Below, piece after piece: positions 1 to 42,437 of a stretch of 42,437 nt of DNA. Each line of letters starts with the position of its first letter. Position 1 is the stretch's first letter. Origin of the DNA: a virus; IMG/VR virus record IMGVR_UViG_3300025806_004450, positions 1-42,437 of that record. The stretch is one strand, 5' to 3'. Position numbers and translations under genes: made by a program. A model generated the notes under the pieces. That model was not told the DNA's origin. It did not search any database and worked only from the letters and a program-made list of their open reading frames with translations.

Positions 1-672
1 TCTTAACCATGGAGCGTAATAAGAATCGTTTTGTATACCTAAATAAACACCTTCATCAAATGCATCTCCGTTAATAGTTGCTCTAAATCCAGCTATGGCT
101 GCATTTCCAACCGTATCTGTGTTATTTGCAAGATATCCTGTTGCCTTATTATTAGAACCCTCTACATAAAACCCTTCATTATCTGAAACAGGTTTAACTC
201 GATTTCCAAAATAAGAATTTAAAGGGTTTATTACTGACTCTACTGTTTCAGTAAACCCAGTTAAATATCTACCATCTAAATTAACGCTATATGTACCACC
301 TAATAATCTGTTGAAATCAACTTGACCTGTACTTGTGTTAAACGTAGCACTAGTTGTGTAATCATTTGTTGTTCCACCAGTTGTACCACCAGAAAGTGCA
401 TCAACTTCAACAATTTTACCAGTTATATTATCCCTACCTAATAATTGATATGTACCACCAGAAACGATATTCGGTAAAGCGTTAGGTAATATAAGCCCTC
501 TAGCCCTAATATATTGTAGAGCATCGATATTAATAGTATCACCACTAACATTTTCAGGTATTAAATTATCTGTAACACCAAATGTTGTCGTACCAGATAA
601 TTGTGTATTGGTTAACTGAAATTGTTTTATTTGTCTATTATTTGAATAATCTATTTTTGTGGTAAATGCCAT
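1..672 (-). CDS. Tail fibre protein, N-terminal part (runs off left edge)
   Basis: The gene starts at the ATG complementary to 670-672 and stays open for 224 codons to the window edge, so the 3' end is missing. The N-terminus (MAFTTKIDYSNNRQIKQF) closely matches that of the 3804-residue fibre encoded by 6499-17913 (MSFVTKIDYSNNRQVKQY), suggesting a shared attachment domain. After about 110 residues there is one copy of the family repeat (NDYTTSATFN... then NLDGRYLTGFTE), and then a module beginning VESVINPLNSYFGNRVKP. That module occurs twice in the giant fibre, with very high nucleotide identity in its first part. The gene is therefore a paralogous receptor-binding or side fibre of the same particle. 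It is the last visible gene of the minus-strand block. The phage fibre call is secure; position in the particle is inference. Confidence 0.85.
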   Translation of the reverse strand, partial: MAFTTKIDYSNNRQIKQFQLTNTQLSGTTTFGVTDNLIPENVSGDTINIDALQYIRARGLILPNALPNIVSGGTYQLLGRDNITGKIVEVDALSGGTTGGTTNDYTTSATFNTSTGQVDFNRLLGGTYSVNLDGRYLTGFTETVESVINPLNSYFGNRVKPVSDNEGFYVEGSNNKATGYLANNTDTVGNAAIAGFRATINGDAFDEGVYLGIQNDSYYAPWLR

Positions 673-717
673 ATCTTATATAACCTCGTAAGTTATTATT
701 TTTTAATTAAGTAACTT

Positions 718-1107
718 TTATATAGCGTCATAAGCTAATTTCTCAGGGGCCAATACAGCAGAAATAGCTTCAATTGACGTAAGTATATTATTCTCTATAA
801 AACCTACCCAAGCATCATCACTAGCGGCTTGAACTTCAGCAATGTTACCTGTGTCAGCATAAGTGGCTATTAATATTTTTGCAAGAGGTCTTGTATATCT
901 TTCAGGTTTATTAAGTATCTCCCTACATGTGCTACTAACACGAGATACATAAGTTGTTGATAAGTTATCAACCGCTGTTTTAGTATTTTTGAAAAAATCT
1001 TCACAAGTATTTACTGATACTTGTCCGATATATTCTTCAAAAGTGTAACTTGTTGGGGCTTCTACCCCAGTTAAAATGTCTAATTGTTCTTTAATTGAAA
1101 TTGCCAT
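718..1107 (-). CDS. Hypothetical protein in fibre block (129 aa)
   Basis: A small, mildly acidic protein starting MAISIKEQLDILTGVEAP and ending LAPEKLAYDAI, predicted mostly helical from its composition. I recognise no family. It sits between a 188-residue surface-type protein and the partial fibre gene, on the same strand and with short gaps, so it is probably co-transcribed with the adsorption genes. Fibre chaperones or adaptor proteins often occupy such positions, but no motif here supports that. It contains two cysteines (in VNTCEDFF and SSTCREIL) and no membrane segment. Confidence 0.65.
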   Translation of the reverse strand: MAISIKEQLDILTGVEAPTSYTFEEYIGQVSVNTCEDFFKNTKTAVDNLSTTYVSRVSSTCREILNKPERYTRPLAKILIATYADTGNIAEVQAASDDAWVGFIENNILTSIEAISAVLAPEKLAYDAI

Positions 1108-1124
1108 AATTTTGTTTGTTTTTA

Positions 1125-1157
1125 TTTTACTATTATTTTACTATTATTTTACTATTA
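1125..1157. repeat. Three perfect tandem copies of an 11-bp unit
   Basis: TTTTACTATTA is repeated three times head to tail (1125-1135, 1136-1146, 1147-1157). Read on the minus strand the unit is TAATAGTAAAA. The first copy supplies the TAA stop of the 188-residue gene and the others fill the spacer before the next gene. The array contains stop codons in more than one frame. It most likely grew by slippage in an AT-rich spacer. Confidence 0.9.
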
Positions 1158-1721
1158 ATCGGGCGGGAAACCGCAGAAAATTAACGAGCTTATAACACCA
1201 AGGGATGATACAATAAAGGCATCGTTGCTAATTCGGTACCATTTACCTGCCCCGTTAAAAATGGTAGTCCCACCTGAGTCTATATATACTATTTCTCCGT
1301 TGTTAGCGAATGTATTACCTCCTGATATGTATCTTGTGGTGGTAACAACTTCCCCACAAGCCAATAAAGATGTGGTTCTGCCAATTGAAGACATAGAAAC
1401 TGCTGTAACAGTTGAACATCCCATGACAGTGGCTACAAGACCTGCGTTAGAGAAGTCAAATTGAACAGTGTCAAATGCAGTTGAATCTGTCTGCGGACTC
1501 ATTGGTGACCAAGAATTAGCGACGGGATTTACTAAAGTAGACTTACCCTCTGTAACCCACACAACGTCACCCACAATAGGTAAAGCACTTGACCCGTTGT
1601 GCCACCTTAGCGAAGTAGAAGAACTACCACAAGCATCAAGTTGGCTTATTACAGGGGTTCCCATGTAAAAGGCCGTTAACTCTTTTTCACTCGCTAAAAT
1701 TGCGCTCATAAAATCACTCAT
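1155..1721 (-). CDS. Putative tail/surface protein (188 aa)
   Basis: The protein is rich in Ser, Thr, Gly and Val with alternating beta-type patterns (for example SSTSLRWHNGSSALPIVGDVVW and NNGEIVYIDSGGTTIFNGAG), like receptor-facing domains of phage fibres and adhesins. Four spaced cysteines (DACGSS, VMGCST, LLACGE, IFCGF) and the C-terminal CGFPPD are notable. No catalytic motif and no signal peptide are seen. It lies in the minus-strand fibre block, 11 bp after the nucleotidyltransferase-like gene. A small tail-tip or fibre-associated protein is the best guess, from composition and context only. Confidence 0.6.
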   Translation of the reverse strand: MSDFMSAILASEKELTAFYMGTPVISQLDACGSSSTSLRWHNGSSALPIVGDVVWVTEGKSTLVNPVANSWSPMSPQTDSTAFDTVQFDFSNAGLVATVMGCSTVTAVSMSSIGRTTSLLACGEVVTTTRYISGGNTFANNGEIVYIDSGGTTIFNGAGKWYRISNDAFIVSSLGVISSLIFCGFPPD

Positions 1722-1732
1722 AATTATAAATT

Positions 1733-2110
1733 TTAAATAAGTTTGGGTACTGTTTGTTTTGATAAATACTCAGAGTCAGTCTCTATGATACTAATATCTA
1801 AATAAAAATCATCCCATATGTGAACAGTATACACTACTCTATTATTTGCTCTAAAAAAATCTACTATTGTAGGTATCTTAAATCCGTCTTCTGGTATGTT
1901 TAAACACGCCTCTAGGTTCTTAACTAACGTATCAGGCTTTACAGCCTCTTTAGTCCAAGGCATTGCCATTATATCCATGTCGCTTGATAAACTACCGTGT
2001 AACCCTAATTCCCAGCCACAATCCCAAGCGGCTTTTAAAAAATCACTCCACATAGTAGCATAAAATACCGCCTTACCGTTAGTTGTTATTTCACTTCTTA
2101 ATTTTGTCAT
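1733..2110 (-). CDS. Minimal nucleotidyltransferase-like protein (125 aa)
   Basis: Residues 37-51 read GLHGSLSSDMDIMAM. This is the G-S ... D-x-D arrangement (S40, D44, D46) of the DNA polymerase beta-like nucleotidyltransferase fold, in which the two aspartates bind metal. The final part (VYTVHIWDDFYLDISII) could supply the third acidic residue. At 125 residues it is the size of stand-alone minimal nucleotidyltransferases, with no partner domain visible. Substrate unknown: it could act on a nucleotide, a sugar or a protein. It is placed between a glycosyltransferase and a surface-type protein in the fibre block, only 2 bp from the former, so modification of a structural component is conceivable but unproven. 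Confidence 0.6.
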   Translation of the reverse strand: MTKLRSEITTNGKAVFYATMWSDFLKAAWDCGWELGLHGSLSSDMDIMAMPWTKEAVKPDTLVKNLEACLNIPEDGFKIPTIVDFFRANNRVVYTVHIWDDFYLDISIIETDSEYLSKQTVPKLI

Positions 2111-2112
2111 AT

Positions 2113-2757
2113 CTATTGTTCTTCAACAAACTTTTTAAGGTTTGCAATATTTAAGTTATACACATCTTTTCTCCTATAGCACGCTCTGTGCATTGATTGA
2201 AATAGATGAACCATATATGATTCTACTTTACTCCAATCAATTTCTTTGTCCGCTATTTCTGTTAAGTCACCATTAAAATAATTTATATCCCTTACAGGTA
2301 TAACCCACTTGTCTAGGTTAAAATCTACTATTTTTTGATGTAATTTCACATTGTTATTAATAATCTCTCTATTATCTACTAAATAGTTAGTTAGTTCTGA
2401 GTTGATAGGGGTTCTTATTATACTGTTTATAGTGTTAGAGTGCCTACCCGCTAGTATGTACTCTGTTTCGGGTAGTGATTTAAGTATAATATTATCTAAA
2501 TCACTATAAAGTCCTCCATATTTATTTAAAAGTAGCATTCTAAACTCATCAGATAAAAAAGCCACATACGTATTACCGTTGTATGGTATTATTTCGTTTG
2601 CATCCTTCACTATCACATATTCTGGCAAATTAATAATCTCTTCATAACACCACATGACACAAGTATACCCTAACTTGTGAAAAGAATAAATAGATAATAG
2701 GTTGAAATCATTTAGTTTGTTCAACCTTGCAAAATAAAAATTAACTTCCTTGTCCAT
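2113..2757 (-). CDS. GT32-like glycosyltransferase with DXD motif
   Basis: Residues 69-89 contain SDEFRMLLLNKYGG followed by LYSDLDN. This is the signature of the Gly_transf_sug/GT32 group, in which the D86-x-D88 pair binds the metal and nucleotide-sugar. The length (214 aa) is on the short side for a single GT-A domain. The start codon lies inside the last codons of the 1232-residue fibre gene (17-bp overlap), so translation is probably coupled to the fibre. That coupling suggests a fibre-directed or receptor-mimicking sugar transfer, although host-glycan modification is equally possible. Donor and acceptor cannot be told from sequence. Confidence 0.8.
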   Translation of the reverse strand: MDKEVNFYFARLNKLNDFNLLSIYSFHKLGYTCVMWCYEEIINLPEYVIVKDANEIIPYNGNTYVAFLSDEFRMLLLNKYGGLYSDLDNIILKSLPETEYILAGRHSNTINSIIRTPINSELTNYLVDNREIINNNVKLHQKIVDFNLDKWVIPVRDINYFNGDLTEIADKEIDWSKVESYMVHLFQSMHRACYRRKDVYNLNIANLKKFVEEQ

Positions 2758-5700
2758 AAACTAATACTAATGATGTGTCAAATCTTTTATATGTTATTGT
2801 GCTATAAGACCCAGAAGTTGAGTTTATAGCTGTTGTGGAGCCAATAGTTCTTGGGGTTAATCCAGTACTAGCGATAGTTGGTGTGTTATTACCGCCATTG
2901 ATAATTAAAATTGTACCAGAGGCTCCGTCAGGTATACTAGAAATGGTAATAGTAACGCTAGAGTTAAGGTTGATAAAAGCACACCCACCTAGCCTCCAAT
3001 CAAGCGTGATGTTAGCTGTTATTGTTTGCTGACTACCATATTGAGAGTTACCTTTTTGTCCCTCAAATGAATTTCTTTTTAAATTGTGGCCAGTGGTATT
3101 CATTATTATTTCTGGTCTATTATGTTCTCCATACCCAATAGCCCCCGTTCCATTTGTAACTGTATGAGCTGTCCATGGCTCTAATAATAGTGGTTTCTCT
3201 AAGTCAATATTATATGTGTTAACTTGACCAAAACCACCAAAAGACCCGTTATTGTTATATTGTATGTCACCATTAACTCCACCAGGGTTACCACTACCAA
3301 TAACTAATGATTCTATCTTATCCCATACCGCATTTCTTGTTGGGACTTGGGGTGAACCATTCCAAGTCCCACCATAGGCTAAATCAGGGACACTAATTCC
3401 ACTAGAATTTACTGTAATTGCTAAGCTTCCTGGAGTTGCTGAACTTGAAGAGAATAACCCATCAGAAGCAGATGTTTGTGCTACATTATTAACATATATA
3501 CTAAAATTTTTTGGTACTGATAATGATGTTACACCACCACCATTAGAACTTGTAATTTGTGATGTCTCTAACCAAGTTCTTGCTCTAGCACCTCCACCTG
3601 TAAAGTGGTTAGGTACATCTATATCAAAACCTGCTCTTGGTGCCCCTGCTGATGGATTACTATTTGTATTTTTAATTTTTAAAAATGCCCTTTGGTCAGA
3701 GCCTGCTTTAAACTCTGCTACTGGTTGTTCCCCACTAGCATATGAAGTTGAAGGTCCCTGTAATGATAACTTATAGTTAGGTATAGAAGTTCCGATACCT
3801 ATATCCCCACTTGAGGTGATTTTTAAATGTGAGTCAGTAACATTTTCAAATGCAGTTGCACTTGTTACACCAGCTGTAAATGCTATTGGTTTAGATGAAA
3901 TCATTAATGCTGTACCATTAGCATCAAGATTTGTATTGGCTTGTAACCCCCATTTAGCTGCATAATTAGCTCCTTCTCTTACTGTTATGTACTTAGTTGC
4001 ATAAGTACTATTACCTAATGTCATTACTTCACCACTAGCTTGAGATGTAAATATATTACCAAAAACTTCTAGTTCAGAACTAGGGTCAGTAACTCCTATA
4101 CCTACATTACCGTTTCCTAGTATAGTCATTTTTACATTAGTTCCAGTTGTATCGACAGAATTTGTAACAAATGCTATATCTCCTTGAGATGCTAATGAAA
4201 GAGTAGTTGATTCAAATAAATTTATAGCTCCAACAATAGTGCCGTCATCCACAAAATCTATTTTAGCAGAACCATCTGTATTGCCTGAATCTATTCTCAG
4301 TAGTCCAGTATTCCCAGCAGTTCCAAATCCTTTTATATGTAGTTTAGTACTAGGAGCAGTTGTACCTATTCCTACATTTCCGCCGCCCATTGCAATTACT
4401 ACATCATCAGCTACGTAATTATTTAAACGTAATTGTTGACCGTTTGAATCAATCATCATATAGCCATCGTTAATTGCTTTTATTGATGAAAATCCCGAAG
4501 CTCTTGATATAGATAATTTTGCGTTTGGACTAGTTGTTCCTATACCCACATTACCACCTGGTTCAATTGTTACAGCCTGTGTGTCCAAATACCCAGAAGT
4601 TCCACCAATTCTTACTTCACCATCATCCTTAAAAAATAAAGGTACTTTAAGCGATACTTTATCATATAAATAGAAGTTGGATGTACCATCTCCCGCAAAA
4701 TCTATACCCGTAGTCCACTTATCTGTACTATTATGTGAAAAGATAATACTAGATTGCCTGTTTGAAGTATTGTTAAGTATTAATCCATTATACTGTGAAC
4801 CACCTTCAATTTTAACAACTTCTTCAGTTCCAGAAGCAGCAGTTCCTTTAACATGTAGTTTATGTATAGGAATAGGGGTTCCTATACCTACATTTGTACC
4901 ATTATCATATATAAGTGAATTACCTTGTGCAGTTGTACTTGTCCATTTAGAAACATAGTTCGTAGTTCCTGTTCCTGTAGAGAAAGCTGTAGAATTAAAA
5001 GCATTGCTACCTAACTCTCTTGTACCAACAACTCCACTGCCATTAATCATTAGAGATGTGTTTTCAGAGGCTTGAGTAGCTACAGTTGACATTGTAACTG
5101 TGTTATTGAGGGCTATACCTCCTGTTGTAGATGCTGATGACCCTAAATTAATAGTAAATGACCCATTAGAAGGTGTTCCAGTACCAATATTTATAGTTTT
5201 AGTGGATGTTGTATTTGCTTCTGTAAATAAATTATACGTTGAACTCACAGTGCCGTCGACCCCATGTCCCATTGTAAAAGAGGTTGGGGTTTTTAGAGTT
5301 CCCGTACTACTATCAAAAGTCCAATTTGCATTATATTCAAAATCAGTTCCACCAGCATTCATAAATGGAATTTGGCTAACTGTACCATATCCTAAACCTA
5401 TTTCAGCTAAAGTCCAAGTAACAGGAGTACTACCATCCACTGATTTACCAGTATTACCGATTGTTAAAATTCTAGGTGTTGTCCAAGTATCCGCATTAGG
5501 GTGGTATGCATCATGAAAAATATTATTACCACCATATGTGAATGTATTAGCATTCATTATAATAGTATGTCTAGTAGCCCAATTTGCTACATTACTTCCA
5601 GTGTTAGAGTAAATATAAAGCCCTTCTTCTGCACCCACTTGTACAGCTTCTAATGAATTTGAAGCATTAGCTGACATTTGAGCATACCACTCTCCAGCAC

Positions 5701-6439
5701 CAATACCAGTTGACCCGTTATTCCCAAGTATAACACCTTCAAGACCCCAAGAAAGGAGCATAGCTTTATTATCTTCTCTTCTATATTCATCATTTCTTAT
5801 AGAAGTAGTTACTGTTAATGTTCCAGTAAGTGTATCTGTTATATTTAATAAGTATTTACCGTCTGTGGTGGCAGAAAACGCTTGTATTTTATTATAAATA
5901 GCGTTTTTTGTAGGGACTTCTAAGTTACCAATCCAAGAAGCACCATAAATTTCATCTTGGGTTTCCATTCCCGCAGAAGTGAAAGTTGCAACAGGGATAT
6001 TAGAAACAACCATATCCACTTCATTATTACTTACCGAACCAATCTTTAAAATACTTGTATTCCAGTAAAAAGCACCATCTAAAGTAGCGTTATTACTTTG
6101 AAATCTTATTCCACCACCTCTAGTGTTATCTCCTGAACCTCCTTTAATTAAAAGACTGTTTATATTTGCCCCAATTGCACCAAACTGAACACTAAAAGCT
6201 TCATTATGTTCAATTTGGTTAGCAGTGGTAGAACCATAAGCTAACCTTTGATTCGATGCGGAACCACTAATATATGTTGTTGAGTCTAAAGTACCATCAC
6301 CTTTAACAAATTGATTGTCGAGACCATCAACTGTTATAAATGCTGGTGATGTTGTATTTCCACTAACATTTAAGTAACTCTGTACCGTGGAACCAGATTT
6401 AGATATAAATCCGTTACGTATATTAAATTCGTTTGCCAT
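2741..6439 (-). CDS. Large tail fibre protein with GNVGIGT stalk repeats
   Basis: A 1232-residue beta-rich, Ser/Thr/Asn/Gly-rich protein. From about residue 510 to 890 it carries five spaced motifs of the type G-N-V-G-I-G-T-x-x-P-x-x-K-L, typical of long phage and Bacteroidota surface stalks. A motif VPTxNAxxxKI occurs twice (near residues 190 and 1040). Around residue 90 a GANINSLLIKGG...RGGGIRF module, and further on a LMINGSGVVGTREL motif, are also present in the 3804-residue fibre, so the two genes have exchanged or inherited modules. The C-terminus (TYKRFDTSLVLVYGQGS) is compact, and I do not see an intramolecular chaperone endosialidase domain. It is probably a trimeric fibre or baseplate-attached spike. 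Confidence 0.85.
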   Translation of the reverse strand: MANEFNIRNGFISKSGSTVQSYLNVSGNTTSPAFITVDGLDNQFVKGDGTLDSTTYISGSASNQRLAYGSTTANQIEHNEAFSVQFGAIGANINSLLIKGGSGDNTRGGGIRFQSNNATLDGAFYWNTSILKIGSVSNNEVDMVVSNIPVATFTSAGMETQDEIYGASWIGNLEVPTKNAIYNKIQAFSATTDGKYLLNITDTLTGTLTVTTSIRNDEYRREDNKAMLLSWGLEGVILGNNGSTGIGAGEWYAQMSANASNSLEAVQVGAEEGLYIYSNTGSNVANWATRHTIIMNANTFTYGGNNIFHDAYHPNADTWTTPRILTIGNTGKSVDGSTPVTWTLAEIGLGYGTVSQIPFMNAGGTDFEYNANWTFDSSTGTLKTPTSFTMGHGVDGTVSSTYNLFTEANTTSTKTINIGTGTPSNGSFTINLGSSASTTGGIALNNTVTMSTVATQASENTSLMINGSGVVGTRELGSNAFNSTAFSTGTGTTNYVSKWTSTTAQGNSLIYDNGTNVGIGTPIPIHKLHVKGTAASGTEEVVKIEGGSQYNGLILNNTSNRQSSIIFSHNSTDKWTTGIDFAGDGTSNFYLYDKVSLKVPLFFKDDGEVRIGGTSGYLDTQAVTIEPGGNVGIGTTSPNAKLSISRASGFSSIKAINDGYMMIDSNGQQLRLNNYVADDVVIAMGGGNVGIGTTAPSTKLHIKGFGTAGNTGLLRIDSGNTDGSAKIDFVDDGTIVGAINLFESTTLSLASQGDIAFVTNSVDTTGTNVKMTILGNGNVGIGVTDPSSELEVFGNIFTSQASGEVMTLGNSTYATKYITVREGANYAAKWGLQANTNLDANGTALMISSKPIAFTAGVTSATAFENVTDSHLKITSSGDIGIGTSIPNYKLSLQGPSTSYASGEQPVAEFKAGSDQRAFLKIKNTNSNPSAGAPRAGFDIDVPNHFTGGGARARTWLETSQITSSNGGGVTSLSVPKNFSIYVNNVAQTSASDGLFSSSSATPGSLAITVNSSGISVPDLAYGGTWNGSPQVPTRNAVWDKIESLVIGSGNPGGVNGDIQYNNNGSFGGFGQVNTYNIDLEKPLLLEPWTAHTVTNGTGAIGYGEHNRPEIIMNTTGHNLKRNSFEGQKGNSQYGSQQTITANITLDWRLGGCAFINLNSSVTITISSIPDGASGTILIINGGNNTPTIASTGLTPRTIGSTTAINSTSGSYSTITYKRFDTSLVLVYGQGS

Positions 6440-6498
6440 ATTTTTAATCCTTTTTCCAACTATCCAAAGGTATTATATATAAATATAAACTTTATTAT

Positions 6499-9400
6499 TT
6501 AAATTCCTCTTATCAATGCTTTTATTATCCAATTATCAGTAGTTACGGTGGCATTTAATCTTAAATCATTACCTGAGATATCAACTGTAAAGCTTACACC
6601 TGAAGTATCACCTAAATCTGAGGTTGATGTGTCAGTATAAGTCACAGATGTTCCATCATGGACTGCCATAACAATACCAGCTCTAAGATTACTACCATTT
6701 TTAACCACATAATCAAAAAATACTGCATCATAACTTAACTTAGAAATTATACCTATAACTTTAGGTGAGCCAGTATCAACATTTACATTTTCCTGGTAAT
6801 CTAACAATGCGTTAGATACATTGAAAGTGGTACCTGTTACTGGTCCAGTTAGCGTCCCACCTGATAATGGTAAATAGACACCATCAATACCCGAATTTGC
6901 TGTGTAGTTATCTGTTAAGTATTCCCTAGTAATTAATACCCTACCAGTAGTTTCATTACTAATTAAGGTTGTTGTTAAACTCGGAACTACAATTGTTCTA
7001 TCCGTGTTTAATAAAAGTACTTTATCTTGGGCTGCTTCTGTGATATTATCACTAGCTGTATTTCCTAATGAAAATACTATATCACCAGTATTATCACCAG
7101 TTGTAATATTTATAGCATTACCGTTAATATGACCACGTTCTCTTAACCAAGGTGCGTAATAATTACTATTCTGTACTCCTACATAAATACCTTTTCCAAA
7201 TGCGTCATTATTAATAACTGCTCTGAATCCTGATAAAGCGGCATTTCCAACCGTATCTGTGTTATTTACAAGGTATCCTGTTGCTTTGTTGAGAGCACTT
7301 TCTACATAAAACCCTTCATTATCTGAAACAGGTTTAACTCGATTTCCAAAATAAGAATCTAAAGGGTTTATTACTGACTCTACGATTTCAGTAAACCCAG
7401 TTAAATATCTATCATCTAAATTAATTGAAACTGTTGAACCTGATTGAAGATTTAAATCTAAATCTCCAGTTAACTCATTAAATGTACCAGAAACTAAATA
7501 ATCGTCAGTTGGTATGTAATCAGTTATTTCAGATATTGTATGTGTATGACCAGTTAATGAATACCTATCATCTAAATTAATAGAAACTGTACTTCCACTT
7601 AATAAATTTAAATCTAAATCACCAGTTAATTCATTAAACGTACCAGAAGTTAAATAATCATCTGTTGGTACATAATCAGTTATTTCGGATATTGTATGAG
7701 TGTGACCTGTGTTAGTTATTTCATTAAAATCATGTGTATGTCCCGTAAGACTATACCTACCATCTAAATCATAAACAACAGTTCCACCTGATAGTCTTGT
7801 TAAAGTCACTTCCCCATTTGCTGGGTTAAAATCACCAGAAATAACATAATTATCTGTATTACTTGCCCCACTAGCTACAAAAGCTCCAGTACCTAACTCC
7901 CTTGTACCAACAACCCCACTCCCATCAATCATCAATGTGATTAATTCATCATTTTGAGTTGACAACGAAGATAGTGTTGCACCACTAGCTCTTATATTAC
8001 CAGTTAAATAGAGTCCATTAGTATCAATACCACCAACAGCAACATTTGTCCTAACAAATTCCCAATCGTGAGCGGTAACGGTACCCATTCTGAATTTATT
8101 ATTTAAAATGTAATTTGCACCAAAAATTGAACCGTCATTATTTTTAAATCCTATACCACCACCTCTAGTTAAATCACCAGCACCTCCATTTATAAATAAA
8201 GTAGTTATATTTGCGCCAAAACCACTGACACTCGTAGTTATTAAACTATTTTGGGCAGTTATATTTCCAAGTACAAACATATCTCCATTACCTGAAAAAT
8301 ACCCATCATCTCTAACTATAAAATTACTATTACCAGCACTATTTTGTATCTCTAGGGGGTACACACTAGCCCCAACGCCTCTTTTAAGTTTTAATGAACC
8401 TCTAGTTGCATCAGTTGTTATCGTTGAAGGTGTAGACGCTTCATATACGCTTTGAAGTGTACTATCAGTCAAATATCTATCATCTAAATTAATGGTAACT
8501 GTACTTCCACTTAATAAATTTAAATCTAAATCACCAGTTAATTCATTAAACGTACCGCTAGTTAAATAATCATCTGATAAACCAATGTGTGTATGAGTTG
8601 TAAGACTATATCTTCCATCAAGGTTAACTGAAACAGTTGAACCTGATTGTAAGGTACTTTCAAATAAACCAGTACTTGTATTAAACGTATGAGTTGTTAA
8701 GTAATCATCCGATAAACCTATATGAGTATGCCCCGTAAGACTATATCTATCATCTAAATTAATTGTAACAGTTGAACCTGACTTAAGATTTAAATCTAAA
8801 TCACCAGTATTTACATCAAAATCACCAGAAACTAAGTAATCATCAGATAAACCAATGTGAGTGTGGTCATCAAGACTATATCTTCCATCTAAATCATAAA
8901 CAATAGTTCCACCACTTAATCTAGTTAAAGTTACTTCTCCATTTGATGTGTTAAATGACCCACTTGATACATAATCATCAGTTGGTATATAATCAGTTAT
9001 TTCAGATATTGTATGAGTATGTCCAGTTAATGAATACCTTCCATCAAGGTTAACTGAAACTGTACTACCACTTTGAAGTGTGCTTTCAAATAAACCAGTA
9101 CTTGTATTAAATGTATGAGTTATTAAGTAATCATCTGATAAACCAATGTGTGTGTGGTCATTAAGACTGTATCTATCATCTAAATTAATAGAAACTGTAC
9201 TTCCACTTAATAAATTTAAGTCTAAATCCCCAGTTAATTCATTAAATGTACCAGAAGTTAAATAATCATCAGTTGGTATATAATCAGTTATTTCAGATAT
9301 TGTATGAGTATGTCCAGTTAATGAATACCTTCCATCTAAATCATAAACAATAGTTCCACCACTTAACCTAGTAAGGGTTACTTCCCCATTTGCTGGATTA

Positions 9401-12400
9401 AATGACCCATCAGTTACGTAATCATTCCTAGATATTTCTTCTAAGTTAATTAAAGTTGTAACATCATTATTTTTTATTTGAGTGATTTCATCAATGTCAT
9501 TACTTGTTACCCCAGATATTAAACCTAAAGGGTAATTTTTCAATCTATAATAATCACTATAAATTACAATATCAGCGTTAGTCGCTTCAATTATCGCTCC
9601 AATATTATCTGCCGTTGATAACCCAAATGAAAAAACATCTGGGGCTGATAGATACGTGGTAACAACAAATCTTTTACCATTTGGTGAAATTTGACATTTC
9701 AAGAAATTACCACTAACAAAATCAAAATCAACTTCAGCACTATAATTACCCAATGTTACAGGGGTTAAATCACCAGCAACAGTTAAATTATATTGCCTTA
9801 AATTTTCACCCGATTGAAACACAAAAAAAGTTTTTAAATCATTAGAGAATGTAAATCCATGAGTCGTGTTAAAATTCCAACTATCCGATAATATTACACC
9901 TGAAAAATTATAAGGTGTTGCTAATGTATATCTCCTTACATTTGACCCAGTGCTAGTATATAAATTTAACCCATCATCCGTCATGAATAATTCATTACGA
10001 AATAAATTTTGTGTGAACGCAGTTGTACTAACTAACGTTAACGAACTTAAATCATGGGGTGTACTCATACTATAAATCTCAACAGTACCATCAGTTACAT
10101 CACCATTAGTATATGTTATGTGTAACCCATCAGGTGATACATGAAGACCCCCACCTTGACCTAAAGTTGCTGTACTAGCAGTTAAAGTTGCGGTTGTAAC
10201 ATCCCAAGGCGTTGATAATATATATTGTGTACAATTACTATTATGTAACCCTAAATATAATATAGTCCCATCACTTGACATTGACAAGGCCATAGGGCTA
10301 CCAGTAAAATCACCCTCACTACCAAAATCTAACATATAATTAGGGATGACTTTAAACCATAAATCTGAATTATCGTCAGTTTTAACATGTGATAAAGCAT
10401 TGATGTATTGAATTACTTGGTCTTTTGTTGACCCAGAACCAATCAAGTCAGTTGGGTAAATGTCAATGGTTTTACTTATCATATTATGAGTATGACCCGT
10501 AAGACTGTATCTATCATCTAAATTAATGGAAACTGTACTTCCACTTAATAAATTTAAATCTAAATCCCCAGTTAATTCATTAAATGTACCACCTGTTAAA
10601 TAATCATCTGTTGGTATATAATCAGTTATTTCAGATATTGTATGTGTATGACCAGTATTAGTTATTTCATTAAAATCATGTGTATGACCTGTTAATGAAT
10701 ATCTCCCATCTAAATTAACTGAAACTGTACTACCACTTTGAAGTGTGCTTTCAAATAATCCAGTGCTTGTATTAAATGTATGGCCAGTTAAGTAATCATC
10801 TGATAAACCGATATGAGTATGACCTGTTGTACTAAATATTTCAGTTAAATTTGTATCACCACTATATATTGTGTCACCACTTATTGAAGTAGCACTGATT
10901 GATATAAATGATGGGGTGTTTGTTATGGTCCAACCTGAAAGCGTGCTATCCCATTGGATAATATCTAAATTACTTTCACTACCACCACTCCAAGTAGTTT
11001 CTTGTAAATCATAAAAGTGTGGGTATCTATGTGGTCTAACAAATACACTACCGTTAGCATCATTATGAATTACAATTGCGAGTTCAATTTTTAAGTTAGG
11101 CGATATAGGTTCGATGTTAGTTAAACCACCAACAATTGTTGGGGAAACCCATAATAAATCACCATCATTCCAAGTTTCACCATAAGGCGCACCAGTTGCG
11201 TTTATACCACGAACTAAACCGAAATCAGTTACATATCCATCATCTCCATTAATAATATCTTCAGTTGCAATTCCCAAGGTATATTTAACTGGAATTGTGC
11301 CATCAGCAATCATATATTCACCAAGAATTTTACCACTAGAACCTAAAGTTCCAGCTGCATAAACAACTCTACCATTCTCAATAGTGGCCCCACTTTGATT
11401 TTTAACGTAATAAAAAAGTTCTTCACCAATTTGTTGTTGTACATTAGAGCCATGCATACCCAAACTTAAAGTACCATTATCTTCATCCCAATATATTCTA
11501 CCTTCAACAATAGTATTACCAGTATATCCAGTGTTAAATTGTATAAAATCAACAGGGTTTATTGTTGTTGCTGAAACATTAACCGCCACAACTTCATTAA
11601 AAATACCAGTACCTGTTACAGTAATGTCACCATTAACAGTTAAACCACTAACAGTGGTTAATGTAACACTTAAATCAGGTAAATCTTCATTTCGTTCAAT
11701 ATCAAACGTATTAGTTAAACCATTATAAGTAAATCCAGTTACAAAAGTATCCGTATAGGCCGAAGTATTTAAATACCTACCATCTAAATCATAAACAACA
11801 GTTCCACCTGAGACCCTAGTAAGAGTTACCTCCCCATTTGCTGTATTAAAATTACCTGAAGTAATATAATCATCTGATAAACCTATATGTGTATGCCCAG
11901 TTAATGAATATCTATCATCTAAATTAACACTATACGTACTTCCACTTAACCTAGTAAATTCTAATTCACCAGTATTTGTATTAAATGTAGTTCCAGTAGT
12001 ATAATCATCCGTTGGTATGTAATCAGTTATTTCAGATATTGTATGAGTATGCCCAGTAAGGCTGTATCTATCATCTAAATTAATTGTAACTGTTGAACCT
12101 GATTGAAGGTTTAAATCTAAATCCCCAGTATTTACATCAAAATCACCAGAAACTAAATAATCATCAGATAAACCAATGTGAGTATGTCCAGTTAGGCTAT
12201 ATCTTCCATCAAGGTTAACTGAAACAGTTGAACCTGATTGTAAGGTACTTTCAAATAAACCAGTTGAAGTATTAAATGTATGAGTTATTAAATAATCATC
12301 TGATAAACCAATATGAGTATGACCTGTTAATGAATATCTACCATCTAAATCATAAACAACAGTTCCACCTGATAATCTAGTTAAAGTCACTTCTCCAGTT

Positions 12401-15400
12401 CCAGTATTAAAATCACCATTTGATACATAATCATCTGTTGGTATATAATCAGTTATTTCGGATATTGTATGAGTATGACCTGTGTTAGTTATTTCATTAA
12501 AATCATGAGTATGCCCCGTAAGACTGTACCTTCCATCAAGGTTTTCAACAATAGTTCCACCTGAGACCCTAGTAAGGGTTAAATCACCATTTGTTGTGTT
12601 GAAATCACTATTTGATACATAATCATCTGATAAACCAATATGTGTATGCCCCGTTAGAGCGTATCTGTCGTCAAGGTTTATGGTAACTGTACTACCTGAT
12701 TGAAGGTTTAAATCTAAATCACCAGTTAATTCATTAAATGTACCACCAGTTAAATAATCATCAGATAAACCAATATGTGTATGTCCAGTAAGACTATATC
12801 TATCATCTAAATTAATAGAAACTGTACTTCCACTTAATAAATTTAAATCTAAATTACCAGTTAATTCATTAAAATCACCAGAAACTAAATAATCATCTGT
12901 ATTTGGCGTTTCAGTAAACCCAGTTAAATATCTATCATCTAAATTAATAGTAACTGTACTACCTGATTGAAGATTTAAATCTAAATTACCAGTATTTACA
13001 TCAAAATCACCAGAAACTAAATAATCATCTGATAAACCAATATGAGTATGTCCAGTTAGGCTATATCTATCATCTAAATTAATGGTAACTGTACTACCTG
13101 ACTGAAGATTTAAATCTAAATCACCAGTATTTACATCAAAATCACCAGAAACTAAATAATCATCAGATAAACCAATATGAGTATGACCTGTTAATGAATA
13201 TCTATCATCTAAATTAATAGAAACAGTTGAACCTGACTGAAGATTTAAATCTAAATCACCAGTTAATTCATTAAATGTACCACTTGTTAAATAATCATCT
13301 GTATTTGGCGTTTCAGTAAACCCAGTTAAATATCTACCATCTAAATCAACGGTAATATTATTATCATCACCAACATCATGTAATGTTAAAACACCGTCAC
13401 CCGTATTAAATGTCGCACCTGTAATTGAGTTATCATAAGCTATATCCCAATTAGTTGAATTATCAGTAAAATCAGTTATATCAGATATCTCATGCGTATG
13501 TCCCGTAAGACTGTACCTATCATCTAAATTAATTGTAACTGTACTACCAGATAATAAATTTAAATCCAATTCACCAGTACTTGTATTAAAAGTACCGCCA
13601 GTTAAATAATCATCAGATAAACCTACATGTGTATGTCCAGTTAATGAATATCTTCCATCAAGGTTGACCGAAACAGTGCTTCCACTTTGAAGTGTACTTT
13701 CAAATAAACCAGTTGAAGTATTAAATGTATGACCTGTTAAGTAATCATCTGATAAACCAATATGAGTATGCCCCGTAAGACTATATCTATCATCTAAATT
13801 AACACTATACGTATTACCGCTTAACCTAGTAAATTCTAATTCACCAGTATTTGTATTAAATGTAGTTCCAGTAGTATAATCATCCGTTGGTATGTAATCA
13901 GTTATTTCAGATATTGTATGAGTATGCCCAGTAAGGCTGTATCTATCATCTAAATTAATTGTAACCGTTGAACCTGATTGAAGGTTTAAATCTAAATCCC
14001 CAGTACTTACATTAAATGTACCACCTGTTAAATAATCATCTGTATTTGGTGTTTCAGTAAACCCAGTTAAATATCTATCATCTAAATTAATAGTAACCGT
14101 TGAGCCTGATTGAAGATTTAAATCTAAATCACCAGTTAATTCATTAAATGTACCACCTGTTAAATAATCATCTGATAAACCAATATGAGTATGTCCTGTT
14201 AGGCTATATCTATCATCAAGGTTTATTGTAACTGTACTTCCAGATAATAAATTTAAATCTAAATCACCAGTTAATTCATCAAAATCACCAGAAACTAAAT
14301 AATCATCTGTATTTGGTGTTTCAGTAAATCCAGTTAAATATCTACCATCTAAATCTTCGGTTATTGTATCACCTGATAATGTTCTTAACGTTAATTCACC
14401 ATTTAAAGTGTTAAATGTCATTCCTGTAACTACGTCACCTGAACCACCTACACCACCTGTACTATCAGTGAAATTAGCTGTTAAGGTACTACCATCTTTT
14501 TGTTGAAGAGTTATAGTTTTAGTTGCACTACCCGTAACAGTCATCCCAGTAATTGAATCATTGTATGCTGTATCCCAATTACTTGTATCACCAGAAGTGA
14601 AACCTAAATCAGTATTATATGTTCCACCACTTAACCTAGTAAATTCAATAATACCACTTGAAGGGTTAAATGTAGTTCCAGTAGTATAATCATCACCAGT
14701 TGTAGCTGATAATGGCAAATACCTACCATCAAGGTTAACTGAAACTGTACCACCTGATTGTAATGTACTTTCAAATAAACCATTTGAAGTGTTAAATGTA
14801 TGGTCAGTTAAATAATCATCTGATAAACCAATATGAGTATGCCCCGTTAGAGCGTATCTGTCGTCAAGGTTTATTGTAACTGTACTTCCAGATAATAAAT
14901 TTAAATCTAAATCACCAGTTAATTCATTAAATGTACCACCTGTTAAATAATCATCTGTATTTAATATGGTTGAAGCTGAGATAGTTAAATATCTACCATC
15001 TAAATCAACGTTATATGTATCACCACTTAATCTAGTAAATTCAATAATACCATCAGAGGTGTTAAATGTAGCCCCAGTGGTGTAATCATCTGATAAGCCG
15101 ATATGAGTGTGTCCAGTAAGACTATATCTACCATCAAGGTTTTCAACAATAGTTCCACCTGATAATCTAGTTAATGTTAAATCACCAGTACTTACATTAA
15201 ATGTAGTTCCAGTGATGTAATCATCAGTATTAATAGTATCCCCTGAACTTGCCGTGTAGTTATCTGTTAAGTATTCCCTAGTAATTAATACCCTACCAGT
15301 AGTTTCATTACTAATTAAGGTTGTTGTTAAACTTGGTACCACTATTGTTCTATCGGTATTCAATAAAAGAACTTTATCTTGTTGACCTTCAGTTATTTGA

Positions 15401-17913
15401 TTAGTTGCTGTGTTCCCTAATGAGAATACTATATCCCCAGTATTATCACCAACCATTATATTTAGGTTCTTACCTGTAATAAGACCATGCGCTCTTAACC
15501 ATGGTGCAAAATAAGAATCATTTGGAATACCTATATAGACACCCTCATTGAATGCATCTCCATTAACAGTTGCTCTATAACCTGATATTGCAGCATTACC
15601 TACCGTATCTGTATTATTTACAAGATATCCTGTTGCCTTATTATTAGAACTCTCTACATAAAATCCTTCATTATCTGAAACAGGTTTAACTCGATTTCCA
15701 AAATAAGAATTTAAAGGGTTTATTACTGACTCTACTGTTTCAGTAAACCCAGTTAAATACCTACCATCTAAATTAACACTTACTGTACCACCTGATTGTA
15801 ATGTACTTTCAAATAAACCAGTACTTGTATTAAATGTATGACCTGTTATGTAATCATCTGTATTTGGTGTTTCAGTAAAACCAGTTAAATATCTATCATC
15901 AAGGTTTATGGTAACAGTTGAACCTGATTGAAGGTTTAAATCTAAATCACCAGTACTTGTATTAAATGTACCACCTGTTAAGTAATCATCAGATAAACCA
16001 ATATGAGTATGTCCTGTTAATGAATATCTATCATCTAAATTAACACTATATGTATCACCACTTAACCTAGTAAATTCTAATTCACCAGTATTTGCATTAA
16101 ATGTAGTTCCAGTAGTATAATCATCATCAGTTGTAGCTGATAATGGTAAATATCTTCCATCTAAATTAACTGAAACCGTTGAACCTGATTGTAAGGTACT
16201 TTCAAATAAACCATTTGAAGTGTTAAATGTATGGTCAGTTAAATAATCATCTGTATTTGGTGATTCAGTAAACCCAGTTAAATACCTTCCATCAAGGTTT
16301 TCAACAATAGTTCCACCTGAGACCCTAGTAAGGGTTAAATCACCATTTGTTGTGTTGAATGTTACCCCACTTAAATAATCATCTGTATTTGGTGTTTCAG
16401 TAAACCCAGTCAAATATCTATCATCAAGGTTTATGGTAACTGTACTACCTGACTGAAGATTTAAATCTAAATCACCAGTTAATTCATTAAATGTACCACC
16501 TGTTAAATAATCATCTGTATTTGGTGTTTCAGTAAATCCAGTCAAATATCTATCATCTAAATTAATAGAAACTGTACTTCCTGATTGAAGGTTTAAATCT
16601 AAATCACCAGTACTTACATTAAATGTACCACCTGTTAAATAATCATCTGTATTTGGTGTTTCAGTAAATCCAGTTAAATATCTATCATCAAGGTTTATTG
16701 TAACTGTACTTCCTGATTGAAGGTTTAAATCTAAATCACCAGTACTTACATTAAATGTACCACCTGTTAAATAATCATCTGATAAACCAATATGAGTATG
16801 TCCAGTAAGACTATATCTATCATCTAAATTTTCAGTTATTGTCGAACCTGATAATGTTCTTAATTCTAAATCACCATTTAAAGTGTTGAATGTCATTCCT
16901 GTAACTACATCACCTGAACCACCACCTGCATTATCAGTGAAATTAGCCGTTAAGGTACTACCATCTTTTTGTTGAAGAGTAATAGTTTTAGAAACCGTAC
17001 CAGTTACAGTTATCCCAGTAATAGAGTCATCATAAGCTATATCCCAATTACTTGTATCACCAGAAGTGAAACCTAAATCAGTATTATATGTTCCACCACT
17101 TAACCTGGTAAATTCAATAATACCACTTGATGAGTTAAATGTAGTTCCAGTAGTATAATCATCACCAGTTGTAGCTGATAATGGCAAATACCTACCATCT
17201 AAATTAGTGGTTATTGAATCACCTGAAACCGTTGTAATAATTAATTCACCAGTTGTTGCACTAAAAGTGGCACCAGTTATGAAATTATCTGTTGTAATCG
17301 CACTAAATTCAACTTCATATATATCACCAAGCTCATCCCTTGTTAAAACGGTTGTTACGCCAGTTAAAGAATCTGGTTTATCAGCTAAAATTAATCGTTT
17401 TGTTCTTGTAATCCCTAAAACGTCAACCCAGATAGTTCTATCAGTAAAATCTGCCGATTCACCACTTAATATTAATATATTATTACTGATAGTTTCACCA
17501 GTCCATTCTTGAACACCAACCTCTTCAATTGAAGTTACTGTAAAATCATATGAAGAACCCGTATATGCGCTATATATTGTATTACCATCAATAAGGTAAG
17601 GTCCAATTCCTTGAAATCCAAACCCATTTTGTGTATCACCTGAAGTTGAATCTGTTATTGCAACTAAAGTAATTGCACCTGAACCCATCCTAGAATCACC
17701 AAAAGTGATATTAGTTGTGTCAGAATTACCAGAAAAAGTAGAGACAATATTAATTAAAGTACTAGTTGTTGTAATAGAGGAATTTAAAACCCCACCAGTG
17801 AGCCCACTATAATGCACACCAAAGTCTGTTGACCCAGAGAGTTGTGTGTTAGTTGATTCATATTGTTTTACTTGTCGGTTATTTGAATAATCTATTTTAG
17901 TTACAAAAGACAT
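6499..17913 (-). CDS. Giant repetitive tail fibre protein (3804 aa)
   Basis: A single open frame of 11.4 kb. The N-terminus MSFVTKIDYSNNRQVKQY matches the partial fibre at 1-672. Most of the protein consists of about 45 copies (counted on LD[DG]RY) of a ~42-residue repeat: DDYLTGGTFN...TGDLDLNLQSGSTVTINLDDRY, joined by linkers LTGFTETPNT or SLTGHTHIGLS. The linker HTH resembles the HxH metal sites of T4 long-tail-fibre needles. Non-repeat modules interrupt the array: VESVINPL modules at about residues 720-890 and 3507-3672, a GEELFYYVKNQSGATIENG phage-structural module at ~2050-2345, a beta-propeller-like region at ~2480-2775, and a RGGGIGFKNNDG module at ~3160-3345. The last ~130 residues form a separate C-terminal domain. 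It is probably trimeric and very long. The start lies next to the divergent promoter region. Confidence 0.88.
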   Translation of the reverse strand: MSFVTKIDYSNNRQVKQYESTNTQLSGSTDFGVHYSGLTGGVLNSSITTTSTLINIVSTFSGNSDTTNITFGDSRMGSGAITLVAITDSTSGDTQNGFGFQGIGPYLIDGNTIYSAYTGSSYDFTVTSIEEVGVQEWTGETISNNILILSGESADFTDRTIWVDVLGITRTKRLILADKPDSLTGVTTVLTRDELGDIYEVEFSAITTDNFITGATFSATTGELIITTVSGDSITTNLDGRYLPLSATTGDDYTTGTTFNSSSGIIEFTRLSGGTYNTDLGFTSGDTSNWDIAYDDSITGITVTGTVSKTITLQQKDGSTLTANFTDNAGGGSGDVVTGMTFNTLNGDLELRTLSGSTITENLDDRYSLTGHTHIGLSDDYLTGGTFNVSTGDLDLNLQSGSTVTINLDDRYLTGFTETPNTDDYLTGGTFNVSTGDLDLNLQSGSTVSINLDDRYLTGFTETPNTDDYLTGGTFNELTGDLDLNLQSGSTVTINLDDRYLTGFTETPNTDDYLSGVTFNTTNGDLTLTRVSGGTIVENLDGRYLTGFTESPNTDDYLTDHTFNTSNGLFESTLQSGSTVSVNLDGRYLPLSATTDDDYTTGTTFNANTGELEFTRLSGDTYSVNLDDRYSLTGHTHIGLSDDYLTGGTFNTSTGDLDLNLQSGSTVTINLDDRYLTGFTETPNTDDYITGHTFNTSTGLFESTLQSGGTVSVNLDGRYLTGFTETVESVINPLNSYFGNRVKPVSDNEGFYVESSNNKATGYLVNNTDTVGNAAISGYRATVNGDAFNEGVYIGIPNDSYFAPWLRAHGLITGKNLNIMVGDNTGDIVFSLGNTATNQITEGQQDKVLLLNTDRTIVVPSLTTTLISNETTGRVLITREYLTDNYTASSGDTINTDDYITGTTFNVSTGDLTLTRLSGGTIVENLDGRYSLTGHTHIGLSDDYTTGATFNTSDGIIEFTRLSGDTYNVDLDGRYLTISASTILNTDDYLTGGTFNELTGDLDLNLLSGSTVTINLDDRYALTGHTHIGLSDDYLTDHTFNTSNGLFESTLQSGGTVSVNLDGRYLPLSATTGDDYTTGTTFNPSSGIIEFTRLSGGTYNTDLGFTSGDTSNWDTAYNDSITGMTVTGSATKTITLQQKDGSTLTANFTDSTGGVGGSGDVVTGMTFNTLNGELTLRTLSGDTITEDLDGRYLTGFTETPNTDDYLVSGDFDELTGDLDLNLLSGSTVTINLDDRYSLTGHTHIGLSDDYLTGGTFNELTGDLDLNLQSGSTVTINLDDRYLTGFTETPNTDDYLTGGTFNVSTGDLDLNLQSGSTVTINLDDRYSLTGHTHTISEITDYIPTDDYTTGTTFNTNTGELEFTRLSGNTYSVNLDDRYSLTGHTHIGLSDDYLTGHTFNTSTGLFESTLQSGSTVSVNLDGRYSLTGHTHVGLSDDYLTGGTFNTSTGELDLNLLSGSTVTINLDDRYSLTGHTHEISDITDFTDNSTNWDIAYDNSITGATFNTGDGVLTLHDVGDDNNITVDLDGRYLTGFTETPNTDDYLTSGTFNELTGDLDLNLQSGSTVSINLDDRYSLTGHTHIGLSDDYLVSGDFDVNTGDLDLNLQSGSTVTINLDDRYSLTGHTHIGLSDDYLVSGDFDVNTGNLDLNLQSGSTVTINLDDRYLTGFTETPNTDDYLVSGDFNELTGNLDLNLLSGSTVSINLDDRYSLTGHTHIGLSDDYLTGGTFNELTGDLDLNLQSGSTVTINLDDRYALTGHTHIGLSDDYVSNSDFNTTNGDLTLTRVSGGTIVENLDGRYSLTGHTHDFNEITNTGHTHTISEITDYIPTDDYVSNGDFNTGTGEVTLTRLSGGTVVYDLDGRYSLTGHTHIGLSDDYLITHTFNTSTGLFESTLQSGSTVSVNLDGRYSLTGHTHIGLSDDYLVSGDFDVNTGDLDLNLQSGSTVTINLDDRYSLTGHTHTISEITDYIPTDDYTTGTTFNTNTGELEFTRLSGSTYSVNLDDRYSLTGHTHIGLSDDYITSGNFNTANGEVTLTRVSGGTVVYDLDGRYLNTSAYTDTFVTGFTYNGLTNTFDIERNEDLPDLSVTLTTVSGLTVNGDITVTGTGIFNEVVAVNVSATTINPVDFIQFNTGYTGNTIVEGRIYWDEDNGTLSLGMHGSNVQQQIGEELFYYVKNQSGATIENGRVVYAAGTLGSSGKILGEYMIADGTIPVKYTLGIATEDIINGDDGYVTDFGLVRGINATGAPYGETWNDGDLLWVSPTIVGGLTNIEPISPNLKIELAIVIHNDANGSVFVRPHRYPHFYDLQETTWSGGSESNLDIIQWDSTLSGWTITNTPSFISISATSISGDTIYSGDTNLTEIFSTTGHTHIGLSDDYLTGHTFNTSTGLFESTLQSGSTVSVNLDGRYSLTGHTHDFNEITNTGHTHTISEITDYIPTDDYLTGGTFNELTGDLDLNLLSGSTVSINLDDRYSLTGHTHNMISKTIDIYPTDLIGSGSTKDQVIQYINALSHVKTDDNSDLWFKVIPNYMLDFGSEGDFTGSPMALSMSSDGTILYLGLHNSNCTQYILSTPWDVTTATLTASTATLGQGGGLHVSPDGLHITYTNGDVTDGTVEIYSMSTPHDLSSLTLVSTTAFTQNLFRNELFMTDDGLNLYTSTGSNVRRYTLATPYNFSGVILSDSWNFNTTHGFTFSNDLKTFFVFQSGENLRQYNLTVAGDLTPVTLGNYSAEVDFDFVSGNFLKCQISPNGKRFVVTTYLSAPDVFSFGLSTADNIGAIIEATNADIVIYSDYYRLKNYPLGLISGVTSNDIDEITQIKNNDVTTLINLEEISRNDYVTDGSFNPANGEVTLTRLSGGTIVYDLDGRYSLTGHTHTISEITDYIPTDDYLTSGTFNELTGDLDLNLLSGSTVSINLDDRYSLNDHTHIGLSDDYLITHTFNTSTGLFESTLQSGSTVSVNLDGRYSLTGHTHTISEITDYIPTDDYVSSGSFNTSNGEVTLTRLSGGTIVYDLDGRYSLDDHTHIGLSDDYLVSGDFDVNTGDLDLNLKSGSTVTINLDDRYSLTGHTHIGLSDDYLTTHTFNTSTGLFESTLQSGSTVSVNLDGRYSLTTHTHIGLSDDYLTSGTFNELTGDLDLNLLSGSTVTINLDDRYLTDSTLQSVYEASTPSTITTDATRGSLKLKRGVGASVYPLEIQNSAGNSNFIVRDDGYFSGNGDMFVLGNITAQNSLITTSVSGFGANITTLFINGGAGDLTRGGGIGFKNNDGSIFGANYILNNKFRMGTVTAHDWEFVRTNVAVGGIDTNGLYLTGNIRASGATLSSLSTQNDELITLMIDGSGVVGTRELGTGAFVASGASNTDNYVISGDFNPANGEVTLTRLSGGTVVYDLDGRYSLTGHTHDFNEITNTGHTHTISEITDYVPTDDYLTSGTFNELTGDLDLNLLSGSTVSINLDDRYSLTGHTHTISEITDYIPTDDYLVSGTFNELTGDLDLNLQSGSTVSINLDDRYLTGFTEIVESVINPLDSYFGNRVKPVSDNEGFYVESALNKATGYLVNNTDTVGNAALSGFRAVINNDAFGKGIYVGVQNSNYYAPWLRERGHINGNAINITTGDNTGDIVFSLGNTASDNITEAAQDKVLLLNTDRTIVVPSLTTTLISNETTGRVLITREYLTDNYTANSGIDGVYLPLSGGTLTGPVTGTTFNVSNALLDYQENVNVDTGSPKVIGIISKLSYDAVFFDYVVKNGSNLRAGIVMAVHDGTSVTYTDTSTSDLGDTSGVSFTVDISGNDLRLNATVTTDNWIIKALIRGI
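6893..7395 (-). repeat. Fibre module VESVINPL, copy B
   Basis: Second copy of the module in the same giant gene, close to its C-terminal end. It encodes VESVINPLDSYFGNRVKP and ends LTDNYTANSG. Differences from copy A cluster in the middle (GYRATVNGDAFNEGVYIG against GFRAVINNDAFGKGIYVG and neighbouring residues), while the flanks are nearly identical. Boundaries are approximate. Confidence 0.85.
8460..17215 (-). repeat. Coding repeat array of the giant fibre
   Basis: In-frame tandem repeats of about 125 bp encode the DDY...LDDRY unit. Neighbouring copies differ mainly at synonymous sites and in a few alternating cassettes: LDLNLQSGSTVTIN, LFESTLQSGSTVSVN, LTLTRLSGGTIVEN, LEFTRLSGDTYSVN. The array is broken by unique modules near 15240-15740, 10870-11760 and 9430-10480, and two further copies lie beyond 7870 toward the 3' end. 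The patchwork order of cassettes indicates repeated unequal recombination. Confidence 0.85.
15241..15750 (-). repeat. Fibre module VESVINPL, copy A
   Basis: It encodes VESVINPLNSYFGNRVKP through LLLNTDRTIVVPSLTT to LTDNYTA. Copy B (6893-7395) encodes the same module with few changes, and positions 1-250 encode the first part of a third copy. Stretches such as 15665-15745 are almost base-for-base identical to 180-265. That implies recent duplication or ongoing gene conversion between fibre genes. Boundaries are approximate. Confidence 0.85.
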
Positions 17914-17917
17914 TAAT

Positions 17918-17971
17918 ATACGTTTTTATATAAATATTAACTTTTTCGCTTATATTTATATAAAAACGTAT
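17918..17971. promoter_or_regulatory. Perfect 20-bp inverted repeat with divergent T4-late-type promoters
   Basis: The left arm 17918-17937 (ATACGTTTTTATATAAATAT) and right arm 17952-17971 are perfect reverse complements around a 14-nt spacer. They fill the space between the divergent starts at 17913 (minus) and 17974 (plus). The T4 late-promoter consensus TATAAATA is present at 17929-17936 on the plus strand and at 17960-17953 on the minus strand, each about 38-40 nt ahead of the gene it points to. Read outward, each arm ends 2-4 nt before an ATG, so both genes also share the same leader. The gp55-like sigma factor at 39677 is a plausible reader. The symmetry is seen directly; promoter function is inference. 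Confidence 0.6.
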
Positions 17972-17973
17972 TT

Positions 17974-18486
17974 ATGCAAACTTTAAAGAAAAGGGATATT
18001 AAAGGATACAAACCAAAAGGTAAGATAAAAAAAGTCAAAGATGACTTGGAAGGTGACTTGGAGGAAACTGAAATAGTTGATGAGTTAGTAAATGGTTTGG
18101 GTGGTAGTATATCTGGTGATGAAAAGAATGTAAATAATAGTGAGATTAAAACAGCACCACAAAATACAACTGACCAACACGCAGACACAGCTATTCAACC
18201 GAATAGACCGCTATATAATGTTAATAGTATTGGTGGTCGCTCTATGGGTAGTAGAATTCAAGCAAGTTATAAAATAGCAAAGGATAAAGCAATCACATTA
18301 TTAGAAGATTTAGATACTGATTTTAATGATAATTCAATTATTGACACTAAAGAGTTGCCAGATGGGGTAACAAGAAAAATGTTAGATTTAGTAAAAAGTG
18401 TTGAACTAAATGGTTTATCAAACGATATTAATAAAATAGAAATGATATTAAATTTCATTAATAGTAAATTAAAACCAAATGCCTAA
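17974..18486 (+). CDS. Hypothetical protein, first gene of plus-strand block (170 aa)
   Basis: Starts MQTLKKRDIKGYKPKGKIKK, a strongly basic head, followed by an acidic stretch (DDLEGDLEETEIVDELV), a Gly/Asn-rich linker and a helical C-terminal half (KAITLLEDLDTDFNDNSI onward). This polarity is common in small phage head or tail proteins, but no family is recognised. It is transcribed divergently from the giant fibre from the inverted-repeat region and overlaps the next gene by 8 bp, so it leads an operon of five small genes ending at the terminator near 20647. Confidence 0.65.
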   Translation: MQTLKKRDIKGYKPKGKIKKVKDDLEGDLEETEIVDELVNGLGGSISGDEKNVNNSEIKTAPQNTTDQHADTAIQPNRPLYNVNSIGGRSMGSRIQASYKIAKDKAITLLEDLDTDFNDNSIIDTKELPDGVTRKMLDLVKSVELNGLSNDINKIEMILNFINSKLKPNA

Positions 18487-19027
18487 TAGTAAATTAAAGG
18501 ATAATATTTTCAAAGTACCTGATAAAGTATTTAATGCGATTAACCAATCTATTAAACTTATCAGTGTGAATAATGAACACACAAAGGGGTTTAAAAGGGC
18601 TAATGATATTGTATCAGATAGGAAAGTCACATATTCTCAAATGAAAAGATTGAAGAATTATTTTGATTCATATAAAGGTGATGGTAATGATGATGAATAT
18701 AAATTGATTGGTGGTAAAACAACTCAACTTTGGGTTGATAAAACACTTGGTCAAAATAGGGATAGTATAAAACAGTCAAAAAAGATTAAAATGGATGGGG
18801 GTTTAGAAAATCAATTTATTAAAACCCACGAAAAGGATAATGACAATGCAAATCCTACAAATCCAAATGGTGGTATGATTGATATCACTAAGGGTAGTAC
18901 TTTAAGGAATGTTATGACAGGTGACGCTATCTATAAGTCGAGTAACAATAAAAATGAAGTTTATAACAAAGAAATTGATTCTATCAAATATTTAATAGAA
19001 TACATGACTAAAAACAAAAACAATTAA
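18479..19027 (+). CDS. Hypothetical protein (182 aa), probable virion or scaffold component
   Basis: Starts MPNSKLKDNIFKVPDKVFNA; the initiation codon lies within the last codons of the preceding gene, so translation is probably coupled. The protein is hydrophilic and Lys/Asp/Asn rich. It has a helical region (VSDRKVTYSQMKRLKNYFDS) and a C-terminal helix (EVYNKEIDSIKYLIEYMTKN). No catalytic motif or membrane segment is seen. Position in a block of small, low-complexity proteins opposite the fibres suggests a structural or assembly role, but I do not recognise it. Confidence 0.65.
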   Translation: MPNSKLKDNIFKVPDKVFNAINQSIKLISVNNEHTKGFKRANDIVSDRKVTYSQMKRLKNYFDSYKGDGNDDEYKLIGGKTTQLWVDKTLGQNRDSIKQSKKIKMDGGLENQFIKTHEKDNDNANPTNPNGGMIDITKGSTLRNVMTGDAIYKSSNNKNEVYNKEIDSIKYLIEYMTKNKNN

Positions 19028-19029
19028 TT

Positions 19030-19356
19030 ATGGCATCAAACGCTTTAGAAGAAGCTGCAATTGCGGCAAGACAACAATTATTAACGAACAACACGTTTAA
19101 TAATAACGACATTAATAATAACTACTCAGCTACACACACAAACGCTAAGAGTGACGACACTACACCAATTAATGGTAAAGGTACTGGAGTTCCTTTTGAT
19201 AGTGCTAACGGTGGTGGTTACCATGACATATATGGTCATCCTAACTTTGCTGGTTCAGGTAGAATAGGCAATACTGTCATTAATCAATATAATGATGGTA
19301 ATAGTTACACGCATCCAGATACTAGTGATAATGAGGGTCAAGTTGTTATAGAATAA
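19030..19356 (+). CDS. Hypothetical Asn/Gly-rich protein (108 aa)
   Basis: A short, disordered-looking protein. It has an alanine-rich helical start (MASNALEEAAIAARQQLLT), then asparagine repeats (NNTFNNNDINNNYS) and a Gly/Asn/His-rich tail (GGGYHDIYGHPNFAGSGRIG). It begins 2 bp after the preceding stop. The composition resembles small virion accessory or scaffold-like proteins, but no family is recognised. Confidence 0.6.
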   Translation: MASNALEEAAIAARQQLLTNNTFNNNDINNNYSATHTNAKSDDTTPINGKGTGVPFDSANGGGYHDIYGHPNFAGSGRIGNTVINQYNDGNSYTHPDTSDNEGQVVIE

Positions 19357-19366
19357 AAAAATTTAA

Positions 19367-20041
19367 ATGAAGCTTTACAATTTATATAAAGAGGTTATAT
19401 TAGAAGCAGTCGATATTAAAACCGTTCAAGATGTAATAAATGGTAATCTTGCGGTTAATATCACCTACAAAGATGGTAGTATAGATAGTAATAGTGGACC
19501 TAGATATTGTCAAATTTTGGCAATGGGTAAAACGTCTCAGAATAATACAGCAGTTAGAGTTTATCAAATATCTGGGCCAAATTTAAAAAAGGATAAAAAT
19601 GGTAAAACAATTCGTTGGAAGACATTTTTAATTGATAAAATGGAAATAACTAAAACTAATTTTAAATTTTATGCACCACCTGATGAATTATATAATGCTT
19701 TAGGTGATAAAACACTTAACATACCAAATAATGGTGGTGTAGCTAATATGGCTATATTTAGTGATAAGAATTTAGATAAATATAGAGATAGACACGCCAA
19801 ATGGCAAAGTGATTTAGACACTAAAAAAACAAATGAGCCTCTAGTTAAAAATAGAAGTGATGATAATGAGGAAACCCCTCAAGATAATAACATAGATAAT
19901 AACATAGGTAATAACATAGGTGGTAACGAAAATAAACCACAAATCAATTACCCAACTGCTAATGATTACAAAGATAGTAATTTATATAGCAATAAAGTAG
20001 CGGATGAAGAAGGTGTTGAAGACGAAGAATTAAATATTTAA
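19367..20041 (+). CDS. WYL-domain-like protein (224 aa)
   Basis: Residues ~28-95 follow the WYL pattern: a beta strand with Y-x-D-G (VNITYKDGS), then SGPRYCQILAMGKT, then N-x-x-x-R-V-Y-Q-x-S-G, then WKTFLIDKMEI. WYL domains are SH3-like ligand- or nucleic-acid-binding modules found in regulators and in some phage proteins. The C-terminal ~90 residues are hydrophilic and disordered, with a short N-rich tandem repeat. No helix-turn-helix is visible, so this is not a classic WYL transcription factor. Its place between small structural-type genes suggests a virion or host-takeover role. The domain call is by pattern and is moderate. Confidence 0.55.
   Translation: MKLYNLYKEVILEAVDIKTVQDVINGNLAVNITYKDGSIDSNSGPRYCQILAMGKTSQNNTAVRVYQISGPNLKKDKNGKTIRWKTFLIDKMEITKTNFKFYAPPDELYNALGDKTLNIPNNGGVANMAIFSDKNLDKYRDRHAKWQSDLDTKKTNEPLVKNRSDDNEETPQDNNIDNNIGNNIGGNENKPQINYPTANDYKDSNLYSNKVADEEGVEDEELNI
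19883..19918 (+). repeat. Three copies of a 12-bp in-frame repeat
   Basis: GATAATAACATA occurs twice and GGTAATAACATA once, back to back, encoding DNNI-DNNI-GNNI within the disordered tail of the WYL-like protein. Copy-number change would alter length without a frameshift. Confidence 0.85.
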
Positions 20042-20046
20042 GAAAT

Positions 20047-20643
20047 ATGAGTGATATAAGTAAAGAAAGATTACAAGCGATGCTTGGTGGAGCTAAGCAA
20101 GTAATGGATAAAGTTAATGGTACAGACTTCAAAGTAGACCATAGTAGAGTAAATGAAACCATATCTGGTAACGTTGAACTATTGGCTTCATTGCCAGATG
20201 GTGCAGCACCACAAGGTAACCCAACTAGACCTATGGGTAATAACTACGCAAATTTACATACTAGTAAAATGCCTGATGCAATAAAAAATGCTATGATTAA
20301 TAACCCAATACCTAAATTAGAAATGGGTAGCGGTAACGGACCAACATTTACATTAGAAGATGTTAAAAGTTTAGTTCAACCACAATTAGCACCACAAAAC
20401 GTATCACAACAAGCACCACAACAAGTTTCACAATCAATAAATGAAACTTCAATTGTTAATTCACAAGGTCAAAGATTAATAACTATGACTGAAGCGGAAT
20501 TAGATAATAAGATACAAGGGGCGTTATTGGAATTTATGGCAACTACTTTCACCAAAAATTTAACTGAGAATACTATTAAGAAAACAATTAGTACCTTAAT
20601 AAAAGAAGGTAAGATTAAAGTAAAACAAAAAACGACTAAATAA
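20047..20643 (+). CDS. Hypothetical protein with Gln/Pro-rich linker (198 aa)
   Basis: Starts MSDISKERLQAMLGGAKQVM. The N-terminal half is helical and Gly/Asn rich. The centre has a Q/P-rich linker (QPQLAPQNVSQQAPQQVSQS). The C-terminal part looks like a short helical domain (MTEAELDNKIQGALLEFMA) ending in a basic tail (KIKVKQKTTK). It is the last gene before a strong hairpin terminator. A virion or scaffold protein is plausible, but I do not recognise the family. Confidence 0.65.
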   Translation: MSDISKERLQAMLGGAKQVMDKVNGTDFKVDHSRVNETISGNVELLASLPDGAAPQGNPTRPMGNNYANLHTSKMPDAIKNAMINNPIPKLEMGSGNGPTFTLEDVKSLVQPQLAPQNVSQQAPQQVSQSINETSIVNSQGQRLITMTEAELDNKIQGALLEFMATTFTKNLTENTIKKTISTLIKEGKIKVKQKTTK

Positions 20644-20646
20644 TAT

Positions 20647-20676
20647 AAAAAAACCCACATTAATGTGGGTTTTTTT
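20647..20676. terminator. Rho-independent terminator, bidirectional
   Basis: A perfect palindrome: 15 nt starting with seven A and then CCCACATT, followed immediately by its reverse complement ending in seven T. It starts 4 nt after the stop of the 198-residue gene and closes the operon that begins at 17974. The A and T tracts on both sides would let it act in either direction. Confidence 0.92.
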
Positions 20677-20726
20677 ATTTACTTATGTTAAATTTTTAAT
20701 TATACTTATGTAAATATAATTAAAAA

Positions 20727-21965
20727 ATGAGTAAAAAATTAAAGGTATTAGTTGTACCAAGCGATAGAACTGGAGTTTCTTATTTCCGTTCAACAAAACC
20801 AAACTTACATTTAGAAAAATTATACCCAGATGAATTTCATGTGGATATTGAATATGAACCTAAGTTAGATGATGATGAATGGATAAAACAATATGATGTA
20901 ATTCATTACCACAGAACATTAGGTCCTTATGAAGGTACGGAAGATTTAATTAAACGAATTAAATCACTAGGCGTTGTAACAATAATGGATTTAGATGATT
21001 ATTGGTTACCAGATAGAACTCACCCAGCATATCACATTGTTAAAAATAATAACATAGATGTTAATATTTTAAATAATATTAAAAATGCTGAAAATGTAAC
21101 TACAACAACAAAACTTTTTGCTAATGAAATAAAAAAGTATAATAAAAATGTTGAGATAATACCAAATGCTATTGACCCAAATGAAAAACAATACATACCA
21201 AACCCAGAAAAATCTGATAGAATTAGAATTGGTTGGCTAGGTGGTAGTAGTCACCTAAACGATTTAAAGTTACTGAATCAACTTTCTTCCAAACTTAAAA
21301 GTGATGGGTTATTAGATAAGGTACAATTTGTTGTTTGTGGTTTTGATATTAGGGGTAAAGTTAATACAATTAATGAGAAAACTGGTGAACAAAAACAAAG
21401 AGATATTTTACCACATGAAACTGTGTGGGTAGAGTATGAAAAAATATTCACTAATAACTATTCAATAATATCACCAGAATATAGGGAACATCTTAATAGA
21501 TTTGTTACTCAAGAATATGATGGAATTGAGAATGAACCTTACAGAAGAGTATGGACTAAACCAATTAGTAATTATGCAACTAATTATAATTTATTTGACA
21601 TATCTTTAGCACCATTAGCTGAGAACACATTCAATAAAGTTAAAAGTCAGTTAAAGGTGATTGAAAGTGGTTTTCATAAGAAAGCTTTAATTGCTCAAAA
21701 TTATGGACCTTACACAATTGACATTGAAAACGCATATTTAAAAGGTGGTGATGTTGATTTAACTAAGAATGGCTTCTTGGTTGACTCACATAGAAATCAC
21801 AAATCATGGTATCAGTATCTTAAAAAGTTAATTTTAAACCCTGAAATGATTAAAACGTTTGGCGATAACTTATATAACACAGTAATTAATACCTATTCAA
21901 TGGATAAAGTTACTGAAAATCGTGCTAAATACTACAAAAAACTTGTTTTTGAAGCTAAAAAGTAG
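20727..21965 (+). CDS. GT4-type glycosyltransferase (412 aa)
   Basis: A GT-B enzyme. The N-terminal domain starts LKVLVVPSDRTGVSYFR and contains VDIEYEPKLDDDEW, DVIHYHRTLGPYEG and TIMDLDDYWLPDRTHPAYH. The linker and nucleotide-sugar domain begin at IIPNAIDP and RIRIGWLGGSSHLNDLK. The C-terminal half includes FDISLAPLAENTFNKVKS, the usual donor-binding region, where family members place the acidic residue. Length is normal for GT4. It is the first gene after the terminator; no clear Bacteroidota promoter is visible, although TGTAAATA (one mismatch to TATAAATA) lies at 20709-20716. Substrate unknown. Confidence 0.85.
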   Translation: MSKKLKVLVVPSDRTGVSYFRSTKPNLHLEKLYPDEFHVDIEYEPKLDDDEWIKQYDVIHYHRTLGPYEGTEDLIKRIKSLGVVTIMDLDDYWLPDRTHPAYHIVKNNNIDVNILNNIKNAENVTTTTKLFANEIKKYNKNVEIIPNAIDPNEKQYIPNPEKSDRIRIGWLGGSSHLNDLKLLNQLSSKLKSDGLLDKVQFVVCGFDIRGKVNTINEKTGEQKQRDILPHETVWVEYEKIFTNNYSIISPEYREHLNRFVTQEYDGIENEPYRRVWTKPISNYATNYNLFDISLAPLAENTFNKVKSQLKVIESGFHKKALIAQNYGPYTIDIENAYLKGGDVDLTKNGFLVDSHRNHKSWYQYLKKLILNPEMIKTFGDNLYNTVINTYSMDKVTENRAKYYKKLVFEAKK

Positions 21966-21977
21966 TATAATTGCTTT

Positions 21978-22253
21978 ATGAATAAAATTCTTAATAAATT
22001 TATAAGCTTTTTTAAAAAAATCGAAGAACCCGAAGGACTCGAAGTGGTTACTAATGAAGACCGTTTAATTAGTTATTTAGAAGCAAATAAGGAACGATTT
22101 AGAATAATGTTCAATTATGAGCCAAAAAGAGATTACAATTGTTATGTGGATGTTAAATATGTCCCTTTAGGTGATGATGATTATGATGATGGTAAACTAT
22201 CAGTAGTTTCGACTTTAAGGGAAGTTAAAACGTATCAAAAAAATGAAAAATGA
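21978..22253 (+). CDS. Hypothetical protein (91 aa), probably the 5' part of an interrupted gene
   Basis: Starts MNKILNKFISFFKKIEEPEG, 12 bp after the glycosyltransferase. It contains RLISYLEANKERFRIMFNYE and an acidic DDDYDDGK segment, and ends YQKNEK at a TGA. No family is recognised. The same frame stays open for another 62 codons after the TGA and reads like protein (FKNPYKEGKVLSPEIKFYM). TGG in place of TGA would give one 154-residue protein, so this looks like a premature stop, a readthrough site or two adjacent cistrons. Confidence 0.6.
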   Translation: MNKILNKFISFFKKIEEPEGLEVVTNEDRLISYLEANKERFRIMFNYEPKRDYNCYVDVKYVPLGDDDYDDGKLSVVSTLREVKTYQKNEK

Positions 22254-22442
22254 TTTAAAAATCCATATAAAGAAGGTAAGGTGTTATCACCAGAGATTAA
22301 ATTTTATATGGATGAAATTAAGAAAGCTGAAGCAAAGCACGAAATTCAAATCAGAGAATCACTACCTGATGGTATCACTTTAGAAGATACGTTTAAAGAA
22401 ATTATGGACGGTATTGAAAAAGTTAAAAAAAATAATAAATAA
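22254..22442 (+). pseudogene. Same-frame continuation after TGA; possible 53-aa ORF from GTG 22281
   Basis: In the same frame as the preceding gene, 62 codons follow the TGA at 22251-22253 and end at TAA 22440-22442. The translation has ordinary protein composition (SPEIKFYMDEIKKAEAKHE, then IRESLPDGITLEDTFKEIM) and predicts a helix. If translated separately it could start at GTG 22281 (53 aa), which has AGAAGG a few bases upstream, or at ATG 22308 (44 aa). This stretch accounts for most of the 195-bp gap before the next gene. Confidence 0.5.
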
Positions 22443-22448
22443 CAAATA

Positions 22449-23018
22449 ATGAGTCTAAGTAAAGAAAAAATCGTTTCAAATACTACGAAGTATATTGAGA
22501 CCGCAGAAAAACATGGTTTTTTAACCGAAAAATTAACTGATTTATTGGGTCAAGATATAATCAAAGCCCCAGCATCTACAATGCTTAAATTGCATAACGC
22601 ATTTGAAGGTGGTTTAGTTGACCATACATTAAGGGTGATGAAACACGCTTATAAAATCAACGAAAATAATCTAATAGGTTCACTTAAAATCGATGTGGAT
22701 TCTTTATTTAAAGTAGTTTTATTACATTCAATTGGAAAGGTAAAACTATACATACCTGAAACATCTCAATGGCATAGAGATAACCAAGGTAAAATGTATA
22801 ACTACAATGAAGATATTGTTTCAATGAGAGTTGGTGAACGTTCAGCGTATTATGCATTATCTTGTGATATTGAATTATCTGAAGAAGAATACTCAGCTAT
22901 CGTTAATTTCGATAAAGTTGATGACGCTCAATCAGAATGGCATAACTCAACAATTGGTGATGTATTAAGATTGGCTATTAGATTAGCAATTATGGAAGAA
23001 AAACATAAGGCTAAGTAA
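22449..23018 (+). CDS. HD-domain-like protein with altered HD motif (189 aa)
   Basis: The pattern of HD-superfamily phosphohydrolases is visible: LKLHNAFEGGLVDHTLRVMK at residues 47-66, with H49 and H59, followed by a helix and LLHSIGKVKLY at 91-101. In active enzymes the second motif is LLHDLGK, and the His-Asp pair binds metal; here Asp is Ser94. A conserved-looking NSTIGDVLRLAIRLA helix follows. Phage HD proteins often act on nucleotides, and the next gene is dUTPase, 1 bp away. The substitution suggests lost or changed catalysis. The HD fold is likely; activity is uncertain. Confidence 0.65.
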   Translation: MSLSKEKIVSNTTKYIETAEKHGFLTEKLTDLLGQDIIKAPASTMLKLHNAFEGGLVDHTLRVMKHAYKINENNLIGSLKIDVDSLFKVVLLHSIGKVKLYIPETSQWHRDNQGKMYNYNEDIVSMRVGERSAYYALSCDIELSEEEYSAIVNFDKVDDAQSEWHNSTIGDVLRLAIRLAIMEEKHKAK

Positions 23019-23019
23019 T

Positions 23020-23451
23020 ATGGAAGTGAAAATTAAAAAATTGCATGCGGATGCAGTTATACCAAGCTATAGTACTTATGGCGATGCTGCGATGGATTTA
23101 ACTGCGGTATCATTAACTATTGATAAATATGATAATTTAGTATATTATACGGGGTTATCTATGGAAATACCTTACGGGTATGTTGGGTTAATTTTCCCAA
23201 GAAGTAGTGTTAGTAAATTAGAATTATCTTTAGCTAATTCTGTAGGTGTTATTGATTCTGGTTATAGAGGTGAAATAATGTGTAAATTCAAAAGATTAGC
23301 AAATGACTTATCTCAAATTAGTGGTTACGTTAGTGGAGATAGAGTTGCACAAATAATGATAATACCAAAACCTGAAATTTCTTTTGTTGAAGTTGATGAG
23401 TTATCTGACTCAGTAAGAGGTGAAGGTGGTTTTGGTTCAACAGGAAAATAG
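23020..23451 (+). CDS. dut: Deoxyuridine 5'-triphosphate nucleotidohydrolase (dUTPase)
   Basis: Trimeric dUTPase hydrolysing dUTP to dUMP and pyrophosphate, keeping uracil out of phage DNA and feeding dTMP synthesis. All five motifs are present in 143 residues: I AAMDL (23-27, with Ala where Gly is usual), II PRSSVSK (60-66), III GVIDSGYRGEI (76-86, catalytic D79), IV GDRVAQ (106-111), V RGEGGFGSTG (133-142). Length is typical. It follows the HD-like gene by 1 bp, consistent with a small nucleotide-metabolism pair within the glycosyltransferase region. Confidence 0.95.
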   Translation: MEVKIKKLHADAVIPSYSTYGDAAMDLTAVSLTIDKYDNLVYYTGLSMEIPYGYVGLIFPRSSVSKLELSLANSVGVIDSGYRGEIMCKFKRLANDLSQISGYVSGDRVAQIMIIPKPEISFVEVDELSDSVRGEGGFGSTGK

Positions 23452-23456
23452 ATAGA

Positions 23457-23633
23457 ATGATAAGTATAGTATATTGTACAAGAGAACATAATCAAAAACA
23501 TATTGACCATCTTAAAAAGATGGCTGGTCACCCTAAAGTTCAAGTAATTGAATATATTAATAATGGCGTATCATTAACCAAAGCTTATAATGAATTATTA
23601 GAGCAAGCTGAGTACGATATTGTCGTTTTCTGA
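23457..23633 (+). pseudogene. Truncated duplicate of glycosyltransferase N-terminus (58 aa)
   Basis: It begins 5 bp after dut and encodes MISIVYCTREHNQ, then HIDHLKKMAGHPKVQVIEYI, then EYDIVVF and a TGA. This aligns residue by residue with the start of the full-length enzyme at 23808 (MISIVCSSQND, HIKKMAGHPKVEFLGYK, KYDIVVF). Homology stops at IVVF, immediately before the HHDIEI metal-binding segment, so the piece lacks the catalytic half. A 21-bp stretch encoding MAGHPKV is identical in both copies. It is best read as the remnant of a tandem duplication or of an older gene that was replaced. Confidence 0.8.
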
Positions 23634-23780
23634 TTATATTTTATTATTTTTTTTAAGTAATCTCACTTTATTATATATTGAATGTAATGATTTATTTAAC
23701 TTAATCGCACATTTTGGTCCACCGATAGTTTTATAATTATTTATTAAAAAATCACTTTTAACTTGATTTTTATTATTTAT
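23634..23780 (-). other. Start-less open stretch on minus strand, possible gene remnant
   Basis: Between the truncated copy and the next gene the minus strand is open for 48 codons without an ATG. It ends ...YKTIGGPKCAIKLNK, SLHSIYNKVRLLKK and a TAA abutting the truncated copy's stop. The composition is more protein-like than expected for AT-rich spacer, so it may be the tail of a gene that once sat here. No family recognised; weak evidence. Confidence 0.25.
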
Positions 23781-23792
23781 TTAGTATATTTG
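23763..23792 (+). promoter_or_regulatory. Bacteroidota-type promoter for the glycan operon
   Basis: TTG at 23763-23765 and TATATTTG at 23785-23792 are separated by 19 nt. This matches the Flavobacterium/Bacteroides consensus of a -33 TTG element and a -7 TAnnTTTG element at the optimal spacing. Transcription would start about 7 nt further on, close to the ATG at 23808, leaving a short leader as is common in this phylum. It argues that the host RNA polymerase reads this operon and that the host belongs to the Bacteroidota. Confidence 0.75.
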
Positions 23793-23807
23793 TTTAAAAT
23801 AAAGATT

Positions 23808-25457
23808 ATGATAAGTATTGTTTGCTCTTCACAAAACGATTTAAATGAATTTAGTAAACATATAAAGAAAATGGCTGGTCACCCTAAAGTTGAATTTCTT
23901 GGTTATAAGAATGAAGGTAAATTCTCGTTAACTGAAATATATAATAGGGGTTTGAATGAAGCTAAATATGATATCGTGGTTTTTTTACACCACGACATCG
24001 AAATTCAAACTAAGCAATTCGCTAAAAAATTACAGAAAAATTATGACACCACTAATTATGGTGTTTTAGGTGTTGCTGGAACTAAATTGTTACCAGAGAC
24101 AGGTAAATGGTGGTCAGACCCCAAACAAATGTTTGGTAGAGTATGGCACACACATCAAGATAAAAAATTCTTATCTAAATATAGTGATGACCAAGGTAAT
24201 AACATTGAAGAGGTAGTTTCGGTTGATGGTGTTTTCTTTTCAGTTATGAAATCTAGATTGAAAGAAAATTTTGATGAATCTGTTGAGGGATTTCATTTTT
24301 ATGATATTGATTTCTGTTTTAAGAATTATTTAAAAGGTGTTAAAGTTGGCGTTCACACTAATATTGTTATTAACCACATGTCTATTGGTGAAACTAATGA
24401 CCAATGGGAAATAAATAGAGTTTTATTTTCTGAAAAATATAAAGATGACTTACCAGTTAAGATTGACAAAGAATTTGGTGTTAATCATAAATTTAATGTT
24501 TTAATTGCTTGCATAAATTTTAATAGTTATACTGGCTCTGAATTATATAACTTTGAATTAGCTAAAGGTTTGATTGAAAAAGGTTGTGATGTAACCATAT
24601 GTTCTAACATCGGGGGTGAGCTTTCATTAAAAGCAAAAAGGTTAGGTATTAAATTAGCTGATATTAACGAACCACCAGGTTATAAAAAGGGTGATGGTCA
24701 ATGGCAAATACAACAACCTGATGGTAAATTAGAGCAATCAGTTGAAGGTAGAATGTACCAAATTGGTGCGGTTAACTTTGATATTATGCATTTAAGTCAT
24801 ACACCAGTTGCTAAACTAATGACTCAATTATATCCTCAAATCCCAGCAATATCATCTATACATTCTGAAGTTATTTCATTGGAACACCCGATATTACATG
24901 ATAATATTAAAAAATATATCGCTATTCGACCTGAAATTAAGGATTACTTAATTTCGGAGCATAACATACCTGAAGAAAAAATTAAGGTTGTTTACAACCC
25001 AATTGATTCAAGTAGATTTAACACTAATTACACTAAAGTTGTAAATGGTAAGAAAGTCACTTTATTTGTTGGTACTATTGATTATTTAAGAAAAAATATG
25101 TTAGTTGATTTAGTTGGTAAAACTAAGGAAGAAAATGGTGAGTTATGGATTGTTGGTAGAGAGAATGGTGTTACTGCATCTGAAATAATTAATGATGAAA
25201 AACATGTAATTTATTATGGCCCACAAGCTAACATTGAGAGTTATATGAAAAAAGCTGATGTGACTGCTGGTATACTTTTAGGTAGAACAACTATCGAAGG
25301 TTGGATGTGTGGTAAAGGTGGTTGGATATATAATGTGGATGATAAAGGGTTTGTTTTAGGTAAAGAATTTCATAAAGTACCTGAAGATATAAATAAATTT
25401 AATTCTGAGTCAATTATAACTCAAATTATTGATGAATATAAAGAAATATTAAAATGA
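23808..25457 (+). CDS. Two-domain glycosyltransferase: GT-A part fused to GT4-like GT-B part (549 aa)
   Basis: The ATG at 23808 (MISIVCSSQNDL) is preferred over the in-frame 23763 start, because the latter lies on the promoter and the truncated copy also starts MISIV. Residues 1 to ~225 are a GT-A-like unit (AKYDIVVFLHHDIEI with a DxE/DxD-like site, VDGVFFSVMKSR, FHFYDIDFCFKNYLKG). Residues ~228 to 549 form a GT-B unit (FNVLIACINFNSYTGSE, IRPEIKDYLISEHNIPEE, KVVYNPIDSSRF, TLFVGTIDYLRKN, AGILLGRTTIEGWMCGKGG). Bifunctional enzymes of this type can add two sugars in succession. It leads the operon and overlaps the next gene by ATGA. Confidence 0.85.
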   Translation: MISIVCSSQNDLNEFSKHIKKMAGHPKVEFLGYKNEGKFSLTEIYNRGLNEAKYDIVVFLHHDIEIQTKQFAKKLQKNYDTTNYGVLGVAGTKLLPETGKWWSDPKQMFGRVWHTHQDKKFLSKYSDDQGNNIEEVVSVDGVFFSVMKSRLKENFDESVEGFHFYDIDFCFKNYLKGVKVGVHTNIVINHMSIGETNDQWEINRVLFSEKYKDDLPVKIDKEFGVNHKFNVLIACINFNSYTGSELYNFELAKGLIEKGCDVTICSNIGGELSLKAKRLGIKLADINEPPGYKKGDGQWQIQQPDGKLEQSVEGRMYQIGAVNFDIMHLSHTPVAKLMTQLYPQIPAISSIHSEVISLEHPILHDNIKKYIAIRPEIKDYLISEHNIPEEKIKVVYNPIDSSRFNTNYTKVVNGKKVTLFVGTIDYLRKNMLVDLVGKTKEENGELWIVGRENGVTASEIINDEKHVIYYGPQANIESYMKKADVTAGILLGRTTIEGWMCGKGGWIYNVDDKGFVLGKEFHKVPEDINKFNSESIITQIIDEYKEILK

Positions 25458-26170
25458 TAATAGTAACAACACTATACAATGGTGAAGAGTATATTGAAAA
25501 ATGTATTACATCATTAAAAGAACAAACACATAAAGATTTTACATGTTATATCACAGATGATTTATCAACAGACGGTTCTGTTGATAAAACTAAAGAATTA
25601 ATTGAAGGTGATGATAGATTTATACTTATAGAAAACAAAACAAAACATTATCAATCGGGTAACTATGACCAAGTAATTAGGAATAACTCCATTATTGACG
25701 ATAATGAAGTTATTGTAGAGGTTGATGGTGATGACTGGTTACCAGATAGTGAAACGTTAGAGCGAGTTGCTAAGGTTTATTCTGATGATGATATATGGAT
25801 AGCTAATGGGCGTTTTATTTATTCACATGGTGCTATGGGGTTTGCCCAAGAACAAATAATAAATAACATTAGAAAGGCTACATTTACAGCATCTCATATT
25901 AGGACGTGGAGAGCATTTTTATGGCGAAATATTAAGTTGGGTGATTTAAAAGATGAAAATGGTGACTATTGGGACGCTGCTTGTGATTTGGCGTTTATGT
26001 ATCCAATGTTAGAAATGTCAGGGGATGAACATTATAAATTTATGACTGAAATTAATTATGTTTATAACGAACAAAACCCATTAAATGAACATAAAGTTAT
26101 TATGGGTGATGTTAATAAAAATGTTGGTAAAATTCGTAGTATGCCCCCATATAAAAGGTTATATAAATGA
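25454..26170 (+). CDS. GT2-family glycosyltransferase (238 aa)
   Basis: A classic GT-A fold: MIIVTTLYNGEEYIEKCITS, TDDLSTDGSVDKT at 34-46, and VEVDGDDWLPD at 89-98, where DGDD binds the metal and UDP- or GDP-sugar. Residues ~150-200 contain the acceptor-side segment (RTWRAFLWRNIKLGDLKD, WDAACDLAFMYPMLEM). Length is normal for a soluble single-domain GT2, with no membrane anchor. The start and the following start both overlap by ATGA, so it is translationally coupled on both sides. Acceptor unknown; it probably extends a glycan begun by the preceding two-domain enzyme. Confidence 0.9.
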   Translation: MIIVTTLYNGEEYIEKCITSLKEQTHKDFTCYITDDLSTDGSVDKTKELIEGDDRFILIENKTKHYQSGNYDQVIRNNSIIDDNEVIVEVDGDDWLPDSETLERVAKVYSDDDIWIANGRFIYSHGAMGFAQEQIINNIRKATFTASHIRTWRAFLWRNIKLGDLKDENGDYWDAACDLAFMYPMLEMSGDEHYKFMTEINYVYNEQNPLNEHKVIMGDVNKNVGKIRSMPPYKRLYK

Positions 26171-26970
26171 TTTATTGTAATTTAAAAGGTGGATTGGCAA
26201 ATATGTTTTTTGAAATTGCCGCAGTTAAATCTATGGCAATAGATAAGGGGGTTGATTGTAGTTTCCCTAATATTACAGCGCAATTAAATTTAGTTAATAA
26301 CGATAACAAATATAACCCAATTATAAAACATGGTTGGGAATATATGGAAATATTTAATATTCTGAATACTACGCCACCAAGAGAAGTACTCCCAACCTTT
26401 ACTTACCCTCTTCATTACCAACCAATTGATTTACCAAAAGATAATTTCATTGTAAATGGGTTTTTTCAAAGTGAAAAATATTTCATACATAATAGGGCTG
26501 AAATTCTAGAATTTCTTAAAATTCCAGATAGTATTCTTAAAATAATCAACGAGAAGTATTCTACAATTTTAAGAACTAGGACTACATCATTACACGTCAG
26601 ACGTGGTGATTATGTAAGGCACCCTAACCATTATCATCAACAAACAATTGAATATTTTAATGAAGCTATTGATAGGTTAAAAGATATTACGGACACCGTA
26701 GTTATTTTTAGTGATGACATACCATGGTGTAAAAATAATTTAAAATATGAAAATGTTGTTTATATTTCAGATGAAAAGGATTATATTGAAATATACCTAA
26801 TGTCTCTTTGTGAAAATAACATTACTGTTAACTCATCATTTTCTTGGTGGGGTGCTTGGTTAAATCAAAATGAAAATAAAGTGGTTATTGGTCCTAAAAA
26901 ATGGTTTGGGCCAGCATTAGCCAAATATAACGCTAACGATATAGTACCTGAAACATGGATAAAAATTTAA
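26167..26970 (+). CDS. GT11-family alpha-1,2-fucosyltransferase-like protein (267 aa)
   Basis: GT11 signatures are all visible: LKGGLANMFFEIAAVKSMA at 6-24, SLHVRRGDYVRHP at 141-153 (the HxRRGDY motif binding the GDP-fucose phosphates), IFSDDIPWCKNNL, and VNSSFSWWGAWLN at 221-233. Members transfer L-fucose from GDP-fucose to a galactose or similar acceptor in an alpha-1,2 linkage and occur in O-antigen and capsule clusters of Bacteroidota. Length fits the family. A GDP-mannose dehydratase lies 7 kb downstream, consistent with a GDP-6-deoxyhexose donor. The family call is firm; donor and acceptor are inferred. Confidence 0.9.
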   Translation: MIYCNLKGGLANMFFEIAAVKSMAIDKGVDCSFPNITAQLNLVNNDNKYNPIIKHGWEYMEIFNILNTTPPREVLPTFTYPLHYQPIDLPKDNFIVNGFFQSEKYFIHNRAEILEFLKIPDSILKIINEKYSTILRTRTTSLHVRRGDYVRHPNHYHQQTIEYFNEAIDRLKDITDTVVIFSDDIPWCKNNLKYENVVYISDEKDYIEIYLMSLCENNITVNSSFSWWGAWLNQNENKVVIGPKKWFGPALAKYNANDIVPETWIKI

Positions 26971-26971
26971 T

Positions 26972-27391
26972 ATGGAAAAAATATATTCTAAAATAGAACC
27001 TGATAAACTATTACATATAATCAATAGATTAGATGAAATTGAAGGTAGAACTGAAGTAGTCGATGAAAATAATTTCATTCAATGTGCAACATTAAAAATG
27101 GAGAAAGGGAAAACCTTCCCACCTCATAGGCACATAACCAAAGATAGACATTATCCAGAACAGATAGCTCAAGAATCTTGGGTGGTAATTAGGGGAAGTG
27201 TGAAGTGCATATTTTATGATTTAGATAATACAATAATTGCGGAGCCGATTTTAAAGGCTGGTGACGCTAGTTTTACACTATACGGTGGTCACACTTACTT
27301 AATTCTAGAAGATGATACAATTGTATACGAATATAAAACTGGACCGTATGAGGGACAGAAATTAGATAAAACATTTATAGATGAGAAATGA
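26972..27391 (+). CDS. Cupin-fold protein of sugar-modification clusters (139 aa)
   Basis: A single cupin barrel. Motif 1 contains GKTFPPHRHITKD with the paired histidines, followed by AQESWVVIRGSVKCIFYDLD. Motif 2 contains LKAGDASFTLYGGHTYLILED. The ending YEYKTGPYEGQKLDKTFI is characteristic of small cupins found in polysaccharide gene clusters. Some cupins of this size are nucleotide-sugar ketoisomerases or epimerases (FdtA/QdtA, WxcM type), but the sequence is not close enough to the patterns I know to assign a reaction. It lies between GT11 and FabH-like genes and overlaps the latter by 11 bp, pointing to a role in making the sugar or its acyl group. Confidence 0.75.
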   Translation: MEKIYSKIEPDKLLHIINRLDEIEGRTEVVDENNFIQCATLKMEKGKTFPPHRHITKDRHYPEQIAQESWVVIRGSVKCIFYDLDNTIIAEPILKAGDASFTLYGGHTYLILEDDTIVYEYKTGPYEGQKLDKTFIDEK

Positions 27392-28325
27392 TAATGTAAC
27401 AATCCTTGGAACAGGTTCATACTTACCAAGCAATGTGGTAACAAATGAAGATTTGTGTAAACACATCACAACAACACCAGAATGGGTTGAAGATAAATTA
27501 GGTATAATTGAACGTAGAATAACAGTAGATGAATCTACAGCCGATTTAGCGTATCAAGCCGCAATTAGGACTTTAGCCAATTCATTAACCGATAAAGAAG
27601 AATTAGATTTAATCATAGTGGTCACATCAAGTCCTGACCAGATATCACCATCAACTGCATGTACGTTACATAAGATGTTAGACATTAAGCGAGACGTACC
27701 TTCATTTGACATTAATGCTGTATGCGCTGGATTTGTATATGCAATGTCATTCGCATCAACATTAATTAGTAGTGGAACTTATAAAAAAATTCTAATTGTT
27801 GCAAGCGAAACATATTCCAAACATACAAATGTTCATGATAGAAATTGTGTATTTTTTGGTGATGGAGCTGGTGGCTTAGTTTTAGGCACATCAAAAAACG
27901 GTTGGAACGTTAGTAATATAGCGTCAAATGGAAATGGTTCAGGTATGACAGGATTTAGAATGCCGTTATCGGACCCGTTTACTATGAAGGGTAAGGAAGT
28001 ATGGGAACAAGCAATACGTGTGTTACCAGAATCTATTAAACTAGTAATGGAAGAAGCTGAACTTGAGGTAGATGATATTAAATTATTAGTGCCACATCAA
28101 CCAAGTATTAATATACTAAAAGTGGTTGCAAAGGAAGTCGGAATGTCGATGGATAACGTAAAGTTGGTGCAAGATAAATATGGAAATATAGCTGGCGCAT
28201 CAATACCAATTGCGTTAAATGATGCATTCGAGAATAACGAAATTGAAAAGGGTGATAAAATTGTATTATCGGCTGTAGGTTCTGGATGGGCTTGGGGTTC
28301 GATGGTAATAAATTACGAAGATTAA
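27381..28325 (+). CDS. 3-oxoacyl-ACP synthase III-like enzyme (FabH/KAS III family)
   Basis: The complete KAS III catalytic triad is present: Cys115 in INAVCAGFVYAM, His239 in LLVPHQPSINI and Asn269 in DKYGNIAGASIP. Other family features are LGTGSYLPSNVVTNEDL at the N-terminus, the GDGAGGLVLG loop at 160-169 and MKGKEVWEQA at 202-211. Length (314 aa) is typical. KAS III enzymes condense an acyl-CoA with malonyl-ACP; relatives in O-antigen clusters make short hydroxyacyl groups for amino sugars. It is followed by a FabG-like reductase and a hexapeptide acyltransferase, which fits synthesis and transfer of a 3-hydroxyacyl group. It is very unusual in a phage. Thiolase-fold identity is firm; pathway is inference. 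Confidence 0.92.
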   Translation: MRNDNVTILGTGSYLPSNVVTNEDLCKHITTTPEWVEDKLGIIERRITVDESTADLAYQAAIRTLANSLTDKEELDLIIVVTSSPDQISPSTACTLHKMLDIKRDVPSFDINAVCAGFVYAMSFASTLISSGTYKKILIVASETYSKHTNVHDRNCVFFGDGAGGLVLGTSKNGWNVSNIASNGNGSGMTGFRMPLSDPFTMKGKEVWEQAIRVLPESIKLVMEEAELEVDDIKLLVPHQPSINILKVVAKEVGMSMDNVKLVQDKYGNIAGASIPIALNDAFENNEIEKGDKIVLSAVGSGWAWGSMVINYED

Positions 28326-28326
28326 T

Positions 28327-28983
28327 ATGAAAACAATTGCAGTATTTGGTGGAACTGGTGGGTTAGGTAAAAAACTAGTCCCTTTATTGGCTGAAAAATA
28401 TCATGTTATACCGTTAGGTAGTTCTGTCGTTGATATTACCAATTTAGAATCAGTTAAGCAATGGTTTTCTGATGCGGAAAAACATTACAATGTTGATATT
28501 GTTTTGAATATGAGTGGTGTTAAATATGATACATTTTTAAGTAAAATCACTTCTGATGACGTAGAAGACATTGATAAGATGTTAGATGTTAACATTAAAG
28601 GGAATATAAATATGTTAGCCGCATGTTTACCTCATATGATTGAAAGAGGGTATGGAAGAGTGATTGCGATATCATCTGTTTTTTCTGAAATGAACGTACC
28701 TAAGAATTCAATATACTGTGCGTCAAAAGCATTCGTAGATAGATTGATAGGTACCGCCAATAAAGAAAACGTAAGATTCGGCATTACATGCAATACAATC
28801 CAATTAGGTTATTGGGATGGTGGTATGGCATATAGAGTAGATGAGAAGTACGTTCAAATGGCTAAAGATAAAGTAGGGTTAAAGAGATTTGGTACCGCTG
28901 AAGAATTATATAATACGGTAAATTTCATTGTAGACAATGAATATGTATCTGGAACAAATTTAAAAATAGATGGGGGATTATAA
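28327..28983 (+). CDS. Short-chain dehydrogenase/reductase, FabG-like (218 aa)
   Basis: Rossmann-fold SDR. The nucleotide-binding GGTGGLGK is at 8-15, LNMSGVKY at 60-67 replaces the NAG motif, the catalytic serines are in AISSVFSE, and Y130-x-x-x-K134 is in SIYCASKAF. The C-terminus (DNEYVSGTNLKIDGGL) is the hallmark of FabG-like reductases rather than of extended SDRs such as GDP-fucose synthase. A 3-oxoacyl reductase acting after the FabH-like enzyme is the simplest reading; a sugar ketoreductase is the alternative. It begins 1 bp after the FabH gene and overlaps the next gene by 14 bp. Confidence 0.88.
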   Translation: MKTIAVFGGTGGLGKKLVPLLAEKYHVIPLGSSVVDITNLESVKQWFSDAEKHYNVDIVLNMSGVKYDTFLSKITSDDVEDIDKMLDVNIKGNINMLAACLPHMIERGYGRVIAISSVFSEMNVPKNSIYCASKAFVDRLIGTANKENVRFGITCNTIQLGYWDGGMAYRVDEKYVQMAKDKVGLKRFGTAEELYNTVNFIVDNEYVSGTNLKIDGGL

Positions 28984-29503
28984 GAATTTTAAAAAAGTGG
29001 GTGAAGACGTTAGAGTAGATTCGTCAGCTCAAATAGTTAGACCAGAATTAATAGAATTAGGAAGTCACATTTCAATTGACATGTGTGTGTATTTCTCTAC
29101 TTCAGCTATACTTGGAGATTATATTCATATAGCCCCACAAGTTAGTATAATTGGTGGTGGTGATTCAGTATTAATAATGGAAGATTTCAGTGCAATTGCT
29201 ACTGGTACACGAGTTATATGTGCAAGCGATGACTTCAAAAAAGGTTTCCTGAATCCATTTATACCGAGAGAATATAGAAATGTGATTAATGAACCAGTGA
29301 TATTTAGGAAGTATTCATCTACTGGAGTTAATTCAGTTGTAATGCCAGGTGTTACATTAGCTGAAGGTTCTGTACTTGGGGCTAATTCATTATTAACAAA
29401 AGATACTGAACCATGGGGAATTTATGTTGGTTCGCCAGCGAAAAGAATTGCAACAAGAGATAAAGAGTTAATTTTAAAAGGAGCTAAAGAGCTTGGGTAT
29501 TAA
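28970..29503 (+). CDS. Left-handed beta-helix (hexapeptide) acyltransferase (177 aa)
   Basis: Hexapeptide-repeat pattern throughout: VRVDSSAQIVRPELIELGSH, ILGDYIHIAPQVSIIGGG, then SSTGVNSVVMPGVTLAEGSV and LGANSLLTKDTEPWGIYVGSP. The ending (VGSPAKRI) is typical of sugar O- and N-acyltransferases using acetyl- or acyl-CoA/ACP. Where many relatives have a catalytic histidine in the APH turn, this one has Gln (APQVSI), so the active-site base may differ. The start lies inside the last codons of the reductase gene. Downstream of ketoacyl synthase and reductase genes it is a good candidate for attaching their product to a sugar. Confidence 0.88.
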   Translation: MGDYKNFKKVGEDVRVDSSAQIVRPELIELGSHISIDMCVYFSTSAILGDYIHIAPQVSIIGGGDSVLIMEDFSAIATGTRVICASDDFKKGFLNPFIPREYRNVINEPVIFRKYSSTGVNSVVMPGVTLAEGSVLGANSLLTKDTEPWGIYVGSPAKRIATRDKELILKGAKELGY

Positions 29504-29505
29504 TT

Positions 29506-30324
29506 ATGAGTAAATATATAACTAATGAAATTTTCCCACATGGGTTAGGGACTAGAATGTTTTTATTGACAAACGCTATTGGTTATTCTATTATCACTAA
29601 TACTGAATTTGTAATAACACCTTTTTCTCATCAAGCAGTACCAAACGAATTTAGTGATAAAAATTCAATGACCAAAAGAGTTGATTACTTATCTGATTGT
29701 AAGAGATGGGATTTGATACTAAATTTAGAGAAAAAAAAAATAACCGACATTGAAGATTTATCTGAGGTGTTATATTTGTCACACCCATCGTCAAATAATG
29801 ATGTACCACCAATTGAGGGACAGTTTGAATTATATAACAAAATTAGAGGGTTTCGTGATGAAATAAAAAAAGATTATTTGGTCATACCAACTAAAGTTAC
29901 TAGTGACGTTATTAACGTAAGCGTTCATATTAGAAGAGGTGATATAATCAATGATAGACATAGATTTATAGGTAATAAGTATTATTTAGATAGTCTTAAC
30001 ATTTTAGAGACGACTTTAAAAGAAAGAGGTATTAAGTATGATATAACTATATACGTACAAAAAGAAGGTTTTGTCGCCACAGGTTTTGAAGATTTTAATA
30101 TTAAATACGATACCGATATCTCTGATAATGAAACGTGGGTTGCTATGGTAAACTCTGACATTCTATTAGGGAGTAACAGTGCTTTCAGTACTAGTGTTGG
30201 TATGTTGATGGATGGAATTTTCATTCACCCAACTAGTAATAATTTTACCGATATGACCGATTGGTTATACGGTAACGAGTTAGACAAGAACTCAATTAAT
30301 AAAAAATTAGGATATGAATCATAA
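29506..30324 (+). CDS. Fucosyltransferase-like protein with HIRRGD motif (272 aa)
   Basis: The N-terminal FPHGLGTRMFLLTNAIGYSI resembles the G-L-G/N-x-M-F start of GT11 and related fucosyltransferases. VSVHIRRGDIINDRHRF near residue 140 is the basic GDP-binding motif, and SDILLGSNSAFSTSVGMLMDG resembles the C-terminal donor-site serine motif. Overall similarity to the GT11 at 26167 is low, so this is a distant member of the same superfamily rather than a recent duplicate. It begins 2 bp after the acyltransferase and overlaps the next gene by 11 bp. Specificity is unknown. Confidence 0.7.
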   Translation: MSKYITNEIFPHGLGTRMFLLTNAIGYSIITNTEFVITPFSHQAVPNEFSDKNSMTKRVDYLSDCKRWDLILNLEKKKITDIEDLSEVLYLSHPSSNNDVPPIEGQFELYNKIRGFRDEIKKDYLVIPTKVTSDVINVSVHIRRGDIINDRHRFIGNKYYLDSLNILETTLKERGIKYDITIYVQKEGFVATGFEDFNIKYDTDISDNETWVAMVNSDILLGSNSAFSTSVGMLMDGIFIHPTSNNFTDMTDWLYGNELDKNSINKKLGYES

Positions 30325-31138
30325 ATTAGAATTTGTAAAAATATCTTCAAAACATGAAGTAGGTGGTGTTGGATTTGCTGGTAATATGTTTATCATATTG
30401 AGCACATTATCACTTGTGGGACAGGATGAAAAACTTTATATTGATATGAGTAAAACAGATTGTATCTGTACGGAAAAAGGACCGTTGTTACATAACACAA
30501 ATAATTGTTGGGAATATTACTTTGACCAAGTTAATATTGAAGGTGAAACCACTAACAACATGAATAGTTTAGTTATAGGTGGGCTAACATACGAAAATAG
30601 AGATATGTATATGTACCCAGAAAATTTCATAGCACTTAAAGAAAAATTTAATTATAATTTCCAATTAAAATCTTATATTAAAACATTAATAGATGATTTC
30701 TATGACAATAATATTAAAGGTAAAGTAACATTAGGTGTTCAAGTTAGATTAACTGATATGAAACACCATCATAATGTATCACCATTGAGTAGTTACGTTA
30801 TAAAAATAAATGAAATTTTATTAAAACACCCAGAAATAGAACAAATATTTTTAGCCACAGATGATAGTTTAGTTATTCCAGAATTAAGAGCTGCGTTAGA
30901 CGTTCCAATTATTTGTTACGATAATATGTTTAGAGCTGATAAAGCTAATAGACATCATGACCCACACGCTAGGTTGCATGATACTAGAAAAAACCATAGA
31001 TATAAATTAGGTATTGAATGTTTACAAGAAATCCTTACATTAACAAAATGTGATTACTTATTGAAAGCAGATTTATCGTCAATTTCTATTGTCGCTAGTA
31101 TTCTAAGTGAAAATATTAAAACCGTATATAAAGTATGA
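30314..31138 (+). CDS. Putative O-FucT/NodZ-like glycosyltransferase (274 aa)
   Basis: Residues ~138-150 (TLGVQVRLTDMKHHH) and ~178-190 (IEQIFLATDDSLVIPEL) match the V-x-R-x-T-D and FLATDD motifs of the GT23/NodZ and O-fucosyltransferase superfamily, which use GDP-fucose. DYLLKADLSSISIVASIL near the C-terminus corresponds to their D-x-L-x-x-S-S-S-x-x-S-x-x-A motif. The first Arg motif reads RLTD rather than RRTD. It overlaps the previous gene by 11 bp and the next by ATGA. A third fucosyltransferase-type enzyme in the same operon is remarkable. Superfamily assignment is moderate; substrate unknown. Confidence 0.65.
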   Translation: MNHKLEFVKISSKHEVGGVGFAGNMFIILSTLSLVGQDEKLYIDMSKTDCICTEKGPLLHNTNNCWEYYFDQVNIEGETTNNMNSLVIGGLTYENRDMYMYPENFIALKEKFNYNFQLKSYIKTLIDDFYDNNIKGKVTLGVQVRLTDMKHHHNVSPLSSYVIKINEILLKHPEIEQIFLATDDSLVIPELRAALDVPIICYDNMFRADKANRHHDPHARLHDTRKNHRYKLGIECLQEILTLTKCDYLLKADLSSISIVASILSENIKTVYKV

Positions 31139-31821
31139 TTTATATAATTGGAGATAGTCATGTATCAGTATTTTCTGGAACCGATAAAGGGTTGAATGGG
31201 TTAAGACACATTCAACCAGAATTTGGCACTTGTTATACTTTAAGTGGTGGTTCGTTAAGACCACACAATGTATTCGAACAGAGAATACCGTATTTTTGTC
31301 CAATTAAAATTGGTTCAAATACGGCTTATAATTCATTCGATAAATTACCAGTAATTGAACAGGTAATTGAAGAATATGAGATATCAGAAAAAGATTATAT
31401 ATTCTTATGTTTTGGTGAAATAGATATTAGAAACCATATTGGGTTTAATGCTGAAGCTGAAGATATATTAATAACTGAAGGGATATATAGGTGTGTTGAT
31501 AGATATATGAAAACCGTAGATTATCTAAATGATAAATACTCTAATGTTGGAGTATATGGTTCACCACCATCATCACGTAAAGGTGATAGCCCAGTTAAAG
31601 AATATAAAGATGAAATTTTTAGAAATGTTATGACAAAGGAATTTAATAAACACCTTAAATATAACTGTAATAAGAATGATATTATATTTAAAGATATTTC
31701 AGAAAAATTAATGTTAGAAAATGGTAGGACTGACCCTAAATTTATTATGGATGATATCCATTTATCACAAGAGGTAATGCCGTTTTTAAAAGAAGAATTT
31801 AAAGATTTAATAGATGAATGA
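31135..31821 (+). CDS. SGNH/GDSL-like hydrolase or acyl-modifying protein (228 aa)
   Basis: The order of blocks fits the SGNH fold: GDSH at 6-9 (nucleophile Ser8), LCFGEIDIRNH at 91-101 (block III, with Asn100 in place of the usual G-x-N-D), and DDIHLS at 206-211 (the D-x-x-H catalytic pair, D206 and H209). Such proteins add or remove O-acyl groups on polysaccharides. In an operon with acyl-chain and hexapeptide acyltransferase genes, it may trim or move an acyl group on the phage-directed glycan. No signal peptide is seen, so it acts in the cytoplasm. Fold call moderate to good. Confidence 0.7.
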   Translation: MIYIIGDSHVSVFSGTDKGLNGLRHIQPEFGTCYTLSGGSLRPHNVFEQRIPYFCPIKIGSNTAYNSFDKLPVIEQVIEEYEISEKDYIFLCFGEIDIRNHIGFNAEAEDILITEGIYRCVDRYMKTVDYLNDKYSNVGVYGSPPSSRKGDSPVKEYKDEIFRNVMTKEFNKHLKYNCNKNDIIFKDISEKLMLENGRTDPKFIMDDIHLSQEVMPFLKEEFKDLIDE

Positions 31822-32626
31822 TAGGGTGGAAATAAATATGATAGGTGGTGGGTTTCAACATAGTCCGTCTACATCTGGTTACGAACCATTATATGTAAAA
31901 TGGGTCAAGGGTAGCCATACAGCACCAATATCTATGCACATCGACTTTCTAATTAAAACACCACCAAATCCAAATACAATAAATTATGGTTGGTTATCTG
32001 AATCTAAAGACATCAACACTGGGTTATATGAGTGGTGTGCTAATAACTTAGATTTCTTAAAGAAACATTATAAGTTAGTATTCACACATGACGTTAGTTT
32101 AACCGAACTATCTAACATCTTTGCGTTACAAGTTAGTGGTAAATCATTTATCGCTGAAAGTGATGGGTTGGTGTACCCTAAGACTAAATTGGTTTCCATG
32201 ATTGCGTCTAATAAAAAGATGTGCCCAGCTCATATTTATAGGCATGAAATGATTGCTAAATTCAGTCCACATTGTGACCACTTCGGAAGAGGGTTCCGTG
32301 AAATACCTAATAAGATTGATGGTTTAAAAGATTATTGTTTTTCCATTGCAATGGAGAATGGGACGTACCCCAATATGGTTAGTGAAAAAATCACTGATTG
32401 TTTTATGACTGGCACAATACCGATTTTTTATGGCATTGAAAATATAGGTGATTTCTTTAACACTGATGGGATAATAACACTAAATGACGACTTCAAAATA
32501 GAATCATTATCTTTTGATTTATATAATTCTAAAATTGAAGCAGTAAAAGAGAATTTTGAGACCGCTATGAATATGCTAGTTTCAGAAGACCATCTTTACT
32601 TAAAATACATTAAAAATGAAATATAA
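31814..32626 (+). CDS. GT10-family alpha-1,3/1,4-fucosyltransferase-like protein (270 aa)
   Basis: The C-terminal donor domain is diagnostic: HFGRGFREIPNKIDGLKDY at 156-174, then CFSIAMENGTYPNMVSEKI at 175-193, then TDCFMTGTIPIFYG. This corresponds to the FAIAxEN...YVTEKLxDAFxxGTVPVYxG block of GT10, which binds GDP-fucose. The N-terminal acceptor domain is short, giving 270 residues against about 350 or more in many members. It overlaps the neighbouring genes by 8 and 11 bp. It is the second clearly recognisable fucosyltransferase family in this operon, after GT11. Confidence 0.9.
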   Translation: MNDRVEINMIGGGFQHSPSTSGYEPLYVKWVKGSHTAPISMHIDFLIKTPPNPNTINYGWLSESKDINTGLYEWCANNLDFLKKHYKLVFTHDVSLTELSNIFALQVSGKSFIAESDGLVYPKTKLVSMIASNKKMCPAHIYRHEMIAKFSPHCDHFGRGFREIPNKIDGLKDYCFSIAMENGTYPNMVSEKITDCFMTGTIPIFYGIENIGDFFNTDGIITLNDDFKIESLSFDLYNSKIEAVKENFETAMNMLVSEDHLYLKYIKNEI

Positions 32627-33329
32627 AACAATACATAGCTTAGGGAGTAGATGTCAAAATTCAGATATATTAAAACATTATAATTATCGAGAATTTTCAG
32701 GGTTTTTTGATTTTATGAATACTTTAAAGGTTGAAACCATTAAACATATTTTAGAAGACGATTTCAACGAAATTCTTAAACCTGAAAACAACTTTACCTT
32801 GTTATGTAATCAACTAACCATTGACCCAGAAACAAGACTTCCATTACCAACATCGATGAGAACCAGTAATAAATTTTATGATGCTGACCATACTGATGTT
32901 CATGGTGCTATATTTCCACACCACGATTTGAATACTGAAAAAGATTATAATCATTTTTTGAAATGTAAAAAAAGGTTTAAAAAATTAAAGGATTATAAGA
33001 CTCTTTTTAATTATTCTTATAATACATGGGAGAATAATCTTACAATTGATGATATGGAACATATCGTAACTTCTTTAAAAGAGGTTTATGGGTTTACTAA
33101 CTTTAAGGTTTGTTTCATAGGAATAGAAAAGGGTTTAGAATCAACATATAAACAGACGTTAGAATCTGAATTTTATGATAATTGGAGTCTAACAATTAAC
33201 CTTAGTAGTTTTACAGGTGGGTTATTTGGTAAACCATTGGATAATGAAAATTATATTAACATAATAAAAAACTATGATATCGATAATGTCAGAGTAACAA
33301 AAGAAGAAATAGATAATTATGAGTTTTAA
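32616..33329 (+). CDS. DUF1796-like (papain-like cysteine peptidase fold) protein (237 aa)
   Basis: The start (TIHSLGSRCQNSDILKHYNYREFSGFFDFM) matches the beginning of the DUF1796 family: S-L-G-x-x-C, then R-x-x-S-x-x-F-D-W. The middle contains HGAIFPHHDL and a KKRFKKLKDYKTLFNYSYNT segment, also typical of that family. These proteins are annotated as putative papain-like cysteine peptidases, mainly from fold prediction, and frequently sit in polysaccharide gene clusters of bacteria and large viruses. The candidate nucleophile is Cys13. Function in glycan synthesis is unknown. The gene is coupled by 11-bp overlaps at both ends. Confidence 0.7.
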   Translation: MKYKTIHSLGSRCQNSDILKHYNYREFSGFFDFMNTLKVETIKHILEDDFNEILKPENNFTLLCNQLTIDPETRLPLPTSMRTSNKFYDADHTDVHGAIFPHHDLNTEKDYNHFLKCKKRFKKLKDYKTLFNYSYNTWENNLTIDDMEHIVTSLKEVYGFTNFKVCFIGIEKGLESTYKQTLESEFYDNWSLTINLSSFTGGLFGKPLDNENYINIIKNYDIDNVRVTKEEIDNYEF

Positions 33330-33912
33330 AGTAGTAACACAATTCGAAAATGAAGTTGCCGAATTTTTTGGCGCACCATACGCAATAGCGGTGGATAGTT
33401 GTACACATGGTATTGAACTATGTCTAAGATTAAAAGATGTGCAAAGTATACATGTACCAAAACATACATATATTTCTGTGCCATTTTTAGCAAATAAATT
33501 AGGTATTAGCTTAAGATGGACTGATGAAAATTGGGTTGATTATTATAATTTAAGTTATGGAAATGTAATAGATGCGGCAGTACTTTGGAAAAAAAATAGT
33601 TATGTGCCAAATACATTTATGAATTTGAGCTTCCAATATCAAAAACATTTAAGCCTTGGTAGAGGTGGGATGATATTATGTGATAATAAAAAAGATGCGA
33701 TAAAGTTAAAGAAGATGTCATATGATGGTAGGTTACCAGATATACCTTGGAGAGACCAAAATATAGACACATTTGGTTATCATTATTATATGACCCCAGA
33801 AACGGCACAAATGGGATTGGATAAATTATCAAAGGCAATTGAAACGACCCCTAGACAATGGGTAGTTGAAGACTGGCCTGACTTAACTAAAATGGATATT
33901 TTTAATAGGTAA
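33319..33912 (+). CDS. Short DegT/DnrJ/EryC1-type aminotransferase-like protein (197 aa)
   Basis: The order of segments matches the PLP-binding large domain of sugar aminotransferases: FENEVAEFFGAPYAIAVDSC, THGIELCLRL, VPKHTYISVPFLANKLG, and LSFQYQKHLSLGRGGMILCD at 103-122 with K109 at the Schiff-base position. Full-length family members are about 370 residues and finish with a small C-terminal domain that is absent here. Because the reading frame closes neatly (IFNR, TAA) and the fold core is intact, this is probably a minimal variant rather than a frameshifted gene. If active it would aminate a keto-sugar, for example the product of the downstream dehydratase. Activity is uncertain. Confidence 0.78.
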   Translation: MSFKVVTQFENEVAEFFGAPYAIAVDSCTHGIELCLRLKDVQSIHVPKHTYISVPFLANKLGISLRWTDENWVDYYNLSYGNVIDAAVLWKKNSYVPNTFMNLSFQYQKHLSLGRGGMILCDNKKDAIKLKKMSYDGRLPDIPWRDQNIDTFGYHYYMTPETAQMGLDKLSKAIETTPRQWVVEDWPDLTKMDIFNR

Positions 33913-33928
33913 TTATGTTTACTTATTC

Positions 33929-33978
33929 ATATTTTTTATTTATATTTAGTTCAAATAAAAAATATAAATAAAAAATAT
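33929..33978. promoter_or_regulatory. AT-only inverted repeat with TATAAATA elements before gmd
   Basis: A 19-bp arm at 33929-33947 and its exact reverse complement at 33960-33978 are separated by 12 nt. The region holds TATAAATA at 33963-33970 and 33976-33983 on the plus strand, and one at 33944-33937 on the minus strand, so it resembles the divergent region near 17918. A late promoter for gmd is possible (the first element is 15 nt before the ATG). Because the arms contain no G or C, a stable RNA hairpin is unlikely, and the symmetry may partly reflect base composition. Confidence 0.4.
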
Positions 33979-33985
33979 AAATAAA

Positions 33986-34984
33986 ATGAGTAAAAAAGTA
34001 GCATTTATAACGGGGATAGCAGGTCAAGACGGTTCATATCTTACTGAGTATTTATTAGAATTAGGTTATACGGTACATGGTATGGTACGTAGAAATTCAG
34101 TGGCTGAGAACCAACAAAGTAGGTTAGCCGCTGCTAGAAAAAACCCAAATTTTTACGTCCATTATGGCGATTTAACGGACCAAACTTCAATTGAAAGATT
34201 ATTAACTGAAATTAAGCCTGATGAAATTTATAATTTAGGTGCGCAATCTCACGTTAGGGTAAGTTTTGATATTCCACAATTTACGGTTCAAACAAACGCA
34301 GTTGGTGTGGTTAACATGTTAGAAGCGTATAGGCGATTATGTCCTAACGCTAAATTCTATCAAGCGTCAAGTTCTGAAATGTTTGGGTTAACAGTAGAAG
34401 ACGATGGGTTTCAAAGAGAAACTTCGGTAATGAATCCAGTTTCACCTTATGGGTGTGCTAAAGTCTTCGCTTATAATATGGTTCGTCATTATCGTAGAGC
34501 TTACGGATTACATGTAACCAACGGTATTTTGTTCAATCATGAATCACCACGAAGGGGTAGTAATTTTGTTACTAATAAAGTTGTTAAAACTGCGGTTCAA
34601 ATCAAACTTGGGTTGGTAGGTAAATTAGAACTTGGAAATATGGATTCATATAGAGATTGGGGTCATTCTAAAGATTATGTTAGAGCAATGTATAAAGTAA
34701 TTAATCATGACGTTGCCGATGATTTCGCAATTTCAACTATGGAAACTCATTCAGTACGTGAAATGTGTGATGTGGTATTTAAATATTTGGGTATGAATTA
34801 TGAAGATTATGTAGTTCAGAACTCAAAATATATGAGACCTGAAGAATTACCATACTTAAAAGGTGATTCAACAAAAGCGAGAACTACGTTAGATTGGAAA
34901 CCAACATATACCTTTAAGGAAATGATGCACGAAATGGTGGACCATTGGATGGATGTATTACAAAATATTGAATCCACTAGATAA
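33986..34984 (+). CDS. gmd: GDP-mannose 4,6-dehydratase
   Basis: Converts GDP-D-mannose to GDP-4-keto-6-deoxy-D-mannose, the precursor of GDP-L-fucose, GDP-D-rhamnose and GDP-perosamine. Extended SDR features: NADP-binding GIAGQDGSYL at 10-19, YNLGAQSHVRVSF at 82-94, the SSSEMFG active-site segment at 128-134, and Y155-x-x-x-K159 in SPYGCAKVF. NGILFNHESPRRGSNFVTNK is the signature of Gmd. At 332 residues it is slightly shorter than cellular enzymes (about 345-375). No GDP-fucose synthase lies in this window. It is set off from the preceding operon by an AT-rich spacer and may have its own promoter. Confidence 0.97.
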   Translation: MSKKVAFITGIAGQDGSYLTEYLLELGYTVHGMVRRNSVAENQQSRLAAARKNPNFYVHYGDLTDQTSIERLLTEIKPDEIYNLGAQSHVRVSFDIPQFTVQTNAVGVVNMLEAYRRLCPNAKFYQASSSEMFGLTVEDDGFQRETSVMNPVSPYGCAKVFAYNMVRHYRRAYGLHVTNGILFNHESPRRGSNFVTNKVVKTAVQIKLGLVGKLELGNMDSYRDWGHSKDYVRAMYKVINHDVADDFAISTMETHSVREMCDVVFKYLGMNYEDYVVQNSKYMRPEELPYLKGDSTKARTTLDWKPTYTFKEMMHEMVDHWMDVLQNIESTR

Positions 34985-35044
34985 TGGAAAAATACAATTT
35001 AGTAGGTTATAAGATATTACAATGGATTTAAGTAAATTAGAAAA

Positions 35045-36022
35045 ATGTCAATAATAAGATATTTAAAAAGAAAAATAACTTTACTATCACTAGCATTATC
35101 TAGGGTTGAGAAGTCTTCACTTAATCAACACTCAGACGCTTTAGGGAGCGAAGGTACTGTACATGAAACAATGAATCAAGGTTCAATGGCTGATGCTCTA
35201 TTAAGGGGTGAAATAACTATGCCAGTAAAAGAACTTAGGTGGCGTTTATATAAAATTTTGACTGAATCTAAGTCTAAGACGGCTAAGATTACTGGTTATG
35301 ATTCGGATGGGCTTCCCATAGTTGAAACATATACCATTGAAAAACATAACTTATCTAAAATTAGTTGTGATGAATTTGATTCGTATGATGTTGAGTTAGT
35401 TATTAAAAACGAGGATATTATTAAGTCTACTGTGGAATCATTCGATAATAAAGATTTAAATGTTTTAGATAAAACTGAAATCGATGATTATGATGAAAAT
35501 AAAACAAAACACGATTTAATTGGGGTTGAAAATTGGAGTGGTAGAACTTTAGGTGAAATTTCATTTGACGATATGGTATCTTCAATGAAATCTAAAAAAA
35601 CTATTTATGTTAGTAGAGAAATAAGACCTAAATTTGAAATAGAATCTTATACTAAGAAATTGGTAATTAGAAAGATTAATGAAACTGAGAGGTTAATGGA
35701 ATTTTATTTATCACAATACCCTGATGAGTATGATAGAAAAACAAGAATGTTAATTTCAGAAATCAAAAAAGCTAAACAGAACCCTAGGGCTTCTGATTTA
35801 TTAGATATTAATAAAGTCGGTTTCATTAGTGATAAAGCAATTGGTTCAGATGATGGGTTAGAATATGAATATGATATTAAGAAATTTGATAAAATAGTAG
35901 AATTCAATGGCCACTACGTTATTAAATTTATTGCTGACGTTACTATTAATGGTGATAATATCTTTGAAAAGTATAAATTATCTGAATTAGAGTTAAAGTA
36001 TGAAAATAAAATGGCTAAATAG
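35045..36022 (+). CDS. Hypothetical protein, possibly structural (325 aa)
   Basis: The N-terminal helix is basic and hydrophobic (MSIIRYLKRKITLLSLALSR). A conserved-looking segment follows: TMNQGSMADALLRGEITMPVKELRWRLYKIL. The rest is charged, alternating alpha/beta, and ends in a beta-rich segment (FNGHYVIKFIADVTINGDNI). No enzyme motif is recognised. The gene ends in a perfect hairpin that overlaps its stop codon. Its place between gmd and phoH gives little help; a virion or assembly protein is only a guess. Confidence 0.6.
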   Translation: MSIIRYLKRKITLLSLALSRVEKSSLNQHSDALGSEGTVHETMNQGSMADALLRGEITMPVKELRWRLYKILTESKSKTAKITGYDSDGLPIVETYTIEKHNLSKISCDEFDSYDVELVIKNEDIIKSTVESFDNKDLNVLDKTEIDDYDENKTKHDLIGVENWSGRTLGEISFDDMVSSMKSKKTIYVSREIRPKFEIESYTKKLVIRKINETERLMEFYLSQYPDEYDRKTRMLISEIKKAKQNPRASDLLDINKVGFISDKAIGSDDGLEYEYDIKKFDKIVEFNGHYVIKFIADVTINGDNIFEKYKLSELELKYENKMAK

Positions 36023-36030
36023 CCATTTTA
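36007..36030 (+). terminator. Hairpin overlapping a stop codon
   Basis: A perfect 10-bp stem, TAAAATGGCT (36007-36016) and AGCCATTTTA (36021-36030), around an AAAT loop. The TAG stop of the 325-residue gene lies at 36020-36022, at the loop/stem edge. T-rich sequence follows (TGTTTAGTTTTGTTTTTTT). It is the first of two terminator-like hairpins within 90 bp. Confidence 0.75.
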
Positions 36031-36060
36031 TGTTTAGTTTTGTTTTTTTGTAATTATATT

Positions 36061-36094
36061 AAATGTGAGTTTAAGAAAAGACTCACATTTTTTT
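36061..36094 (+). terminator. Hairpin plus T-tract directly against the phoH start codon
   Basis: AAATGTGAGT (36061-36070) pairs perfectly with ACTCACATTT (36081-36090) around a 10-nt loop. A run of seven T (36088-36094) ends at the base before the phoH ATG at 36095. It has the layout of an intrinsic terminator, yet no promoter fits between it and the gene, so it may act as an attenuator or as a structure controlling phoH translation. Confidence 0.75.
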
Positions 36095-36820
36095 ATGGCA
36101 AAAAAACAAAATACTACAACAGTTAGGAAGACTGCAAAAGTAAGTTCGGTAAATGAAATTTTACCTAAGAAAGTACAATTAAAATGTAAAAATGTTAAGC
36201 AAAAAGAATATGCTACATTAATAAGGGAAAAAGAGATTGTATTCTGCTCTGGCCCAGCTGGAGTTGGTAAATCGTATGTTGCTATGGCAGTCGCATTACA
36301 ACTCATCCAAAACACTTCAAACTCATTTAATAGAATATTAATTGTGAAACCAGCTGTAGAAGCTGAAGAAAGTCTAGGTTTCTTACCAGGGGACTTAAAA
36401 GAAAAAATGGCACCATACATGGCATCATCAATTGATATTGTTGACAAAATAATTGGTAAAGATAATAGATTTAAACTTGAGGAATGTGAAGACTTAATGG
36501 TGGAGCCATTAGGTTTTATACGAGGTAAATCTATTGACAACGCTGTATTACTTATGGAGGAAGCGCAAAACATGTCACCATCTCAAATGAAAACCTTATT
36601 AACAAGAATTGGTTACAATTCAAAATATATAATATCGGGTGATATGGACCAATCTGATAAATATAGACGAATTGAACAAACTGGATTATATGATGCAATT
36701 CATAGACATAAAAATATTAAAGAAATTGGTTTCTTTGAATTTGACGAAGGTGATATCGTAAGAAACCCTTTAATAACTAAAATAATCAATAACTATAAAA
36801 TAATTGATGAAGATGTATAA
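36095..36820 (+). CDS. phoH: PhoH-like ATPase
   Basis: A P-loop ATPase related to PhoH and the N-terminal half of superfamily 1 helicases, common in phages, with a proposed role in RNA or phosphate metabolism. The ATG at 36095 (MAKKQNTTTVRK, 241 aa) is preferred over an upstream in-frame GTG at 36065, which lies inside a hairpin. Walker A GPAGVGKS is at 53-60, the PhoH-specific LIVKPAVEAEESLGFLPGD at 82-100, Walker B VLLMEEAQNMSP at 151-162 (Glu where Asp is usual) and the SGDMDQSD sensor at 181-188. Length is normal. Confidence 0.93.
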   Translation: MAKKQNTTTVRKTAKVSSVNEILPKKVQLKCKNVKQKEYATLIREKEIVFCSGPAGVGKSYVAMAVALQLIQNTSNSFNRILIVKPAVEAEESLGFLPGDLKEKMAPYMASSIDIVDKIIGKDNRFKLEECEDLMVEPLGFIRGKSIDNAVLLMEEAQNMSPSQMKTLLTRIGYNSKYIISGDMDQSDKYRRIEQTGLYDAIHRHKNIKEIGFFEFDEGDIVRNPLITKIINNYKIIDEDV

Positions 36821-36822
36821 AA

Positions 36823-36845
36823 AAAGTAACAAAGTTATTTACTTT
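36823..36845 (+). terminator. Weak hairpin after phoH
   Basis: AAAGTAA (36823-36829) and TTACTTT (36839-36845) form a 7-bp stem with a 9-nt loop just after the phoH stop, followed by mixed AT sequence (ATGGAATTTTTAATT) rather than a clean T-tract. It could be a weak terminator. Confidence 0.3.
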
Positions 36846-36871
36846 ATGGAATTTTTAATTAAAATTATATA

Positions 36872-37447
36872 ATGAAAATAGGGATAACTTTAAATGAGGT
36901 GATAAGAGACTTCATAGGGCAATTTAAATATGTTTATGGTAAATACTATAAGGAAGATTTAGAAGACGTTGTTATTGATGAATGGGATTTATTAAAATAT
37001 TTTAAATTCCCATCAGAAAAAAAACTTAATGAATTTTTATATAGTGATGCGCCAATGGAGGTATTTGCTCACGCAGACCAATCATACGCAAATATCGGTG
37101 CTATTTTAAATAGATTTATCGCTGATATAAACGATGAAGAGGAACATGAGATTATAATAATTAGTAGGGATGCGCACAAGGCAATTCCTTCAACATTATT
37201 TTTCTTATCTAAGTTAGGTTTTACTGGAAATAACATAAGATTTGTTAATGATACAGCTAAAAAATGGGACGATATTGATTTATTAGTTACTGCAAACCCA
37301 AAAGCTTTAGAAGCTAAGCCTGAAGGTAAAATTTCAGTTAAAATTAATGCTTCATATAATAAAAATACTGACGCTGATTATGAATTAGATAGTATTTTAG
37401 ACTTCGTTGATAACGAAGAAAAATTTAATGAGATTATAAATGATTGA
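36872..37447 (+). CDS. HAD-like protein lacking the catalytic aspartates (191 aa)
   Basis: The N-terminus MKIGITLNEVIRDFIGQF is laid out like the phage/bacterial HAD nucleotidase start MKIGIDLDGVLRDF, but the two aspartates of DxD are Thr6 and Asn8. Later, HEIIIISRDAHKAIPSTLFF corresponds to motif II, and WDDIDLLVTANPKALEAKP to the end of the core. HAD enzymes need the first Asp as nucleophile, so this is probably a pseudo-enzyme with a binding or structural role. It overlaps the next gene by 8 bp. The fold assignment is by pattern only. Confidence 0.5.
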   Translation: MKIGITLNEVIRDFIGQFKYVYGKYYKEDLEDVVIDEWDLLKYFKFPSEKKLNEFLYSDAPMEVFAHADQSYANIGAILNRFIADINDEEEHEIIIISRDAHKAIPSTLFFLSKLGFTGNNIRFVNDTAKKWDDIDLLVTANPKALEAKPEGKISVKINASYNKNTDADYELDSILDFVDNEEKFNEIIND

Positions 37448-37790
37448 ATTATTCGGTGAATTTTATTACATTGATTTCGATGAAATTGATGCGTTTTTAT
37501 TACTAGGTGATGATAAACAAGAAAACTTAAAGACAACTCAAAAGGTTGAATTATTTAATGCTAATGAGGAACGTATAAGTACTGAAATCACTCACAATGA
37601 AGATATAAAACACAAAGAAATAAATGGTGTTAGGTTTGACTTGATAAGAGGGTTTATCGCTGATTTAGGTGATGAAAAAGAAGAAGGTGATTCAGCATTG
37701 GGAGCTAATAATTTAAAAGAAACTGGAATAGGATTTAAAATAGCGTTTAACACACTATTAGCCTATGACATATTAAAAAAAATGGATTAA
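37440..37790 (+). CDS. Hypothetical acidic protein (116 aa)
   Basis: Starts MIELFGEFYYIDFDEIDAFL, overlapping the HAD-like gene by 8 bp. It is acidic, with IRGFIADLGDEKEEGDSALG in the middle and a helical C-terminus (GFKIAFNTLLAYDILKKMD). No family is recognised. The overlap implies it is made together with the HAD-like protein, perhaps as a partner. Confidence 0.6.
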   Translation: MIELFGEFYYIDFDEIDAFLLLGDDKQENLKTTQKVELFNANEERISTEITHNEDIKHKEINGVRFDLIRGFIADLGDEKEEGDSALGANNLKETGIGFKIAFNTLLAYDILKKMD

Positions 37791-37791
37791 A

Positions 37792-38886
37792 ATGGAAGAA
37801 AAGAAAAAACAAATGAAAGTTTTAGACTTAATTGAAAAAATAGATAATAAAGACTTTGGTTTCTATTTTTTCACTTTAGATACTAAAGGCAACCCAACTG
37901 CTGGGATTGCAAATATTTATGAGCAAGTAAAAACCTTAACAGATTTAGGTTACAATGCTTATATTTTACATGAAAAAAATGATTACCATGGTGTTCATGA
38001 ATGGTTAGGTGATGCATATGCTAATTTACCTCATGTTTCAGTTGAGGAACAAAATTTAAATTTAACTGCAATTGATTATTTAATTGTCCCTGAGATTTTT
38101 GCTAATGTAATGGAACAGGTTAAAGAATTTCCATGTAAAAAAATAGTACTTTCACAATCATACACATATATTTTAGAATTATTAAAAATAGGTGAAAGAT
38201 GGGATTTAAACTATGGGTTTAGAGATGTTATCACAACTAGTGATAAACAAGCAGACCACATTAAAGAATTATTCCCTAGTGTTAACACTTACACAATTGC
38301 ACCGTCAATTCCTGAGTATTTTAAACCTAGTGTTAAACCAAAAAAACCAATTATTTCAATTTTAACTAGAGACCAAAAATCTGCTTTAAAAATTGTTAAA
38401 ACATTTTACTTACAATACCCAATGTATAAATGGATTACGTTTAGGGAATTAAGGGGTTTACCAAGAAAAACATTTGCTGAGCAATTAGGTGAATCTTGTT
38501 TATCTGTTTGGGTAGATGATATTTCAAGCTTCGGTACATTTCCATTAGAATCAATTCAATGTGAAACGCCAGTTATTGGTAAAATACCTGATATGATACC
38601 AAGTTGGATGGAAGTGGATTCAGCTGGTGAGCAAATTGAATTAAAAAATAATGGTATTTGGACTAATAATGTATTAGCGATACCTAGTTTAATTTCTGAT
38701 TTCATGAGAGTTTGGTTGGAAGACTCAGTACCTCAAGATTTTATCGATGGTGTTAAAGAATCTAAAGATTTATTCACTAGAGAAAAAGAAATTGAAAATA
38801 TTAAAAATTTATATGGTGCGTTCGTAGCTAATAGAAGAAATGAATTCGAAGCATTATTAAACATTGAAGAGCAAAAAACGAAATAA
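37792..38886 (+). CDS. GT-B fold glycosyltransferase-like protein (364 aa)
   Basis: The N-terminal domain has the GT-B acceptor-side pattern (GNPTAGIANIYEQVKTLTDL, GYNAYILHEKNDYHG), and YLIVPEIFANVMEQVKEFPC is followed by DVITTSDKQADHIKELFPS. The C-terminal domain contains KKPIISILTRDQKSALKIVK and VWVDDISSFGTFPLESIQC, the latter resembling the P-loop/E-x-x donor region of GT4. The length fits a two-domain enzyme. A second glycosyltransferase follows at once, so the pair may act in sequence, separately from the 23.8-33.9 kb operon. Confidence 0.7.
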   Translation: MEEKKKQMKVLDLIEKIDNKDFGFYFFTLDTKGNPTAGIANIYEQVKTLTDLGYNAYILHEKNDYHGVHEWLGDAYANLPHVSVEEQNLNLTAIDYLIVPEIFANVMEQVKEFPCKKIVLSQSYTYILELLKIGERWDLNYGFRDVITTSDKQADHIKELFPSVNTYTIAPSIPEYFKPSVKPKKPIISILTRDQKSALKIVKTFYLQYPMYKWITFRELRGLPRKTFAEQLGESCLSVWVDDISSFGTFPLESIQCETPVIGKIPDMIPSWMEVDSAGEQIELKNNGIWTNNVLAIPSLISDFMRVWLEDSVPQDFIDGVKESKDLFTREKEIENIKNLYGAFVANRRNEFEALLNIEEQKTK

Positions 38887-38887
38887 A

Positions 38888-39670
38888 ATGAAAAATGAAA
38901 TTAGTGTAATCATCCCAGTATTTGAAGTGGATGAAACTTTATTAAGGAATTCAATATTAAGTGTTGCGGCACAAAAACAAACCCCTGATGCTTTAATATT
39001 AGTAGTTAAAGAGAAATCTGATGACCATAAATTAGTTGAAAAATTATCTAAAGAAATTGAAGGTTTAAATTATGAGATAATTGCGCACAACGGAAATACT
39101 AATTTCCAAGCTCAATTAAATTTAGGTGTTAAAGAATGTAAAACCGATTGGTTTATATTTTTAGAACAAGATGATGAGTTAGCCAGTATATGGGTTGACA
39201 ATGTTATCAAATATAGAAGTCATGAACCACTAGTAACTATATTCTTACCTATGATTTTAGACGTAACACCTGAAGGTGAGTTTATTAACTTTACAAACGA
39301 AGCTGTATGGGCTTCACAATTTTCAGATGAATTAGGGTTTTTAGATAATGCCGCATTATTAAGATATCAAAACTTTAACATTGATGGTATGGCGGTTTTA
39401 AAAGAAGCTTATATGGAATTCGGTGGACTTAAAGAGAGTATAAAATTAAGTTTTATATATGAGTTCTTATTGAGAATGACACATAATGCATGTTCTATAA
39501 TGGTTATCCCTAAATTAGCGTATAAGCACGTTAATGAAAGAGAAGGTGGTCTTTTTAGTAAATATAAGAAAGAGTTAACATTAGATGAATCAAGATGGTG
39601 GTTAGCTTTAGCAAAAAAAGAGTGCTTTCATATAGTTGATAGGGAAGAGCTTTATGAGAAAAAAGACTAA
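38888..39670 (+). CDS. GT2-family glycosyltransferase-like protein (260 aa)
   Basis: The ATG at 38888 (MKNEISVIIPVFEVDETLLR) is preferred over 38864, which would overlap the upstream gene and add only a basic octapeptide. GT-A features: ISVIIPVFEVDETLLRNS, NTNFQAQLNLGVKECKTDW, and IFLEQDDELASIW, where EQDDE stands at the DxD metal site. A later block (NIDGMAVLKEAYMEFGGLKE) resembles the acceptor-side GG-x-x-E of the family. It starts 1 bp after the preceding stop. Confidence 0.82.
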   Translation: MKNEISVIIPVFEVDETLLRNSILSVAAQKQTPDALILVVKEKSDDHKLVEKLSKEIEGLNYEIIAHNGNTNFQAQLNLGVKECKTDWFIFLEQDDELASIWVDNVIKYRSHEPLVTIFLPMILDVTPEGEFINFTNEAVWASQFSDELGFLDNAALLRYQNFNIDGMAVLKEAYMEFGGLKESIKLSFIYEFLLRMTHNACSIMVIPKLAYKHVNEREGGLFSKYKKELTLDESRWWLALAKKECFHIVDREELYEKKD

Positions 39671-39676
39671 ATTTTA

Positions 39677-40420
39677 ATGACTAAAAAAAGAGGGCGTAAA
39701 AGAAAAAATGGGTTGTATTTTGGGGATGAACAAGAAGCCGCAGTTGTAAGATACTTAAATGAAGATGACCCAGCTATTAGAAATAAAATTTATAATGAAC
39801 ACTTAAGAGAAGCATTCAACATTATGGTTGAATCAATTATAAGGCGTTATAAGTTATATAGAAAAGACTATTCATTTGAAAATGTACATAGTGATACCTT
39901 ATCGTATCTAATTTTAAAAGCTGATAAATTTGACACATCAAAAGGGAAACGTGCGTTTTCTTATTATGGGACTATATGTAAGCATTACATAATAGGGTTA
40001 ATGATTAAAGACACTAAAATGCTTAATCAAACTTTAGATTTTGATACGTCAATTTCTAAAGTACATGAGAAAGATGAATTTGTTTATCACTTATCAGACA
40101 CCGACTATGAGTTATCAGACTTAATTAATACAGTTGTCATTGAAATTCAGAAAGAGATTGAAAATGAGGGAGTTGATGGTAATAAAAAAATGACCGAAAA
40201 CGAAAGAAAAGTTGGTGAAGCTTTAGTTGATATACTTAATAATTGGGAAATCCTTTTTTCTACCTTACAAGGTGGGTCTAAATTTAACAAAAATGTTATT
40301 TTAGCAACTATTAGAGAAAATACAAACCTAATCACAAAGGATATTAGGATTGCTATGCGTAGGTATAAAACCATATATGAGTTAATTAAGGGTGATAAGA
40401 TAGAAGAGGGTTATTTATAA
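39677..40420 (+). CDS. RNA polymerase sigma factor for late transcription, T4 gp55-like
   Basis: A basic N-terminus (MTKKRGRKRKNG) is followed by a helical sigma region-2-like domain. IYNEHLREAFNIMVESIIRRY and the segment 67-112 (FENVHSDTLSYLILKADKFD, then TSKGKRAFSYYGTICKHYII) show the pattern F-D-x-x-K-G-x-x-F-x-x-Y-x-x-x-x-x-x-x-x-I seen in sigma region 2 and in gp55. No full region 4 is visible, consistent with gp55, which lacks it. In T4, gp55 directs host core polymerase to TATAAATA promoters, and such elements occur at 17929-17960 and 33963-33983. The C-terminal helical part (NLITKDIRIAMRRYKTIYEL) could mediate DNA or coactivator contacts. Confidence 0.7.
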   Translation: MTKKRGRKRKNGLYFGDEQEAAVVRYLNEDDPAIRNKIYNEHLREAFNIMVESIIRRYKLYRKDYSFENVHSDTLSYLILKADKFDTSKGKRAFSYYGTICKHYIIGLMIKDTKMLNQTLDFDTSISKVHEKDEFVYHLSDTDYELSDLINTVVIEIQKEIENEGVDGNKKMTENERKVGEALVDILNNWEILFSTLQGGSKFNKNVILATIRENTNLITKDIRIAMRRYKTIYELIKGDKIEEGYL

Positions 40421-40461
40421 TAAAACACTATTTTTACCTATTTATAATAAACAGACATGTT

Positions 40462-40833
40462 ATGGCTAGAAGTAAAAAACAAAAAATTGAAGTAAATAGT
40501 AATGACTCCCTTCAGAATGTTATGCAAGAGGTTTACAATAACTCATGCACTCAAATTCAGGACGCTCAAAAGGTAATCAATGAAATTTCAGCTGCATCAA
40601 ACCCAGAAGACGTTGATGAGTGGGCAAAATTAGCTAAGGCTAAAACAGATGCATTAAAAGTTAAAGACTCGGCAATTAAAATTAAATTAGACATTGGTAA
40701 ACTTCAAAACGAAATTATCAAAAATAGTGGTGATGTTGCGGTGGCAATAAACAATAGTCCAGATATTGTTAGTAAAGATAGTTTTGCTAGGGTTAGGGAA
40801 TTAATAGAGAATCGTAACTCAGAGTCAAAATAA
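40462..40833 (+). CDS. Hypothetical coiled-coil protein (123 aa)
   Basis: Starts MARSKKQKIEVNSNDSLQNV. It is largely helical with heptad-like spacing (DEWAKLAKAKTDALKVKDSA, then IKIKLDIGKLQNEIIKNSG). Size and character resemble small terminase subunits or neck/scaffold proteins of tailed phages, but no motif decides it. It is preceded by a 41-bp spacer containing TATTTATAATAA, a possible promoter region, and is followed 8 bp later by a large structural-type gene. Confidence 0.6.
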   Translation: MARSKKQKIEVNSNDSLQNVMQEVYNNSCTQIQDAQKVINEISAASNPEDVDEWAKLAKAKTDALKVKDSAIKIKLDIGKLQNEIIKNSGDVAVAINNSPDIVSKDSFARVRELIENRNSESK

Positions 40834-40841
40834 TTTAAATA

Positions 40842-42296
40842 ATGGACGTTACTAAAGAAAAATCTAATGTATTTGGGCAAATTGCTGCATTAAGGGTTTC
40901 TGCTGAAGGATACCCTAAAAAGGTTATTCTAAACTCATTACAATCAATATCTCAAAAAACAAATAGTTTAGATTTTTTAACTGATTTACTTAAATCTTTA
41001 ATTGGTTTTGAATCATTAAAAGAATCTTTAGTAGATGTTTTAACCCACAACTTAGATGAAATAGAATTAGATGTTAAAAAAGCAATTAAAAAAGCTTTAA
41101 AATCTATGGTTAGTTGTAGTGTAAACCCAAAAATACCAGATTCATTTATTAATGATGGTATTACTATCGAACTTAATAAAATTGATTTCTTAGGGATGTT
41201 TAAAGTTGACCCAATTTCAGACGCTGGTAAACTATTATATAATGACGTATTTAATTTATCAAATAGCACAGACTTCAACACATTTTTATACAATACAATA
41301 CAAAACGATGGTAATGTTGATAGTTGGGGGTTATCCACAACAAATAATAAAATTTTAGACATTCGTTTTGATGAATATGCGCCATCAGGAACAAACTTAC
41401 CAAATAATACTATAAACATAAAACCTAATGAACACTACGCTATAAATAAAAAACTACCAGATTTAAATAATGATTATATTGATAGTATTCAATTATTTAA
41501 TTCAGCTAAGTTAATTAATAATATAGTAGAATCTATTTTTGGTTCAATTAGTATAAAGATTGATAAGAGTAAAAAACAAATACAAAACGAAATAAAGATT
41601 GAGGATATTATCAATAGAATAATAGATTGTGATGATGATATAATAATAGATGATAGTTACTTCACGTTTACTAATGAAGATTTATCTTCTATTGATTATC
41701 GAAGTGAGATTAGAAGGAAAGGTGTTGACATTATCACTACTTGCGGTGATGCCGAATCAACAATTGATTTTAATACATTAACTAAACTAAACTCTGATTT
41801 AGATAGCCTTAATAATCAATCACAAAGTGATAACCTAATGGAGATTACCACTACAATAATAAGAAATGGTTTAAATGATTTAGCAAACGAATCAGCTAAT
41901 AGTGTTGGTAATAATGATAAACTTAATATAAAAATTAATTTTATTGAAAAAATGTTAAGGCAAGTAATGGCTGCTATATTTAATTCAATATTAGCACCAA
42001 AATTAATTATCATTCTAGCAGTAAATCACTCAATTATCTATGGTGAAGTTTTTGATGACACTGAAGCTTTCATTAAAAAAAATCGTGTATTACTAACAGC
42101 TGCATTACAGTCAGTTAGGGATGCGGTTATTGGAATATTAATGGATAAAGTATTAAAAGAAGTTAAAAAATTAGTAACGGATAACGTTATTAAAACTCAA
42201 ATAGAAAAAGTTAAATATAAAAAATCTCAAATAGCTAGTCTAGTTGGGGTACCAACAGACGTTTTAAGAAAAATGGCTGGAATTATAAAAAAATAA
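40842..42296 (+). CDS. Hypothetical structural protein (484 aa)
   Basis: Starts MDVTKEKSNVFGQIAALRVS. The N-terminal helices include a SLIGFESLKESLVDVLTHNL segment and charged stretches (VKKAIKKALKSM). The middle is Asn/Asp-rich. There are long helices near the C-terminus (IEKMLRQVMAAIFNSILAP, then KLIIILAVNHSIIY), the latter hydrophobic enough to be buried or membrane-associated. No enzyme motif is seen. It stands in a run with a small coiled-coil protein and a polyserine protein. A virion (tail or baseplate) component is plausible; I do not recognise the family. Confidence 0.6.
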   Translation: MDVTKEKSNVFGQIAALRVSAEGYPKKVILNSLQSISQKTNSLDFLTDLLKSLIGFESLKESLVDVLTHNLDEIELDVKKAIKKALKSMVSCSVNPKIPDSFINDGITIELNKIDFLGMFKVDPISDAGKLLYNDVFNLSNSTDFNTFLYNTIQNDGNVDSWGLSTTNNKILDIRFDEYAPSGTNLPNNTINIKPNEHYAINKKLPDLNNDYIDSIQLFNSAKLINNIVESIFGSISIKIDKSKKQIQNEIKIEDIINRIIDCDDDIIIDDSYFTFTNEDLSSIDYRSEIRRKGVDIITTCGDAESTIDFNTLTKLNSDLDSLNNQSQSDNLMEITTTIIRNGLNDLANESANSVGNNDKLNIKINFIEKMLRQVMAAIFNSILAPKLIIILAVNHSIIYGEVFDDTEAFIKKNRVLLTAALQSVRDAVIGILMDKVLKEVKKLVTDNVIKTQIEKVKYKKSQIASLVGVPTDVLRKMAGIIKK

Positions 42297-42299
42297 AAA

Positions 42300-42437
42300 A
42301 TGGCGAGTTCAAGTTCAAGTTCAAGTTCAAGTTCAATGACTAATGTGCTTAAAACATTAAATGCAGCATTCTCAGTGCCTAGAAAACCTGTGGAAAGTTT
42401 ACCACCTCAATTATTGTTAATTGGTGCTAAATTAAGA
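42300..42437 (+). CDS. Partial gene with polyserine start (runs off right edge)
   Basis: ATG at 42300-42302, 3 bp after the preceding stop, is followed by 46 open codons to the window end. The protein begins MA, then ten serines, then MTNVLKTLNAAFSVPRKPVE and LPPQLLLIGAKLR. The serine run is encoded by five perfect AGTTCA hexamers. A start at the Met after the run is possible and would exclude the polyserine. The function cannot be judged from 46 residues; the proline-containing start and context suggest a structural protein. Confidence 0.65.
   Translation, partial: MASSSSSSSSSSMTNVLKTLNAAFSVPRKPVESLPPQLLLIGAKLR
42306..42335 (+). repeat. Five tandem AGTTCA hexamers (polyserine)
   Basis: Five perfect copies of AGTTCA in frame directly after codon 2 of the last gene, encoding (Ser-Ser)5. 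Copy-number change would alter only serine number. Confidence 0.95.

Follow-up and report, generated by a model that had tools for sequence, protein, structure and literature searches.

A 3804-residue protein encoded at 6499-17913 of the window, i.e., the whole 42,437-nucleotide stretch of viral DNA analyzed here, is most likely a trimeric long tail fibre built of an N-terminal anchor, a repeat shaft with inserted modules, and a C-terminal tip; its trimeric state and the roles of anchor and tip are inferred. It is rather likely that the fibre belongs to a contractile-tailed (myovirus-type) phage and that recombination between its units changes the length of the shaft stepwise between the conserved ends. 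Unit number very probably varies between near-identical phages.

The gene is a single open reading frame on the minus strand with an ATG start, the plus strand of the same interval being full of stops. Both the 3804-residue product and the approximately 45 degenerate repeats of the original prediction, which did not give the strand, were recovered: 45 units with the LD[DG]RY motif were counted, against a mean of 0.01 and a maximum of 1 in 200 residue shuffles. The features of the gene and its neighbours are collected in Table 1. Module A is 81% identical to its second copy near the C-terminal end and 90% identical to a copy in the next fibre gene, while the internal repeats of module C, judged by eye, suggest a putative beta-propeller-like fold. 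The first 33 residues of the big fibre recur, with changes, at the start of the second fibre gene. The remaining window genes include PhoH, glycosyltransferases, and sugar-nucleotide genes. A surface-glycan cluster occupies 23763-34984 and comprises glycosyltransferases (families 2, 10, and 11), KAS III, a short-chain dehydrogenase, a DegT-like aminotransferase, and GDP-mannose 4,6-dehydratase; it is partly kept in the related record G004. Yet another glycosyltransferase, with a DXD sugar-binding region (Pfam PF04488), lies between the fibre genes at 2113-2757.

Table 1. Features of the fibre gene and its neighbours in the window.
Feature	Position	Strand	Basis
Complete fibre gene, 3804 aa	6499..17913	-	Single ORF
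N-terminal domain and first repeat unit (aa 1-242), probable virion-anchor end	17188..17913	-	Relatives in 78 viral loci among the best 80 of 85 stretches
Array of 45 LD[DG]RY units (aa 212-3503), broken by longer stretches	7405..17280	-	
Inserted module A (about aa 719-894)	15232..15759	-	Sequence comparison
Inserted module B (aa 2048-2375)	10789..11772	-	70% identity to part of the G004 2361-aa fibre
Inserted module C (aa 2464-2832)	9418..10524	-	46% identity to part of the G004 fibre
Inserted module D (aa 3148-3357)	7843..8472	-	Kin to parts of the adjoining 1232-aa fibre-like protein
Second module A copy (aa 3504-3662)	6928..7404	-	Sequence comparison
C-terminal domain (aa 3663-3804), predicted all-beta	6499..6927	-	Relatives in 34 viral loci
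132-nt (44-aa) unit missing from G001	16543..16674	-	Record comparison
1232-aa fibre-like protein, neighbour of the big fibre gene	2741..6439	-	ORF and module D likeness
Second fibre gene with the same N-terminal start and a module A copy; runs off the window	1..672	-	583 aa in G008

Each unit consists of a linker and a 31-aa core. The commonest unit lengths are 45 aa (14-aa linker plus 31; 19 of the 44 gaps between units) and 44 aa (13 plus 31; nine gaps), followed by 52 aa (five), 64 aa (three), 42 aa (one), and 61 aa (one); the remaining six gaps are filled by longer stretches (94-363 aa), and one more of this kind, the seventh, sits between the last unit and the tip. The unit of about 42 residues proposed originally was therefore set slightly low. 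The linkers over the 44 gaps are of the HTHIGLS type (18), the GFTE type (nine), HTHTISE (five), double HTHDFNE plus HTHTISE (three), and other short linkers (three), with modules in the remaining six; the GFTE-type unit linkers are confined to the stretch between units 4 and 26. An alternation of two linker types, which had also been claimed, gave way to five short-linker classes without strict alternation.

The claimed patchwork order of the array is supported. Linker and core classes combine independently, whether a core is compared with its own linker (permutation p = 0.10, 38 pairs) or with the next one (p = 0.40, 38 pairs), and a PHI-type test on 37 of the 45 units, eight having been dropped because their linker was missing, short, or long, gave 1.062 versus 1.296 +- 0.024, with none of 1000 permutations as low. 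The test rejects one history for all sites, and it is read as support for recombination rather than proof, because shared selection on the units could lower the index too. For the cores alone, 0 of 1000 permutations were as low with a 15-nt window and, more weakly, 37 of 1000 with 30 nt. The similarity of linkers correlates weakly with that of cores (Mantel r = 0.235, p = 0.0065, 37 units; 0.481 within the core), and the similarity of adjacent units (0.643) does not exceed that of the average pair (0.646). Core DNA identity has a mean of 0.646 and a range of 0.333-0.968; with 38 different core sequences in its 45 units, the array is an old and diverged one. Among the exact internal DNA repeats the longest, of 146 nt, joins places 625 aa apart.

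Against Pfam PF12789 (PTR, phage tail repeat like) the whole protein scores 58.2 bits versus a curated cut-off of 27, and its relative L073 scores 76.3 bits. The likeness to this family lies in the whole-protein score; the fibre is unlike it in that no single stretch is significant alone over most of the 60-position profile: zero stretches pass the E-value limit, and the best of them spans 15 residues, at an HTH linker. The gene context is that of a contractile tail: the overlapping record G008, identical to window 1-16824, holds matches to tail sheath and tail tube families in its leftward extension, and a second fibre gene lies nearby. The pattern of long tail fibres, with a conserved N-terminal end and C-terminal tip and a variable middle, is also present. 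The predicted structure of the C-terminal domain, highly confident over about residues 46-142, is a beta fold of eight strands. It is similar to portions of fibre proteins from cyanophages and other phages in BFVD (best E 2.6e-10) and, additionally, to an Acinetobacter phage tailspike (E 3.7e-4). For four repeat units AlphaFold yielded no usable model (pLDDT 35), which would fit an intertwined trimer, and no match for P0001 or the N-terminus was found among solved structures. Several other candidates were discarded: Pfam Cupin_7 (66.8 bits), Carb_kinase, and DUF4940, PHROG 'glutamine amidotransferase', and NCBIfam SdbBC were repeat-driven or sub-threshold, with zero stretches passing alone, and the designed 'SAKe' propellers among the PDB profile matches were dismissed as chance GHTH matches.

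Among the best 80 of the 85 stretches encoding a relative of the N-terminus, the alignment covers 78 viral loci, a number that is not a count of phages because second fibre genes such as L143-L145 are included; near-duplicates are also among them. A stop lies inside the locus in 69 of the 78, and the frames from the start of the match range from 37 to 3491 aa (median 639), the shortest, L141, being possibly broken or mis-framed. The tip, with relatives in 34 viral loci, is 57-60% identical in relatives with a different or nearly absent array. Window-type units are found in the fibre of L073 (1950 aa, 17 D[DGN][RK][YF] motifs, 19 HxH) and in that of G004/L075 (2361 aa, 15 such motifs, 10 HxH); the latter also contains a YadA head domain repeat (Pfam PF05658) at aa 1948-1972. 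In a second lineage, which comprises six records, the N-terminal domain is the same but the repeat is of another type and roughly 60 aa long; FGHIT motifs number 36-41 in the three longest of these records. Locus L136 (10001-20546) carries a third repeat type, also of about 60 aa, together with HAEG repeats, in at least 3515 aa, a figure set by the extent of the locus; by eye, the HAEG repeats look like YadA head repeats. Three different repeat types are expanded on one N-terminal chassis, and short relatives with little or no array exist as well, L081 of 268 aa and L074 of 661 aa, the latter with one unit.

The N-terminal tree has 54 rows, 25 others (near-copies, paralogues, and one short row) having been dropped, and it places the window together with the 661-aa L074 (97/83). 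A long-fibre label, assigned by the analyst from length and array, needs four changes on this tree, three of them forced by supported branches; the test of its clustering was weak, 44 of 500 shuffles being as low. Arrays may have been lost as well as gained across the tree. In a collection of 50,697 phage records neither the N-terminus piece nor a composite of repeat units had a match, the C-terminus matched two copies of one uncultured 735-kb phage record, and module C had three weak matches; given only these piecewise matches, the full architecture is seen in no record of the collection. In the 735-kb uncultured phage LR756501.1 a C-terminal fibre domain lies at 119302-119571 (49% identity, 63% query coverage), and this record is also where PhoH has its best match. 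No relative was found in GTDB contigs searched with the N-terminal alignment.

The original prediction had named strict conservation of repeat number in relatives as evidence against itself, and the number is not conserved in three comparisons. Record G001 (26,817 b) corresponds to window 15382-42330 and departs from it only in one substitution (25722) and one exact in-frame 132-nt unit, whose placement in Table 1 is arbitrary, as the deletion can start anywhere in gene nt 1239-1297; the junction sits in a 58-bp exact repeat. The longer form at this site occurs in three covering records (the window, G008, and G009), which may share reads. In the second lineage, the genes of G015 and G016 differ by 528 nt (176 aa, three units) and are otherwise identical, with a flank of 15,643 nt at 100%; a MAFFT solution of 348 plus 180 nt with small gaps was displaced by one 528-nt deletion without a mismatch. 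Between G013 and G016 the difference amounts to 180 nt (one unit) and 73 substitutions in 9012, the junction sitting in an 82-bp exact repeat. Upstream blastn identity to G016 is 100% for G015 and 99.8% for G013.

All arrays derive from metagenome assemblies, and a real shaft could have been given apparent differences in unit number by assembly collapses or chimeras, the array being stable in each lineage. Contigs do start or end within the array (window 16824 is the start of G008 and G009 and 15447 that of G010, and G001 ends at 15382), and the window gene has 13 exact internal repeats of at least 60 nt. At the two deletion junctions covered by the scans, each shortened form occurs in one record, i.e., G001 for the 132-nt unit and G015 for the three-unit deletion (L053 = G015, L054 = G016; fibre gene nt 4929). 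Moreover, some close pairs agree in unit number where they are shared: L072/L073 (99.993% over 14,383 nt) have the same array over the 1461 aa common to both, and the second-lineage pairs G016/G019, G016/G020, and G013/G021 have no gaps over their shared stretches. However, the G001 join lies in 58 bp of identity, below the usual short-read length, and the G015 join, unlike the two other deletions, has no exact homology, which speaks against plain exact-repeat recombination as well as plain k-mer collapse, a process that cannot produce it. All three differences are whole units and in frame, and the span from 661 to 3804 aa within one supported clade is too large for simple collapse. Assembly error is thus an unlikely source of the differences. 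Still more remote, indeed highly improbable, is the view that the phage uses the protein as an adhesin or in another surface role and not as a virion fibre; glycan-synthesis genes in the same window favour it, but the gene adjoins other fibre genes and tail genes and shares its N-terminal start with the second fibre gene.

In the favoured reading, attachment to the baseplate is the probable role of the conserved N-terminal domain, and the conserved C-terminal beta domain probably forms the tip, while the shaft between them would consist of the 45 homologous units and the inserted larger modules. Near and distant units share exact DNA stretches of 40-146 bp, so that in-frame recombination would drop or gain whole units and reshuffle linkers, cores, and modules; shaft length would therefore shift in steps, with the frame unbroken and both ends untouched. 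Unequal recombination is the likely route of the change in unit number. The differences presumably arise during phage growth, and a longer chain would give the fibre a longer reach. With the value of 12-20 aa per nm given in PMC3556154, the 3804 aa would correspond to a fibre of about 190-317 nm and a single 44-aa unit to 2.2-3.7 nm. RecA-family matches in two of five related records were under the family cut-off. A broader proposal is finely balanced and tilts slightly towards the doubtful side: one chassis would have been lengthened repeatedly and independently, with different repeat units, to more than 3400 aa, the repeats serving as recombination sites of a tunable-length fibre into which modules are spliced, even within one population, with a metal staple in most units of one version. 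In this proposal the anchor is conserved across the phage group and the tip in part of it. It could also be that repeat number is neutral and the expansion a by-product of repetitive DNA, without selection on length or reach, a possibility of some weight that we nevertheless do not favour. The short relatives L081 and L074, with little or no array, agree with it, but three repeat types have been expanded on the same chassis and every observed unit-number change preserves the frame and both ends. Furthermore, in-frame tail-fibre duplications are reported for Enterococcus phage EfV12-phi1 from four of four coevolving replicates and never from the phage controls (PMC6365445).

The linkers carry 32 HTH (HxH) motifs in eight synonymous DNA spellings. 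The counterpart motif LTGFTE was found 11 times, and the half-way forms LTGHTE and LTGFTH were absent from the six-residue motifs counted; such an absence would fit selection for the histidine pair. By analogy with the HxH motifs of T4 gp37, the 32 motifs may hold metal ions on the fibre axis. According to PMC11705849, seven iron ions are held by HxH in gp37 and six sites are predicted in gp12 of Alteromonas phage R22Y. The window fibre is like both in its repeated HxH motifs and unlike them in their number and in having no detectable gp37 match: the repeat profile matched six designed propellers and one tail-associated lysin among solved structures, and not T4 gp37. Metal stapling might even be the main point, with up to 32 axial metal ions per fibre serving stability or iron-receptor docking and length being secondary. 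The maintenance of the motifs as pairs across synonymous spellings, together with the known and predicted iron sites, points in this direction; the lack of a sequence match to gp37 and the long arrays of the second lineage, in which HxH is found in none of the six records, argue against it and make it a quite unlikely primary role. Since that lineage combines a similar anchor and tip with an equally long array lacking HxH, metal is dispensable for a long fibre.

Known systems offer parallels to a long tail fibre of variable unit number. In EfV12-phi1, in-frame tail-fibre duplications emerged during coevolution and were resolved by long reads (PMC6365445); like the window fibre it has in-frame tandem copies of varying number inside a tail-fibre gene, and unlike it the block is of 1.8 kb and arose in laboratory coevolution, whereas here old, diverged units of 44-45 aa are found in wild phages. 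The BACON-domain repeats of crAss-like phages (PMC6949934) are likewise tail-associated tandem arrays, recurrent in several lineages and in one of them grown by sequential duplication; they differ in their domain and, for the crAssphage lineage, in being described as a stable array of eight. Both repeat-built fibres and in-frame duplications within fibre genes have thus been published before (PMC6365445, PMC6949934). What is distinctive here is the scale, together with the occurrence of three different arrays on a single chassis and of natural variants by one and by three units.

Phages are usually assumed to have a fixed fibre length. Here, genomes that are nearly identical seem to differ by whole units, which would allow a phage to tune its reach through the surface polymer of the host, and also its modules, without mutating anchor or tip. 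The 32 HxH motifs would make this fibre an extreme case for the proposal of iron in marine phage fibres, and the natural pairs of length variants are material for testing the effect of fibre length.

Follow-up and report, generated by a model that had tools for sequence, protein, structure and literature searches.

A KAS III, FabG-like reductase and AntD-like acyltransferase cassette of environmental phages: the probable acyl-supply and acyl-transfer part of a nucleotide-sugar pathway

Among the described systems that resemble the phage locus analysed here, the viosamine island of Pseudomonas syringae comprises the genes vioA, vioB, vioS, vioR, acp, vioM and vioT, of which vioS (a KAS III), vioR (a reductase), vioB and acp have been proposed to lead to dTDP-N-(3-hydroxybutyryl)viosamine; the modified sugar is lost when vioR is deleted (PMC3927599). 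As in this island, genes for a KAS III, a 3-oxoacyl reductase and an N-acyltransferase accompany that of a sugar aminotransferase in the phage locus, and some phage loci further contain an FkbM methyltransferase. In the product of the island a 4-amino-4,6-dideoxy sugar bears a 3-hydroxybutyryl group. The island differs from the phage case in that it decorates bacterial flagellin. In contrast to the island, our locus contains a GDP-mannose 4,6-dehydratase (GMD; i.e., GDP-mannose chemistry), an AntD-like acyltransferase and an aminotransferase of about half the normal length, and it lacks an ACP gene. The logic of the cassette is that of this island and has in it a bacterial precedent. The GDP-perosamine pathway, which consists of GMD and a PerA/RfbE-type synthase, is also related to our locus, where a GMD is accompanied by a DegT-type protein in which the catalytic residues Lys and Asp are both present, but this protein is about 200 aa long rather than about 370.

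Glycan clusters that include GMD are known from T4-like cyanophages (PMC9602691), and those of T4-like cyanophages and jumbo phages (e.g., S-SCSM1; PMC9602691, PMC7824862) resemble the present cluster in their GMD and in their fucosyltransferase-type and other glycosyltransferases. However, the clusters of cultured phages contain no close KAS III, and cyanophage S-SCSM2R, in which a compact DegT is present, gave no KAS III match. Mimivirus, which makes N-acetylviosamine (PMC9614988), provides a case of a virus-encoded N-acylated 4-amino-4,6-dideoxyhexose destined for the particle, although it is a eukaryotic virus, uses a UDP-sugar and adds N-acetyl instead of an acyl group made to order. No fabH was recorded when 173 Rhodobacteraceae prophages were surveyed (PMC8224337), and in the literature that we searched, most of it outside subscription journals, we found no description of a phage KAS III within a cassette of this kind.

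The DNA analysed in this work (the window) is the whole of the 42-kb IMG/VR viral record IMGVR_UViG_3300025806_004450:1-42437, and its relevant features are listed in Table 1. The three open reading frames of the cassette were recovered at the positions previously assigned to them in a sequence-only reading of this DNA, including the 14 bp by which the acyltransferase overlaps the SDR. Between positions 23763 and 33912 consecutive genes either overlap or are no more than 2 nt apart, and on this basis the cassette belongs to a single, tightly packed series of glycan genes, encoding in order a GT2/GT4 protein, GT2, GT11, a cupin, KAS III, SDR, the acyltransferase, two ORFs (one of them NodZ-like), GDSL, GT10, DUF1796 and DegT. 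The GMD gene starts 73 nt past the end of this packed run. The WbuC-family cupin is the usual upstream neighbour of the cassette and was found in most of the viral loci. No Rfam family or tRNA was detected in the window, and promoter-like sites were no commoner there than in shuffled sequence.

Table 1. Positions of the cassette and of associated glycan genes in the window.
Feature	Position	Strand	Length (aa)	Basis
Two-domain glycosyltransferase, first gene of packed run	23763..25457	+		PF13712 and PF13439
GT2 glycosyltransferase	25454..26170	+		PF00535; 4-nt overlaps with both neighbours
GT11 (fucosyltransferase-type) glycosyltransferase, candidate GDP-6-deoxyhexose user	26167..26970	+		PF01531 1.5e-25
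WbuC-family cupin	26972..27391	+	139	TIGR04366 44.2 bits, cut-off 42
KAS III (FabH subfamily), Cys115-His239-Asn269	27381..28325	+	314	TIGR00747; PDB FabH 1.8e-64; viral alignment and tree
FabG-like SDR, Tyr130/Lys134, predicted 3-ketoacyl reductase	28327..28983	+	218	PF13561 2.3e-29
AntD-like left-handed beta-helix N-acyltransferase (predicted)	28970..29503	+	177	PDB 3VBI-3VBP match
NodZ-like protein	30314..31138	+		PF05830 6.6e-4, weak, under Pfam cut-off
GT10 (fucosyltransferase-type) glycosyltransferase	31814..32626	+		PF00852 1.3e-7
Compact DegT-type protein, predicted 4-aminotransferase	33319..33912	+	197	PF01041 1.4e-17
GDP-mannose 4,6-dehydratase (GMD)	33986..34984	+	332	PF16363 1.4e-114

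The phage nature of the window rests on its IMG/VR record, on its matches to PhoH and other PHROG families and on larger contigs that carry the same cassette. Searches of the 42-kb window found no capsid or terminase gene, and genes similar to those described here could also occur in bacterial glycan clusters, both of which would fit a contig of bacterial polysaccharide DNA that had been misfiled as viral. However, when the window and 16 related records were checked, the T4-like protein Gp23 was present in 11 and a terminase in 9 of these 17 records, and one contig (L006), which has seven genes outside the glycan cluster in common with the window, contains both of these hallmarks. Because Gp23 and terminase are present on related contigs, and with PhoH and further phage families in the window itself, bacterial contamination was rejected, and we consider it extremely improbable.

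The KAS III protein scored 302.5 bits against the fabH model TIGR00747, which is above the curated cut-off of 292.1, and 315.8 bits against NF006829 (cut-off 249), and its alignment with FabH proteins of solved structure covers almost the full length. The catalytic residues that had been proposed from the sequence were borne out: Cys115, His239 and Asn269 align with C112, H244 and N274 of E. coli FabH, and the triad is retained in all 46 distinct viral KAS III sequences that were compared. Several other positions are altered in most viral proteins. Thus, the position of R36 in E. coli FabH is occupied by Lys in 37 of the 46 sequences, that of F87 by Ser in 40 and that of R249 by Asn in 32, and most of these proteins have HQP in place of HQA. 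In E. coli FabH these three residues are located at sites of primer or ACP recognition, F87 lining the acyl pocket and R249 lying within the region where ACP docks. The changes at these positions indicate that the primer and the carrier may differ from those of the E. coli enzyme, whose rules cannot simply be read across. The Acinetobacter baumannii enzyme likewise lacks R36 and R249, yet it has been modelled as a partner of ACP (PMC8036411).

The same substitutions, together with the change to HQP, would also be consistent with a viral protein that no longer condenses. Like certain FabH-like proteins known from secondary metabolism, it would then either act as an acyltransferase or accept only CoA substrates, and would hand its acyl group straight to a sugar or glycan. 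Nevertheless, the Cys-His-Asn triad is complete in every viral sequence, the cassette already possesses a dedicated N-acyltransferase and ACP genes lie beside some of the relatives, and a loss of condensation thus seems to us quite unlikely. In a tree of 109 KAS III proteins, 33 of 36 viral representatives formed one clade (support 100/94) that was placed near the KAS III of Bacteroidota, and since the bootstrap values were not fully settled and the bacterial sample was limited, this sister group is provisional. The viral clade was separate from the proteobacterial FabH of plsX-fabH-fabD loci, nor did the window KAS III, when examined for membership among the housekeeping FabH, group with the latter. 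Recent capture from a proteobacterial fatty-acid fabH locus was rejected by this tree. Grouping with non-condensing members of the thiolase fold, the outcome which the sequence-only reading had named as refuting its view, was not observed in this tree, which itself contains no such proteins.

The second protein of the cassette shows the features of a classical SDR, including a GGTGGLG cofactor motif and Y130-x3-K134. Its Tyr130 and Lys134, which had also been singled out earlier, align with the corresponding residues of E. coli FabG and are invariant among the five phage SDRs that were aligned. In profile searches of the PDB its best matches were mostly 3-oxoacyl-ACP reductases (about 1e-21). 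However, against the equivalog TIGR01830 for this enzyme it scored only 111.2 bits, far below the cut-off of 297.75, and because of this score the protein is FabG-like rather than FabG proper, as judged from its sequence. Hence, of the earlier description of the cassette as FabH-FabG, the first name is upheld by the curated cut-off whereas the second was too strong.

The third protein is most similar, by a wide margin among left-handed beta-helix acyltransferases of known structure, to the PDB entries 3VBI-3VBP. The E-value of this match was 2.9e-28 with the single sequence and about 5e-48 with a profile, compared with 1.1e-8 and about 1e-15, respectively, for the next family. These entries, in which the molecule is named 'Galactoside O-acetyltransferase', we take to be AntD of Bacillus cereus. 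The acceptor site of AntD is the 4-amino group of dTDP-4-amino-4,6-dideoxyglucose, to which the enzyme attaches a 3-hydroxy-3-methylbutyryl group taken from CoA. If this assignment is right, a relative of the phage protein already combines a donor of the 3-hydroxyacyl type with an acceptor that is a 4-amino-4,6-dideoxy sugar, and we infer that the window protein is AntD-like and would N-acylate an NDP-4-amino-4,6-dideoxyhexose. The relationship to AntD is clear over 161 aligned residues, but only 56 of these (35%) are identical, the acyl supply of the window differs and its sugar is probably GDP-linked. A further difference is that the Ser mutated to Ala in the 3VBK chain of the AntD structures is naturally Ala in the window protein. 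The work of Kubiak and Holden (2012) on AntD and D-anthrose biosynthesis is cited in PMC8141488.

Genes for a suitable acceptor are predicted in the same cluster. The top PDB matches of the GMD were GMD proteins (about 1e-93), and it scored 381 bits against TIGR01472, which is below the cut-off of 415. The DegT-type protein is only about half the normal length (197 aa versus about 370 aa for GDP-perosamine synthase), and its Lys109 and Asp85, which correspond to the PLP-binding Lys and Asp, are invariant in all 32 phage sequences that were aligned. Its best PDB match by sequence profile was the perosamine synthetase 3BN1 (5e-9). An AlphaFold model based upon the 32 sequences had a pLDDT of 94.2 and a pTM of 0.91, compared with a pLDDT of 58 for an earlier, poor model based upon six. 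Foldseek searches with this model retrieved DegT sugar aminotransferases, with GDP-perosamine synthase among the top matches (E about 1e-9), at TM-scores of about 0.7 by query and about 0.38-0.40 by target. The compact protein is predicted to be a 4-aminotransferase. This role is also supported by contig L198, where the compact protein is replaced by a full-length DegT of 355 aa located directly upstream of GMD. Compact DegT proteins also occur in cyanophage S-SCSM2R, in Flavobacterium phages and in huge uncultured phages.

The presence of fucosyltransferase-type genes in this cluster raises the question of whether the GMD might instead make GDP-fucose for the GT10, GT11 and NodZ-like proteins, with the acyl module modifying some other amino sugar made by the host. 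In some relatives a second GMD does adjoin an NAD-epimerase gene, but there the remaining GMD copy comes immediately after the DegT gene. No GDP-fucose synthase was recognised in the window, and the AntD-like, DegT and GMD genes are kept close together in many loci. We therefore regard this alternative as unlikely, if conceivable.

The sequence-only reading knew of no common phage counterpart of such a KAS III, and this view could not be maintained: in two scans of IMG/VR at least 57 contigs were found to encode a KAS III relative (34-100% identity), and relatives of 54-86% identity are present in the same gene setting on other viral contigs, which is far beyond chance. In records of cultured phages, all matches were at or below about 41% identity. 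These distant matches were mostly in unannotated records, some of which are perhaps bacterial DNA, and they were left out of the analysis. A search of bacterial contigs yielded no close bacterial cassette, its matches being mostly to ordinary FabH loci through short shared peptides. The nearest glycan-like bacterial case was a short Bacteroidota contig (L188), where a KAS III (44%) is located beside an SDR and a GNAT gene. Within up to 8 kb on each side of KAS III in the 57 viral loci, near-duplicates included, an AntD-like gene was present in 42, a compact DegT in 40, GMD in 29 and an SDR of the phage type in 30. As roughly half of the loci have no SDR of this type close to KAS III, the 3-hydroxy state of the product is not certain throughout.

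If KAS III supplies the acyl group used by the AntD-like enzyme, then its presence should follow the lineage of the acyltransferase. This was tested on a tree of 60 distinct AntD-like proteins, for which the results of an acyltransferase-based scan were pooled with the earlier loci. The presence of KAS III required 6 label changes on this tree, compared with a mean of 20 for shuffled labels, and none of 500 shuffles gave a value as low. Sixteen KAS III-linked AntD-like proteins, including that of the window, formed a single clade (100/97), and in 14 of the 27 representatives with KAS III this gene and that of the acyltransferase are separated by no more than 14 nt. Since the relatedness of the phages contributes to this clustering, the result is supportive rather than a proof. 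It also bears on the possibility that KAS III and SDR serve host lipid or lipid A metabolism during infection, their proximity to sugar genes being incidental. The scoring of KAS III as FabH, the resemblance of the SDR to 3-oxoacyl-ACP reductases and the reported occurrence of prophages with fabG-acpP-fabF (PMC8224337) would be consistent with such a role. However, the genes are embedded in a glycan cluster, the viral KAS III stands apart from fatty-acid FabH in the tree and its presence tracks the acyltransferase lineage, and a function in lipid metabolism appears very unlikely.

No gene with the PP-binding domain of ACP was detected in the window or in the 16 related records, but in other loci such genes lie close to the acyltransferase. 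In L198 the order is ACP, one ORF, KAS III, AntD-like, one ORF, full-length DegT and GMD, whereas in L253, L265 and L267 ACP overlaps the AntD-like gene. In L265 the ACP is followed by an ORF that by eye reads like an AMP-dependent ligase, and then by an SDR. The core of AntD-like, DegT and GMD genes was also seen without KAS III, and some of these loci have an SDR alone. These arrangements support an acyl thioester as the donor and suggest that the phage represented by the window uses ACP or CoA of its host. We consider it evenly balanced whether many T4-like environmental phages use GDP-mannose and intermediates of host fatty-acid synthesis to build an N-(3-hydroxyacyl)-4-amino-4,6-dideoxyhexose, the acyl supply being an exchangeable module on a constant core of which a half-length PLP aminotransferase is one component. 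The exchangeable modules would then be KAS III alone, KAS III with SDR, KAS III with ACP, or ACP with a ligase-like gene.

Based upon these observations, the cassette probably provides and transfers the acyl group in a nucleotide-sugar pathway encoded by the phage. In the proposed pathway, GMD would convert GDP-mannose to GDP-4-keto-6-deoxymannose, which the compact DegT would aminate at C4 to give GDP-perosamine or a stereoisomer. KAS III would condense a short acyl-CoA (acetyl-CoA as a default guess) with a malonyl thioester, plausibly and most likely malonyl-ACP of the host, and the resulting 3-ketoacyl thioester would be reduced by the SDR to a 3-hydroxyacyl thioester, a step that host FabG could carry out in phages without the SDR. 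The AntD-like enzyme would then N-acylate the 4-amino group of the sugar, and the glycosyltransferases of the cluster could incorporate the acylated sugar into a glycan displayed by the virion or by the infected cell. The sequence data establish what the genes are, that their catalytic residues are conserved, that they are closely packed and that they recur together in many phages, with KAS III following the acyltransferase lineage; each reaction, the length of the acyl chain, the stereochemistry of the sugar, the carrier and the surface that is decorated are inferred from this. The best reading of the product would be GDP-N-(3-hydroxyacyl)-perosamine or an isomer, made for a phage-encoded glycan, with 3-hydroxybutyryl as the default guess for the acyl chain. 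The earlier suggestion that a 3-hydroxyacyl thioester may be passed to a sugar thus gains support, and it is considerably strengthened by the predicted AntD-like identity of the acyltransferase and by GMD and DegT in the cluster.

What is new in comparison with the viosamine island is the phage setting, the compact aminotransferase, the swappable acyl-supply modules and the tracking of KAS III by acyltransferase lineages. For a protein of its fold, the compact aminotransferase would be remarkably small, and it can be tested in isolation; the modular swapping allows a direct test of the acyl group made by each phage. If the proposed pathway is true, these phages would draw on the initial step of fatty-acid synthesis in the host for tailored sugar decorations, which goes beyond the borrowing of host sugars, and adsorption, superinfection or recognition by other phages could be under the control of these decorations.

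The DegT-type aminotransferase encoded in the window, a predicted 4-aminotransferase, is half the usual size for enzymes of this type. Its catalytic Lys and Asp are kept in 32 phage sequences (alignment A7), and the structure of this compact protein is predicted with high confidence. In most loci, a WbuC-family cupin is found alongside the core genes (AntD-like acyltransferase, DegT aminotransferase and GMD), whether KAS III is present or absent, and in several relatives genes for an FkbM methyltransferase and a PhyH-type dioxygenase lie within the cassette.

Coordinates of the features by locus
Feature	Locus	Position	Remark
FkbM methyltransferase/PhyH-type dioxygenase genes	L005	3266-4198	
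FkbM methyltransferase/PhyH-type dioxygenase genes	L008	7282-7917, 10125-11027	
DegT-type aminotransferase, ~200 aa	window	33319-33912	alignment A7
WbuC-family cupin	window	26972-27391	
Two terminator-like stems	window	36006-36090	
Very long ORF, 3804 aa	window	6499-17913	- strand; with the 1232-aa ORF, region 2741-17913
ACP	L198	5908-6204	phage contig IMGVR_UViG_3300025009_000051
ACP-like ORF, 18.9 bits	L194	7231-7530	LR756502, 642-kb huge phage
Compact DegT, AntD-like gene, ACP, ligase-like ORF, SDR, consecutive	L265	7320-10380	

The two stems separate the glycan cluster from PhoH. Elsewhere in the window, on the strand opposite to the glycan cluster, a 1232-aa ORF, for which no Pfam or PHROG family match was found, adjoins the very long ORF.

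The related viral locus L198 carries its own ACP gene, upstream of KAS III, the AntD-like acyltransferase, a full-length DegT and GMD; in L194, the ACP-like ORF has a compact DegT on one side and, on the other, an AntD-like protein fused to an epimerase. The gene row of L265, in which the ligase-like ORF was identified by eye, suggests from its gene content that acyl-ACP may be supplied there by an alternative route without KAS III.
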